The notes under the pieces are model-generated. The model was not told where the DNA came from and did no database searches. It saw only the letters and a program-made list of their open reading frames with translations. A DNA stretch of 64,000 bases from the NCBI GenBank assembly GCA_903813345.2, contig CAIIXF020000003.1, positions 4,735,815-4,799,814 on the forward strand. Direction: 5' to 3'. This DNA is from Owenia fusiformis (lineage: Eukaryota; Annelida; Polychaeta; Sabellida; Oweniidae). The translations under genes were made by a program, and so were the position numbers. This document shows, piece by piece, positions 1-64,000 of this stretch (the first letter of the stretch is position 1; each line of letters begins with the position of its first letter).

Positions 1-1464
1 AATATTAAAAACATAATATATTCATCCTTTTAACCTGGTTAGACAGTCAAAATTGGTTTATTTTTTAAGTTTAGCATATTTAGAAAAGATTGGCATTGAA
101 AAATGTTGCCACCAAAGTGATGTCACGATGTGGTCACTTAGGTTGAAAATATTTTCGATATGCTAAATCATTGAATTGGCACATTAGATATAACATTTTA
201 TTTTTAACATAGTTTGTCCGTTGTTCAATCTTTATATTGGTGTTAAAAAGATATAGAGGTTCTTATATGAGTACCTGTGCAAGATCGTCCATTCTTGATG
301 AGCTTTCATAATTCTTCTTTATCGAGTCGCAGACGAGATAAAGAAACATTATCAAAGCGACTGTCGGATAAATTATGAATGTAGTTTCGCACAGGTGTCA
401 ACGGAACCAAACAGTGAACCCCGCTTTCCCGAAACCGAGTTTCCAGGATTTGCCTCGCATGCCTTCGACTCTTTCTCAAGATTTGGGCCCTATATTGTAC
501 CCCTACCTTATCATCCTGGTGTCTCGTTTATAACACCCTTGTAATTACAATGCGAAGTTGCTTAAGCATGATAAAACGTGGATGGGGGGAGGTTTGAACC
601 CCCACTTGTATACATGTATACTTTTATATACTCAACCGGCCAAGTATTAACAGTACAAAAGGGAGAAAAAATCCATCAGGTCCATAATTCTACACGTTCA
701 CATACTGATACAAGATTAAAAATCTTAAATGTATTTAGAACTACGCCTTTGTACCAGCGACACACTTTCACAGGTGCGTCTTTACAATGAAACACAATAA
801 CGAAAATTGCAACTTTAGGATCTTGAAAAAAGTTGCAATAGCTTCCTGGTTAGAATAGGTTTCCACGTACAACTAAAAACACTATATAAATTAACTATCT
901 ATACACCATCAATGCAAATATATGCTTTCTTCCATTCTGATACTCATAGCATCTTTCTGTTTCACCTGAATCATCTCAGGGCTGAGAAGAAATGAGATGT
1001 CATGGTTACATAAGAGGAGAATACATAATGCGGGTCTGAGAATGTGGGTAGTCACATTCATTGCAACACACCTTGCAACAATGTCTTATGAGGGTAATTT
1101 CTTATATTGAGAAGTTTATCATCTATTGAAATTAAATACTTGTAGATATGCAAGTAGCATACAAGTCTTCCATGCAAATGGAGGTGCGAATTCACATTAA
1201 CAAATTAAGATAAGATCCACAATATGTTATCAAATGGTTAAATGCGCAAAATGTGTAGATATGTTTTCCTTAATAATGCTCTCTCTAATGCCTAGGCCAC
1301 ATATGCGCCGGGCGCCGCTACTCATCGGCCGATTTCTAAATCATGCAATTTCGACAAAAATTATGTAATTCGGCAATTTTAGTTACAAAACATGAAGGTA
1401 CATTATGTAAAATTTTGAAGACAATTGGTGTATATTTAACAAAATACCAGCACCAGTCCTGTTA
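1..1464. other. Stretch without recognised gene
   Basis: AT-rich sequence with only short stop-limited frames. A 70-codon frame at 578-790 has no recognisable motif. A GC-richer patch near 1295-1350 resembles, in reverse complement, a patch near 34830-34890 (shared ATCGGCCGAT and CCGGCGC-like cores), which suggests a dispersed repeat. No gene is supported. Confidence 0.5.
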
Positions 1465-1482
1465 CTTTTGGAACACCCTGTA
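1465..1482 (-). repeat. Tc1/mariner-like terminal fragment
   Basis: On the minus strand this reads TACAGGGTGTTCCAAAAG, the form typical of the outer end of mariner/Tc1 transposons. No transposase remains beside it. It is one of five such solo ends in the window (others near 24166, 38861, 44389 and 60151). Confidence 0.45.
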
Positions 1483-2728
1483 CCCTCTGGAGGTGGTAAA
1501 AAACTAAAGAATGAATCTGATATACACATAATCACAAGTGAATCATCTATTAATACATCACTCTCATTTTAATAATGACAATTCTAGATTTTGATTTATA
1601 TCAAAAGTGCTCAATTCAACAAGGTGCATTTGGATTTGTGAAATCTTAAAAAAGGTAACTGACATTCTATATAAGTTGCCCTAGTCATTCCACAGTTAAC
1701 GTTCCAGGTGTTATTTTGTGGAGCCCATGTCTTGCCACATCACACGTGGAAATGACTTTGACAAACCTTGGACATCTTTCTTTCAGTCCATGGACTCTAA
1801 AATAACAAGAATTTGCATTGTCGGGAGCGTAAAATTGGTTATTTTGAATGTCGCCTCTTGTATTTTTCATCTGCCTCTTGTACACAAAGTCACTGAAACC
1901 ACTGGTATCAGTTCAAAAAATACTAGAAGACCTTACATATTTTGCCATGCACTGCGCCTATTCATTTGGCAATTCAGTTGTAAATTCTATCTTGAAAAAT
2001 AAATCTTCCAAATTTGTTGAGTTTTCTTGCAGAAATCGCCTACTCCCCCCCCCCCCATCCATCCATTTTGTATGATCACCGGGCGTGATTTAAGCTGCTG
2101 ATATTCTTCTTTAAACGAATCTATAAGTTTGACTCCCTTTATAGAAGCTTTGAACTGAATTTGCACTGCTTAATGCTGAAATTTTATTGTTTATCCATAC
2201 ATTTTAAGAAAAAATGTATAAAAAGAGATGTTAAGCCAAATGTTTCCCTAAAAATTCAGAAAATGTAAAAAATTTCGAATTTTCTATGTACAGGCCTTGT
2301 TGCCCCTTTAAGAAGCTCAATATGTAAATTATCTAATCAAACACTTCGTCCACCATTTTGAAACACTACTCAATCCAATCTGTGCTAGCGATTCATAGGG
2401 CGAGCCATTTGGATATTTCCAGGCTTCGTACACACCTGCAAATGTCAGGGAAATTGACTTAATTTTCCAAGTGCTGGAAATGTCAGGGAATTTTAAAATC
2501 AGGTCAAAAGGGCCAAAGATGACCGGGAATTTTGAAACGGTAGATATGTCAGGGAAATTGGATTGAGTGGATTAATGAATTTCATAGATCTAGAGGCCCT
2601 TCAGGAGTGGAAAATCTTAAACTATCAGAGATTAATGTTTCCAAACTGTTTTGAAACAAACTAACGTCTTGTTTTCAAACTACACCTTGCTCCTTTCTGT
2701 CGTATTTAATAAAACAAAAATAGTATAT
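1483..2728. other. Stretch without recognised gene
   Basis: Overlapping frames of 66-94 codons on both strands at 1685-2075 carry no known motif and look like chance frames. A C-run lies near 2045. Nothing else is recognised. Confidence 0.4.
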
Positions 2729-2797
2729 CACGGAGGGATACGAACCACTCACCTAGGACTTGGTTATTCACTAGCGCCATAGGCGTTCACCTATTCT
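2729..2797 (-). repeat. tRNA-like sequence (SINE head or tRNA pseudogene)
   Basis: The reverse complement contains a B-box-like GTGGTTCGTATCCC and, upstream, an A-box-like TGGCGCTAGTG, at about the spacing found in tRNA-derived promoters. The acceptor stem does not close cleanly, so a functional tRNA is unlikely. It is best read as the polymerase III head of a tRNA-derived SINE or a decayed tRNA copy. Confidence 0.45.
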
Positions 2798-2895
2798 GGA
2801 TACATCTGACGAGTCGTATTTAAGTGGAGTCAAAAGTGAGGATCATTTTGAATTGACGCTCGGTATAAATATATAATACTTTTGTTCTTTCATAT

Positions 2896-2975
2896 CGGTA
2901 GCACGTTGGCCTCATGGTTAGCGTGCCTGGCTCCCACGCTCTAAGTTAGTTGATCGAGACCCGTTCATGTCGAAC
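2896..2975 (+). repeat. tRNA-like sequence (SINE head or tRNA pseudogene)
   Basis: Contains TGGCCTCATGGTTAGCGTGC, close to the D-arm/A-box of tRNAs, followed about 35 bases later by the degenerate B-box GTTGATCGAGACCC. Acceptor pairing is not convincing. It lies about 100 bp from the minus-strand tRNA-like sequence, in the opposite orientation, and directly precedes a tandem repeat, as a SINE head might. Confidence 0.4.
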
Positions 2976-3026
2976 TTTTTGATTTGCTTGTTGTCAAGAT
3001 ATAAGAAGTAGGGCAAAATCCAGAAA

Positions 3027-3440
3027 AAGTAGATCAAAAATACTCCAATGGAGTATAAGATTGTCACCAGGATTCCGAAATGATACGAATGTAACTCGGT
3101 AGATAAGGTAGGTCAGAAAATCCGGATTAATCCGAACTAGGTTTGGGAATTTTCGTCATAAGAAGTAGATCAAAAATACTCCAATGGAGTATAAAATTGT
3201 CACCAGGATTCCGAAATGAGACGAATGTTAACTCGTGAAGTCTCGGAAGATAAAGTAGGTCAGAAAATCCGGATTAATCCGAACAAGGTTCGGGAATTTT
3301 CGTCATAAGAAGTAGATCAAAAATACTCCAAATGGAGTATAAAATTGTCACCAGGATTCCGAAATACGACGAATCGAATCGGCAAACTTCGGTACAATAA
3401 TGAAGTGCATAAAAACCGAAATGATCCGAACAACGTTCGG
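3027..3440. repeat. Tandem repeat, unit about 136-147 bp, ~2.7 copies
   Basis: Units begin AAGTAGATCAAAAATACTCC at 3027, 3163 and 3310 and include 'GTCACCAGGATTCCGAAAT' and 'CCGGATTAATCCGAAC'. The third unit is partial and diverges. The array starts just after the plus-strand tRNA-like head, so it may be the body of the same SINE-like element. Confidence 0.7.
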
Positions 3441-4328
3441 ATAAAATCGTGAAACAGGTGTCAGGGGCTTCCCCTCATCTTTCCCGACATGGTTCTAAAA
3501 GCCTTATATGGATCTGTCACGTGACATTTAAAATGACGTTCCTATATGGTTCTATGGGCCTTATATGGATCTTTGGAACACGTGACCTAATACCAAATCA
3601 AAATCAAAATTTTACCTTGACCATTGGATGGGATTTCATAGAAAATGTCCAAGAAAACATATTCTCGTGATCCTTAAATCACTTAAATTCGATCATTTTA
3701 TCTTCACCCCTTGATGGAATTTTATGACAGAAGTTATGAAAACACATCATCATGTAAGGGTTTTCACCTAAATTAAAAATGAAAAATGTTTCATGAAAAA
3801 TATCATCATGTTATGATTTGTATTTAAATAAGACCGTTTCATCTAAATACTTGCTGGATAATATTTCATAAAAATGCACTTTAAACAGGATTTGCCTTAA
3901 TTTATTAATGTAATGTAAGTATTAGATTGACTCTCAAATAGGGTTCTATTTTAACTTTTTTATTGAAATTAATACTAGGCAGGACTCACTCTCTAAATAG
4001 CTAATAAAAATTCAACCCTTGGATGTGATTTCGTTGAAAAAAAATATGACAAGTCCAGAATCAAATGATTTGTCCAGAACCTCTTAAGATCCTGTTAATA
4101 GGCTAAGTGATTTTCTATTAAATAGAGCAAAAATCATATTTTGTTGAAACAAGGTAATAATCAATGTTTTATGAAAGTCAATTTTATTTGCACCAAGTTC
4201 TGATCATTGCCCCTCTATCCCCAATCACATTGGCTTTTACGTCACAAGGTGTCCTATATCTTTGACTTAAGCTAAGAAAATAACGGAGACACAAAAAATC
4301 GCAAAAAGGACTGTAGAAAAAAATCGAC
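3441..4328. other. Stretch without recognised gene
   Basis: AT-rich DNA. A 73-codon frame at 3449 spans a local duplication around 'CTTATATGGATCT' (near 3503 and 3561) and has no known motif. Confidence 0.4.
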
Positions 4329-4347
4329 GGGAGGGGGGGGGGGGGGG
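4329..4347 (+). repeat. Poly-G tract
   Basis: A near-pure run of G (one A near its start) about 95 bp before the large minisatellite. Such runs are prone to length error in sequencing and assembly. Confidence 0.8.
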
Positions 4348-4440
4348 TCGGATCGATGCAGACATTAGAGTTAAATCAGATGAGTGTGACACTACGATAA
4401 GGAAACGTTATTCCTTTTCTGATATATTCTTAGGGGAATG

Positions 4441-7400
4441 TGATACACTCTCCTCCACAGCATTCCCCTCGATAATATACCCCCCACAACACTGCCCTCC
4501 AGAACACTCCTCTCCACAACACTCGATCCACAACAATCCACTCTATAATATACCCCCATGATACTCCCCTCTAGAACACGCCTCTCCCCAACACTCGATC
4601 AACAACAATCCACTCTATAATATACCCCCACGATACTCCCCTCCAGAACACTCCTCTCCCAAACACTCCCCTCGATGATATATCCCTCCATAACACTCCT
4701 TCCACAACTCTCCTCTCCACAACACCCCCTCCACAAGACAGCCCTCCACAACACTACCTCCACAACTCTCTTCTCCACAACACTCCTCTCCACAAGACAG
4801 CCCTCCACAACACTCCTTCCACAACTCTCCTCTCCACAACTCTCCTCTCCACAACACCCCCTCCACAAGACAGCCCTCCACAACACTACCTCCACAACTC
4901 TCTTCTCCACAACACTCCTCTCCACAAGACACCCATCTACAACAAACCCTTCCACAACACTCACCTCCAAAAGACACCCCTCCAAAACACCTCCACAACT
5001 GTCCTCTCCACAACACTCCTCTCCACAAGACACCCATCTACAACAAACCCTTCCACAACACTCACCTCCAAAAGACACCCCTCCAAAACACCTCCACAAC
5101 TGTCCTCTCCACAACACTCCTCTCCACAAGACACCCCTCTACAACAAACCCTTCCACAACACTCACCTCCAAAAGACACCCCTCCAAAACACTCCTCTCG
5201 ACAAGACACCACTCTACAAGTCTCCCTTCCACAACTCTCCTCTCCAAAAGACACCCCTCCAAAACACCTCCACAACACTCCTCTCCACAAGACACCCCTC
5301 TACAACACTCCCTTCCACGACACTCCCCTCCAAAAGACACCCCTCTACAACACTCCCTCCACAACTCTCCTCTCCACAACACTCCTCTCCACAAGACACC
5401 CCTCTACAACAAACCTATCCACAACTCTCCTCTCCACAACTCTCCTCTCCACAACACTTCTCTCCACAACACTCCTCTCGACAAGACACCACTCTACAAC
5501 ACTCCCTTCCACAACTCTCCTCTCCAAAAGACACCCCTCCAAAACACCTCCACAACTGTCCTCTCCACAACACTCCTCTCGACAAGACACCCCTCTACAA
5601 CACTCCCTTCCACAACACTCCTCTCCACAAGACACCCCTCTACAACACTACCTCCACAACTCTCCTCTCCACAACACTCCTCTCCACAAGACACCCCTCC
5701 ACAACTCTCCTCTCCACAAGACACCCTTCCAAAAGACACCCCTCTACAACACTCCCTTCCACAACACTCCCCTCCAAAAGACACCCCTCTACAACACTCC
5801 CTCCACAACTCTCCTCTCCACAACACTCCTCTCCACAAGACACCCTTCCAAAACACCTCCACAACTCTCCTCTCCACAACTCTCCTCTCCACAACACTCA
5901 CCTCCAAAAGACACCCCTCTACAACACTCCCTTCCACAACTCTCCTCTCCACAACACTCCCCTCCAAAAGACACCCCTCTACAACACTACCTCCACAACT
6001 CTCTTCTCCACAACACTCCTCTCCACAACACCCCCTCCACAAGACATCCCTCCACAACACTCCCTCCACAACTCTCCTCTCCACAACACTTCCATCCACA
6101 ACAAACCCCTCCGAATAACTACCTCCCCCAAGACATCCCTCCACAACAAACCTCTCAACAACATCCCGTCCACAACACTCCTCTCCACAAGACACCCTTC
6201 CAAAAGACACCTCTCCACAACTCTCCTCTCCACAACACTTCCCTCCACAAGACATCCCTCCACAACACTCCCTCCACAACTCTCCTCTCCACAACACTTC
6301 CCTCCACAACAAACCACTCCGAATCACTACCTCCCCCAAGACATCCCTCCACAACAAACCTCTCAACAACATCCCGTCCACAACACTCCCTCTACAAGAC
6401 ACCCCTCCACAACATTAGCTTCCACAACAGTCCCCTCCAAAACACCGCCCTAAACAACACACCCCTCCAAAACACTCCTCGCCACAAGAACCCTTTCACA
6501 ACACCCCCTCCACATGACATCCCTCCACAAGACACCCCCTCCACATCACATCCCTTCACAACATTCCCCTACACAGCACACTCCCCCACAACACTTATTT
6601 CCATAAGACACCCCTTCGCAACATCCCCTCCCAAAGACAGCCTTCCACAACACACCCCTCGACAACAATCCCCTCCATAACACTCTCCTCCACAAGACAC
6701 CCCTCCACAACACACCCTACCACAACCCCACTCCACAACACTCAATCCACAAGACACCCCTCCACAAGACAACCCTCCACAACACATCCCTCCATAACAT
6801 CCCCACTCCACAACACACCCCTCCACAACACACCCCTCTACAACACACCCTCCCATAACACTCCTCGCCACAAGACACCCCCTCCACATGACATCCCTCC
6901 ACAGGACACCCCCTCCACATCACATCCCTTCACAACATTCCCCTTCACAGCACACTCCCCCACAACACTCATCTCCATAAGACACCCCTTCGCAACATCC
7001 CCTCCCAAAGACAGCCTTCCACAACACACCCCTCGACAACAATCCCCTCCATCACACTCTCCTCCACAAGACACCCCTCCACAACACACCCTACCACAAC
7101 ACCCCATCCACAACATACTTCTCTACAACACACCCCTCCACAACACACCCTACCACAACACCCACTCCACAACACTCAATCCACAAGACACCCCTCCACA
7201 ACACACCCCTCTACAACACACCCTCCCATAACACTCCTCGCCACAAGACACCCTTTCACAACATCCCCTCCCAAAGACAGCCTTCCACAACACACCCCTC
7301 GACAACAATCCCCTCCATCACACTCTCCTCCACAAGACACCCCTCCACAACACACCCTACCACAACACCCCATCCACAACATACTTCTCTACAACACACC

Positions 7401-7445
7401 CCTCCACAGCACACCTTACCACAACACCCACTCCACAACATACTT
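4441..7445. repeat. 3 kb minisatellite, 15-bp base unit
   Basis: The plus strand consists of variants of CCACAACACTCCTCT (also CCACAAGACACCCCT, CTACAACACTCCCTT and CCACAACTCTCCTCT). The 15-bp unit is a multiple of three and lacks stop codons in several frames, so long frames appear on both strands: 592 codons at 4675-6453 (plus, pentads such as SPQHS and SPQDT) and 302 codons at 5494-6402 (minus, Cys/Glu/Gly/Val pentads). Shorter 11-bp variants shift the phase, giving for example a 101-bp higher-order step between 4931 and 5032. From about 6450 the units change and longer blocks recur: GACAACAATCCCCTCC lies at 6661, 7035 and 7301. No splice sites, conserved domain or coding bias support a protein; I read it as non-coding satellite. 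Confidence 0.9.
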
Positions 7446-9139
7446 CACGCCAGTTTTTTTTGCGTTACAGAATATGTCACGCATATACGCAGTTCACCTT
7501 ATTATTGTCAAGCAAAAATACTCCTATACATTTCTTCTAAAAACATTTAATCACCATAAGATAACACTATAATCCTCAAAAATGGTCTCGTTTTGAAAAA
7601 TTATCTATGAACTAGTCTATCTATCAATAATATATTAATTGTATAGTTCTAAGCAGATTTTTAGATAACAGATCTTTCATAAACAAGTTATAGTGTTGTG
7701 GTATGAATGAAAGCAACCAGATAAGGTGGGTATTTGAAGGGTACAATATATTTAATCTTGCCTATGCCAAAGCAAATTAATGTTTTTGAAAAACAAAATT
7801 GGAATAAAGTTGTCAGCTTTTGATTTCTAAAATATTCAAATCTTCCGCCATTTTTTAAATAAAAGTTGAAATTTGCTTGTCATCAAATATTTGACTATCG
7901 TTTTACACCAATGTAAAAAATTGAGCAAAGGACATACTATTTAAATAATAGAATGTCATAGTTAATGTGGCACTTCAATAGTGTAGCCTATCAAAAATAT
8001 CTTCAAACCTTAGTGATGTTTTTATGACATCCCTCAGGTTGCAAAAACGTTTTTACAAAAACCGAAAAGAACTTTATAAAAATGCTAAAATTCGAAAATA
8101 AACAATTTTAATTGTCTTACCAGGTTAAAAGAAAGAATATAATATGCTTCAAGTTTTATTGTACATTTGAACTAAAATTTTAGAATGCATTTATGAATTA
8201 CTTATAAACCAGTTTTCTTGATTTTTTCGGCAAAAACATGTGAGAATGAATGCCATGCAATGGTATACGTTTTGCTGTGGAATATACGTGTGACCTCTAA
8301 AAAATCCATCGAGTAGCAAATTCCACAGAACAATACGTATGGTCATACAAAGTGTTTTTACGAAAAATGCTTGCCATTTTGAAATTCAGTGACCATCGCA
8401 AACAATGTTTTCTGGCGGCCATTTTAAAATTTAGCGAACATGTTGAAAATCTTCTTACTTAATTCTATATTCAAATGTTTCAAGTCAATCGAATTTTAAG
8501 ATCAAAGGTTACTATTTATGCTAAAGATGGAAACTAAAAAGTCATTCGATGATTGCTTCTACGTCAAGAGAGAAATCGGCTTGTAAGGAGTATCCATTGA
8601 GTGTTTATGTGTTATTAATACTTCTTGTGCTTGCATATTTTTTTGATCTTATAATTAATACAAGACTGTCAGAGATGAAAGCCTTGTAACCGATATACAT
8701 GTATACATGTCTACCGTCTAGGACTTACATTTAACATAAATGTGTCACATTCGATTAAATAATTTAACAATTATTTTGAGAGTAGGGACTTGTCTAAAAT
8801 GAAACTGTGCCCATATTAGACTTTTTTTGTTATCACGCAACAAAGAGCGTCCCTTCAACAATTAATTACAAAAACTGATTACACCTCCATTAAAATGAAC
8901 GTCTTTTTGAATAAGACGATCGAAGCTGTTTTACATCGGGTACAAAAGGGATATCCGATCTGGTCACCATGTTAGCTGTAAAACGATTCTACCTTAAGTA
9001 TAAGTTACAAAGTCGTGCAAAAATATACACTTTAATAACAAAAAAAAACAAAACAAAAGTGCCTGAATAACCATTTAGCAAAAATTGATTTTCGACAAAA
9101 AAGAAACGCTGAACATTGTCATAATAAATATTTGGGGTT
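7446..9139. other. Stretch without recognised gene
   Basis: AT-rich intergenic or intronic DNA with homopolymer A/T runs. No frame, RNA gene or repeat family is recognised. Confidence 0.5.
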
Positions 9140-9765
9140 GTTGTTAGTACGAACAGCTGAGAACGGTGCCTTGAACAGACATGGTATTAATTGTTGAAAA
9201 CGGTCCCTTAAACACCCAGAGTATAATTGTTATGAGTACGATTAGCTGGGAACGGTGCCCACCAAGGGTATATTCGTTGTTTTATACGATTAGCCAAGAC
9301 TGGTGCCTTAAACACCCAGAGTATAATTGTTGTGAGTACGATTAGCTGGGAACGGTGCCCACCAAGGGTATATTCGTTGTTTTATACGATTAGCCGAGAC
9401 TAGTGCCTTAAACACCCAGAGTATAATTGTTGTGAGTACGATTAGCTGGGAACGGTGCCCACCAAGGGTATATTCGTTGTTTTATACGATTAGCCGAGAC
9501 AAGTGCCTTAAACACCCAGAGTATAATTGTTATGAGTACGATTAGCTGGGAACGGTGCCCACCAAGGGTATATTCGTTGTTTTATACGATTAGCCGAGAC
9601 AAGTGCCTTAAACACCCAGAGTATAATTGTTATGAGTACGATTAGCTGGGAACGGTGCCCACCAAGGGTATATTCGTTGTTTTATACGATTAGCCGAGAC
9701 TGGTGCCTTAAACACCCAGAGTATAATTGTTGTGAGTACGATTAGCTGAGAACGGTGCTTTAAAC
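9140..9765. repeat. Tandem repeat, exact 100-bp dimeric unit, ~6 copies
   Basis: AACACCCAGAGTATAATTGT recurs at 9211, 9311, 9411, 9511, 9611 and 9711, so the period is exactly 100. Each unit is two related halves of about 50 bp, one around 'GTACGATTAGCTGGGAACGG' and one around 'TATACGATTAGCCGAGAC'. Copies differ by only a few bases, which indicates recent amplification or homogenisation. No coding frame. Confidence 0.95.
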
Positions 9766-9885
9766 TACTCACAAACCACGAAGTTTGAAATATGATATCC
9801 AGGTAGCTATCTCAAATTAATTTAGCAATGGTCTGAAATCTTTTGTTGTTGCATAATGCTTTTTCGCAAAGTAATTGGATAACTC

Positions 9886-10335
9886 ATAAAGCACCATTCA
9901 GAAGTTTGCGTGAGACCCCCCACGCGGGCATGGGTGGGGAATTTGACAAAAAAAAGTTTTGGCCTGTCTAATTCCTAACCCCAGGGCCAAATAAATGTGT
10001 CAATTTCCCTACCCTTGGAGCAATAAATTAAATCTGGTCAAATCTTTGCGACCCCTGGGTCCTTCCACCATTTGAAATCTATACCCCTGAAACTTTACCC
10101 AACTTTGTAAATGAGTTATTTTGTTCTGTGTTCACTAAATGTAGTGAACTGGACTAAATAGATTCAGTCAAAAATCCCCATTCCCGGGCACATGTAAATC
10201 AAATTTCCCACCCCCGGGACGACAATCTTCGTCAAATTCCCACCCCTGGGGGCAATGTTGTGGATAAAATTCCTAACCCTCCCCGCGTAGGGGGGGGGGG
10301 GGGGGTCTCAGACGAACTTTTGAATGGTGCATAAA
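9886..10335. mobile_element. 440-bp MITE with terminal inverted repeats and ATAAA target duplication
   Basis: The left end GCACCATTCAGAAGTTTGCG (9891) is matched by the inverted right end ending at 10330, and both run into a C/G homopolymer block. ATAAA flanks both sides (9886-9890 and 10331-10335), consistent with a 5-bp target duplication. The interior has several 'CCCACCCC(T/C)GGG'-like segments and no reading frame, so it is non-autonomous. Superfamily not assigned. Confidence 0.8.
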
Positions 10336-11548
10336 GGAGACGTCATCGTCATCACAATAGTTTTGACATCAATAACCTGGGAGGAAACGGAAGTACATAC
10401 ATTCTTTGAAATCACTCTTTCAATAATGTTTTCAGAATCATTATAAACGGACTACTTCATCTCCAAGTCAATTTCAATAAACTGGATTTTACAAAACTCC
10501 CCTTATTTCTTAAAAATGGACTGATCAAGTTGACTCGCCTGGAGCCGCCATATTGTTTTTATACGGGAAGCTTATCGGAACCCTTTAAGGTTTTCCCTAT
10601 CTCGATGATTTTGGGAACCTTGTTCTCTCACTCTTATGTATAGTATACTGAAAAATCGTGAATCACTAGACCGTTAAGATTATAAAACAACAAAGTCTCA
10701 AAAGTGTAATTATGAAGACGTTTCCAACGGCGTGAAATGGAGTAATGAAGCTATGGTATTTCGCTATCGCTCCCTACGTCATACTAACAGAATCGCGTTA
10801 TAATACCGATAGATACCCGAAAATGAAATTTTAAAAGCACATATACTTAAAAATTAACAAACAAGTCCCTCTCCAATTATTTTTCTAACAATAATTTGTT
10901 TGGAAGTTACCCTAGTTTGATTAAAGCCCCCGATAAATCGGGCTACGTATACCGCCGTGTTTACATTAGGGGATTAGAAGAGTTTATTTTTACTTTAGGT
11001 ATGCAAGCAATATCAATATTAGGCCTTCATGCATGTACTCGTGTGTACAATCAGCATGCCCTTCAATATTATATAAGCCAGGCTATTCAAGTACAACATA
11101 ATGTACACTATTTATGTGTGTACGTACATGGGAATACAATTCCCTGGGAAACAAACACAAATACTTTTTATATGTTCAAAATGAGCAATTTGATTGATGC
11201 ATACACTTAATACCTTCATATACACAGTGATATATAAACATCTACAAAGTATATCTAATAGTCATTTCAATTCCAATGGTGAAACTTGCCTGGTTACGAT
11301 TATACGGGAAATCAACACGGGACGATAGTTGTACACCTTCCTGGCTTACCTCTGAAGCATGTACCCTGTAATCTCTTTATATAGGTTAGCGAGAGCGCTG
11401 CGCTTGCGCAGTTTTAAATTTTGGCGCACACTTTAAGATGATTTACACGATTGGGAGATTTAAAGTGGGGCCAAGTAATAGAAACTTAAGTGTTCAAATT
11501 AATATTTCTAAAATGCATGCCAATGTTCTCTTGTAGAGTTTAATTGAT
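10336..11548. other. Stretch without recognised gene
   Basis: A 104-codon frame at 10896-11210 has no recognisable domain and repetitive AT-rich composition. No splice-supported exon is seen. Confidence 0.4.
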
Positions 11549-12180
11549 TATCTTAAAGAACGAAGCTCGGTAGGGATATAGTGAACCATCCATCCGTCCG
11601 TCCGTCTATCAGTCTGTCCATCAGTCCGAGAGAATATTAGTGTTATTAATATATTATCATTTTAAACCAAAGTAATAAATATTATATTGTATTATATTCC
11701 GTGTTTTTCATCCTGACCCCAGGGGCCGCACACATACGGGAAAACAGGAATTTAAATTAATTTTGAGATCTGTCTGAAGTATTACTTTATTATACTCAAA
11801 TGAACGGCAGTTTAGAGGAGATTGCAAATATTATATTGTTGTTTTGATTCAGGCCTCGTAAAATTCAAGATGGTCGCCTATTGTGAGATTTCGCAATAGT
11901 TTACTGATGTCTTCAAAGTATGGCTGTTATACTCTAATTGAAGGAATCTTATTAGAGTATATCACAATTGTGGTATTTTTTTCTGATTGGTGCCTCGGGA
12001 AAATTCAAAATGGCTGCCTAGAGCAGGAATTCGCCATTCCTTGGAAATCTCTTCGAAGTATGATTACAATATACTCAATTTCTCTATTAAATCTTAAACA
12101 GTGTATTGTCCTTATGGTATGTGCCTTTGAAACTCCTAAATGGAAAATCTGCCAATTCTATTTGCCAAGTTTATTATCTG
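11549..12180 (-). mobile_element. Reverse copy of the ATCCCAACGAAC-end element with (CCGT)n tract
   Basis: Begins with a degenerate end related to GTTCGTTGGGAT, then CGAAGCTCGGTAGGGATATAGTG and a short CCGT/CTGT microsatellite (11590-11630). It then shares segments in inverse order with the full copy at 58594-59420: 'ATTCAAAATGGCTGCC'-like blocks and the TTTGAATTTT/CTCAAATGA blocks. It also carries 'CCCAGGGGCCG' near 11718, found inverted in the copy at 47990. The 114-codon frame inside is incidental. Confidence 0.6.
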
Positions 12181-13555
12181 AAAATATACAACTGAAATAT
12201 CTGATTAAATGTAGATGTTTACATTAACAAATTCATGAGAGAATGAGGAAAAAATTGTGATTTGTTTTCTGTAAGTTACTCCTTTTCGTTGCACCTTTAA
12301 AATCTCAATTTAAGATGACAATTAATATCAGAATATACACGTAATGCCTTCATCATAATTAACTTCATGATTTGATAAACTTTTTAAAACAATTGATAAG
12401 AAACTCACTGGCGTAACTAGGTCATTTTGGTAGTGCACGCCACGCCAACTTTGTGTGAGGGTAGCGTAACACGATTTTGATGGTACAGGGCATTAAATAA
12501 TCTCAGTCTTAGAGTCACATTGTTATTTTCAGATAGTCGATGATAAATCGTGAATTACATGTAAAAATCCAATCTAAAGAATGGCGACACGGAATATATT
12601 GGCAAAACGGTAACTTTTAAGATTAGTTTTAACACATATTTCTGGTGGATCAATCGCTTCTGAGAAAAGAGCATTTTGTTGCGTCAAATAACACCAGTAA
12701 GATAACAGTGGAAAATGGTATCTGTCAAGAAAGGTATACGACCCTGGAAACGTACATATTGTATATGGCCGCTCGAAACGTACATGGTATACGACTGCTC
12801 GAAACGTACATGGTATAGAGTATAAGACACTCCCACTTAAAGTACATGCCCCCTCAGTCAATAACTCTGCACCTCGTTTAATTATTATTAAGTATGCAAA
12901 CGTTTGAAGAAAAGCTCATTGGTTGTAATAGTATTGTCACTCGACTAGTTTTATTTGTTATGCAATAAATATTTATGTGTTTCAAAGCTGTCCAAAAATA
13001 ATCATTTTCTCCGAGTTTATAAAAACCCTACAATGTCAAGCTAAACATTTTGTCTAAACATAGGTCTCGGAAAGATTTTTAAGGCAGTACTATAAATCAA
13101 TAACCTGTTATATTTACCAAAGAGTGATGTTTCTAATATACAACATAATATAAAATGTAAGAAAATGCGAACTTTTACGCATTTGAAGTAGTTACCATAG
13201 CAACCAGTAACAGGATAAGTACAACTTTGCACGAGGGTAGTGAATAACATTTTTTAGGTATATCCTGTAAATGTAAGCTAATATGGTTGATGAAAAAGGG
13301 AGTTAGAAACATGATATGTTGAGATGCGTTGCTATTGCAACACATTTCTTGACTCATGCATATGAGAGTAGTAGCTGTGCATTTCAAAGATTGTAAGAAA
13401 GGGAATTTTGACAGCTTTTAAACTCCCTGTCACCAGTCTACATGAGGATTAACGATTATCCATATACATCTTTTGATATACTGTAATTCTAATAAACTGA
13501 TAAAATAAAAAAAATAGATAAAAAAGATAAAATAAGAAATTTTCAAATGTCTTAC
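12181..13555. other. Stretch without recognised gene; probable SLC6 intron 1
   Basis: No second SLC6 exon is visible here or elsewhere below 13556. Short minus-strand frames at 12574, 13041 and 13175 show no domain. The donor of the SLC6 exon at its right edge makes this region intronic on the minus strand. Confidence 0.5.
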
Positions 13556-13925
13556 CCCCTCCATTCTTGTAGCATAGATATGGAAATCTCCACACGTTAG
13601 CGAGATCAACTGCAAATCCAATGATAGATAGTAAAAAGTCAATTTTCTTGTCCCAAGTTTCACGGTCAGGATCAAGATCAGCTTCACCGCTATGTATGAG
13701 TGGCTTAAACGTCTCTGTTTTAGCGTCAGTAGTACTGCGGCCATTCGGACTCACAATTACTGGACTGTGTCCACATTCTTCATTGACACCATTACTGAGA
13801 AGTTTATCACATTGTCTGTTACAAGTCACACAAAGTGCAATGGTGTGATTATTTTCCATCACACCATTTGTATTCTGCTGGTTCTCCAACAGGCAAACTT
13901 CGACATCGCCATACGTTCTATCCAT
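13556..13925 (-). CDS. First coding exon of a DAT/NET-like monoamine transporter (SLC6 family)
   Basis: Encodes the N-terminal part of a sodium/chloride-coupled neurotransmitter transporter. Residues 1-88 are a hydrophilic cytoplasmic tail. Residues about 89-123 read [13 protein letters not shown], then [21 protein letters not shown]: transmembrane segment 1, whose unwound part helps bind Na+ and substrate. Asp107 within FAVDLANVW is the aspartate characteristic of monoamine carriers. [15 protein letters not shown] is closer to vertebrate dopamine/noradrenaline transporters than to serotonin transporters (which have DLGNVW). An in-frame TAA lies just upstream of the ATG. The exon ends with GT-AAG (minus, 13555-13551) in phase 1 inside the third glycine of NGGG, as expected before AFL. 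The usual Gly after RETW is Asp here. The remaining exons are not found, so intron 1 probably exceeds 13 kb. Family assignment is strong; the substrate is inferred. Confidence 0.9.
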
Positions 13926-14129
13926 TTTTAAATTATGTTATTCGACACATGTGTGCATATTTGCTCCTTCAATTAGAAGCATTTTCTCAAATTCAATATT
14001 GAAATCTCGTATTGGACAATTATTATAGTGTTTTTGATTTGATAAGTTATAAGCCAGAACGTGGTCCGCATAATTAAGTGTGCATTTTTTGTTTAAAGAT
14101 TGAAAGTATTTGTGTAATTATTGGGGATT

Positions 14130-14345
14130 TACCGATCACGTCCAGATACCATAATCCTATCGAGTCTTTCACGGTGAAAAGGCAGTCATCTGAAAATAAA
14201 ATATGTTGAGTAGATCAGTTTCATATTTCCATAGATCGTCCTTGCAGCAAAATTAATCCCACCGAGTCCTTCCCAGATAACATACGAAAGTAGTCATCTG
14301 AAAATGTACCATGCTGCGTAGATCAATTTCAAATATTTCCATAGA
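14130..14345. repeat. Imperfect tandem duplication, ~117 bp
   Basis: Two diverged units share 'AGTCATCTGAAAAT', 'GTAGATCA', 'ATTTCCATAGAT' and a 'CGAGTC(T/C)TTC' core. They lie about 200-400 bp upstream of the SLC6 start codon on the minus strand, so they could fall in its 5' flank or a 5' UTR intron. No function is shown. Confidence 0.6.
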
Positions 14346-15065
14346 TATCCTAAGAGCAATGTTAAGTCAAACTCAAAAATGGATTGATAGAATTCCTTAA
14401 ACTGATTTAAAAGATCAGACTAATTCCATGGTTACAACATACTAGAATAGTTTATAAAGTAGCCAGCGGTTTTCTAAATAAACTTTCAAGTCGCCTAATT
14501 TAACAGTTGCACCAATATTAACTACACATATGCAGTTTGGCTAAAAGCACTAAACTCACACATAAGCATTGCTAAAGTTTATAAACCATCTTCGAATGGG
14601 CGATAAAATTCCAATAATAAAATGTAGCACCGTATTTCATTTGGCCCGCTGCTTTGTAATCGTCTTTAAAACCTATGTTTTTATTTTCTTTACTAATCCT
14701 TTTAACGTTTAACACCTCTAGCGCTCGGGGCTCAAACTCGTGATAACTGTTCAAGACAATATTTGGCAAATGAATTCGTCCCGAAAAGTGAGGCCTTTAG
14801 CGTTCTTTTACCAAATAAGACGTCTACCCAGCATGCTAAAAGATATCACCTGAATTTTTGAAGCCAATCGAAACGCATATCGGTCGTTGGCGGCTGGGTG
14901 TTATAGATGTATTATCTCAAGGGCTTGGAAGTGATTATTATGAAAAGATAATCTCTTAAAGATACCCAAGTAAATATCACCTACTTGACCGTGTAAAATA
15001 CTAAGGTCACATTTAATTTATGCTTGAACCAATAATTAAAAAGTTATACATTTTAACATCTACAT
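14346..15065. other. Stretch without recognised gene
   Basis: AT-rich flank of the SLC6 exon. A 65-codon minus-strand frame at 14572 has no known motif. Confidence 0.4.
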
Positions 15066-15330
15066 ATAATAGTTACTTTAACAACGCCGCGATAATCGTT
15101 ACTCTAACAACGCCTCGACAATCATTACTCTAACAACGCCGCGATAATCGTTGCTCTAACAACACCACGATAATAGTTACTCTAACAACGCCGCGATAAT
15201 CGTTACTCGAACAACGCTGCGATCATAGTTACTCTAACAACGCCGCAATAATCGTTACTCTAACAACGCAGCGATAATCGTTACTCTAACAACGCCGCAA
15301 TAATCGTTACTATAACAACGCCACTATTGT
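15066..15330. repeat. Minisatellite, 26-bp unit, ~10 copies
   Basis: Units are variants of AACAACGCCGCGATAATCGT plus TACTCT, spaced 26 bp apart (for example 15081, 15107 and 15133). Substitutions are scattered among copies. Confidence 0.92.
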
Positions 15331-15644
15331 ACCCTCGCCTACAAGTGTTTAGCAAACAGAAGTCCCCTTTCTAATCACACATTAACGACTGTTTTTGTTG
15401 GTTGCCATAACAAATTCATTTGATTTTGTTAATATTTCTGGCCTTTTATGATATAGAGATTGAACTTAAACAGTCAGGTTTTAGCAGATTTCTGCTTTGC
15501 AAATCGTCTGATAATTTTCTTTTTAACTCCCAACAAAAGTTAAAATCTAGTTCTAGCGGATTTAGATGAACATTTAAAATCTCAAATAATCAAACCAAAT
15601 GTTCTAGTAAATATTTATTCAAATTGAAACATATAATGTACTTT

Positions 15645-15790
15645 ATAGAAACCCTCGCGTAACATTATAATGTACTGTGAAGAAACTCTCATGTAACATT
15701 ATTATGTATTGTGAAGAAACTCTCGCGTAACATTAAAATGCACTGTGAAGAAACTCTCGTGTAACATTATTATGTACTGTGAAGAGGTAA
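15645..15790. repeat. Minisatellite, 34-bp unit, ~4 copies
   Basis: AACATTATAATGTACTGTGA followed by AGAAACTCTCGTGT; AACATT recurs at 15661, 15695, 15729 and 15763. It lies 315 bp after the 26-bp array. Confidence 0.92.
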
Positions 15791-17394
15791 CTTTTCCTAA
15801 AGTTCCTATCACCTGAGGTGTTCTGGCTCTTTCTATTACTAGTCATTAAACATTAAACTAGCGATCCTGAGTAAGGAATATAATAGAAGCATTCAAAATA
15901 ACACAAGAGGTTTTACATAAAACAAGCAAAAATAGAGAGGGCTTGAACAAATATATCTAAAACCGACTGACTTTTAGTGCAAATGTTAAACAAATACCTT
16001 GTAAATCCTTTAAATGCGTATGTCTTATGTAGATTGTACATCATAAGGAAGTGAAAGGATGAATATCAAAATTCAATACACTCCTTCAAAACCTCAGTCC
16101 TACTTTTGTAAACTCTTGGTCTTTCTCACGACCTTCTAATTCGTCCTTCTTAAATTGATACAATTTGCTATTGTACATAGGCACGTTCCACGAGTAATGT
16201 TCCTATTGTCAAAACTGTTATTGTATCAATTCCTTTAGTAGAATAACACATATTATTCAGAAAGACGCCAAAACACACCTGTAGTACTTCCAAGAGCAAT
16301 TCGTTTACCACCTCAAGATAACCAATATGACCGAATAGCGATAATCGTGTAAAGTGCGCGTCAAATCCAATTTGAAACTGAGTCTTAGCAGTGAAGCACG
16401 TTCAATGATACGAGTCTGCGTAGTCCCATGTCCCAAAACTGCGTCAGCTCATAAAAACATCAGATGGACTTTTCGGACAATTGACGTCACGTCTCATTCC
16501 CGCTTGTCTTAATTGTTGTCTTCTGTCACGAATCTTTCAATTCAGTAACTCATAATTAACGAATATTTTTTAAAGATCCCTATGTCTCGAGACGCGTATT
16601 CCTATTTAAAACCTGTCACGTTCTGGTTATTTAATTCCTGGGTAAACGGTAGCTATGTTTATGGTTCAAAGGAAACATTCTCTCTTTACATTTGGTTCAC
16701 AGAGGCTAAGTGATCACTTCGACACTTTCACTAAATCATTCTGTAACGTCAGAAGTACAACAACTTTCATGTTCACCAACAGTGAGTGTCAAAAAATAAA
16801 CACAAAACAGACTCGAAGCAAGTGTTTCGCTACAAGGCTAATTAGTTTGGAATTTAATATTTTACTTCATAAGAGAAGAATCGAGCTGTTTCGGATGAAG
16901 CTGTGTGAACTTGTAAGTTAATTGATACTTTCAGGGTAATTGTTCTGGCATTTGGAGGTGAACATCCTTAACCTAAAATATATTCAGATTTATTATCGGC
17001 CATTCTTGAAGTTTTAGAAGGCTCAGCTGTGAATGCACGGACCTTATAAACGACCAAAATTAAAATCGCATACCCATCCTGCTATGTAGTTCAACCTTTT
17101 GGAATTCTTATCAAAGGGACGCTTACCAACGGGATGTGAAGCAATGTCTTGAATTCCACTGGTGTGGTTATTTTTGATTAGCTTTCAACAGCATTCAATA
17201 TTTCAAAAAGTTTCAACCCGTTTTCAAAGTTACACTTTTTTAGAAAGAGACATTATTGAAGAAAATTCAAGTTCAGATATAATATCTCCCTAAAGATCCG
17301 TGATATGTTATCAATTGGTGAAGCTATTTAAGCTTCAGGTAAGAATATTTAAATTGTCCCACTTATAATAAGAATGGAATTGTTTTTAGTTTTT
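15791..17394. other. Stretch without recognised gene
   Basis: An 88-codon frame at 16655-16921 has no recognisable domain. No splice-consistent exon or RNA gene is seen. Confidence 0.4.
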
Positions 17395-17605
17395 GGGCCC
17401 CAACATTTTGTCGGGTCTCAAAAATGGGCCTTTTTTGCATGATTTGGCCTTTTCTGGCCAATTTATCAAAAATGGGCCCTAATTTTTATAAAATTAGCCC
17501 AAATTTTGGTTTTAAGGACCCAAAATTTTATCTGCGCAAGCGCATAAATTTTCCAGACTCAAAATTTGCCCCCCCCTTGTTAATTTCTGGATCCGCCATT
17601 GTTTA
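17395..17605. repeat. Copy of the GGATCCGCCA-end MITE family
   Basis: Rich in GGGCC/GGCCC blocks with AAAATTTGGCC-like spacers, and ends 'GGATCCGCCATTG'. The same composition and terminus occur in the better-preserved copy at 34580-34799. The left end is not clear. The 60-codon frame inside is incidental. Confidence 0.6.
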
Positions 17606-17764
17606 AGGTCCGTCAATCTTTGTGTTTTCGCCGTTATCTTACTTACAAACGCAGGGCTTATCAAGTGCCTCTAAATTACATTTATTTTATGAACATATGA
17701 TTTATGTTTATTTTGATTTTAATATGTTTCTACTCAAGCCAAAGAGTGTGTTCATTCATGATTT

Positions 17765-19080
17765 CAATTAAACGATACACTTGCCTTGAATGCAAGTCGA
17801 TCGCCCTCTTACTATAACAAATGATTCACCATACTCTACTTAACGATACACTTGCCTTGAATGCAAATCCATCGCCCTCTTACTATAACAAATGATTCAC
17901 CATACTATACTTAACGATACACTTACCCTGAATGCAAATCCATCGCCCTCTTACTATAACAAATGATTCACCATACTATACTTAACGATACACTAACCCT
18001 GAATGCAAATCCATCGCCCTCTTACTATAACAAATGATTCACCATACCATACTTAACGATACACTTGCCTTGAATGCAAATCGATCGCCCTCTTACTATA
18101 ACAAATGATTCACCATACTATACTTAACGATACACTTACCCTGAATGCAAATCCATCGCCCTCTTACTATAACAAATGATTCATCATACTATACTTAACG
18201 ATACATTTACCCTGAATGCAAATCCATCGCCCTCTTACTACAACAAATGATTCATCATACTATACTTAACGATACACTTACCCTGAATGCAAATCCATCG
18301 CCCTCTTACTATAACAAATGATTCATCATACTATACTTAACGATACACTTACTCTGAATGCAAATCCATCGCCCTCTTACTATAACAAATGATTCATCAT
18401 GCTATACTTAACGATACACTTACCCTGAATGCAAATCCATCGCCCTCTTACTATAACAAATGATTCACCATACTCTATACTTAACGATACACTAACCCTG
18501 AATGCAAATCCATCGCCCTCTTACTATAACAAATGATTCACCATACTATACTTAACGATACACTTACCCTGAATGCAAATCCATCGCCCTCTTACTATAA
18601 CAAATGATTCACCATACTATACTTAACGATACACAAACCCTGAATGCAAATCCATCGCCCTCTTACTATAACAAATGATTCACCATACTATACTTAACGA
18701 TATACTTGCCTTGAATGCAAATCCATCGCCCTCTCGCTATAACAAATGATTCACCATACTATACTTAACGATACACTTACCCTGAATGCAAATCCATCGC
18801 CCTCTTACTATAACAAATGATTCACCATACTATACTTAACGATACACTTGCCTTGAATGCAAATCGATCGCTCTCTCACTATAACAAATGATTCACCATA
18901 CTATACTTAACGATACACTTACCCTGAATGCAAATCCATCGCCCTCTTACTATAACAAATGATTCACCATACTATACTTAACGATACACTTGCCTTGAAT
19001 GCAAATCCATCGCCCTCTTACTATAACAAATGATTCACCAAACTATACTTAACGATACACTAACACTGAATCCAAATCCA
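17765..19080. repeat. 71-bp satellite array, ~18 copies, octamer-bearing
   Basis: The consensus runs AACGATACACTTACCCTGAA, TGCAAATCCATCGCCCTCTT, ACTATAACAAATGATTCACC, ATACTATACTT. Unit starts at 17771, 17842 and 17913 show an exact 71-bp period. Nearly every unit holds ATGCAAAT, the consensus octamer bound by POU-domain factors; the first has ATGCAAGT. Sub-variants (TTGCCTTG against TTACCCTG, CACCATAC against CATCATAC) are interspersed, as expected from unequal exchange. No open frame. Confidence 0.95.
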
Positions 19081-19330
19081 TAATCCCCTCACAATATCAT
19101 GATTTCAAGTTCTTACCACACTTGAACGATACACCTGAATCCAAATCCAAAGCCCTCTTACTTAAACAAATGATTTCAAGTTCTTATTATACTTAAACAA
19201 TACACTTTAACACGAATCCAAAGCCATAGCCCTCTCACTATAAAAATCATTTCAGGTTCTCATCATACTTAAACGATATACTTTACCACGAATACATATA
19301 CATCGTCCCCTCACTTGAACAATAGTTTTC
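19081..19330. repeat. Degenerate edge of the 71-bp satellite
   Basis: Three or four diverged units keep 'ACGATACAC', 'AATCCAAA' and 'CCCTCTTACT'-like segments with longer, irregular spacing (about 65-75 bp). This is the usual decayed border of a tandem array. Confidence 0.7.
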
Positions 19331-22300
19331 ATGTTTCGATTTCAAATAAAGATTCATGGACTTTCGAATGTTAACGAATATAAGATGTTCATGTCAATCG
19401 TATCTTGATTGGCTTATGTAATCTGAATTTATCTATGGTTTAAGGAGTGTGATATAGGCCGTGTCCTGGCGAAGGGTAGATAACACTCGTGAAGTTAAGT
19501 TTGTTCATAAACATTTATAGGTTTTCAATTGGTAATTACGAGGGTGACAAAGTATTTTTAAAAGACTTAAAGTGTTCCTCGGAGCCAACTTAAAATGTCG
19601 GACCCACTTTAACTGTCACATAAAACACGTAAAAACAAAATATTTCTTTTTATAATTACTTCAACATTGTTCCTGCAGGAATATGATACATTTAGCAGTA
19701 CTGAGGGATTCATGCTTTATCTTCGTATATCCACGCTGGCTCCAAGGTTGTTATTACGCCTTATCTCAATTATTTCGTGGGGTCTTTAATCACGTGCCAC
19801 CGATCTTCGACATTTGAGAAGCCCTCGACCTAGGAATGAAGATCACACAATGCATCAGAGCCAGTCATCGACTGAATTTCATAATCAACTTCTAAGATAC
19901 TCTCCGAGGGACCTTTTAGTGTTGAGCGACATTGAAAAGGAAAGAGGAATGGCCTTCTTCTTGTTGGTAATAGAATCCTTACTCAAGGTTCGATGTACTC
20001 TTGCATAAACTATGAACATGTTATGACACCGCGGCTGGGTTGTAGACAATAGCAGAAACACACAATTAGTAGTATAACAACCAAGACTATGTATTTATTG
20101 TGTGTCCTAAAATGTTTCATAGCTCAAAAACATTGTATGCGCCGACACCCCCCCCCCCCCTAGGCACAACTTAAATAAGAAATATAATTTTCACACACCA
20201 AGGAAATCGTGTTAAATTTAATATAAGCATGTGCGAGTCTGAATGATTGATGAATCGCCTCATTGCAAACGCTACAAACTACAAAGAGTATTCAAAAGTT
20301 GCTTCGAAAACCTGATGAATCAGATAGCTGCCAATAGTAAATATATTGTTAATCTTAATTTCCAATAAATGTTGCACATAAACATAAGACACATAGTTGA
20401 AATGTTTTAAACTAAAACTAAACATGTTAATCTTCAGTTACACCCTACACGATTTGTTGAGAATGTTCGAAGATCTAATAAGATAAGACATGATATTCGT
20501 ACCTTTTGTGCCGACCACGCCTGAACCATATCCTCTTCACCCTCTAAACGAATTGTAGTTAAGAACGCATCGTAAAGACATATTAACTAACACTATTTGA
20601 CAATACATAGCTCTAACGTAACCAAATAACGTGACAACCATGACACGCAGCGCATTTACTATAAGTACGCTATCGGTACAAATTTGAAATCGCCAATATA
20701 ATTAAGACGTCTATAAAGATCTCGATCTTCCGTTTAACATGTATTTCGACATAATTTATAATAATTTTTATATATCCTTCTTGCTATCATATAAGGCAAT
20801 TATTCGAACTGAATTTCACGAAATATCCTCTATGGTTATTCAATTCACAGCCCTTCCAAATAGCTCTCAATTGAATAAAAACACCCTAAAAGGCGTGTTC
20901 AACGTTTAAACGAGGAACGAAACGAAATGGCCATGTAGTATGTAAAAGTATATATCTTTTTAACTGTTCCATCAATGTTTATGATATTTTCAGGATAATA
21001 CCCTATGTCATGGATCATCAATTCTATGCATAAATATTTACAAATAACGAACAGCGTATGACGTCACAATAGCTATTGTCGCAATCGTAATTGTGAGTGA
21101 CTCGTGTTCAACTCTGACTTATTCAGCCTGCGTATAGTACTTAAATGTAGATTTTGTGAGTTATATAGCAGTTTGTCATACAGTTGTTAACTTGTTAGAT
21201 CCGGAAAAGTTTCACGAACATACTGAAACTATATATACTTATCAGTGATTCAGATGTAAACGTATCAGCCACGATGGATTTTGTACGAATATTAGGAGTG
21301 AAACCTCGTCAAAATTACGTTATTTTTTACCACGGTAGATATGTTCTAAGCCATCTAAGTCTTTTAAATTGCAATGAATCATCTCAAATTCTTTATGGTC
21401 AAAAATAAAGAAGATGTTTGTTCTACAAAAAAAGTATATTTGATGACCTGGTGGCCATATAAACCTTGTAAATTCTATAAAATATTGAAAAATGTCCAAG
21501 TGAAGCCTCCGTGATAAAAATCCCCGTTAAAATCAATTAGGTATTTTCAATCTATGCGAGTGTGAGTATTTTAATATTTTGAGTCCTAAAAAATATTTTT
21601 CTCATCTGCGCATCAGGTGATTATAATGGATTAAAAAATTAGAGACTCTTTTTTAGTTTTTCACCTTTTAAAATGAATGATACCAGAGTCTGAACTAAAT
21701 GTGCATAGACCGTTTTGACGTCATTTTACACACAAAATGGGGACTTTGTGTCCCCTTTCATCAGAATTAGCGAGGACAGATTTTATTGAAATAATTTGAT
21801 AGCTTTCTTATTTGCCTGCGCATGTCCCATACATTACAGTGGTACCAAATGATAGGGTAAACCATACTTCTTCATGAACATATACCGTATTCTTTGAGTC
21901 TTAAAGAATAGAGACATTTCCGCGCTATAGGTTATAATACGCGAGAAAACGTAAAAAGCGCGCGATTGATGAGTCCCGCATTAAAAGTTAACAGAACAAA
22001 TTCTCTACACATCATAACTTTCAATCATGATGAATTCTCATTTGAAATAAAGATGCACATGTCATTTTGATGTAATGATTATCTATTGATATTATTAATG
22101 ATTATATCTTGTAGGATTTGCATATAAATTCATCAAAAATGGAAGATTAGTACAAAGTTTTCAATTTTATAGTTCAGAATATTTGTCTTGGTTTCCGTGT
22201 TTATTCAATTTTAAATCGATGTTTTGATTGAAGTTGCTTGCAATTGGTTTGTTTTGAAATATCCTTTTCATCGATTCATTCCTTAGATCGAATGTATGTA

Positions 22301-23625
22301 ATAATAATGTAATGTGTCATTTTCATAATTTTATGTTCATGCTTCAGTGAATTTCGAAGGAATAATGACGTCGTCGAATGTTCGTCAAATTGCGAGAATA
22401 TTTTTCATAACGTCACATTTCATTGTTTCCTGTGAAACGGGAGTGTGCACCAATAGCGTACTTATAGTAATTGTAACGATTTAACGCAATATGACACAAA
22501 GAGAGTTGAGGTTAGATTAACGCTTTGCGATATGCAACTTTGTTTCCATAAAGATTTTCTCGAAATTTGCCATAAAGATCACCGATCAAAGGATTCAGAC
22601 ATCATGATAAACCATGACATCTCATTTCTTGAGGTGAAACTGAAATTGTAGACTCATTTAAAAGATAGAATGCCATTTGTCCTGCAAGAATATAGACATA
22701 GCGCACCGCCATCTTTCTTTCAACCCGGAGTGGAATATGCTTATTTTGTAGAAATGAATGATGTTTCGCGTCTCATAGTACACAAGTAATATGTATAGGA
22801 ATGAGCGCCAAAATAACCTAGAATGACAGCCATCATGGTACACCCAAGGTATCTGGCAGATCAAAATTTAACAGAAACATTTTTGAATAAACACCATGAA
22901 AATGAAGTCGAATTTAAATGTCTACTGTATATTGCCCAAACTCAAATTTTATCTCACCCATTCAATTTTCCTTGATTAATTGTGAATAGAATTCAAGGAA
23001 TGGTAGTCTACAGGGCCCTAATACATGCACATAAATAAAGTAATCATGATCAGCACAAAAAGACTCTCTACAGTTACTCCCATCCCCCCTCCATTCCCTT
23101 TACTTTCCCTCCGTCCACTGCACATGTATAATTTAGATTATTTCTTACAACATGTTATTAGAAATTTAAAAAAACGCAAGAAGATATACATTTTGAGATG
23201 ATAATGTCATCTAGTAGTATTTAAAACATGTCATGTGGGCCTCCATTGATTGATTTATAGCAAAGAATTAACTTTCGCTCGTTGGTGACGTTGCGCCTTT
23301 TTTGGTAGATCTCACATCCTAGAACGTAATCAGTTTAGAGTCATAGAAAACCGTTCAAAATTTACCATACCGTACACCTATATATACTAGCACAGAATAC
23401 AACAGCCCCACGCTGACCAGTGCCTGAGTCTTCGACAGCAGACAACCCACGTGACCATCATTTCAACACACTTGATATTTATGAATGTACGAAAGCAACG
23501 ATACAGTCGTCCCAAAAAGACTTTTATGATTCATAAAATCTTGAAAAATGTGAAAAAATAGAAAAAATAAAAATAGAAAAATGGACTAGGTATAGGATAA
23601 ACAACTTGTGTACGGTCAGTTTTGA
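19331..23625. other. 4.3 kb stretch without recognised gene
   Basis: Contains a C-run near 20148 and short frames at 19814 and 22658, with no domains. 'TGACGTCA' occurs near 21059 but is a common palindrome. I see no supported exon, RNA gene or named repeat. Confidence 0.4.
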
Positions 23626-23718
23626 TATGGGGTTTATCCATTGTGAGATATACACATCTACGTTCGGTCACTACGGTCACTCAGGTAGATGTACATACTC
23701 CCTCTGGATAAACCCCAT
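23626..23718. repeat. Small foldback element
   Basis: TATGGGGTTTATCC at the left is the inverse of GGATAAACCCCAT at 23706-23718. The arms extend about 33 bp with mismatches (ACACATCTAC against GTAGATGTAC) around a loop of about 23 bp. The right arm continues as TTCAAAACCTCCCA, also present at the right arm of the foldback near 31300, so the two belong to one family. Confidence 0.65.
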
Positions 23719-24165
23719 TTTCAAAACCTCCCAGTCGAATAATGGGGGTCGATTTATTACAAGATTACGCACAAGTTCTTTTAAAACGTTAAACTTAATC
23801 TCCCTAATTACACAGAGGTAGCGCCCCGAGTATCAATGGATGTGCAGTTTTGAAAAGCAGAGCTCAACTAAAAATATATTTTTCATTTCGAACCGTAGTC
23901 TTAAAATCCCTGCCCTAATGGATATACAAATACTTAAATAACCTTTGATACGGAGGGTTGACTGGCTCCGGAGAAGACTCCAGTTGATCTCATGATGTTC
24001 CCAGTTACAAGAAATCCTATTGTTATGAAATCTTAAGATGACCTCGTAGTACGAGTACGAAATGCTCGTTTAGTATTCTTGGCGAAATGTCAACGTCTGA
24101 TCAACTCACCGACTAAATGTTCTTGGCATTCGGTACCTCTGTAACATTTCTGAATCACTGGGTGC

Positions 24166-24200
24166 ACAGGATGGGCCAAAAAAATTGAAACATTTTTTTA
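24166..24200 (+). repeat. Tc1/mariner-like terminal fragment
   Basis: ACAGGATGGGCCAAAAAAAT resembles mariner outer ends. No transposase frame follows before the two-gene transposon that begins about 400 bp further on. Confidence 0.4.
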
Positions 24201-24567
24201 TTTATTCAATTTTCTTTATTATTGCAGGTCAATCCACAAAAGTTCAGATAATTGTAAAATGATTATTTGTGTAACTTTTAAAGATAAAAATATAATTATT
24301 TTTGGCTTGTCATGGTCAAGATCTGTATACAGCGTGTGTCTAGGACATCACTGCTGAAAATTCAGTATATTTCAGACCATACAATATAATAAGAAAAACT
24401 CCAAAATGAATCGTTGGGGCCTCAACCCTACCCCGAATAATGGCTAAGACCTGAACTTACTTTTGTCAAAATACTGGAGCCTGAAAAATCACTCACCTAG
24501 ATATCGACGAAAGAAGTTTCAGTTTCGTTCGACTGCGAGAGCAAAATAGAGTCTTCCGATAAATCCC

Positions 24568-24615
24568 GACACCTATCGGGATGCGCAGTCGTCTTTTCGC
24601 GCATCTACGTCATAC
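24568..24615 (+). repeat. Left inverted terminal block of the two-gene transposon
   Basis: GACACCTATCGG, then 27 bp, then ACGTCATACT. The right end has the same two blocks inverted with 26 bp between them. Outward of the first block both ends keep CGAT-A-TCC and AATAGA, so the true tip lies somewhat outside. Confidence 0.75.
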
Positions 24616-25198
24616 TTTGATAGGAAGAAATGGCTACATTATACCAATATAAAATTGCCGTTTTTAACTTGGAATAAAATACCGTATTGGGTAAGATATC
24701 ACGTTTTAAATACCCTGTAGTACGACATAATCATGTAATATTTCACCTGTTAGAAGATAATAACTCCAGAGAATCGATTGAGAGAAAGATCTGTATTTCT
24801 ATTTTTCGAAAACAATAACAAAAAATAGTAAAATCTGTAAAACCTACTTTCCATTCCCTTCTTATTATGTAGCAAAACTGATATTTTACATTAATATTGA
24901 TTCAATATTTATGTATTTTTATCGTTTGATTCGAAAAATATGGTTGTCATTGTCCTATATTTATCAGAGCTTTCAAAATTAGTACTTCTTTGCCGAGTCG
25001 TGAGTCGACGCCATTTTTACATTGTAGCCATATTGATACAAACATGTACATTTGATACAGGTCGGCTACAATGAATCCCGACAACATTGCTACAAAGTAA
25101 ACACTCTCAGTCCTACTAGTTCACCCTGGTTACAACATACAACATATGTCTGTTTGTTTTCAGCTCAACTACATGTCCTGTACATGTCCTGAGAGACC

Positions 25199-27314
25199 AT
25201 GGACAGCAATATTGAAATCCTTGTAAAAGCTACAAACCCAAGTACTGTACTGGAAGGGAAGAATGTCAAAATCAAAAAGGATCGCAGAAATTGCTGTGTG
25301 CCACATTGTACAAAGACTGGGACAAGGGTGGAAAATGGAAGAAAGGTCACCTTTCACAGGTATTTAAAATTTCACAAACTATAATACTGATTAAATGCAG
25401 TTTATCATACATGTACATTGCATTGTCAATGTAGAGAGTGATATTTTTACCATTTGTTTTTTATTTTTATAGTATTCACAATCTGTACATTAGCCTATTG
25501 TAATTTATTTGTAGAATGTTCTCATACATGTACATGTACCTTATGATTCTTTCTAGAAATATTTATGTATTATATAATTACTTTTATTGACTGATTGATG
25601 TCACAATGTAAACTTACAAATATATTGTTCCATTTTTTTTATTTCCAGCTTTCCCAGTGATCCCAAGCGTAGACAACAATGGGTGGTCAAAATCAAACGC
25701 GACATAAACAACACATTCAAGATATCAGCTGGAACAGTGGTGTGTTCACTCCATTTCAAAGATGAGGATTATCGATATACCGGTGGATACTCCAACAGAT
25801 GTTACTTAAAAGAAGATGCAGTCCCCTCAGTCTTTGATTGCTGGCTAAACTTGGACAAGAAATATGTATATACCCCAGCTAAAGAGAGACGCCCCAACAA
25901 GTGGATGTCTAGGAAGGTATCGGCACCAGGGCAAGTGAACTGTGCCCTAGAATCTGATGCTCTATCAGAAAATGACACAGATACAGACTCAATCTCTAGT
26001 TCAGATTCATTTAGTGAAACAACAGCTCCCATCCATGATGATGTATCAAATACATCAACTGCTCAGACCACACCTGTCAAAAACCAAGTTGATGAAACAA
26101 GATTGAACATTGAGTTTAGCAAACTCAAATTGGAATCTAGTCTGCTTAATCGAACACTTGAAGCCATTAAAATCAAGCTTGAGGAAAATAAATCGGTGAA
26201 TAAACACTTATCAGCTACTATCAAATTGTTGCAAGACCGAACTGCAGAGTTAGAAGATGACTTACTCGAGCGTGATGAAACAATAAAAAAGCTTCAAAAT
26301 GAACTTGCCAAATCAAAAAGTGAACTATCCACTGCTCATGAAACGATATCCAAAGATGTTTTTTCAATTGACAACTTGCCACCACGTGATGTTACCTTCT
26401 ACACTGGATTACCTGAGATCAAGGACTTTGACCGCTTGTTAGTAGGACTTGAAACTGGTAGTTCTGGAGAAAATATTGTCTACAGTACCAGTGTCAACAA
26501 TGCTGGTGTCAAGTCAAATTCATCGCACGTGAAACGGGGAAGACCGAGACTGCTGACTCCGCGTCAAGAGTTCTTCATGTTTCTCTGCAGAGTTAGGCTT
26601 GGTCTCTTTGAGCAAGACCTGGCGTATCGATTCAAGGTGTCGAAGTCAACAGTTAGTGCAATACTTATATCATGGACTGTATATTTGTATGAGCGACTTG
26701 GCCAAATCAACATATGGCCAAGCAGACAGCTTATTGATGAGAATATGCCTGAAAATTTTAAAGCAGCCTATCCCAATACTCGTGTGATCATCGACTGCAC
26801 TGAAATTCAAATGGAAACCCCATCTTCACTTGTATTGCAATCCAAATCATACTCCACATACAAGAGTGGCAATACCTTGAAATCGTTGATAGGTATAACT
26901 CCGGGTGGACATTTGTCGTTCATATCATCACTCTACTTAGGTAGCATCAGTGATCGGGAAATTACCATGAGAAGTGGATTATTGAATCTGCCATTTGATG
27001 AAGGTGATAGTGTGATGGCAGACAAGGGGTTTGATATCCAAGATCTGTTGGACCCAATGGGAGTTAAACTAAATCTTCCTGCTTATGTCGGTAAGCGTGA
27101 CCAAATGACAAAAGGAGAGGTTCGTGAAACCCAGCAAATCGCAAGTTTAAGAATCCACATTGAGCGGTGGAACAATAAACTCAAGAATTTTCACATTTGG
27201 GATAGACCTGCATTGCTCTCAACTGCTGGATCAGTGAATCTTACTTGGACATTGTGTGGTTTACTCACCCTCTTCCAGGACCCCATTCTGTCAACTGAAT
27301 CATATGATTCTTAA
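25199..27314 (+). CDS. THAP-domain DDE transposase, two exons (608 aa spliced)
   Basis: Exon 1 is 25199-25359; the intron 25360-25648 has GT...CAG ends; exon 2 is 25649-27314. The junction restores an AGC codon in frame. An in-frame TGA precedes the ATG (context GACCATGG). An acceptor-like TTTTCAG at 25157-25163 suggests a 5' UTR intron. Residues 33-116 are a complete THAP zinc finger: Cys33, Cys37, Trp65, Cys86, His89 and a closing AVPSVF, which would bind the transposon ends. Residues about 208-290 form a Lys/Glu/Leu-rich coiled coil. RPRLLTPRQEFFMFLCRVR begins an HTH_Tnp_4-type helix-turn-helix. The DDE_Tnp_4 catalytic triad is visible as Asp436 (VIIDCTE), Asp512 (VMADKGFD) and Glu559 (RIHIERWNNKLK). 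No stop or frameshift is present. AATAAA lies just after the stop. Confidence 0.92.
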
Positions 27315-28079
27315 AATAAATGATCTATGACAAACTGACTCATCCAATGGAATGTGAACAATTAACTGTATTGATTGAATAATCAATGAATTTTTCCATT
27401 TGAAGGTAAATGATGAAATTAAATGTTATATCAGTATATAGGTTTGATGTGTTAACTGAACATTAATTTATACTACCAAAATTTCACACTGCCTATGATT
27501 GAAGACTATGAACATGTATAAATCTAACTTTCTAGCACTTTGTCAAATAACGGGACTTTTTATCATTTGGGTACTACTTCTACTGAACAAAACCACATCG
27601 ATGTATTTAATATGTACAATTATTTATTTACATAACATGTATAGAATACAATGGAGTATAATAGTTTATACTATATATGAATGTTATACACTGACCTTAT
27701 ATGGACAATTTGTATGTATACACTAGATCAGGTTCTAGCATAGTGTACAGACATATGATACAGCAGGTTGTTTACAATGTATCCAGAAGAGAACAACTTA
27801 TAAATGCTAATGTTATATATTTTACTTCTACATATACTTGCTACATTGTAGCTTTGTAAAGAATTTCAGTTTTAAAAATCAATATGTAGCCTACCTGCTA
27901 CATTGTGGATAATTTTACTACAAACTATTTGCAGTATCACATATGTAAACACACAGTCTCAGACATCTACATTTAAGTATGTTTTGAGTTTTTATTAGTT
28001 TCTTAAAGGACTAGCCTACATAAAACTTACAAAATGATCATTCAGTAAAATGAAATAAAATACACTATTTATATCAAAA
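27315..28079. other. Shared 3' intergenic region of the two transposon genes
   Basis: AT-rich spacer of about 765 bp between the convergent transposase and YqaJ genes. It holds several CTACATTGTA-like motifs (27840-27905). A 75-codon frame at 27499 is hydrophobic, has no known motif and overlaps nothing conserved. Confidence 0.5.
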
Positions 28080-31000
28080 TTATGCTGTTTGTGTAATGTA
28101 CACAAGGAAATGATCTTTATAAAAAGATCCAAGTTTAACCATCATTTCATGAAAGAAAACTTCATCAAATTGAATTCTTTCAATGAGTAAACCCCTTTTG
28201 GTGTATACTACAAAATCACACATTGTCAATCCACACAAGCCCAACTGACCCTGTACTTGGTAATAGTAGCTATGGTTTCTATCTAATCTGGGTTTGTTGT
28301 TAATGCGATGCATGTAAAAGTTGTCTTGCTGAAGGAGTTCCTCTGGTGTTAATTCCTTGAATGAATGAGGACACTTCACTTCAAGCAAGATACTGCTATT
28401 GAGTCCACATTTATGGTCAATAACTTTTCTGTCTGGGGTACAACCAGCCCAGGGCATGCCTGGATTTACAACAAACCCAGATTGACACACAGTGATATGG
28501 TTTCCCGAATTTCTCATATAGGTTTGATATTTTTTGACACATTCGGTCTCATTATCTCGACCATATTTGATAGCTTGGACACTATCTAAATTCTTGGGAT
28601 TGGCAAGATTTTCAACAAATTTGGTTGTAACAGTTTTTCTCTTACATATAAGGCCAAAATTACTCGCAGTCAGTCTTGATTTTCTTGCCTCAACCCATTC
28701 TTCATTTTCACTTTGATTTCTAGTTTTTTCTTCAAGTTTAGTACAATCTTGCTTTGATAATTTTAAATTTTCAACAAAGGGGCTACCAGAGCCAAAATGA
28801 ATATCCAATGGTTCTAAAGTACAAATTGGTAAATCAGGAAAAGAAGTAGAGGTGTTATACATATTTTCATTGAGAACTCTGCAATCAAAATTGCTTACAA
28901 CATCAAAATTGCCTTCAGTTATTGAACACTGATAACTAAGGACACTTCCAAGTACTGATTGTGTACCCAAAATGGTATCAACATATGAATTCCTCTCACA
29001 ATAAACATGTTTTACACCATAGTCTCTTGACACATCTGCCTTGAATGAGTTGACAAGAGGTTCCACAAAATCATTATTTTGCACGGAGGGTGCCCGAGCC
29101 TCATATAATGCACTTTTAATTCCCTTTGAGGTTGATCCATACTTGGGATTGAAAACAGTGTATCCCATGATGGGCTCAGATTGTAATCCATCATTTCTGA
29201 ATCGCTTGCTTGGATTATTCCATTCCTGTTTGGCATCAGTACATGTGCCTTTGTCACTAAACTGTTCAAGTTTGGCATGCACAACATGATTACATAGGTA
29301 CAACAAAGCAAATACATGGTTGCAAACACCTGATGCACCTGCAATACACGAACACTTTGCAGCTTTCACCAAACCATTTGGAGTAATTTCAACACACAGT
29401 TGATGTGGAGTCTCATTCTTTTTCATGGATTTGTAACAGTGAGCCTGCACTTCACAATTTCCTGAATTATTGGTCCTTGAGAGTACTTTGTGTATATATC
29501 CTTCATGAAAAAAACTGTAACCTCTTGAGTTGGGCCTATCAACACTAAGTGTTTTTCCTGATTTGTCTATATGATGAGTAATTGATGAAATAGAAAATGT
29601 TTTCGGAATATGAGTTGTAGATTTGGAGAATGGAGTTTGATTGTCAGGAGATGGTGTAGAAGAGGTGTCACTTTGAAGTTGCATCTTGCATTTGTCACAT
29701 TTTGCCATTTTTGTCCTCGTATAGCTTTTGAATGGATCTGGATCAATCAGTTTCAGCTCTCTATGCCTGCTCTTGGTGACCCTAAAATAATAATAATAAC
29801 AATATGTTAAATTCATCTTTAAAACTACAAAATGCAATGATGCAAATCAATTACATTTTGTGGTTTATACAAAATAGCAATTTAATTTGAAGTTCTGTCA
29901 CAATCTTCTTTTTATGCTCAGTGCTACGGCCAAAGCAAAATGACGAACCAAAGAAATATAGTGGATCATAATTATCAACAACTTTCATACAATTATATTT
30001 ATGTGTTGATAAATGTGATATCTGTGCATTAATAGCCACTGATATTTTTGATATTATTGATTGAAATCAGTCTGATATTTTTCGGAAGTTTTACTATATA
30101 TTTAATATATCGTGTAATTTCGCTCAACAAGTTTTGTCAGAACATAACAAATGATTATAGCAGATAGTCAAAGGATAAACCCAATATCAGATAATTTCTC
30201 AAGACATCATTTTATCGCCATGTAGATATCATCTGTCAATGTGACGATAAGAATGATATCACCCAAGATAAAAAGATCTGATATTCTGTATTATCCTATG
30301 ACAAGTGAGGTTTCAGGTACATAACAGCGGGATATAAAATCGATATCTTGGAAGAGCGGGACATATATATCTCCTGCTGTATATCTCCCGCACCAATATT
30401 CCCGGGAATAACTGGTAACTTTTCCATTTTAACAGATTTTTTAATAATCTGAAATATGTTCTTTTAAATTATTGACTCATTCAATATACATGTTTCATAT
30501 ACGACAAATAAAATCAACATTAGTTTAAAAAGTTAAAATCTTTTCAATTCAGTTGAGGGAATAATCAATGTCTCATAGATAAAGGTCACTTGTCATAGGA
30601 TAAATTAGTTATGTGATGCTCGGTATTGGATATGGGGTAGTGGTGTCAATTAACCGCTTGGGCATTAACCGGTTAACCGGGGGTTTTTACCGGTTAAAGT
30701 CGGTTAACCGGCGGGAAATTTGAACTGATAATTTCAAATGAAATCTTCATCTTCGATCTTGAAAGTTGAAAAAATTGGAAAAATGATATATCGGCGTTTA
30801 TTTTTTACGTTCGTCAAGCTTTACTCTATTCTATGTAAGTAAGTGCGGGAAAGCAATGTGGCAGGGATTCAAGTTGCTGATTGGATGTTTGTAAGGAATT
30901 ATCGGACCTATCACATGTATGAGTAGCTCACATGAGACTGACGCTTGAAAAACAAACAGATTAAAATGCAAAGTAAGCGCGGGAAAGCAATGTGGCAGAG

Positions 31001-32527
31001 ATTAAAGTTGCTGATTGGATGTTTGTAAGGAGTTATCGGACTTATGACATGTATGAGTAGCTAACGTGAAACTGACACCATAAAACCAAACGGATTAGCA
31101 TGCAAAATAAGCGCGGAAAATAACAGAATTATACACGGTCAACTAACCGCTCATAAAAACACAGACCGGTCAAGGCATTATCGGCGGTTGACCGGTTAAC
31201 CAGTTAATACTTGACACCCCTAATATGGGGTATATCCCTCGGGAAATATGATATCTTACCTTGTGACCTCCGGGCCCTCAGTAAGATATCAATATTTCCC
31301 TCAGGATATACCCCATATCCAAAACCTCCCATAACATAGCCCTCATTTATCCAATGGTTACAAGGATATATATCGAATATCAGGTGAAGATTTATTTGAT
31401 ATGTGGATCAAGATTTCGCTGGGATAAACGGACAATCCTATGGTTTTTAGAAAATATCAATTATATCCCCTGCGCTCTCTCTTAAAGATATCAATATCCA
31501 CTCATGGATATAAATGATATTTTTTCAAAACCATAGGATATTCCTATATTATCCTACACTTAGTGTACAAAATGTATAACATTCAAAAATAAATGTGATG
31601 TCTTTTGGCAAATGCATAACTGGAGGATATCACCACGATAGACTCCGGAAAACCAATATCTGAACATGAGGAGGATATCGTGACAATATACTCCTGAAAA
31701 CCAATATGCAGAGGATATTGTGCCGATATACTCCGCTTGTTGATTTCTTGTCAAATTCAACTATTTCACAAGAAATTTTCAATGATATTATATGTTTAGT
31801 ACACTACTAGTAAGTGTAGGATAATAAGACCATCCTATGATTTTTGGAATATCATTATTATCTTGGTGATATTGATATATGCACTCCTTCGCATCGCGCT
31901 CTCGTGCAGATATCATATTCACCTCATAGATAAAAATGATATTCCTCAAAATTATAGGATATCCTGAAAATATATATACCTTTGAATGAGTTTTGATCGC
32001 TGCTCATTTGACTTGAAGGCTAGGTTACGAGAACGCAACCACATTTTGAGTCTTTTCACACTCCAGTCTTTCTTGTGGGCAGGTAATTCAGCTCCTGGAA
32101 TATCTGCTATTGTCATCTGAAATAAAATTACAATTTGTTTCAAATATCATTATCATATATCAATACAGAATCTCAATTAAATAAAGTAACTTTGAACCCA
32201 TGGATATCCATTTAGAACATGACAGATAAAATATAAGGCTAGCCTTTTACAGATTTCAAAATGTATTAGACTTGCATGTATATCATAATAAAGAAAAATA
32301 CATATCATATGTTGTAAGCGAATCGAAAACCAACAATTTCAGAGAACTTAATTTCAACAACTCAAATATATAAAATTGAATGTAACATTTACCTCTGAGC
32401 ATGATTGACAAGGGATCAGTGAAACTGCCTCTTGATCTCTCCCTGGCGATTGAAGTGGAGTCTCAGTCTGACTCTTTCCAACCCTGTTGAAACTACTGGT
32501 AGCTGCAGCACTGGCCATATGTGCCAT
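28080..32527 (-). CDS. SWIM zinc-finger and YqaJ-nuclease protein of the transposon, three exons (657 aa spliced)
   Basis: Minus-strand exons: 32527-32393, 32116-31980 and 29781-28080. All four intron borders are GT/AG, the phases fit and 1974 coding bases give 657 residues. An in-frame TAG precedes the ATG by six codons. Cys40-x2-Cys43 sits near the N-terminus. Residues 56-91 (DWSVKRLKMWLRSRNLAF) look like a SAP-type DNA-binding helix pair. Cys119-x2-Cys122 follows. A SWIM finger C-x-C-x7-C-x-H is at Cys234, Cys236, Cys244 and His246. The C-terminal YqaJ/lambda-exonuclease fold shows RKSRLTAS (457-464), TPD (Asp541), LLEVKCP (Glu558, Lys560) and YYYQVQGQL (Gln599, Gln601), the expected metal-binding and catalytic positions. 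It probably processes DNA ends during transposition; that role is inferred. Intron 2 (2.2 kb) is full of later insertions yet leaves the frame intact. Confidence 0.9.
30171..30301. repeat. Foldback element in intron 2 of the YqaJ gene
   Basis: AGGATAAACCCAATATCAG at the left is the rough inverse of TGATATTCTGTATTATCCTA at the right; inner segments with ATATCA/TGATAT also pair. Arms are imperfect. Confidence 0.5.
30594..31362. repeat. Older foldback element split by a hAT-type MITE
   Basis: The left arm is 30594-30637 plus 31231-31262, interrupted by the MITE at 30638-31222. The right arm is 31284-31362. With the insertion ignored, the arms pair over about 75 bp, e.g. GGATATGGGGTATATCC with GGATATACCCCATATCC and GATATCTTAC with GTAAGATATC. 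The right flank CAAAACCTCCCATAACAT matches the family at 23626. Confidence 0.7.
30638..31222. mobile_element. 585-bp hAT-type MITE with 8-bp target duplication
   Basis: The ends are inverted: TAGTGGTGTCAATTAACCG on the left and TTGACACCCCTA on the right. ATATGGGG flanks both sides exactly (30630-30637 and 31223-31230); an 8-bp duplication and TAG-type ends are hAT hallmarks. The interior has a 134-bp tandem duplication (GCGGGAAAGCAATGTGGCAG at 30845 and 30979) and AACCGGTTAACCG palindromes. No frame, so non-autonomous. It landed inside an older foldback within the YqaJ gene intron. Confidence 0.9.
31436..31539. repeat. Foldback element in intron 2 of the YqaJ gene
   Basis: TCCTATGGTTTTTAGAAAAT on the left pairs with the inverse of ATTTTTTCAAAACCATAGGA on the right; arms extend about 33 bp to ATATCC/GGATAT. 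The interior holds GCGCTCTCTC, also seen in the next foldback. Confidence 0.65.
31832..31960. repeat. Foldback element 20 bp from a splice donor
   Basis: ATCCTATGATTTTTGGAATA pairs with the inverse of the right arm ending ATTATAGGAT. It ends about 20 bp from the donor of exon 2 of the YqaJ gene (31979-31978). Flanking AGTGTAGGATAATA (31812) and its inverse near 31551 suggest a larger nested inverted repeat enclosing 31550-31825. Confidence 0.65.
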
Positions 32528-33049
32528 ATCTGTATATGTAGACTACTCCACACACTGATAGCGACAGAGCTCAGTCTGAAACAGAAATATACTATGTGAA
32601 AAGCAGATCAGGAAAATAGGTTAACCATGTTAACTGCATTGAACTGGGCTTACACCTGGATGTTTCCTAGGCTGGGTCCCCAGTCCATGATTTGGCTTTT
32701 CAAAGCCCCGTTTCTGCATCAAATGTACTATTTTCTGACACTAGACGAAAGATATGACATCAACGAACGTCACGGGACAGATTTATTAACCCCTAAACCT
32801 CATAATTTGAAGATTTCAACACCAGAGATTATTTTTGAAAAAGAATTGATAAAAAAATCTGAATTTTTTTAGACCCGTTTTTACGTCTTTACTCTAATAT
32901 TAGACATATTTATTCCTACATTTAATGCTTTACACCCGTCTTTATCGAAAGGATTACAATATTTATCGGCACATACCTTATTTATTGTGAAATCAAGTGA
33001 TATTTATCGAGAATTTTAATGGCGTCGTACACTAGTCAGAGCAAATCCC

Positions 33050-33099
33050 TTAGTATGACGTCATCCCAGAAATAGTTCCGGGAGTGGCCGATAGGTGTC
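33050..33099 (-). repeat. Right inverted terminal block of the two-gene transposon
   Basis: Read on the minus strand from 33099: GACACCTATCGG, 26 bp, then ACGTCATACT, mirroring the left end. It lies about 570 bp upstream of the YqaJ start codon; an acceptor-like TTTCTGTTTCAG near 32581 suggests a 5' UTR intron in between. Confidence 0.75.
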
Positions 33100-33118
33100 A
33101 GGAATAATCGTTTTCGTC

Positions 33119-34575
33119 TATTGAAGCTGTGCTAAACGGTTTTCGTGATCTGCCTTTAGACCTTTTGCCACCTATCGTAAGTTAATCGAATTAAAATGAA
33201 ACGGTTTCGAACCAAAGAGAAAATGTGCACGAAAATTATAAACTCCGCTTGACATAATCTTTGTCACTCTATCGTCTTCTTGATGAGACACATCGGAACT
33301 TGGGATTAATAGCCATTCAACCAAGCCACACAAATATGTATTTTAGTTGTTCAACATGTTCAGTTGTGTTAATTTTTCCGGGCTCTCGACCTTTCAAATG
33401 GCCAAAATTCAAGACAATGACCAATAATTCCAGTTTTCTATCTGAAGTGTCCAATTCATGTGGAGAGGAGCAGATTTTGGGCACAAAAATAATAAATAAA
33501 AGAAAAACCTTCAAGATCGTACGAGGTTTGTTCAGTTACATATTTCTTCAACTAACGAGAATGGCCAGAATAGTGGAACCAAGTCTTAAAAATTCTTAAA
33601 AGATACTTCTGATGAAATGCTCATTGGTTTCTTTACTTCTTGACTACATCATCTAGCTATCAATCCTTCTCTTTTACATTTCGTTTTACATTTGTAGGAG
33701 GAGAAGAAGTAATATGAAATACGATTGGCCGAAATCAAGACTCATACTATTCTGTTATTTAAATATAAACATAAAAATACGAATACAACTAACTTTTGAT
33801 CGTACGTTTATATTTCACATCATTAAGAAGTAATTTTGTATATATATCCTCCATTTTAATGTTTGGAGGATACAAAAGATTGGACAGCCTAATCTAGACA
33901 ACTTGAATTCACGAGAGAAAAACCTACACTTAATCATATATCTCCATTGTCCGTAATACACCTTCTGGCATTTCACCAAATAATGTATCAATAGTGTATA
34001 TTAATATGGACAATGCGTTCGAGGATACAAATATTTGACAAATCGTATATACTCGTATAGTAAAACATACCTAATCATGTGACTAAGACCTATCAAACAT
34101 CCCGCTTTCAAGAGTTGGCCGCACAGACATTTTTTAAACATGCTAAAAAACAACACAATCGATACATTATAGGTTAAGAAATCCGTGTTTATATTTGCCG
34201 AATCAATAAAATATTTGTTAATTGTCAAAAAATGCATCATTAAAGCGATATTTAAAAAAAATATATAAGCAATATTCAAAACAGGTACCTTGTGGTAATG
34301 ATTACTCGAAGTCTGGTCAACAGAAAATAACACATTGCATCAACATATATGTCGCAGTCTCTAGTACAACAACGGATTTTTAAAATTATTTTTGTAAATT
34401 ATCGTAAATTGGCCCATTTACTCACGATGGGTATAATCAAAGGCTCTCTGCTGGAGGGGAGGGATAGATCTGCTAATGTCCAGACAGGTGCTGTTCGGCA
34501 ATCGTACGATCATCGTGCGATTCCCACCATGTATCAAATTGCTTTGTTTGCGGACGCTATATGATGTGTGAGCAT
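33119..34575. other. Stretch without recognised gene; includes one copy of a dispersed repeat
   Basis: 33540-33720 is an inverted, shortened copy of 39560-40000: both hold AGAATAGTGGAACCAA, AAAAGATACTTCTG, GGTTTCTTTAC and ATCAATCCTTCTCTTTTACA in the matching order. The 112-codon frame at 33261 overlaps it and has no known domain. The 110-codon minus frame at 34001 also shows none. Confidence 0.5.
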
Positions 34576-34803
34576 GTACCAGTGGCGGATTTTGAAAATT
34601 TGAGGCCCATTTTCTTCAAAATTTGGCCTAAGATTAAAAATAAGGCCTTAAAAGGCCAAATGATGACAAAAAGGCCCACTTTTTGGGGCCTTAAGGCCTT
34701 CTATGGCCTAAAATCTTTTTGGGCCCAACTTTTTTTTTCTGGGCCAACCTTAGGGGGGGAAGGGCGGGCCCCATGGGCCCCCCCCGGATCCGCCATAGTG
34801 TAC
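34576..34803. mobile_element. GGATCCGCCA-end MITE, 220 bp
   Basis: Left end CAGTGGCGGAT and right end ATCCGCCATAGT are inverted repeats. GTAC flanks both sides (34576-34579 and 34800-34803), a possible 4-bp (or TAC 3-bp) target duplication. The interior is GGCC-rich, with a G-run near 34754 and a C-run near 34780. The 83-codon frame inside is incidental. A relative lies at 17395-17605. Confidence 0.65.
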
Positions 34804-34899
34804 TCACCGTGAATGCAAGCAAGGTATCCCTGTTGATCGGCCGATTTTAACAAATCAGCCGGCGATCGTCCTGCACCCGGCGCTTATGTGATGTAGGCA
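34804..34899. other. Short spacer
   Basis: Contains a GC-richer segment (CGGCCGAT, CCGGCGC) resembling the inverse of 1295-1350. No gene. Confidence 0.3.
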
Positions 34900-35530
34900 T
34901 AATTATTTACTAGGAGTAAACGAATAGCTTATCAGAGTTGTACGTAATATACTAGATGCAAACAGAAATAATCTTCATTTAAGTCATTTAAAACAGATGA
35001 ATATTCAAGTTTGAGGGAATTTCTAATACCTGACATTCTACTTGCCCCGAATAAGCCATATGGCGGTAGAACTGGTAACTACCTACATCCATTTGAGTTA
35101 TTGTAAGAAACTATTAATTAGATAGGAATAAAGAAATAGCTTATGAAAGAGTCGCACATAATAATAGAATAACGTGATAGCCATTTATGGAGTCGTACAT
35201 AAATGTTAGTAACTTTTAACTAGGAATGAAATAATAGCTTATCAAAGAGTCGAACATAATTGTAAGTAACTATCAAGTATTATATGAGTAAAATAATAGC
35301 AATTCATGGAGTCATGCGTAATTATAAGTAGGTATTAACTAGGAATATAATAATAGCTAATCAACGAGTCGAACTAATTGTAAGAAGCTATTAATTAGGA
35401 ATCAATAGTAGCTATTCATAGAGTCGTACGCAATTGTAAGTAACTTTTAACTAGGAATAAAATAATAGTTATTCACAGAGTCGCATACAAATGTTAGTAA
35501 CTATTAACTAAGAACGAAAAATAGCTATTA
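34900..35530. repeat. Degenerate minisatellite, unit ~55-60 bp
   Basis: Repeats of 'TTAACTAGGAAT(A)AAATAATAGCT', 'GAGTCG(T)AC' and 'AATTGTAAGTAACTA' recur about ten times with indels. High divergence indicates an old array. Confidence 0.75.
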
Positions 35531-36179
35531 ATAATGACAACATTCACTGATTAATACAAACGAAATAAGTGTTTAGTATATAAACAATAAACTACGTACC
35601 CTTAATAAGACGATGTATGTTGAGGTTCATTTAATTTAAATCACCATGCTCTTCATTCTATTGTCTATAATCTATTGATATAATTTGCGACAAGAGTGAC
35701 CAAGCAACATGTTCTTCAGGAGCTACGGTAACTGACCTATACCCATATGAGCATTTAAGCAACAGGCTGTCACTCAACAGTATTTATCTATACTTGAGTA
35801 GGGTTCAATTATTAGAGTTTCATTAAAGCAATTCATTGAACTACAGAGCCATTCTCCATAGCATTTGTTCGTCTCCTTCTACTGTAGTTTAGACGGCAAA
35901 TTGGAATTAACAAATTTGGAGAGTGCTTGATCTTTTGACCATGAATTAAATAAGTGAAACCCTTCTCCATTTCTGTGTATTTTACTTCAATAAGAAGCTT
36001 AAGGTTTCCAATAATTCCCCTCGGCAAAGAAAACAAAAACGTAAATCTTTCTTTGTTAAATATTAAGGCACTTAATAAATTCCTTAGGACATCAAACATA
36101 AGGATCAACATTAACTAATTCAAGATTTTATTTTCATTTTGGTTTAGGCTAGCTGATCCCGAAAACCTGAAGATGACAT
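35531..36179. other. Stretch without recognised gene
   Basis: A 92-codon minus frame at 35833-36111 has no recognisable motif. Nothing else is seen. Confidence 0.4.
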
Positions 36180-36372
36180 TTATGCCCTGGATTATGTGAA
36201 CAAAGAACATTTTTGTTCCTGGATCTGATGTACGAATAACTGTAGTTCAATAGCAAAGATCAACATTGTCAATATATATGATTGTAATTGTGTCTCATAA
36301 GCCTTTGGAGGCTGGCCGTATAATTACGGGTGACACTGTAATAAATAAATAAATAAATAATAAATAAATATA
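36180..36372 (+). mobile_element. 3' end of a non-LTR retrotransposon with AAAT-type tail
   Basis: Ends GTGACACTGTAATAAATAAA followed by repeated AAAT/AATA, a microsatellite tail typical of CR1/L2-like LINEs. Upstream 'TGTGTCTCATAAG' and 'GGGTGACACT' also occur in the 3' region of the LINE at 41100-44335, suggesting related 3' ends. No coding part remains. Confidence 0.55.
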
Positions 36373-37003
36373 ATGCATAAACTAGAAAACAAAGACAAAT
36401 AAAAATAGCCATCCATATAAACGTATGGAGTGGTTAATGCCAAATGTCATCGTCTTATTTTTTCGTTAGAACATGTCGTAAGATGTTCACACAGATTTCT
36501 ATCATAGGGAGTAGTCAACACTAGAAATGATAGGCAAAACATGAAGTTTCTATACGCCTATTATATGGCCATATAAGGTGTTGTAATCGGTTTTAACCGA
36601 GAATATCATTGGCCGATCGTACTGGGCTAGTACCGGTCATCGACCGTCCCGCCAGCCTAGCCGTCAGGATGAGTATAAGTCCCTTTGGAAAACAAGTCCA
36701 TAGGACTTGCATTCCTAGGAACGTAGGTCCTTCGGAGGTCCTACAGCAGTGACAGGAATTTAGGTCCATGAAACTCAATATTGATCATATAATTAGTCTG
36801 TACATAAATATACCAAGAAAAACGTATTTCGACAGCCATCCATGATAGCTCACTGAGTTGAGCGTTTGGTAGAAACATATATTTATAATCTAGTAAGAAG
36901 TAGAACCTTTGTTCGACTCCCCTTGGTTTCCCATTTCTTTTTTATATTTTTTTCATTTAATTTTATTTTGGGAAGGTCGGGCTTACTTTAAGCTTTGATA
37001 TTC
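36373..37003. other. Stretch without recognised gene
   Basis: Contains a local inverted motif around 36700-36745 (AGGACTTGCATTCCTAGGAA and AGGTCCTTCGGAGGTCCT). No gene. Confidence 0.35.
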
Positions 37004-38813
37004 CACGCAACAACATTGATAACGTATGGTGACAAAATATACCGTCGTGCACTTTAGCTGTACTGTGTCACTATTAATTGATTTGAAGCAAATCCTATGT
37101 TTGATGTGCGTTTTAAGAATAATCTGAGGAAAACAAAAGGTTTTTATTTTTAATTTCGTGCGTATTCGCTTCGATAGACTTTTAGCTTGCTGATTACGTT
37201 GAAAGATTTTCGAGCAGTAATTTGTTTTGGAGTAAATCTACCCCAAAAACTTATCGGTTAGAAAATGTTTGTTTTTTCACATTTCCTTTAATAATTTTTT
37301 CCCGTGTCGCCTGAAAGTGTAGATTATTTTTATGAGAATATGTTTGTCTCAAATACAATTTTTTAAAATCTAAAATAATTTATGTACTCATCTTAAAGGT
37401 GGAAAGAAACATAAACATAAAACTACACAATTCAGGATGGTCGAAGATTTGATAAATATTATGTATCGGGTATAATTAAAAAATCTGAAATGTACGTTGT
37501 CAATCCTACTGTACGGTGTCATTATTATTGAAATTCATGAGATGTAATATTAAACAATGCAATAATTTTATTATCCAATCGAAGTTCGGAGGGATATAAG
37601 AAACGCCTCCGTCCTTTCATCCATCCGTACGTCCGTCCGTCCGTCTGTCCATCGGGTTTTGCTTCAAGTCAGTTAATAGAGACACCGTACATCTAAAGTG
37701 CAATAACCCAAATACCGTTGGCCCGATTTTGTTGATATTTTGTACACATATACCATATTGGGGTAGAAATTCTGCTCAAAAGCCAATTTTCAAAATGGCC
37801 GCTCATTTAAAACGGCGGCTGTTTTAGTGCCGATTTTACAGTAATTTAGGCACAACATGTAAAACTGTAATAGCAATATGTTTTAGATTTAGAAAATATA
37901 AAGGATATTAATAAAAATAGAAATGTAGATATCGAAGAAGCATATTGCAGCCATCTCTAAAAATGGCGGCCTTTACACGCTATTTTATGATTCTTGCTGA
38001 AACTTGAAAAGTAGTGGAGCGATTTTTTCATATTTGATATGTGAATACTATAAGCGAGGTACATTGTCTAAAGACAATTTTGGTAGACATTTTACCGTTT
38101 TTTACTATCACTCGAAAAGTAGTGGAACATTTTTTTTCACATTTAATATGTGAATACTATAAGCATGGCTAACTGTCTATTGACATTTTGGGGAGTAGAC
38201 GGCCATTTTGAAAAATGGCCACCATTTCTACGTGTGATTTTTACCTTTTTCACTATAACTCAAAAAGAAGTAGGGCAATTTTGTTCATATTTGATACGTG
38301 AATACTCATAAGCACTCTCTTCTGACATTTTGGCAAGTAGACGGCCATTTTGAAAAATGGCTGCCATTGACGTGTGCGAAGGGTGATCATGAATTTCTGG
38401 ACCGTTGGCTCTATTATCTATTTTTGCAATTTATATTCTTTCCTAGTAATTTTTCACCCAAAATTGGAACACACTATGTACCATTTACCTTAAATAAGAC
38501 TCAGTGCGTCAGGGGAAAAATTATCGAAGGAAATGTTAAAAAACCAACCTTTTCCAACCGATAAATTTTGTGGGTAGATTTAAGTAACGAAAAAAGAGAA
38601 TCTTTTAACGTAATCAGAAAGATAAAAGTCTTTCGAAGCAAATACACAAGAAATTAAAAATGAAATCCTTTATATGTTCCTCAGATTAGATTTTTAAGAC
38701 GTACAACAAACCTACATCATAGTTTTTGTTTCAAATCAGTTAATGGTGACACAGATCCTCTAAAGTGTACGACGGTATATTTTGTCACTGTACGTTATTG
38801 ATGGCTGGGCGTG
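37004..38813. mobile_element. 1.8 kb element with ~300-bp terminal inverted repeats
   Basis: 37004-37320 is matched in inverse by 38497-38813. Shared segments in order include GTGACAAAATATACCGTCGT, CACTTTAG, AATCTGAGGAA, GACTTTTA, CTGATTACGTT, ATCTACCC and TTATCGGTT. Identity is roughly 75-80% by eye. The interior contains a dispersed-repeat segment with a CCGT microsatellite (37572-37660) and three copies of a ~115-150 bp unit around GTGAATACTATAAGC, plus the near-palindrome GGCCATTTTGAAAAATGGCC (twice). No transposase is seen, so it is a non-autonomous long-TIR or foldback element. The target duplication is not clear. Confidence 0.75.
37572..37660 (-). repeat. End of the ATCCCAACGAAC-family repeat with CCGT microsatellite
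   Basis: TTATCCAATCGAAGTTCGGA followed by GGGATATA, CGCCTCCGTCC and a CCGT/CCGTA/CTGT tract, the same order (inverted) as the right ends at 48300-48410 and 59200-59414. It sits inside the long-TIR element. Confidence 0.65.
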
Positions 38814-38860
38814 AACAATAAACCAACACATATTTGATTTGGTAAGTGTGGTGAGTAAAT

Positions 38861-39000
38861 ACAGGGTGGGCCAACAAAAAACGCCACTTTTTTTCAAGAC
38901 ACTACAACATTTTTATTGTCCAACCTACATACCCCAAATTTTGCAGTTATCTAGTGCCAAGGGTTCTTAGTAATAATATAATGTAACAAGTCCTTCAACT
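38861..39000 (+). mobile_element. Tc1/mariner-like left end running into the gap
   Basis: ACAGGGTGGGCCAACAAAAA followed by ACGCCAC is a typical mariner-class outer end. About 130 bp of following sequence precedes the run of N, so any transposase would be in the unsequenced part. Confidence 0.5.
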
Positions 39001-39500
39001 NNNNNNNNNNNNNNNNNNNNNNNNNNNNNNNNNNNNNNNNNNNNNNNNNNNNNNNNNNNNNNNNNNNNNNNNNNNNNNNNNNNNNNNNNNNNNNNNNNNN
39101 NNNNNNNNNNNNNNNNNNNNNNNNNNNNNNNNNNNNNNNNNNNNNNNNNNNNNNNNNNNNNNNNNNNNNNNNNNNNNNNNNNNNNNNNNNNNNNNNNNNN
39201 NNNNNNNNNNNNNNNNNNNNNNNNNNNNNNNNNNNNNNNNNNNNNNNNNNNNNNNNNNNNNNNNNNNNNNNNNNNNNNNNNNNNNNNNNNNNNNNNNNNN
39301 NNNNNNNNNNNNNNNNNNNNNNNNNNNNNNNNNNNNNNNNNNNNNNNNNNNNNNNNNNNNNNNNNNNNNNNNNNNNNNNNNNNNNNNNNNNNNNNNNNNN
39401 NNNNNNNNNNNNNNNNNNNNNNNNNNNNNNNNNNNNNNNNNNNNNNNNNNNNNNNNNNNNNNNNNNNNNNNNNNNNNNNNNNNNNNNNNNNNNNNNNNNN
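39001..39500. other. Assembly gap (500 N)
   Basis: Exactly 500 N, a conventional placeholder length; the real size is unknown. Any frame spanning it is meaningless. Confidence 0.99.
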
Positions 39501-39559
39501 ACGGTAATTAAGGTCGTCACATAGGTTGGCGTTTCGAATTTAAATGCAAGCTTAAACTC

Positions 39560-40000
39560 CCTAATAATACATCTTCGCCTCCTACGAAGAAATGTAAAAG
39601 AGAAGGATTGATAAGGAGAGCTTTTAAGAAGTTTCTAACTTTTTTTTATTCTGTAAGTGATCATCATGGAATTTAGACATATTTTTTTAGAATGGATTTT
39701 TAGGTGGATTTTGACATCCTGAAATATTGTACCCGGTATTTGCATTATCAAAACGTTCGTTTCTACAACGTTTTCGTGAAGCCATGAAATTCCATTTTCT
39801 ATTTTTAACCATTACCTTTTGCTTAATTAAATAAAAAAACCTAGTACTGTACGAGCAAAATAAAATATGTCTAAGCTAGAAGATGAAGTAAAGTCTTAGT
39901 TTTCGTAAAGAAACCGATGCGCATTCCACCAGAAGTATCTTTTAAGATTTTTTTAGAATTGGTTCCACTATTCTGGTCATTCTAATTAGTTTTTTTGTTT
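39560..40000 (-). repeat. Dispersed repeat, longer inverted partner of 33540-33720
   Basis: The reverse complement repeats the segments of 33540-33720 in the same order, with about 290 bp of extra internal sequence (39610-39900). The pair is inverted around a 6 kb stretch that includes the gap. Confidence 0.6.
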
Positions 40001-41099
40001 TTTTTATACAAAAATGTATTCCTTTAGTTAACAATAATAGACATGCAATTGATTGCCAAAGTTTTATAAAAAAAAACATAAGCAGCAATTTTAGACATAA
40101 GAGAGGTTTCGCAAAACGATTTTTAGCTCAACGGATCCGTAGCCGTAACGTATTGACCCGATTTATGCGTAGTCAGTTCAATTTATACGTGAAGCGATAC
40201 GGAAAACACGAAAAATGAGGCTTTTCTACGTTGGTCACTTCGGTCAAGTCAAGTAACTTATTCAACATTCGATAATCGTATGTTCATCAGTATTCACTAA
40301 GAATGGTGCCACGATTGAAGTAAACCTCTGGTTAATTATTTTCAATAAACCTATCAGCAAACGTGTAAATGATAATTTTGTTACAAGTTGGTGAAGCAAT
40401 CTTGGGGATATGGCCTAAATTTCTGATTTTCCACTGTGTCGCTGTATACCCCTACTTCAAAAGATGTATGTTATTTGTCATTTTTCATAATGAACCAACC
40501 ATAAATGTATTTTTTCTTGTTTACATACAGAATGAACTTTCTGTTTTCAAATATTGAAAGATGGTACTGCATTTATTTGTTCATGATATGGAGCAAACAA
40601 ATGCGTGTCAATTTACACTGTAATATCCTACATACTTATATTTCAAGGGATGTTTTGAAGAATAATCAAGAAAATCCATGTTTTCAAATGGATTCTTCCT
40701 TTTCAAAGAACGTAAATGATACGCGGTTTGAAAAACCAACAATTCTTGGTTAAAACAAATATTTTGAAAGTTGTGATTTCGAATATAATATCCTACTCAA
40801 TGAAATTTGTTGTTAATTGTTAATTTTTTCTTTCGGAAGGCACATTGCTGGATCACAGAATCTTGCCTTGTTCGAGATGCACGAAAAGTGTATTGTTAAT
40901 ACATGACGTCGTTCGAATATTTGGATGTGATTGACGTTTTCGTTAATCTCCTACCACTGTAACTTCCTACTTAATTTTTGAAAGCCAAATACGAGGTATG
41001 ATAGTCACGAATTAAAATTTAAGTCACACGTTGATGCATACATCATGTGTGTACATTAACTGTCGAATACATGCCGACTTACATTTATATAAAATGGAC
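40001..41099. other. Stretch without recognised gene
   Basis: AT-rich. Frames of 62 and 82 codons at 40369 and 40505 lack motifs. Confidence 0.4.
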
Positions 41100-43557
41100 C
41101 GTTTATGTGAACCTATACCCCAGCAGACCAATCCAACCCAGAAAACCTTATTGGAGTGCTGAGCTTCAATCATTATGGGATAAGGTTCAAAAGCTGAACA
41201 AACATGGATACAACGCAAAGATACAGCGAAAAGAAAATGTCTCAAAGCAACTTATTGTATTGAAAGGCGTTGTTTTGATAGGAGTCTAAGGAAAGCTAAG
41301 CGCCGATATCAGAAGCAAAAACAAGACCATCTATTTGATCTGTACAAATCATCCAGTTCACAGGACTTTTGGAAATACATAGGGAAAATAGGAATAGCCA
41401 ACGAGCGTACCAAAGATGTTCCATGGGCAATGAAAAATCAATCTGGTGAATTGGTGTATGATAAACAGATAGTTCTGAACCACTGGGCTGACACATATGA
41501 AAAATTATATTCATCCGCTCAGAATAATCCTATGTTTGACTCTGATCACTTAGAATATATAAAACAACAAGTGGCCAATATAGAAAGTAATGATACTGAC
41601 AATAATTTAGACATAAATAAAGACATTTCTTTTAGGAGGTTGTAGAGGCAGTCGGTAGGGCCAAAGTCCGTAAAGCTGTAGGAGTTGACTCTATACCAGC
41701 TGAGGCTTTGAAAAATCCACTTTGTATAACCATGTTACACAGAATTATGTTACTCTGTTTTAACTCTGGCACTGTGCCAAGTCAGTGGATGGAGGGTATT
41801 ATACACCCAATTATATAAAGATGGAGACCCATGTAATCCTCTGAACTATCGTGCCATCACATTGATATCCGTGCCTTGCAAGGTCTACACTGATATTTTG
41901 AACAAGCGCCTAACTCAATTCCTCGAGGACAATAACCTTATTCATGATGAACAAGGGGGCTTTCGCAAGGGACGTGGTTGTCAAGAACAAGTTCACAGTG
42001 TCTACTCAATCATCAATAATAGGAAACTTTCTAAGCTCGATACTTTTATTTGCTATATTGACGCAACTAAGGCATTCTCGAGTGTTAATCGAGACTGTCT
42101 ATGGTATAAACTCAATAAGATTGGCATCAAAGGCAAAATATTTAAAGCAGTTCAATCCCTATATGAAGATGTGACATGTAAAATCCGTATAAATGGTCTA
42201 CTATCTCCAAAAGTAAATGTAAGTAATAGCTGCCGGGAAGGCTGTCTGCTATCCCCGACATTATTTTCAGTGTATGTGAATGATCTAGTGTCCGACATTA
42301 ACAGTCTACAATGTGGAATACAAATGGAGGACGAGAACATTGGCATCCTTCTTTATGCTGATGACATAGCGCTTATTGCAAGCTCAACTGATAACTTACA
42401 ACAGATGTTAAACACTCTACATGAATGGTGCCGCAAATGGAGACTTCTAATTAACCCTCGAAAATCTAAAATAGTGCATTATCGCCCAAAATCACATCCT
42501 AGGTCAGACTTTGCTTTTAAATGTGGGGACTTTGATGTACAGACACTTATAAATATCTGGGGATCTGGCTTCAAGAGCACGTGGACTCAACACATTCTGC
42601 CAGAGAAATTGCAAAATCAGCAAATAGAGCCCTGAGTGTGATTATCAGCAAATACAAGCAAACTGGGGGTATGGAGTTCACAGTTTACAACAAGCTCTAT
42701 GACTCTTTAGTCCAGCCTATAGGGGGCCCCCTATACTAAACTATGGTTCATCTATATTTGGCCTCAACCAACATCAATGCCTGAACAATGTTCAAAATAA
42801 AGCTGGCAAGTTCTTTCTAGGTGTAAACAAACGCACTCAGTAATGAGGCTGTTAGAGGAGATCTCGGATGGGACACTCCACATTTAAAACAAAAGGTGGA
42901 ATGTGCTAGATTGTTCATTAAACTGAAGTCCATGAATCATAATAGGCTGAATTTTAAAATACATGAATGGTTCATTAAACGGAAAAGCAGTTGGGACTTT
43001 AAAGTTAATTCAATGTTAAATACATGTAATATAGATATCACTGGTCATACCAAGGACATTTTAAAACAGTTTACTTACTCTCTTCGAAATTCTGATAAAT
43101 TTATCCATAACATTGGGATGATAGAAATAATGAAATAAATGGCAATAAATTGAGGCAATACAGACTGTACAAATATGGTGTTTGCAAGGAAGGGTATTTG
43201 GCCCTACCTAAGCATCACCGTAGGTCACTTGCTAGATTCAGAACTGGTACTTTGCCCTTAGCAATTGAAACAGGGCGCTACACAGGTATACCATTACACG
43301 AAAGGAAATGCTTATTATGTGACATGAATTGTATTGAAGATGAAAAGCATTTCTTATTAGAATGTAGCCATTATGATGATCTAAGATGTAAATTTTATGA
43401 AAATGTTAAACAGAAATTGCCTTATTTAGATGTAACATCAGCCAATTCTACACTTCTTTTTGTCTCCATTATGAATTGTACTTTACTCCAAAGACCATTA
43501 GGAGCTTTAGTTTACAATATGTGCAATAAGATATCTCTTAATATTGATAGGCTATAA
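41100..43557 (+). pseudogene. Frameshifted LINE open reading frame with reverse transcriptase (CR1/jockey-like)
   Basis: Translated pieces in changing frames read as one polyprotein. There is a linker (RPIQPRKPYWSAELQSLWD at ~41126; KAKRRYQKQKQDHLFDLYKS at ~41297). The reverse-transcriptase palm spans ~41640-42560: NYRAITLISVPCKVYTDILN, IDATKAFSSVNRD (motif A, usual KAFD changed to KAFS), GCLLSPTLFSVYVNDL (motif B) and LLYADDIALIA (catalytic YADD). Thumb remnants follow. The 43150-43557 piece ends in a C2HC-like CLLCDMNCIEDEKHFLLECS, typical of CR1/jockey-type C-termini. Breaks include a stop near 41643, a frameshift near 41816, another near 42550 and several at 42635-43150. The endonuclease domain is missing at the 5' side. 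It is a dead copy. Confidence 0.88.
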
Positions 43558-44335
43558 AGGCTAGGCTGAGTATGCATGTCACCTAAGTTTCTTGTATAAA
43601 ATATCTATCTAAAAATGTATCTAGTCAGAAGCTCCTTGGTTTTATGACGCCTCTCTTTGGTGCTTTGAACTATCGACCGTGGGGAAGATGGTCTTGAACA
43701 CTACTACTCTTGTTGTATTTATTCACTCATGCAAATCACATTTATTGCAATATATGTATTTATTGCAATATTTGATAACTTGCAACTCACATTTAGTGCA
43801 ATATATGTATTTTTTATGCAAGATGCACCTCACATTTAGTGCAATATATGTATTAATTGTATTATTTGTCTTCAACCATATGCATTTTGTATTTCACATT
43901 TAGTGCAATATTCATATTTATTGTAATATTTGACCAGATGCAACATGCTACTCACATTTAGTGCAATATATGTATTTATTATGCAATATCCATCTTACAT
44001 TGGGTGCAATATATCGTATTGAATGAAATGATTGACAATATGATTCCATGAACTGCTAATTTATGCCAAACTGATTTTAAGAGTTGTAAATTGATATTAT
44101 TGGTTTTAATGTATAAATCTTTACCAGAGACATTATATGTCTCTGTCTTTATGAATGTTGACCCAAGCTGCCCATTGGGGGTAGTAATGGGTGACACTTA
44201 GATATAATGTATACTGTGTCTCATAAGTCGGCACCAGCTGGTGATGTTACAAAATGTTGTTTTTATTATGTATTTTATATGTATATTGTAATATCAGTGA
44301 CACAAAAATAAACTATTTTAAACTAAACTAAACTA
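43558..44335 (+). mobile_element. 3' untranslated part and tail of the LINE
   Basis: Follows the last codon of the LINE and ends in repeated TAAAC/TAAACT (44305-44333), a short-repeat tail of non-LTR type. It contains an irregular array (43737-43990) of CACATTTAGTGCAATATATG units spaced 43-64 bp. Confidence 0.65.
43737..43990 (+). repeat. Irregular repeats in the LINE 3' UTR
   Basis: CACATTTAGTGCAAT-like units at about 43737, 43788, 43831, 43895 and 43953, followed by ATATGTATTTATT. Spacing varies. Confidence 0.7.
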
Positions 44336-44388
44336 TAAATATCCACAGTTAATTTAAATCATCAATTCTCGAAACGGTTTATCATACA

Positions 44389-45890
44389 GGGCGTATCAAA
44401 AAACGCAACAAGTAGTTATCTCGTAAAATCACAAAACTAATGATGACTACATCAATTTCATTCAATGTACCAGAAAGCCACGTCTCTCCTCTTTGCAATG
44501 ATATGTCATTTCATTCTCATGTGGTAATGGTTGGGTGAGAAATCCTTCCATTTGCACAGTGGGTCAAAATCGGCTCTGCTCCAAGTTTTAGATATTGCAA
44601 AAATCAGTACAAGGGCTAAGTGCCAATGGAAGTTCCCCTGACTTGAATTGTTGTGACTTTTCTTTTGGAGCTATCTCAGGAGCATCTGTGCTCACAATTC
44701 CTCCACCAGATATTGCAAAACCTCGAGAAAGAATTGCCCATGGGCTGCTTTTCTCTGCTTTAACCCACAGATGACTCAGGGCTGAACCATGCATGACATG
44801 GACAGATGAGCGCATCTTTATGTGCAAGGAAGTGGTGGCAATTTTGAGGGGTTATAGGATGTATTCTTGCAAGAGTATGAGTATGAACACTTTACTGTCT
44901 ATGCCACACCTGTCACACCTTCTTCCAATAGCTCCTATGCCCCTTGTACTGACTTTTGCAATGTTTAATACTTAGGTCCGAGCTGAATTTTGCCCAACTT
45001 TGCAAAATTAATGATTATTCGGCCAATCATGACTCTCTGTGAATGAATGATATTCCATCGCAAAGAGGAGTAATTTGGCTTTTTGGTACATTGAATGAAA
45101 AGGATGCAGTCAGCATTGGTTTTATGTTTTCTTCCAATATTGCACCAGGCTCCGTACACTGACTTTTGCGATGTTTATAACTTGGTCCAAAGCTAATTTT
45201 GGCCCACTTTGCAAATCAGGGCTTGCATTTAAGGTACATGTTAAGGACTCAAAAATAATTTGGAGGATGCAAAAATTGAAAATATTTCCGTTTTTTGGAC
45301 GCAAAATTTTTTTAGGTCAATACTACAATGTGTTTACAACGATACCTAACAAAAACAAATAATTATGATCTCTCACCTTTATTTGAATCGTAAATAAGGC
45401 TCAACATGTTGAATATTTACAATTAACAAATAATCATGATTCTCTCGAATTTTTTCGACTTTGTTTATTTTTAGATTTGAAACCATGACACACCATTCAG
45501 AAACAAATATTAGGTTATTCATGAAATAGAATGTATTCATTGTCGAATGAACGAACATGCATTTATTCAGTCCGTACTAAACGTTTACTTCCGTTTTAAA
45601 TTCGCGGCAAGAAATCAAAAACAAAATTAACTTCAAGGTGTTTTGGTAAAAAATGCTTTTAAAATAAACTTATACCTCAAAACAGGCTAGAAATAGGGAA
45701 CGCACTTTTTTTTCAAAGGACACACTTTTTTTAAAAATTGCGTCCTTAGGACTCACAAATTTTCTAACCTAATGCAAGCGCTGCAAATGGAATGATTACT
45801 CGCTCAACCATGACCAAATATCAATGAATGATATATCATTGTAAAGAGGAGACATGTGGCTTTATGGTGCATTGGACTAGAAAATGGCAA
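44389..45890. mobile_element. Composite inverted-repeat element, partly Tc1/mariner-like, hosting a MITE
   Basis: The left end ACAGGGCGTATCAAAAAACG is mariner-like. The segment 44450-44600 (ACCAGAAAGCCACGTCTCTC, CTCTTTGCAATGAT, GGGTCAAAATCGGCTCTG) is repeated inverted twice to the right, at ~44930-45090 and at ~45120-45890; the latter is split by a 567-bp MITE. Between the arms a plus frame begins MTWTDERIFMCKEVV, vaguely like Myb/SANT-type leaders of transposon proteins, but it is short and unsupported. No transposase is visible. Confidence 0.55.
45217..45783 (-). mobile_element. 567-bp hAT-like MITE, CAGGGCTTGCA ends
   Basis: Ends CAGGGCTTGCATT and AATGCAAGCGCTG are inverted. A second copy, inverted, is at 49074-49643 and is about 90% alike by eye. 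(G)CAAAT flanks both sides. The related unsplit segment ACTTTGCAAAATTAATGATT (44994) shows what the host sequence looks like without the insertion. No coding frame. Confidence 0.8.
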
Positions 45891-45892
45891 CT

Positions 45893-46310
45893 CCACGGAG
45901 TAGCAAATCCCAACGAACACTACTAGTATATAAATCATCAATCTGTACAGTCACAATGTAATATTTACCATCTACTCTGACCTTCAATAAATATTTTAAA
46001 TCATTGTAGTATCATGTAACCATAACAAGATAACTCTAAGTAATGACGAATTTCTGCTCTAGTCAGCCATTTTGAATTTTCAGAGGCGCAAATCAGAAAA
46101 ACAATGCCATAATTGTGATCTACTCTGAAATTCCTTCAATTTGAGTATAATATAGCCATATATGTACATTTAAGAGATCAGAAAATAATTGCGAAATCCC
46201 GCATTAGGCGGCCATTTTGAATTTTTGAGGCCCGAATCAGAAAAACGTTACAATATTTGCAATCTACTCTAAATTGCCTTTCATTTGAGGTATAATAAAG
46301 CTATACTTAA
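45893..46310 (+). mobile_element. Left half of the ATCCCAACGAAC-end element
   Basis: GGCAACTCC-CGGAGTAGCAA precedes ATCCCAACGAAC (45907-45918). Blocks with AGCCATTTTGAATTTT, TCAATTTGAGTATAATATAG and GGCGGCCATTTTGAATTTT follow, in the order of the full copy at 58594-59420. Similarity stops at about 46310. Confidence 0.7.
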
Positions 46311-47989
46311 AGAGACTCTATTGAGACTTCTCTGTGGCATTTTTTCTTTATTCCTTTTTGTTTTGAATTTTTAACACCATAACATTAACTAACTACTCAA
46401 TATGCAACTTTTCACCACGTAGAATTTTAAAATTTTAAGTTTGAAAATTCCATTTTTATAATGGAGCTCAATGGGAAAAACGACACAATTTGAATTCTTT
46501 TCAAACGTAGCGGTGCGATTTTCTTGAAATTGACAGATATAATAAATATTGGAAAGGCGAAATGTTTGAAGAAAAATGAAGAAAATTCACCATCCTGGTT
46601 ACGCAAAATATAAAAAAATGTGAAATAATCATAAAAACCTGTAAAAATAGATTGAAGGGGGTGATAGTCATTTTTAATGTGCCTCTCACTACTACAGGGT
46701 AACCATAGTTTTGGTAATGGTTTACTAATTTTAAAAGCATATCTTCCAGTATGTGTATCAAGCACAAGTAATACAATAAGTGAGTTATCATTAATTGGAA
46801 TGGTATTATTGTATTCCTCAGCAATGACGACAAAAAGGTAAAATCGATCATATCACATACTAGTTCTTACCATCAGATCGATCGATTATAATGCATTTTA
46901 AACAATATGGCAATAGATCTTCAAATTCAAGAATTGAGCTAAATTGTAAATTGAGCTAAATTGTAAATTACTATTCCCTTATAACTGTATAATCCTCTTC
47001 TCCGAATCATACTGAATTATAATATTTCGATATGCTTATTTTTGCTGCTGTAGTTTAGGTCACTTGATGAGATATTCAGTAACATGCTAAATAATCACTT
47101 GTAATAAGCAATATGAATTCTTCAACACAATCATTTTCAACAGCTTTTCAACACAATCCTGAATTTAGTGATCTGACCCTTAAAATACTTTTCAGGGGGA
47201 ATAGTTTGTCCACCTGTAGACGTGGAGCATCTTTTTCTAGCCATATTTTCCTATGCCTGCTGGAATACCTATTTCAGTGTGCAAGTTTAGCATTGTTTTC
47301 CCATTGATCATTTGAGTTCTCACATCAATATTATGTGGAAATAAAAATGATAAGATGTCAAAAAGAGTAGTTTACTTTATTGTAAGAAATCAAAAATAAA
47401 ATAAGGTTTGGGCAGGAAGGGAACAGGTGAAATCCTTGGGATACATGAATTAATTAATTATACGAAACATATTCATGTTTCTACAATTTAGGGTAACCCT
47501 GTGTTTTATTCTACTGGGACTGGTTATACCATTGCAAAATATTACAAAAATATTATTATTTACTTATTATCATAATTCAATGTGACAATATCAGTCTTAT
47601 CTTCAAATTTGTCTATTATATAATAGTTTGCCTGTAAGGTTGGGCAAGCCGTCTTTTACGTTGATTGTATAAGATGTTGATTTTGCAAAGCTCTTATGGG
47701 CTAATTCTACAATATGTACTGTAACATATATATGTAAGGGTGCCAGTATGTAGTCCAGTATATAGTAAACAAAGGAGTATTTTGGTCAACTCAATACATC
47801 TGATAAACACTACATGAAGTGTTTTCTATGCAATGATTATATACAGGCACTTATTCATTGTTACTGCGAATTTCAAAAGCCTCCAAATTGTGTGGAATAG
47901 AGCATGCAATGTTTTTCAGTTTCAAGCAGGTTTTAGTACATTCTGACCAATTGTATTTTCAGACTTATTCATTTCATGATTATGTAATA
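46311..47989. other. Stretch without recognised gene
   Basis: Overlapping minus frames of 112 and 116 codons at 46427-46851 are Phe/Ile-rich and lack known motifs; I do not call them. Nothing else is recognised. Confidence 0.4.
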
Positions 47990-48415
47990 CTGACCTACTT
48001 ATCTGCCTAGCATATCTTTAAAAAACATCTCAAAATTAACGCAAATTCCTGTTTTCCCGTTCCCCCGTTTACGGCCCCTGGGGGTCAGAGTGAAAAACCC
48101 GGGATATACATGAAATAGATAGATGTTGTTAATATACTACCAAAATTTCAAATAATAATATTTATTATTTTGGTTTAAAATGAAAAACATAAGATTTTTG
48201 CGAAAAATTCCCGCCATTTTTTTACTGGCGGCCATCTTGAAAAAAATATTTTTTGCGTAAAACTGTTCACCAATATACATCTTTCCACCAAATATGAAGA
48301 AAATCTGTGGACTAGTATTCGAGTTATCTTCCGGACGGACGGACGGACTGACTGACTGACGGATGGAGGGCTTCACTATATCCCTACAGAACTTCGTTCG
48401 TTGGGATAATGAAAT
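47990..48415 (+). mobile_element. Right half of the ATCCCAACGAAC-end element
   Basis: Matches 59021-59414: ACTACCAAAATTTCAAATAA, GGCGGCCATCTTGAAAAAA, ACATCTTTCCACCAAATATG, GAGTTATCTTCCGGACGGAC, then a short GGAC/TGAC tract, then CTTCACTATATCCCTACAGA and the end GTTCGTTGGGAT. The minus-strand frame of 110 codons across it is incidental. Confidence 0.75.
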
Positions 48416-48429
48416 CAATGCTGTTATCA

Positions 48430-48840
48430 CTTGTTTTGTCACGTCACTTACCCCACATAAATGACACATGTTGCATGCAGTATAAAAGCATTTGGTAAAT
48501 CATGTGACCAATGACGTAGAAATTATTTAAAAATGGATGAACCAAGCGAGGAATAAGAATTTGAATAAGATTCATATTCACAATTCAGAGGGGAAATTGA
48601 GAAGTTATTAGATCATTGCAGCATGAGGCTACAAGCGATCCTTTCTTAATAGAAGATACGTGTTCGCGATCGGAGAATCACACCAGAGCTCTTGGAATAT
48701 ATAGATGGCGCAAGTCACGTGACTTACCCCACATCAAAACAGTGAACATTGGTTTATATAAAATCATTCGGTAAGTCACGTGACTTACCCCACAAATGAA
48801 TATGTTTACCACAAATGAATATGTTTACCCAATACGATAT
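48430..48840. repeat. CACGTGACTTACCCCACA repeats with a 20-bp perfect palindrome
   Basis: The motif recurs near 48438 (variant), 48716 and 48775. At 48770-48789 it forms the perfect palindrome GGTAAGTCACGTGACTTACC, centred on the E-box CACGTG. 'GTTTACCACAAATGAATAT' is also duplicated at ~48800-48830. No adjacent start site is evident. Confidence 0.6.
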
Positions 48841-49066
48841 GGTACTTGGCATCGCATATATTTATAAAATACTTATCAAATTTATATTTGATCGTGTCAA
48901 ATACTGTTTTGAAGCATCTTACATATTTGTTGTGTAAGACAGTCAATTATATGTGGGATAGTAGGTACCATTTGTTGTAACTGGTTTTGTTTATGTTCGG
49001 CTTAACTTACTCCGTGGGGTAAAAACCGAAGATATTAATGTTACGAATATTGATGCAATAAATACA

Positions 49067-49650
49067 CTATAGGCAGCGCTTGCATTAGGTTAGAAAATTT
49101 GTGAGTCCCAAGGACGCAATTTTTTTAAAAAGGTGTGTCCTTTGAAAAAAAGTGTGTCCCCTATTTCTAGCCTGTTGTGAGGTATAACTTTATTTTAAAA
49201 GCATTTTTTACCAAAACACCTTTCAGTTTATGATTTCTTGCCACGAATTTAAAACGAAAGTAAACGTTAAGTACGGACTGAATAAATGCATGTTCTTTCA
49301 TTCGACAATGAATACATTTTATTTCATGAATAACCTAATATTTGTTTCTGAATAGGAAAAACTGTGGCGTGTCATGGTTTCAAATCTAAAAATAAACAAA
49401 GTCGAAAAAATTCAAGAGAATCATGATTATTTGTAAATATTCAACATGTTGAGCCTTATTTACGATTCAAATAAAGGTGAGAGATCATAATTATTTGTTT
49501 TTGTTAGGTATCGTTGTAAACACATTGTAGTATTGACCTAAAAAAATTTTGCGTCCAAAAAGCGGAAATATTTTCAATTTTTGCGTCCTCCAAATTATTT
49601 TTGAGTCCTTAACATGTACGGGACGCCGTTAATGCAAGCCCTGCTATAGG
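49067..49650 (+). mobile_element. 570-bp hAT-like MITE with CTATAGG target duplication
   Basis: The element proper is 49074-49643 with ends CAGCGCTTGCATTA and TTAATGCAAGCCCTG. CTATAGG flanks both sides (49067-49073, 49644-49650). It is the inverted sibling of 45217-45783. It ends 34 bp from the stop codon of the zinc-finger gene, so it probably lies in that gene's 3' UTR or immediately beyond it. Confidence 0.88.
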
Positions 49651-49676
49651 GGACAGATACAATGTATGTGATAACA

Positions 49677-52600
49677 TTAAGTTGACATATCCATCTTCTC
49701 ATCACAACCCTGAACTGCATCGATTCCATGACCATTATTTTGTTCACTCTCTTTTGTTTTCATTGATTCATTTTGCTCATCATTTGTCCCATGTGTAGGG
49801 TCACTTCCATCAACGCTATCACTGTTTTTATGAACATCCCCATTCACTTGTGACACATCAATATCTTCAGAGCTCTCCGATAAATCACTCTCAGAGTGGT
49901 AGTTCTCATCTTTATTACCAGTGGAAATAGGTTGCCCATTTGGCCTGTGCATCTTTCTGATATGAATCTTTAATTGTCTCTTTAAAGGAAATTTCTTGTT
50001 GCAATCCTCACAAGTGAATTCATGCATGGCATCATGTGCAAGTATCATGTGACGTTGCAGATATTTCTCAAGTCCGAAAGATTCCTGGCAAATTTGACAG
50101 ATGTGGACTTTCTGGATAAGAAAATATGTACATAAGTTAGCATTAACTAATGAAAAACAGCAACTTCCAAAGGAAGCAAATCCAAATGATTTACAATGGC
50201 CGTATATGTCATATTCTAAGAAAATGATATCAGACAAGCAACCTTCATTCTGGTATCATTTTTGCTCCAAGATGGCTGCTGAAATGCAGAACATGAAAGA
50301 AATCAAAGTTGAAAAAGAATACTACAATACATGTATATTCTCACTTTCATTGACCTTGAAAGAAAATGTTTTTACTCATTGGATGAGGTTTAGAGTGGCA
50401 CTCCAGCAGCATTTGTATCACATAAGCAATGGCGGTTTCATAAATGTCTTTCATTCATTGGTAAAACGGTACGAAAGATGTGTTCAAATTCGTGGGAAAT
50501 ATGTTGAAAAGTAGGTCTTAATATGTGGAGATGATGATGGCAGATGACACTTAGATTGAAAATCGGAAATTCTCTCAAATCATGACCCAGGTGTTAGGTT
50601 GTACACCTGCACCTAACATATTTGCCATATTAAGAGTTGAGAGGTGATTTGAAATATATTAAAATACTCTTCCGGGTGGCAGGGACCCGGTATTAAAAAA
50701 TATTTAGAAAAGTAGCTAAAATATATTATTTTCTGTTGAATGGAGCATGTAGGTTATCGCAAACAATTTCAAACAATTCTAAATTGAATTATGAATATTT
50801 TCTGAACATGGGTGTATCTTTTAGATCCATTCATTATCTTCAAAAAAGTATATATAATGATAATTTATTTAATCAGACTTAAGTGATATTGAAGGGGCAA
50901 TGGACCAATCAACATGCTTTTTCAAAAATGTTGACCTAATTTTCACCAAAAATGCAACCTTTTATTATATTGTTGAATGCCTAACTAGAACTTGCTTTGC
51001 AACATGTTCTATTTCCTAAGAGGAAAAGTTGATTGCTCCAGGAACTTTAAAAATACTGAATTTGGATGACCAAAATGAACTGTAACCAATGGATGGCATG
51101 AGATTTTTCAATGGAGAAATAACATTGGGAACATTTATCTTAAAGCAATTAAGTTTTCCTTTCAAGAAATATTTGATACATTAAAATAAAGAATAGTAAT
51201 GCATTAAACAATGTAAAAACAAGGCACAGATGTGAACAATATCGTACCTAAAACACAGCAGTGTGACAGTGAACAATTTAGGACGGAAAATCCAAAATGG
51301 CCACCTTAAAATTTACCCAGAATGCCCAAAAACTAATCAGTTCTTAACTTTGATACGTAGAAACATCCCTGAAAATTTCAGATGAATCCATCAAATGGTT
51401 TGGCTGGAAACCTGTAGACAAGTCTTGAAAGTGAAGATTTTAGGAAAGAAAATCCAAAATGCCCACCTTAAAATTAACCCAGAATGCCCAAAAACCAATC
51501 AGTTGTTAACTTTGATATGTAGAAACATCCCTGTAAATTTCAAATGAATCCGTCAAATGGTTTGGCTGGAAACCTGTAGACAAGTCTTGAAAGTGAAGAT
51601 TTTAGGATGGAAAATCCAAAATGGCCACCTTAAAATTTACCCAGAATGCCCAAAAACTAATCAGTTGTTAACTTTGATACGTAGAAACATCCCTGTAAAT
51701 TTCAAATGAACCCGTCAAATGGTTTGGCTGGAAACCTGTAGACAAGTCTTGAAAGTGAAGATTTTAGGACGGAAAATCCAAAATGGCCACCTTAAATTTT
51801 ACCCAGAATGCCAAAAAACTAATCAGTTCTTAACTTTGATACGTAGAAACATCCCTGAAAATTTCAGTTGAATCCCTCAAATGGTTTGGCTGGAAACCTG
51901 TAGACAAGTCTTGAAAGTGAAGATTTTAGGAAAGAAAATCCAAAATGCCCACCTTAAAATTAACCCAGAATGCCCAAAAACCAATCAGTTGTTAACTTTG
52001 ATATGTAGAAACATCCCTGTAAATTTCAAATGAATCCGTCAAATGGTTTGGCTGGAAACCTGTAGACAAGTCTTGAAAGTGAAGATTTTAGGACGGAAAA
52101 TCCAAAATGGCCACCTTAAAATTTACCCAGAATGCCCAAAAACTAATCAGTTCTTAACTTTGATACGTAGAAACATTCCTGAAAATTTCAGATGAATCTG
52201 TCAAATGGTTTGGCTGGAAACCTGTAGACAAGCTGAAAAGTGAGACGCCGCCCGCCCGCCTGCCCGCCCGTCAAGCTGACGACAATATTGTACCTTAGGT
52301 ACGATAATAGGTATGATAAAAAATGAAAATGAGGTTAACATCTTTGAAAAGTGTGTTGATGGGTTGATTGCTAGTTAAATATCTCCGAGTTTGTTTGACT
52401 TTATCATTACTGTATATAATTTTCTTTGAGATAATGAATGGATCTAAAAGATAAATCTGTCTTCATTGTCAGAAAATAGTCATAAACCAAGATATAACCG
52501 TCTGAAATTGTTTGCGATAACCTCCATGCTCCTTTATACACAAAGTTGTTGAGATGTTGATCTTTATTATCTGAAAGTTTCATGTAATTATATTAGAAAA

Positions 52601-52786
52601 TAGCAAAGTTAGAGCAGGGCGTCCAAGACTTTTGGATCACCCCTCGTACATGTCCCCCATGACTAACCTGGCTGAAGTGATGCCTCATATGGTCTTTCAC
52701 TTGGCTCTTCGATGTGAATGATTTCCCACATACAGGGCAAACTAATGACTTGGGGCCATTGGTGTATCTCCTATCACCATCCTTAC
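49677..52786 (-). CDS. C2H2 zinc-finger protein, two 3' exons (partial)
   Basis: Minus-strand exon 52786-52668 (acceptor ACTTGCAG, donor GTTAGT) encodes CPVCGKSFTSKSQVKDHMRH-H, a C-x2-C-x12-H-x3-H finger. The next exon, 50111-49677 (acceptor CTTATCCAG), continues in phase and encodes two more fingers: CQICQESFGLEKYLQRHMIL-AH (49 kb side, H-x4-H) and CEDCNKKFPLKRQLKIHIRK-MH. It then has an acidic Ser/Asp/Glu/Asn-rich tail of about 85 residues ending DMST. The visible 183 residues are the C-terminus; upstream exons should lie above 52786 but are not identified. The protein is probably nuclear and DNA-binding; target unknown. The intron (50112-52667) carries a 162-bp tandem-repeat element. Finger spacing with a short linker is typical; no named orthologue is recognised. 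Confidence 0.85.
50112..51240. other. Zinc-finger gene intron, left part
   Basis: A 137-codon plus-strand frame at 50101-50514 overlaps the splice acceptor of the zinc-finger exon on the other strand and has no known motif. The rest is AT-rich. Confidence 0.5.
51241..52305. mobile_element. 1.07 kb element of 162-bp tandem repeats with ATCGTACCTAA ends
   Basis: About six units of exactly 162 bp: GAAGATTTTAGG starts at 51433, 51595, 51757, 51919 and 52081. Units hold AAAATCCAAAATGGCCACCT, TTACCCAGAATGCCCAAAAA and GGTTTGGCTGGAAACCTGTA. The array is followed by a CCGC/CCCG tract (52243-52270). The outer ends ATCGTACCTAA and TTAGGTACGAT are inverted, so the array seems to be the body of a mobile unit inserted in the zinc-finger intron. 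Confidence 0.8.
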
Positions 52787-53049
52787 CTGCAAGTGAAATC
52801 AGAATATTGTCATGACTGTTTTGTCTCTTAGCCCTATATAGTAGGATTCGACTGCAATGTTAACCAAAACCAAAAACCATATACTAGAACAGCAACTCAA
52901 CGGTGTACCAAAACCCACTGAACATAACATGTTTTGTTAAATACCCGCCATCCTAAAAATGTCTTCTTGAGCAGAGCTCATTTGTTCCTAGGCATCAGCA
53001 TATAAAAGGATCCGTTACCTAATTGTATTGTATTTTGTTTACCACCAAT
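52787..53049. other. Zinc-finger gene intron, upstream part
   Basis: AT-rich; no exon recognised. Confidence 0.4.
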
Positions 53050-53341
53050 GAAGGTGAGGAATAGTTCTTGGGTATCGTATACGGTCGTAATTTACGTAAT
53101 TAACATGGAATATAGACCAAGAAACCCCTCCTTGAAGGAGCCCTGTGTTCTTTTATGTGCACTTATACATAGACATACAAGTACACACCACAGCCTTTTG
53201 TATGAGTTGCGGACCACTCAGTCGAACACCCTGAAGTACTTCACGCAAACAAGCAAATTTAGTCTTGCCTGAACCGGGGATCGAATCCAGGACCTATTCA
53301 TAAGAGGTACCTGCGCTACCGCTGAGCTACACCGGTGGACT
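53050..53341 (-). mobile_element. tRNA-derived SINE
   Basis: The minus strand starts with a tRNA-like head: GGTGTAGCTCAGCGGTAGCG (A box) and, about 35 bases later, GGATTCGATCCCC (B box), both near consensus for polymerase III promoters. The acceptor stem is not maintained. A body of about 220 bp follows, with no coding potential. The 74-codon plus-strand frame across it is incidental. Confidence 0.75.
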
Positions 53342-53599
53342 TTTTATGTACCTGAAGGTGCCCCCAAAGATTTCATTGAAAATAATATGGAAATATTTAC
53401 TTTTATCAATTATGAACACTATCAAAAATGAAAAAATTAGGTAATTTGGATTCTTATTTGGATTAAAACTAAGGTCATTCAGTGCATTTAAGTTTGACTT
53501 CGCAAATCATTCTAAATATCATTTTAGGGGATGTTAGTCTTCATTCATGATCATTTTAAGTATGTTGACCATTCCTCAATCGATATATCAGAACATCGT
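53342..53599. other. Spacer without recognised feature
   Basis: AT-rich; nothing recognised. Confidence 0.4.
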
Positions 53600-54000
53600 T
53601 AAGGTAGAACACAAAGGGCAGCATATTGAAAACACATATCATAAAAAAACTATAAACTTAATATATCTTTTGAAAAAATGAACCTTAATAAATGTGTTCT
53701 CAACAATAGTACCATGATCACCTCAGTTGGTATACAGTAGGCATTCAACCTAGATGGTAGATTTAAATAGCATTAAGGTGGGACACAAAGGGCAACATAC
53801 TGAAAACGCAAATCATAAAATAACCCCTAAAATAATATATCATATGATAAAATGAACCTTGTTAAATGTGTTCTGAACAATAGTACCATGATCACCCTTA
53901 TTGTGTATACTGCGTTTAACTAGGTATTCAACCTAGAAATTATGTCAAAACATCATTAAAGATTAGGTAGAACGCAAAGAGCAACAGTTGAAAATGCAAA
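53600..54000. repeat. Tandem repeat, unit ~174-189 bp, 2.3 copies
   Basis: AGGTAGAACACAAAGGGCA-like starts at 53602, 53776 and 53965. Units share ATGAACCTT, AAATGTGTTCT and AACAATAGTACCATGATCAC. Confidence 0.8.
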
Positions 54001-54114
54001 ACCTAAATTCAAGCTAAATCTAGTTGCGACTTTCCATTGCATTATATTTTCATTTGGCATTGTCAAAGAAATTAAAACAAAGATAGATGACATAATGGTC
54101 TAAGTTTATTTTAT

Positions 54115-54522
54115 TTGAACACTTAACAAGCAATATTCATTCAAACAAATGACTAGCCGAAACATATTTTTGGGATTATCAGGCTCATTGCTTACATATC
54201 ACATGTTCTAATAGTATACCCCATGAACAGATTTTTGAAAAACATATTTTAAGTTACCTTTTATTAATTGTTTTATTGCAAATGACACATGTTTTTCTTT
54301 GATCTTGTTATCATTGAAAATTGAATATACATGTTTTGAATTGAGTGGCCATATTGAAAATTCCTTCTTGAGCTGAGGTCTTACACCCATAAGGCATAAG
54401 CTTATAAAATTTGAACCAAATCCATTGGCCCATATTTGAGCTATTGTCTGGATAGATAAACAGTCAGATTGACGGATGGGCTGCTTTTCTATATACCTCA
54501 CGATCTTCATTCGGTGGGATAT
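54115..54522 (-). repeat. Dispersed repeat, inverted copy of 59930-60150, with a CGAAC-type end
   Basis: 54115-54345 is the inverse of 59930-60150 (AACAAGCAATATTCATTCAA, GACTAGCCGAAACATA, ATAGTATACCCC). It continues to 54522 through a segment ending CCTCACGATCTTCATTCGGTGGGAT, which resembles the right end of the ATCCCAACGAAC family. The 100-codon minus frame here is incidental. Confidence 0.6.
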
Positions 54523-54523
54523 C

Positions 54524-55050
54524 TACTTTCATGACTGAAACTATTATACATGTCTCAAATATGAGTTAAAAAGCTTATGAATTTGTAAATGTACTTTCAT
54601 GACTGAAACTATAATAAGTTTATTTATCTACTATATGCATACATGCATCAAATATGAGTTAAAAAGCTTATGAATTTGTAAATGTACTTTCATGACTGAA
54701 ACTATAATAAGTTTATTTATCTACTATATGCATACATGCCTCAAATATAAGTTAAAAAGCTTATGAATTTGTAAATGTACTTTCATGACTGAAACTATAA
54801 TAAGTTTATTTATCTACTATATGCATACATGCCTCAAATATAAGTTAAAAAGCTTATGAGTTTGTAAATGTACTTTCATGACTGAAACTATAATAAGTTT
54901 ATTTATCTACTATATGCATACATGCACCAAATATGAGTTAAAAAGCTTATGAATTTGTAAATGTACTTTCATGACTGAAACTAGAATCAGTTTATATTGT
55001 ATATATCTACTACTGTATATGCATACATGTATCAAATATGAGCTAATAAA
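54524..55050. repeat. Tandem repeat, 93-bp unit, ~5 copies
   Basis: TACTTTCATGACTGAAACTA starts at 54524, 54592, 54685, 54778, 54871 and 54964. After one short first step (68 bp) the period is exactly 93. Units hold ATGCATACATGC and GAGTTAAAAAGCTTATGAAT. Confidence 0.92.
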
Positions 55051-55059
55051 GGACCCACG

Positions 55060-55985
55060 GTCCTGTGCTCACACAGTTTGGAACCTTCAGAGGAATGAAT
55101 ATACTGACTCTCAAACAAAAATATTGATTTGGATTTGTAGTCTCGAACTTTGAGAAACTTAGATAGCACAGTTGTGTGACCTAGTTTGATGACCTTTGAC
55201 CTGAAAATTTTACTTATTCAGAGCTCAGTAAGGTCTTTTGAGATTAAGCTGACCAAAATTAATATCCAAAAATCAATTTGAAAAATCAATTTTTTGACCT
55301 TTGAAGGTCACTGAAGGTCAAGTAAAGGTCAAATTCTAAAACTAATGTCAGATTTGAACTTCTGGCAACTTGTAGATGATTTTCCCCAAAAATTGGTCAA
55401 ATTGAAGCAAGTTGAAAAATAACTCTGTTTTTTACTTCAAATATCTCAAAAACGGTAAAAATTTAATGCTGACATAATATATTGAGCAATATGTAGGGAA
55501 TGCTTAAATCTAGTAATGATGTAATTCATTGCAAAAAATGATCAAGTATAAGGCAAACTTTGAGAAACTTGTCAATCACAAACCCTGCCATTGACTTTAT
55601 ACATGAGAAAGTATCCTGAAAATGAGTCCTAGTTTTTGTCAAATTTTATAGAGTAAACACCAAAAACTGTAATTCCAAGAGCTTTGTAATCTTCAGAGGA
55701 CATAAGTTGCATATACACCAACTACTAAAAATTATTTGAAAGTTCTACTTCAACAAAGTGTCTCGTATTAACAGAAAATTTGACTTTTTGACGTCAAAAT
55801 CAGCAATTTCTCAGAAACCAGGCGAACTTGGAAAATGGCGATGATAGGTCAAATAGGCATTATGGATATGCATAAAATGAATGAGGATATGACTCAATCC
55901 GAATAGAAGTTTTAATTTGTGCGGCCAATGTTGACGGACGGACCAACAGACGCCCGGTCGATCCCAAAGGCTCACTGTGTGAGCC
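55060..55985. mobile_element. Repeat element with GCTCACACAG ends and nuclear-receptor-type half-sites
   Basis: Inverted ends: GTGCTCACACAG near 55068 and CTGTGTGAGCC near 55974. The interior contains six or more AGGTCA/TGACCT half-sites at 55177-55335. A GACGGACGG tract lies near 55933. No coding frame, so probably non-autonomous. Confidence 0.5.
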
Positions 55986-56497
55986 AATCAGTTCCAAGAT
56001 TTTCATACTAAGAATCATCCCTGAAAAATTGATCCCTCAAATGGTTAACCTGAAAACGCAGACAAGACTTTACAGACAAGATTTTAGGACGGAAAATCAA
56101 AAATGGCTGCCTTAACATTTACCCAGAATGCCGAAAACCTAATTAGTTCTAGATTTTCATATTATAAATCATTCCTTAAAATTTGAAATCGATCTGTCAA
56201 ACTGTTATCCTGAAAATGGATAGACAAGCCTTCACAGACACGATTTTAGGACGGAAAAGCCAGAATGACCAACTTAAAATTAACGCAGAATGACTAAAAA
56301 GTAATCAGTTCTAGATTTTCATACTAGAAATCATTCCTAAGCCTCAAACAGTTAACCTGAAAATGCATAGACAAGACTTTACAGACAAGATTTTAGGATG
56401 GAAAATCCAAAATGGCTGCCTTAACAATTATCCAGAATGTCGAAAAACTAATCAGATCTAGATTTTCATACTAAAAATCATCCCTGAAAATTTGAAA
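55986..56497. repeat. Diverged ~165-bp tandem repeats, left block
   Basis: Three or so units contain GATTTTAGGACGGAAAATC, AAATGGCTGCCTTAAC and ACCCAGAATGCC, so they are distant relatives of the 162-bp array at 51241-52305. The series resumes at 57550 after an inserted foldback. Confidence 0.75.
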
Positions 56498-57549
56498 GGA
56501 TGGGTATCGATATGGCGAACTTTTTGAGCACACATTTCTCTTAAACCAGTCATCAAAAAAACACATTGTAAATTTAATGGTCATCTTTTGAATGGTAACA
56601 ATATAATTTGAAAAAATATATATACTTTCATCTATATTGTTTTAGAAAACACACCAAACACTTGTTTTGTTCTTGGTTTCATGTTTCCAGAGTGAAAAAA
56701 TGAAACATCTTTCTGAACCTCATTGGAACAAAACGACATAAACGCAACATGTCTAGGTCTCTCAATATTGTAATTATACAAAGGGATTGATTTTAAAAAA
56801 GTATCTTGTTAACCTCTTGACTACCTGGAGTGACGAGATTTCTCGTAACCTCTTGACTACCTGGAGTGACGAGATTTCTTGTCACCTAAGAAATGACCTT
56901 GAAACCCAGAGTGACGAGAAAATCCGTCACAAAATTGTTCACTAAAAATGGCTGTTATTTGAACAGTTTTCATCCAATTTACACAAATTTTTTTTAAAAT
57001 GTGAAGAAATGATCTCTGCCTTCTAATCTTACTAAGTTGAGCATCTGTAGCTGTATAGGTATGTAGTATAATGTCAAAAGGTGGTAAAAATGAGAAAAAT
57101 CTCTGGTTTCAACTGATTTTAGAGCCTCGGATTCAAGAGGTTAATGAAACAAAAGGTTTATCTTGATTTTAATCCATTTCGGGGGGATTTTGTTTTAATT
57201 TTTTGAATACTTTTTTAAAATCAACCAAAAATTCCTTTGTATAACTATATAATATTGAGAGGTCTAAAAACATGTTGTATATGCTATTTTGTTCCAACAA
57301 GGTTCAGAAAGACATTGTATTTCATTCTCAAGAATTGGTAGAAAGGAGCAAAAACAATTGCACTCAAAATACAAAAAATGTTAACAAAAACAGTAATATA
57401 AAATATTTCTAAATAATTTTCGCATTAAATTGTTGTCAATCAGTCAACATTACATAAAATACCGTATTTTTTTACAGAATGTTTTCAATGATTGGTTTAA
57501 GAGAAAAACATTGTTGAATTCAGTTCTCCATATCGATACCAATCCTTTA
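56498..57549. mobile_element. 1.05 kb foldback element inserted in the repeat array
   Basis: Left end GGATGGGTATCGATATGG and right end CCATATCGATACCAATCC are inverted. The arms continue inward about 320 bp (CTTTCTGAACCT-TTGGAACA, CTCTCAATATT, GATTTTAAAAAAGTAT). A 33-bp direct duplication (CCTCTTGACTACCTGGAGTG twice at 56814-56880) lies in the centre. No reading frame. Confidence 0.75.
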
Positions 57550-57880
57550 TCCGTGAAATGGTTATCCTGAAAATGAGTAGACAAGACTTTAACGACACAA
57601 TTTTAGGACGGAAAATCCAAAATGGTCACCTTAAAATTTACCCAGAATGCCAAAAAATTAGTCAGTTCTAGATTTTCAGAATCATCCCTGAAAATTAGAA
57701 ATTGATCTACCAAATGGTTCACCTGAAAACACATAGACAAGACTTTACAGACAAGATTTTAGGACGGAAAATCCAAAATGGCTGCCTTGACATATACCAA
57801 AAATGCCAAAAAAATAATCAGTTCTAGATTTTCATACTAAGAATCATCCCTGAAAAGGATCCGTACCTATTAGTGTACCT
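57550..57880. repeat. Diverged ~165-bp tandem repeats, right block
   Basis: Two further units with GACGGAAAATCCAAAATGG and TTACCCAGAATGCC continue the array interrupted at 56498. Confidence 0.7.
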
Positions 57881-58593
57881 ATAAGAACTTAGAAACTTAT
57901 TGAAAAGGGTAAAATGGAATTCCAGAATTATTTTATGCAATTTGAATCTTTATTAAACAGGCAATGCGCCTATTTTTGAAGGAAAAAGGACAAAATATTA
58001 TTTGAGACATGTCACTCACACAGTCAATCAAATATGATAAAAACTTTAATTTGGGATAATACTGGAGTGAAAAAAAATTACTCGCAGAGAAAACAGCATT
58101 TGAAGTTCAGAGATTGAAAAAAGTGAATTACCACTTTTCACAAAGTGTATGTTTTAAATAACTCTTGGATTAAAAGATGGCGTATGCTTGAAAATCCTGT
58201 CAAAAATGAATGGATAAGTAACGCAAACAATAATGCCATCTTTGCTAAAAACTTGACATATATAAATTGATAGATCAAAAATATTTTTTCATGATCTAGT
58301 GTCAACTCTGATGTGGTCTGTTTGAGCTTTTTTGGTGTCAAATGAAAGATTGGGTACTTATTAATCCATTGGAAATACTATGAAGATCAAAAGTGAGACT
58401 TCATTTACGCACTTTGTCCCTTTAAGTATATTTTCAACAAATCATAAAAATAGTGTGGAAAATATGGTAAAAAGGTATTTTTAACACATGTCATGTTGAT
58501 TCTTCAAATGAGTAATTTTGACATATTTTTTCAGAACATTGATTAAAATCTTGAGTTTTCTAGATAGACTTAATCTCACTTGTCAATACTAGA
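57881..58593. other. Stretch without recognised gene
   Basis: AT-rich; a 67-codon minus frame at 58138 lacks motifs. Confidence 0.4.
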
Positions 58594-59420
58594 TAATGGC
58601 AACTCCGCGGAGTAGCAAATCCCAACGAACAAAATATCAATTACCGAATTCCAATCAATTATACTCATTACTTTGATTAAAATTGGAAGATTTAGATTTA
58701 GAATTGCGAATTCCTGCAAAACAGCCATTTTGAATTTTCTGAGGTACCAATCTGAAAAATAATACCATAATTATGATCTACTCCAAAATTCCTTCAATTT
58801 GAGTATAATATAGCCATACTTTGAAGGGATCAAAAAATTATTGTGAAATCGTACATTAGACGGCCATTTTGAATTTTACCAGGCTCGAATCAGAAAAAAG
58901 ATACAATATTTGCAATCTACTCTTAATTGCCTTTCATTTGAGTATAATAAAGCTATACTTCAGAAAGATCTAAAAATTAGCGAAAGTCTCTGTTTTCCTG
59001 ATGTTGTGAATATATACTACCAAAATTTCAAACAATAATATTAATTACTTCGGTTTAGAATGAAAAATTTATGATTTTTGCGAAAAAGTCTCGTCATTTT
59101 TAAAGAGGCGGCCATCTTGAAAAAACTCTTCGTAAAACTCTTTATCAACATACATCTTTCCACCAAATATGAAGAAAATCGGTCAACTAATATTTGAGTT
59201 ATCTTCCGGACTGACCGACCGACCGACCGACCGACCGACCGACCGACCGACCGACCGACCGACCGACCGACCGACCGACCGACCGACCGACCGACCGACC
59301 GACCGACCGACCGACCGACCGACCGACCGACCGACCGACCGACCGACCGACCGACCGACCGACCGACCGACGGAGGGCTTCACTATATCCCTACAGAACT
59401 TCGTTCGTTGGGATAATAAG
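58594..59420 (+). mobile_element. Full-length ATCCCAACGAAC-end element with (CCGA)n
   Basis: The left end GGCAACTCCGCGGAGTAGCA runs into ATCCCAACGAAC (58619-58630). The right end GTTCGTTGGGAT lies at 59403-59414, so the tips form an inverted repeat. Between them are repeated 'GCCATTTTGAATTTT' blocks, a GGCGGCCATCTTGAAAAAAC segment, then GAGTTATCTTCCGGA, the tetranucleotide tract and CTTCACTATATCCCTACAGA. No transposase. Partial copies are at 11549, 37572, 45893 and 47990. Confidence 0.8.
59213..59371 (+). repeat. (CCGA)n microsatellite, ~39 uninterrupted units
   Basis: Perfect GACC/CCGA repetition over about 158 bp, inside the right part of the dispersed element. Four-base units give frames that read (Arg-Pro-Thr-Asp)n on plus and (Gly-Arg-Ser-Val)n on minus; these are artefacts. 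Confidence 0.97.
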
Positions 59421-59929
59421 AACTACAATGTGTCCTAATCTACTAAGCTTCATTTCATGTGCCATTCATGCATAAATAGTTAGTAATCCTATTGTATTGA
59501 AAGACACCCTATTGTGTTTTTGTTGTAAACAGTGAATGACCTCCTCCATTCATTGACAGATTGAGGTGCTTCCACAAACCATACCCCCTCTGAATTTTCC
59601 TTTATTGTTTATAATTCAAACATGAAATAAGAGAGGGTCCTAAGTGTGGAAGATACACAATATGAAAGTATAGCAAAAATTTTAGTTTCAAAAAGAAGGC
59701 CATATTGAAATTGCCATTATAGTCAAGAATCCATTCTGCCTTGAATGTATCCCTTAAGGTAGGTGCAACATAGAACCTTCTACAAAAATAGAAAATCTTA
59801 TTTGGAAAGACATTTTGGACTGAACCTTCCAACAAACTCTGTCATTTACAATAACGATTGTGTCAACGTATCACGCCACAGAGACATCCAACCCGGGATA
59901 ATTCTGAGCATCGTGTTCAAACCTCTAAA
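59421..59929. other. Stretch without recognised gene
   Basis: Short frames at 59602 (minus) and 59763 (plus) lack motifs. Confidence 0.4.
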
Positions 59930-60150
59930 CAGACATGTATTCAATTTTCAATGATAACAAGATCAAAGAAAACATGTGTCATTTGCAATAAAGCAAAATC
60001 ACAGGTATAACTCAAAATATGTTTTTCAAAAATCTGTTCATGGGGGTATACTATTACAACATGTGATATGAGCCTGATAATAGAAATAATAGAAAAAATA
60101 TGTTTCGGCTAGTCATTTGTTTGAATGAATATTGCTTGTTAAGTGTTCAT
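59930..60150 (+). repeat. Dispersed repeat, partner of 54115-54345
   Basis: Same segments as 54115-54345 in the opposite orientation. It is interrupted on its right by the Tc1/mariner relic at TA (60150-60151); the 54 kb copy continues past this point without an insertion. Confidence 0.65.
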
Positions 60151-60590
60151 ACAGGGTGGTCAAAAAAACTGGAAACCCTTACACCGTTTTCCTAACATCT
60201 TTGTTATTTTAAAAAATAACTATACACATTTGTACATTCTTCAATTTCCTACCAGCCTACTATATTTCATGACCTTGATAGTCACAGTGTTACAGCACTT
60301 TAAAGAACATTCCCGGTGGACACTATTGCGGTGTAGAGAAACCTGCACATGTCGTCCAAAATGTCCCTACCTATGGGGATATGGCAGAGATAGAGTGTAT
60401 AAGAATGACCTCAGGACAATTGCAGACCTCAAAAGTGAGATCACCTGTATCGTTCAGGCCATACCTGCTGGAGATTGCATTTGGGTCATTGACAACTGTG
60501 CAGGTTTGCCTACAGCGCGATGATGGCCAAACCTTCAGCATGTTGTTCAAAGTGCTGTAAAATCATGACTCTCAGTCCGATGGTCATGAA
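60151..60590 (+). pseudogene. Tc1/mariner transposase relic
   Basis: Starts with ACAGGGTGGTCAAAAAAACT, a mariner-type outer end. At ~60352-60520 the translation CPYLWGYGRDRVYKND, LRTIADLKSEITCIVQAIPA, then (after stops) WPNLQHVVQSAV matches the pattern of Tc1/mariner-class C-termini (LWGY-x-K-x-x-VY, L-x-x-LK-x-x-I, AIP). The catalytic Asp residues are absent, so most of the gene has been deleted. It is dead. Confidence 0.65.
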
Positions 60591-61055
60591 ATATGGCAGT
60601 GTGGGTCGTATCCACTCAACAGTCGCCCCAAGCGGACAGTAAAATTCGAAAGTAAAATTGAAGTACCTCGCCAGATTGTCGAATGAAAAAAAAATAGAAA
60701 AATAAATTATTTTAGGTCAAACGGCATTTTCTCCAAGTTTAACCTAATAAAGCAAGCTTATACAACTTAAACTTAAATAAATATAGTACAACTTAATAAT
60801 ATTTATTTTGGTGGAACAATATGATAAAACCGGTACATTTTGGTTAAAATGTGGCCAGCTTTGCAAAAAGATTTCAATGTGAGAAGTGATATAAACACTG
60901 CCATCTTTTGGATTTTATAGTGAATTTTTTGCTTAGAGAAACAAGTGCGTGATAGAAGGGTTGCCATTTTAGTAAAGGGTGTAAATACGTTTTTGTGCTT
61001 GATACAGGGTATATTTAATGGAAAAGGTTAAATTATGATGTTGAATTATTGGTGT
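60591..61055. other. Stretch without recognised gene
   Basis: AT-rich spacer between the mariner relic and the LINE. Confidence 0.4.
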
Positions 61056-62109
61056 CTATCATATATTTAAGAACTACCATCTACCCAATATCATATACTT
61101 TTTCTTAAATGATAAACAAATTGAAAAAACTGACATTCATAAACACCTAGGCTTCATTTTTGATAAAAAATTAAGTGGGTCAGCACATATAAATTCTATC
61201 TGTGCAAAAATCCAAACAGCTCTTAACCCCTTAAAAGCACTTAAGGGTAGACTAAAATCAAAACAATTAAATATTCTCTATACAGCTTATATTCAGTCCT
61301 TATTTGATTATTGTGATATCCTTTACGACTGTGCTCCTATTTGTGACCTTAACAGACTTGACAGTCTCCAGTACCAAGCTGGTCTAATAGTCTCTGGTGC
61401 TCTCCCAGGCTCCAGCACTTCCAAAGTACTTAACATTTTGAACTGGTCCACCTTAACTGAGAGGAGGATCCTCCACTTTAAAACAATTATGTACAAAGCC
61501 GTGAACGATTTAACACCTATTTATATCTCAGATATATTTAGGCCATTCATAAACCCTCAAGCAAGATTGTTAAGGAAATCTCGAGATTTCACTATCCCTA
61601 TTCACTATCCACATAAGTCTCCAATATACAAAATGATGAACCTATGGAATGATCCAGGATCTGTTCCCTTGGAACAAAAGCTCTTGCCAACTATTGCATC
61701 TTTTAAAAGAACACTTAAATTAAATTTGTTCCCTGGTGTTGTTTCAACAATTTGTTTAAAATTAACTCGTCAACAAGAACTTTATCTGAATAGAGCCAGG
61801 GTAGATTTAATTTTAAAAGCCCAGCTCAAAGCCCACAATTGGAGCTCAGTTGAGTCATCAAATTGTTTATGTGGTTCCCCTGAAACTTTTCCCCACTTCT
61901 TTTTCAAATGCCCTCTGAAAGAACAACAAAGAAATAAATTAATAACAGATACTTTAGGGATATATGGGGACTTATTAACTCATTTCAGAACTCAGCAAGA
62001 CAAAATTCACTTTTTTCTTTTTGGAGATCCATCATTAACCCAATTAGAAATGGATAATCTATTTTCACTGGTTGCGAATTATCTCATTGAAAACACAACC
62101 AGAATCTAA
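61056..62109 (+). pseudogene. 5'-truncated LINE: C-terminal part of a CR1/jockey-like reverse-transcriptase protein
   Basis: One open frame of about 350 codons, which starts inside the protein rather than at a real initiator. DIHKHLGFIFDKKLSGSAHI and LKSKQLNILYTAYIQSLFDY are the thumb/connection following a reverse-transcriptase palm. CLCGSPETFPHFFFKCPLKE is the C-terminal Cys/His motif seen in many CR1/jockey-type LINEs. The endonuclease and the catalytic YADD part are missing. The frame has no internal stop, so the insertion is probably recent. It ends TTRI-stop at 62109. It differs from the LINE at 41100. Confidence 0.85.
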
Positions 62110-62370
62110 ATATTTTCCTGCCTATGACCTGTTTCCATTTTTCAACATACTACCCCTCCCCCAGGATATCAGCAGCCCTCCTATCTTTTGTTTCATTGCA
62201 AGGCATTCTACCATTTACAGGTGACATCCAGGTTAAAATGAATATTGTACTTTATTGTTTAATTATATAAGGGGACATCTAATGCTTACAGCGCTTTGCC
62301 CCTTGTAATTGTATCTAAATGACTTGTGCTTACAATAAATATGAAAGATGATAAAAAAAAAATATATATA
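62110..62370 (+). mobile_element. 3' untranslated region of the truncated LINE
   Basis: Contains AATAAATATGAAAGATGATA followed by an A-run and TATATATA, the likely 3' tail of the retrotransposon. Confidence 0.6.
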
Positions 62371-64000
62371 TACTTTGGATAAGATTTACAATCTCTAGAT
62401 CTTAGTCAATGGCATGTTGCACCTCAGCCTTTAATTGGCGATATTCGCGACTATTAATTTTCGTGATTTTTACACAATCGCGAAAAGCACGAAACTAAAT
62501 TGCACGCGAAAAATATCGGGAGTACAGTACATTGAAACCATACACTCATATATTTCATAAGAATTTGCAATCAAGCCTAACAAATCTATTGGCAAAATAT
62601 TAGAAGGCCAGCAAATGTACACATGCTAAAGTGATGAAACTTTAATGAATTTTAATTTTGCCTATACTGAGATGTGTTAAACTCTATTTGGGTTAGATTT
62701 ATTGCTACACCCTCTACTTACAGCCTTAACATGCCTCCTATCGGCTATCACCCGCTTCAAAATCCTAACAGGTTCCTTTATATCTTCCTTTATCTTCTGT
62801 TTAAGAAAAGCTGTTAGCTATCAGCTGTATTTTTGTCAATCAAGATTTCTCTTCATCTGTGAATTACCCAGCGAGAAACCAAAATGGCAATTTTGATGGA
62901 AAGACACAAAGTACCAGTCAAAATCTCTGAAGATTTCCGGGCAAACAATGGCAGCTCTCCCAGTTAGGTTTTAGACTGTCTTCTCATATTTTGTCAATTT
63001 TATTCAATTTCAAGTATTGTTTAGAGTTGTGCGTTCAACATATTCGAGAAGTCAATAGCTATAATAAATTTGCAGATTTTGCTCGCATATATGTAAGCTT
63101 TTCTCTTTTGACGGATACTTTGTGTCTTTCCTTGAAATCATGACAGGTGTAACTGATCTACTGAAATCAACTTCAAGTGCTTACTACTATCTCCCAATGT
63201 GATCAGTGCTTTTTGTTGAGAAAATATGTAAGTTATTAGCCACTTCTTTGCCGATCAGGATTTAAATTCTCTTTATCTGTCATGTACCTAGCAAGATTCA
63301 GAGATTTTGACTTGTACGTCATGTCTTTCTGTCAAAACTTCCATTTTTGGTTTCTTGGTAAAGAGTATCTTCTCAATGTATAATGAGAATTTGCTGTTCG
63401 GCACAGAAGCACCTTTTAATTTTTTTCGATTTTCGCAAGGAGGACACTAACACAATTTTGAAGCGGTTGATAGCGGGCTCTAAATGCTGTTCTAACAGAT
63501 CAGTCACAGCCTCTGAAAGAGCTAGATCTAAGGCTCTAGCTTTAGGCTAGTCTAAGTCCTATAGATCTAGTAGTCTAGGCCTAGAATCATAGCCCAGGCA
63601 TAGGCCCGTAAAAATGTAAAGAAATAAAGCTTACAGCATGTTCTATAAGTGAATTTGACTCAATGTTATACATGTTCCGGGCCTATGCCTAGTATAGTCC
63701 CGCAGGACGATGAAGATAGAAAAAGTTGAAAATTCGATTTCGATTCAATTTGATTTTCTGCCATTATAAATGAAATACTGTACTTACCAACATGTTTCTC
63801 GGATATATATGTTGTTCTAACTTTATCTTCGCCGAAGATCGATGTTTATTTATATATAACAATCGAATAATCGACATAATTCAAACTCATCACTACGACA
63901 CCCGGGCTCCATTTAATTCAACACGCACTTAAGACGGGCCCCTTGGACCAAGCCTAGCTAAAATATATCACTGGAGTTTTTCGTAATAGGTAGTTTCTGA
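62371..64000. other. Stretch without recognised gene; CTAG-rich patch and a possible splice donor
   Basis: A cluster of six CTAG in about 75 bp is at 63515-63590. On the minus strand CATGTTG followed by GTAAGTA (donor at 63787-63786) could end a first or 5' UTR exon, perhaps of the zinc-finger gene transcribed toward 52786, but nothing links them. Segments near 62810-62940 and 63235-63345 are partly direct, partly inverted repeats of each other. The 64-codon frame at 62702 has no motif. Confidence 0.3.

What the first reader, a model, noticed from the sequence alone, without database searches (positions are those of the whole stretch)
24550..33118. Apparently intact two-gene transposon pairing a THAP-DDE transposase with a SWIM/YqaJ nuclease
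Both genes can be spliced in silico with consensus sites and no frame break (608 and 657 aa), all catalytic residues are in place (D436, D512, E559; D541, E558-x-K560), and inverted blocks flank them. In a window full of dead elements, this copy looks young and possibly autonomous. Why a DDE transposon carries a lambda-exonuclease-type nuclease is, to my knowledge, not understood.
Basis: partly seen in the sequence, partly recalled or inferred. Interest (0 to 1): 0.78.

Follow-up and report, generated by a model that had tools for sequence, protein, structure and literature searches.

The report
Intact-looking ISL2EU-type DNA transposon
This stretch looks like a jumping gene of a type already described in animals, carrying a cut-and-paste enzyme and a virus-like DNA-chewing enzyme that both look undamaged; what the second enzyme does for the jumping gene is still an open question.

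Summary
Two spliced genes (608 and 657 aa, GT-AG introns) lie convergently at 25199-27314 (+) and 32527-28080 (-). The first matches THAP, HTH_Tnp_4 and DDE_Tnp_4; the second YqaJ and Viral_alk_exo. The named catalytic residues are present. SWIM rests on a motif only. A 20/23 inverted repeat (24557-24579 / 33088-33110) and a collinear inner 10-mer flank both genes; the two-block arrangement occurs in 0 of 150 shuffles and 0 of 170 control pairs, while the 23-nt block alone is weaker evidence.

This gene pair is the published coding content of the ISL2EU group (Han 2015, PMC4482050), so it is a new member of a known kind. Two ISL2EU marks were not cleanly met: the repeats do not start with GG and the AT target duplication is ambiguous. 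"Young and autonomous" is unproven: open frames limit unselected ageing to about 1.5-2% substitution, but selection would look the same, and intron 2 carries a nested MITE. No genome or second copy was available. That the nuclease resects transposition breaks is my inference; Han 2015 calls the extra ORF's function unknown.

The parts
24557..24579 (+). left terminal inverted repeat (23 nt; outer boundary uncertain)
33088..33110 (-). right terminal inverted repeat (20/23 identical to left)
24607..24616 (+). left inner block ACGTCATACT, collinear with the right copy (spacer 27 vs 26 nt)
33052..33061 (-). right inner block ACGTCATACT
25199..25359 (+). transposase exon 1 (N-terminal part of THAP domain)
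25649..27314 (+). transposase exon 2 (rest of THAP, HTH_Tnp_4, DDE_Tnp_4; stop included)
27315..27320 (+). AATAAA polyadenylation-like signal after the transposase stop
32393..32527 (-). nuclease exon 1
31980..32116 (-). nuclease exon 2 (weak Ish1 match spanning residues 62-92, below cut-off)
28080..29781 (-). nuclease exon 3 (SWIM-like motif and YqaJ domain; stop included)
27991..27996 (-). AATAAA polyadenylation-like signal 86 nt after the nuclease stop
30638..31222 (.). 585-bp hAT-like MITE nested in nuclease intron 2, flanked by a perfect 8-bp duplication ATATGGGG (30630-30637 and 31223-31230)

Best explanation
It is a single, apparently uncorrupted copy of an ISL2EU-type DNA transposon (PHIS superfamily), about 8.55 kb between the inverted repeats, in an unidentified eukaryote that is probably an animal (inferred). 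Inferred working: the THAP zinc finger and HTH of the transposase bind the ends, and the DDE domain cuts the element out and joins it at an AT-rich target. The convergently transcribed YqaJ protein is a lambda-exonuclease-type enzyme that acts on the DNA ends made by transposition. I think the likeliest role (about 35%) is 5'-to-3' resection of the donor-site break, pushing repair towards homology-directed copying from the sister or homologue. Shown here: domains, catalytic residues, gene pairing, flanking inverted repeats. Inferred: cut-and-paste chemistry and everything about the nuclease's role. The confidence below is for the identity, not for the resection role.
For: Domain set of both proteins. 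Catalytic D, E-x-K and further invariant R, E and Q shared with 4 phage YqaJ exonucleases, fetched out of 34 matching phage records. Two-block flanking inverted repeat, 0 of 150 shuffles and 0 of 170 control pairs. Han 2015 describes ISL2EU as a DDE+HTH+THAP transposase ORF plus a YqaJ exonuclease ORF, found in animals only. For resection: SXT-Exo, of the lambda Exo/YqaJ family, is a processive 5'-to-3' dsDNA exonuclease preferring 5'-phosphorylated ends and is stimulated by annealing or ssDNA-binding proteins (PMC3118119, abstract and passages). 3 of the 4 phage loci fetched carry an annotated annealing-type protein near the exonuclease.
Against: One copy only, so the ends are not defined by comparison; the 23-nt repeat alone is matched by 25 of 2000 shuffles and 6 of 338 control pairs. 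The ends do not begin with GG and no clear A|AT|T duplication is seen. Length 8.55 kb against an average of about 4.84 kb, partly through inserts in a 2.2-kb intron. A third copy of the 9-mer core lies outside the right end, so the boundary may be wrong. For the resection role: no annealing-protein gene was seen between the repeats, and Han 2015 calls the extra ORFs' function unknown. PDB match to an exonuclease is weak, E 0.22.
Confidence: 0.88

Rival explanations
1. Rival for the role only: the YqaJ protein serves mainly as a DNA-binding and nuclear-import partner of the transposase, as the Myb-like second protein does in Harbinger; its nuclease activity is secondary.
For: In Harbinger the Myb-like protein is reported to interact with the transposase, allow nuclear import and bind the ends (PMC9179366 passage). 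ISL2EU has YqaJ in place of that second ORF. A SWIM-like motif and a weak Ish1 match precede the nuclease domain.
Against: Catalytic residues are conserved with phage exonucleases, which a mere adaptor would not need.
Confidence: 0.3
2. The pair is retained by the host as a domesticated two-gene module and the transposon ends are relics.
For: Both frames are intact while intron 2 has taken a nested insertion. Ends are imperfect, 20/23. No other copy in the window.
Against: Flanking inverted repeats are still recognisable in collinear blocks. No orthologue or selection data. Recent insertion explains intact frames equally well.
Confidence: 0.08
3. Two unrelated neighbouring genes or separate remnants, with the inverted blocks a chance match.
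For: The 23-nt block alone is reached by 25 of 2000 shuffles and 6 of 338 control pairs; the looser gapped score by 20 of 338 control pairs.
Against: The two-block arrangement is absent from 150 shuffles and 170 control pairs. The gene pair is the published ISL2EU pair.
Confidence: 0.04

Closest known systems
[quoted passage not shown]
   Same: One ORF with THAP, HTH and DDE; a second ORF with a YqaJ exonuclease domain; inverted repeat length within the 6-259 bp range (Han 2015; this element).
   Different: Longer (about 8.55 kb against an average of about 4.84 kb); no GG at the repeat starts; AT target duplication not clear.
PIF/Harbinger
   Same: Related DDE transposase and two-ORF plan.
   Different: Its second ORF is Myb/SANT, not YqaJ; target duplication TWA.
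Phage YqaJ / lambda-type exonucleases (e.g. Vibrio phage pYD21-A; weakly PDB 3syy)
   Same: Nuclease core with conserved D, E-x-K, R, E, Q.
   Different: 27-30% identity over the aligned piece; the 4 phage genes fetched are about 206-292 aa and lack the long N-terminal part; 3 of these 4 loci have an annotated annealing-type protein nearby.

Membership tests
ISL2EU | Transposase ORF with THAP, HTH and DDE domains | tested here: met
   all three above Pfam cut-off
ISL2EU | Second ORF with YqaJ exonuclease domain | tested here: met
   (44.8 bits, cut-off 22)
ISL2EU | Terminal inverted repeats enclosing both ORFs (6-259 bp) | tested here: met
   23 nt, 20/23, plus collinear inner 10-mer; one copy only, and the 23-nt block alone is matched by 25 of 2000 shuffles
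ISL2EU | Repeats usually start with GG | tested here: not met
   sequence around 24557-24580 and 33087-33110. Han 2015 says 'usually', so I do not treat it as strictly defining; the true boundary is uncertain
ISL2EU | AT target-site duplication within A|AT|T | tested here: inconclusive
   an AT/AT pair at 24559-24560 and 33107-33108 is compatible, but two bases with a movable boundary prove nothing, and the neighbours are CG, not A and T
ISL2EU | DDE domain falls in the ISL2EU clade of the PHIS tree | not testable with these tools
   no reference ISL2EU sequences at hand; scans of viral and genome contigs gave no relatives
PIF/Harbinger | Second ORF with Myb/SANT domain | tested here: not met
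   no Myb/SANT match in the second protein at E<=1

The most novel reading that the evidence does not exclude
The transposon carries its own break-resecting exonuclease, so that excision is followed by homology-directed copying. A cut-and-paste element would then raise its copy number by an encoded, not borrowed, end-processing step.
Probability: 0.25. Interest if true: 0.65.

Novelty: new member of a known kind. Interest (0 to 1): 0.3.

Why it matters
The group was already described by 2015, but Han 2015 still called the function of the second ORF unknown. A copy with both genes open, catalytic residues intact and recognisable ends would be a usable starting point for an excision/integration assay in cultured cells with and without the nuclease.

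Tried and rejected
Other copies: tblastn of both proteins against the window found only their own exons plus one stray match at E 0.36; blastn of 24000-33600 against the window found only repeats of intron 2 (one related to 23625-23733, 75%) and a match outside the element, 33550-33600 to 39941-39991. The 15-nt core CCYGACACCTATCGG has no third site at 2 or fewer mismatches; one 3-mismatch site at 62730 is at chance level. Relatives: none confirmed in viral contigs or genome contigs; these are not eukaryote collections, so this says nothing about copy number. Genome: none held. Structure: AlphaFold2 on exon 3 alone, single sequence, mean pLDDT 31.8, not used. Exact boundary and target duplication: several shifts considered by eye on the sequence, none convincing; a third CACCTATCG outside the right end (33169-33177) leaves the boundary open. 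A long divergent inverted repeat was considered, because the looser alignment runs to 24816 / 32828, but such scores occur in 20 of 338 control pairs, so it is not claimed. The 100-nt-end test (0 of 2000) used ends chosen after seeing the match and is not relied on. The two-block criterion was also set from the observed match; control pairs overlap one another and the window is repeat-rich. Literature searches: 30 of 32 listed; 30 of 108 listed. No functional study of the ISL2EU nuclease showed in those listings, which cover only the held open-licence library. Recalled, from no call: that D541/E558/K560 match the metal-binding residues of lambda exonuclease; the hAT-like label of the nested MITE; that AAA_24 can mark Sak4-like proteins.

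Full report
What is there. The window has 35% G+C and one 500-base run of N at 39001-39500; genes in it have introns, so it is eukaryotic. No genome is held for it. At 25199-27314 (+) two exons give a 608-aa protein. At 32527-28080 (-) three exons give a 657-aa protein. All three introns are GT-AG and the frames are uninterrupted. The genes are convergent. AATAAA signals lie right after the first stop and 86 nt after the second.

Proteins. The first has THAP (residues 32-116), HTH_Tnp_4 (356-405) and DDE_Tnp_4 (435-593), all above Pfam's cut-offs. Its 4 PDB matches by sequence (E<=0.1) are all THAP-protein chains. The second has YqaJ (452-608) and an overlapping Viral_alk_exo match (437-531); exon 3 also matches two PHROGs exonuclease families (1.6e-12 and 1.4e-11) and, weakly, one of unknown function (0.017). 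By tblastn, 34 phage records match the nuclease part, all under 60% identity; among the 20 listed the best E-value is 4e-11. The only PDB match of exon 3 (E<=1) is 3syy, 'Exonuclease', E 0.22. SWIM is a motif only: no Pfam hit, and a pattern of that kind occurs in 97 of 5000 shuffles. A weak Ish1 match (E 0.039, below cut-off, residues 62-92) is the only hint of a SAP-like part.

Ends. A 23-nt inverted repeat, 20/23 identical, brackets both genes at 24557-24579 and 33088-33110. Inside it, after spacers of 27 and 26 nt, both ends carry ACGTCATACT. Alone, the 23-nt block is reached by 25 of 2000 shuffles and 6 of 338 control pairs; a looser gapped score is reached by 5 of 2000 shuffles but 20 of 338 control pairs. 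The two blocks in register are found in 0 of 150 shuffles and 0 of 170 control pairs, by a criterion set from the observed match. I take the repeats as real, with the outer boundary uncertain. An AT/AT duplication (24559-24560, 33107-33108) is possible but not demonstrable from one copy. The 9-mer core CACCTATCG occurs three times in the window: in the two repeats and at 33169-33177, outside the right end (0 of 100 shuffles had three).

Nested insertions and age. Several of the longest inverted repeats listed lie in intron 2 of the nuclease gene (29782-31979). One nested element, 585 bp at 30638-31222, has TAG...CTA ends and a perfect 8-bp duplication ATATGGGG; the hAT-like label is from recalled features. 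With 3801 coding nucleotides, an unselected copy would have less than a 5% chance of staying open beyond about 1.5-2.1% substitution, or about 0.5-0.6% if one frameshifting indel per ten substitutions is assumed (the indel ratio is my assumption). So the copy was functional, or under selection, until recently. The nested insertion shows that it has not just arrived, unless it carried that insert with it. 'Young' and 'maintained' cannot be told apart here.

What it is. Han 2015 (PMC4482050; parts 1-3 of 4 of the text read) describes ISL2EU: most autonomous candidates have one ORF with DDE, HTH and THAP and another with a YqaJ exonuclease domain; AT target duplications in A|AT|T; repeats of 6-259 bp usually starting GG; average about 4840 bp; 25 families, 12 potentially active with both ORFs intact; all in animals. 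PMC9179366 (passages) describes the same pair and reports transcription of such elements in teleosts. Coding content matches. The GG start is not met, the target duplication is inconclusive and the DDE phylogeny could not be tested. PMC10225492 (passages) names THAP, YqaJ and HTH_Tnp_4 genes among dominant transposon-related gene families in scallops. PMC7826175 (one passage) counts YqaJ and herpesvirus alkaline exonuclease domains in a clam genome as endogenous viral elements; since the nuclease here matches both Pfam models, some of those may instead be ISL2EU second ORFs (my inference, not tested). I did not identify the organism here.

How it may work. Cut-and-paste by the DDE transposase follows from the superfamily. 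For the nuclease, SXT-Exo of the lambda Exo/YqaJ family is a processive 5'-to-3' exonuclease preferring 5'-phosphorylated dsDNA ends and is helped by annealing and ssDNA-binding proteins; genes of this family often lie near such genes in prokaryotic elements (PMC3118119, abstract and passages). Of the 4 fetched phage loci, 3 have an annotated annealing-type protein (Sak4-like, SAK-like, erf) nearby; the fourth shows an AAA_24 hypothetical protein. In the transposon no such gene was seen: apart from the main exon ORFs, no stop-to-stop ORF overlapping 23500-34500 exceeds 117 aa, although a spliced gene of short exons is not excluded. The nuclease would then have to use host annealing factors. 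I propose resection of the donor break (about 35%), with a Harbinger-like adaptor role as the main rival (about 30%). [quoted passage not shown]

Verdict. The finding is a new member of a known kind, of modest interest because the nuclease's role is an open, testable question.

Noticed in passing
33169-33177: CACCTATCG, the core of the terminal repeat, recurs just outside the right end in the orientation of the left repeat; only three copies exist in the window, and 0 of 100 shuffles had three. It may mark an older or more distant end.
   Followed up: partly
41730-42632: Reverse transcriptase ORF (RVT_1, 1.1e-36); neighbouring ORFs 41184-41642 and 43111-43554 gave no Pfam match. Probably part of a broken non-LTR retrotransposon (inference).
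   Followed up: partly
13452-13937 (-): Likely exon of a sodium:neurotransmitter symporter (SNF), 3.6e-19 to the first 48 positions of the profile, probably a host gene.
   Followed up: no
49680-50255 (-): C2H2 zinc finger ORF (zf-C2H2 2.5e-9).
   Followed up: no
4445-7440; 9202-9758; 17771-19335; 51264-52243: Tandem-array-like stretches seen in the self-comparison, with steps of about 100, 71 and 162 bp in the last three.
   Followed up: no
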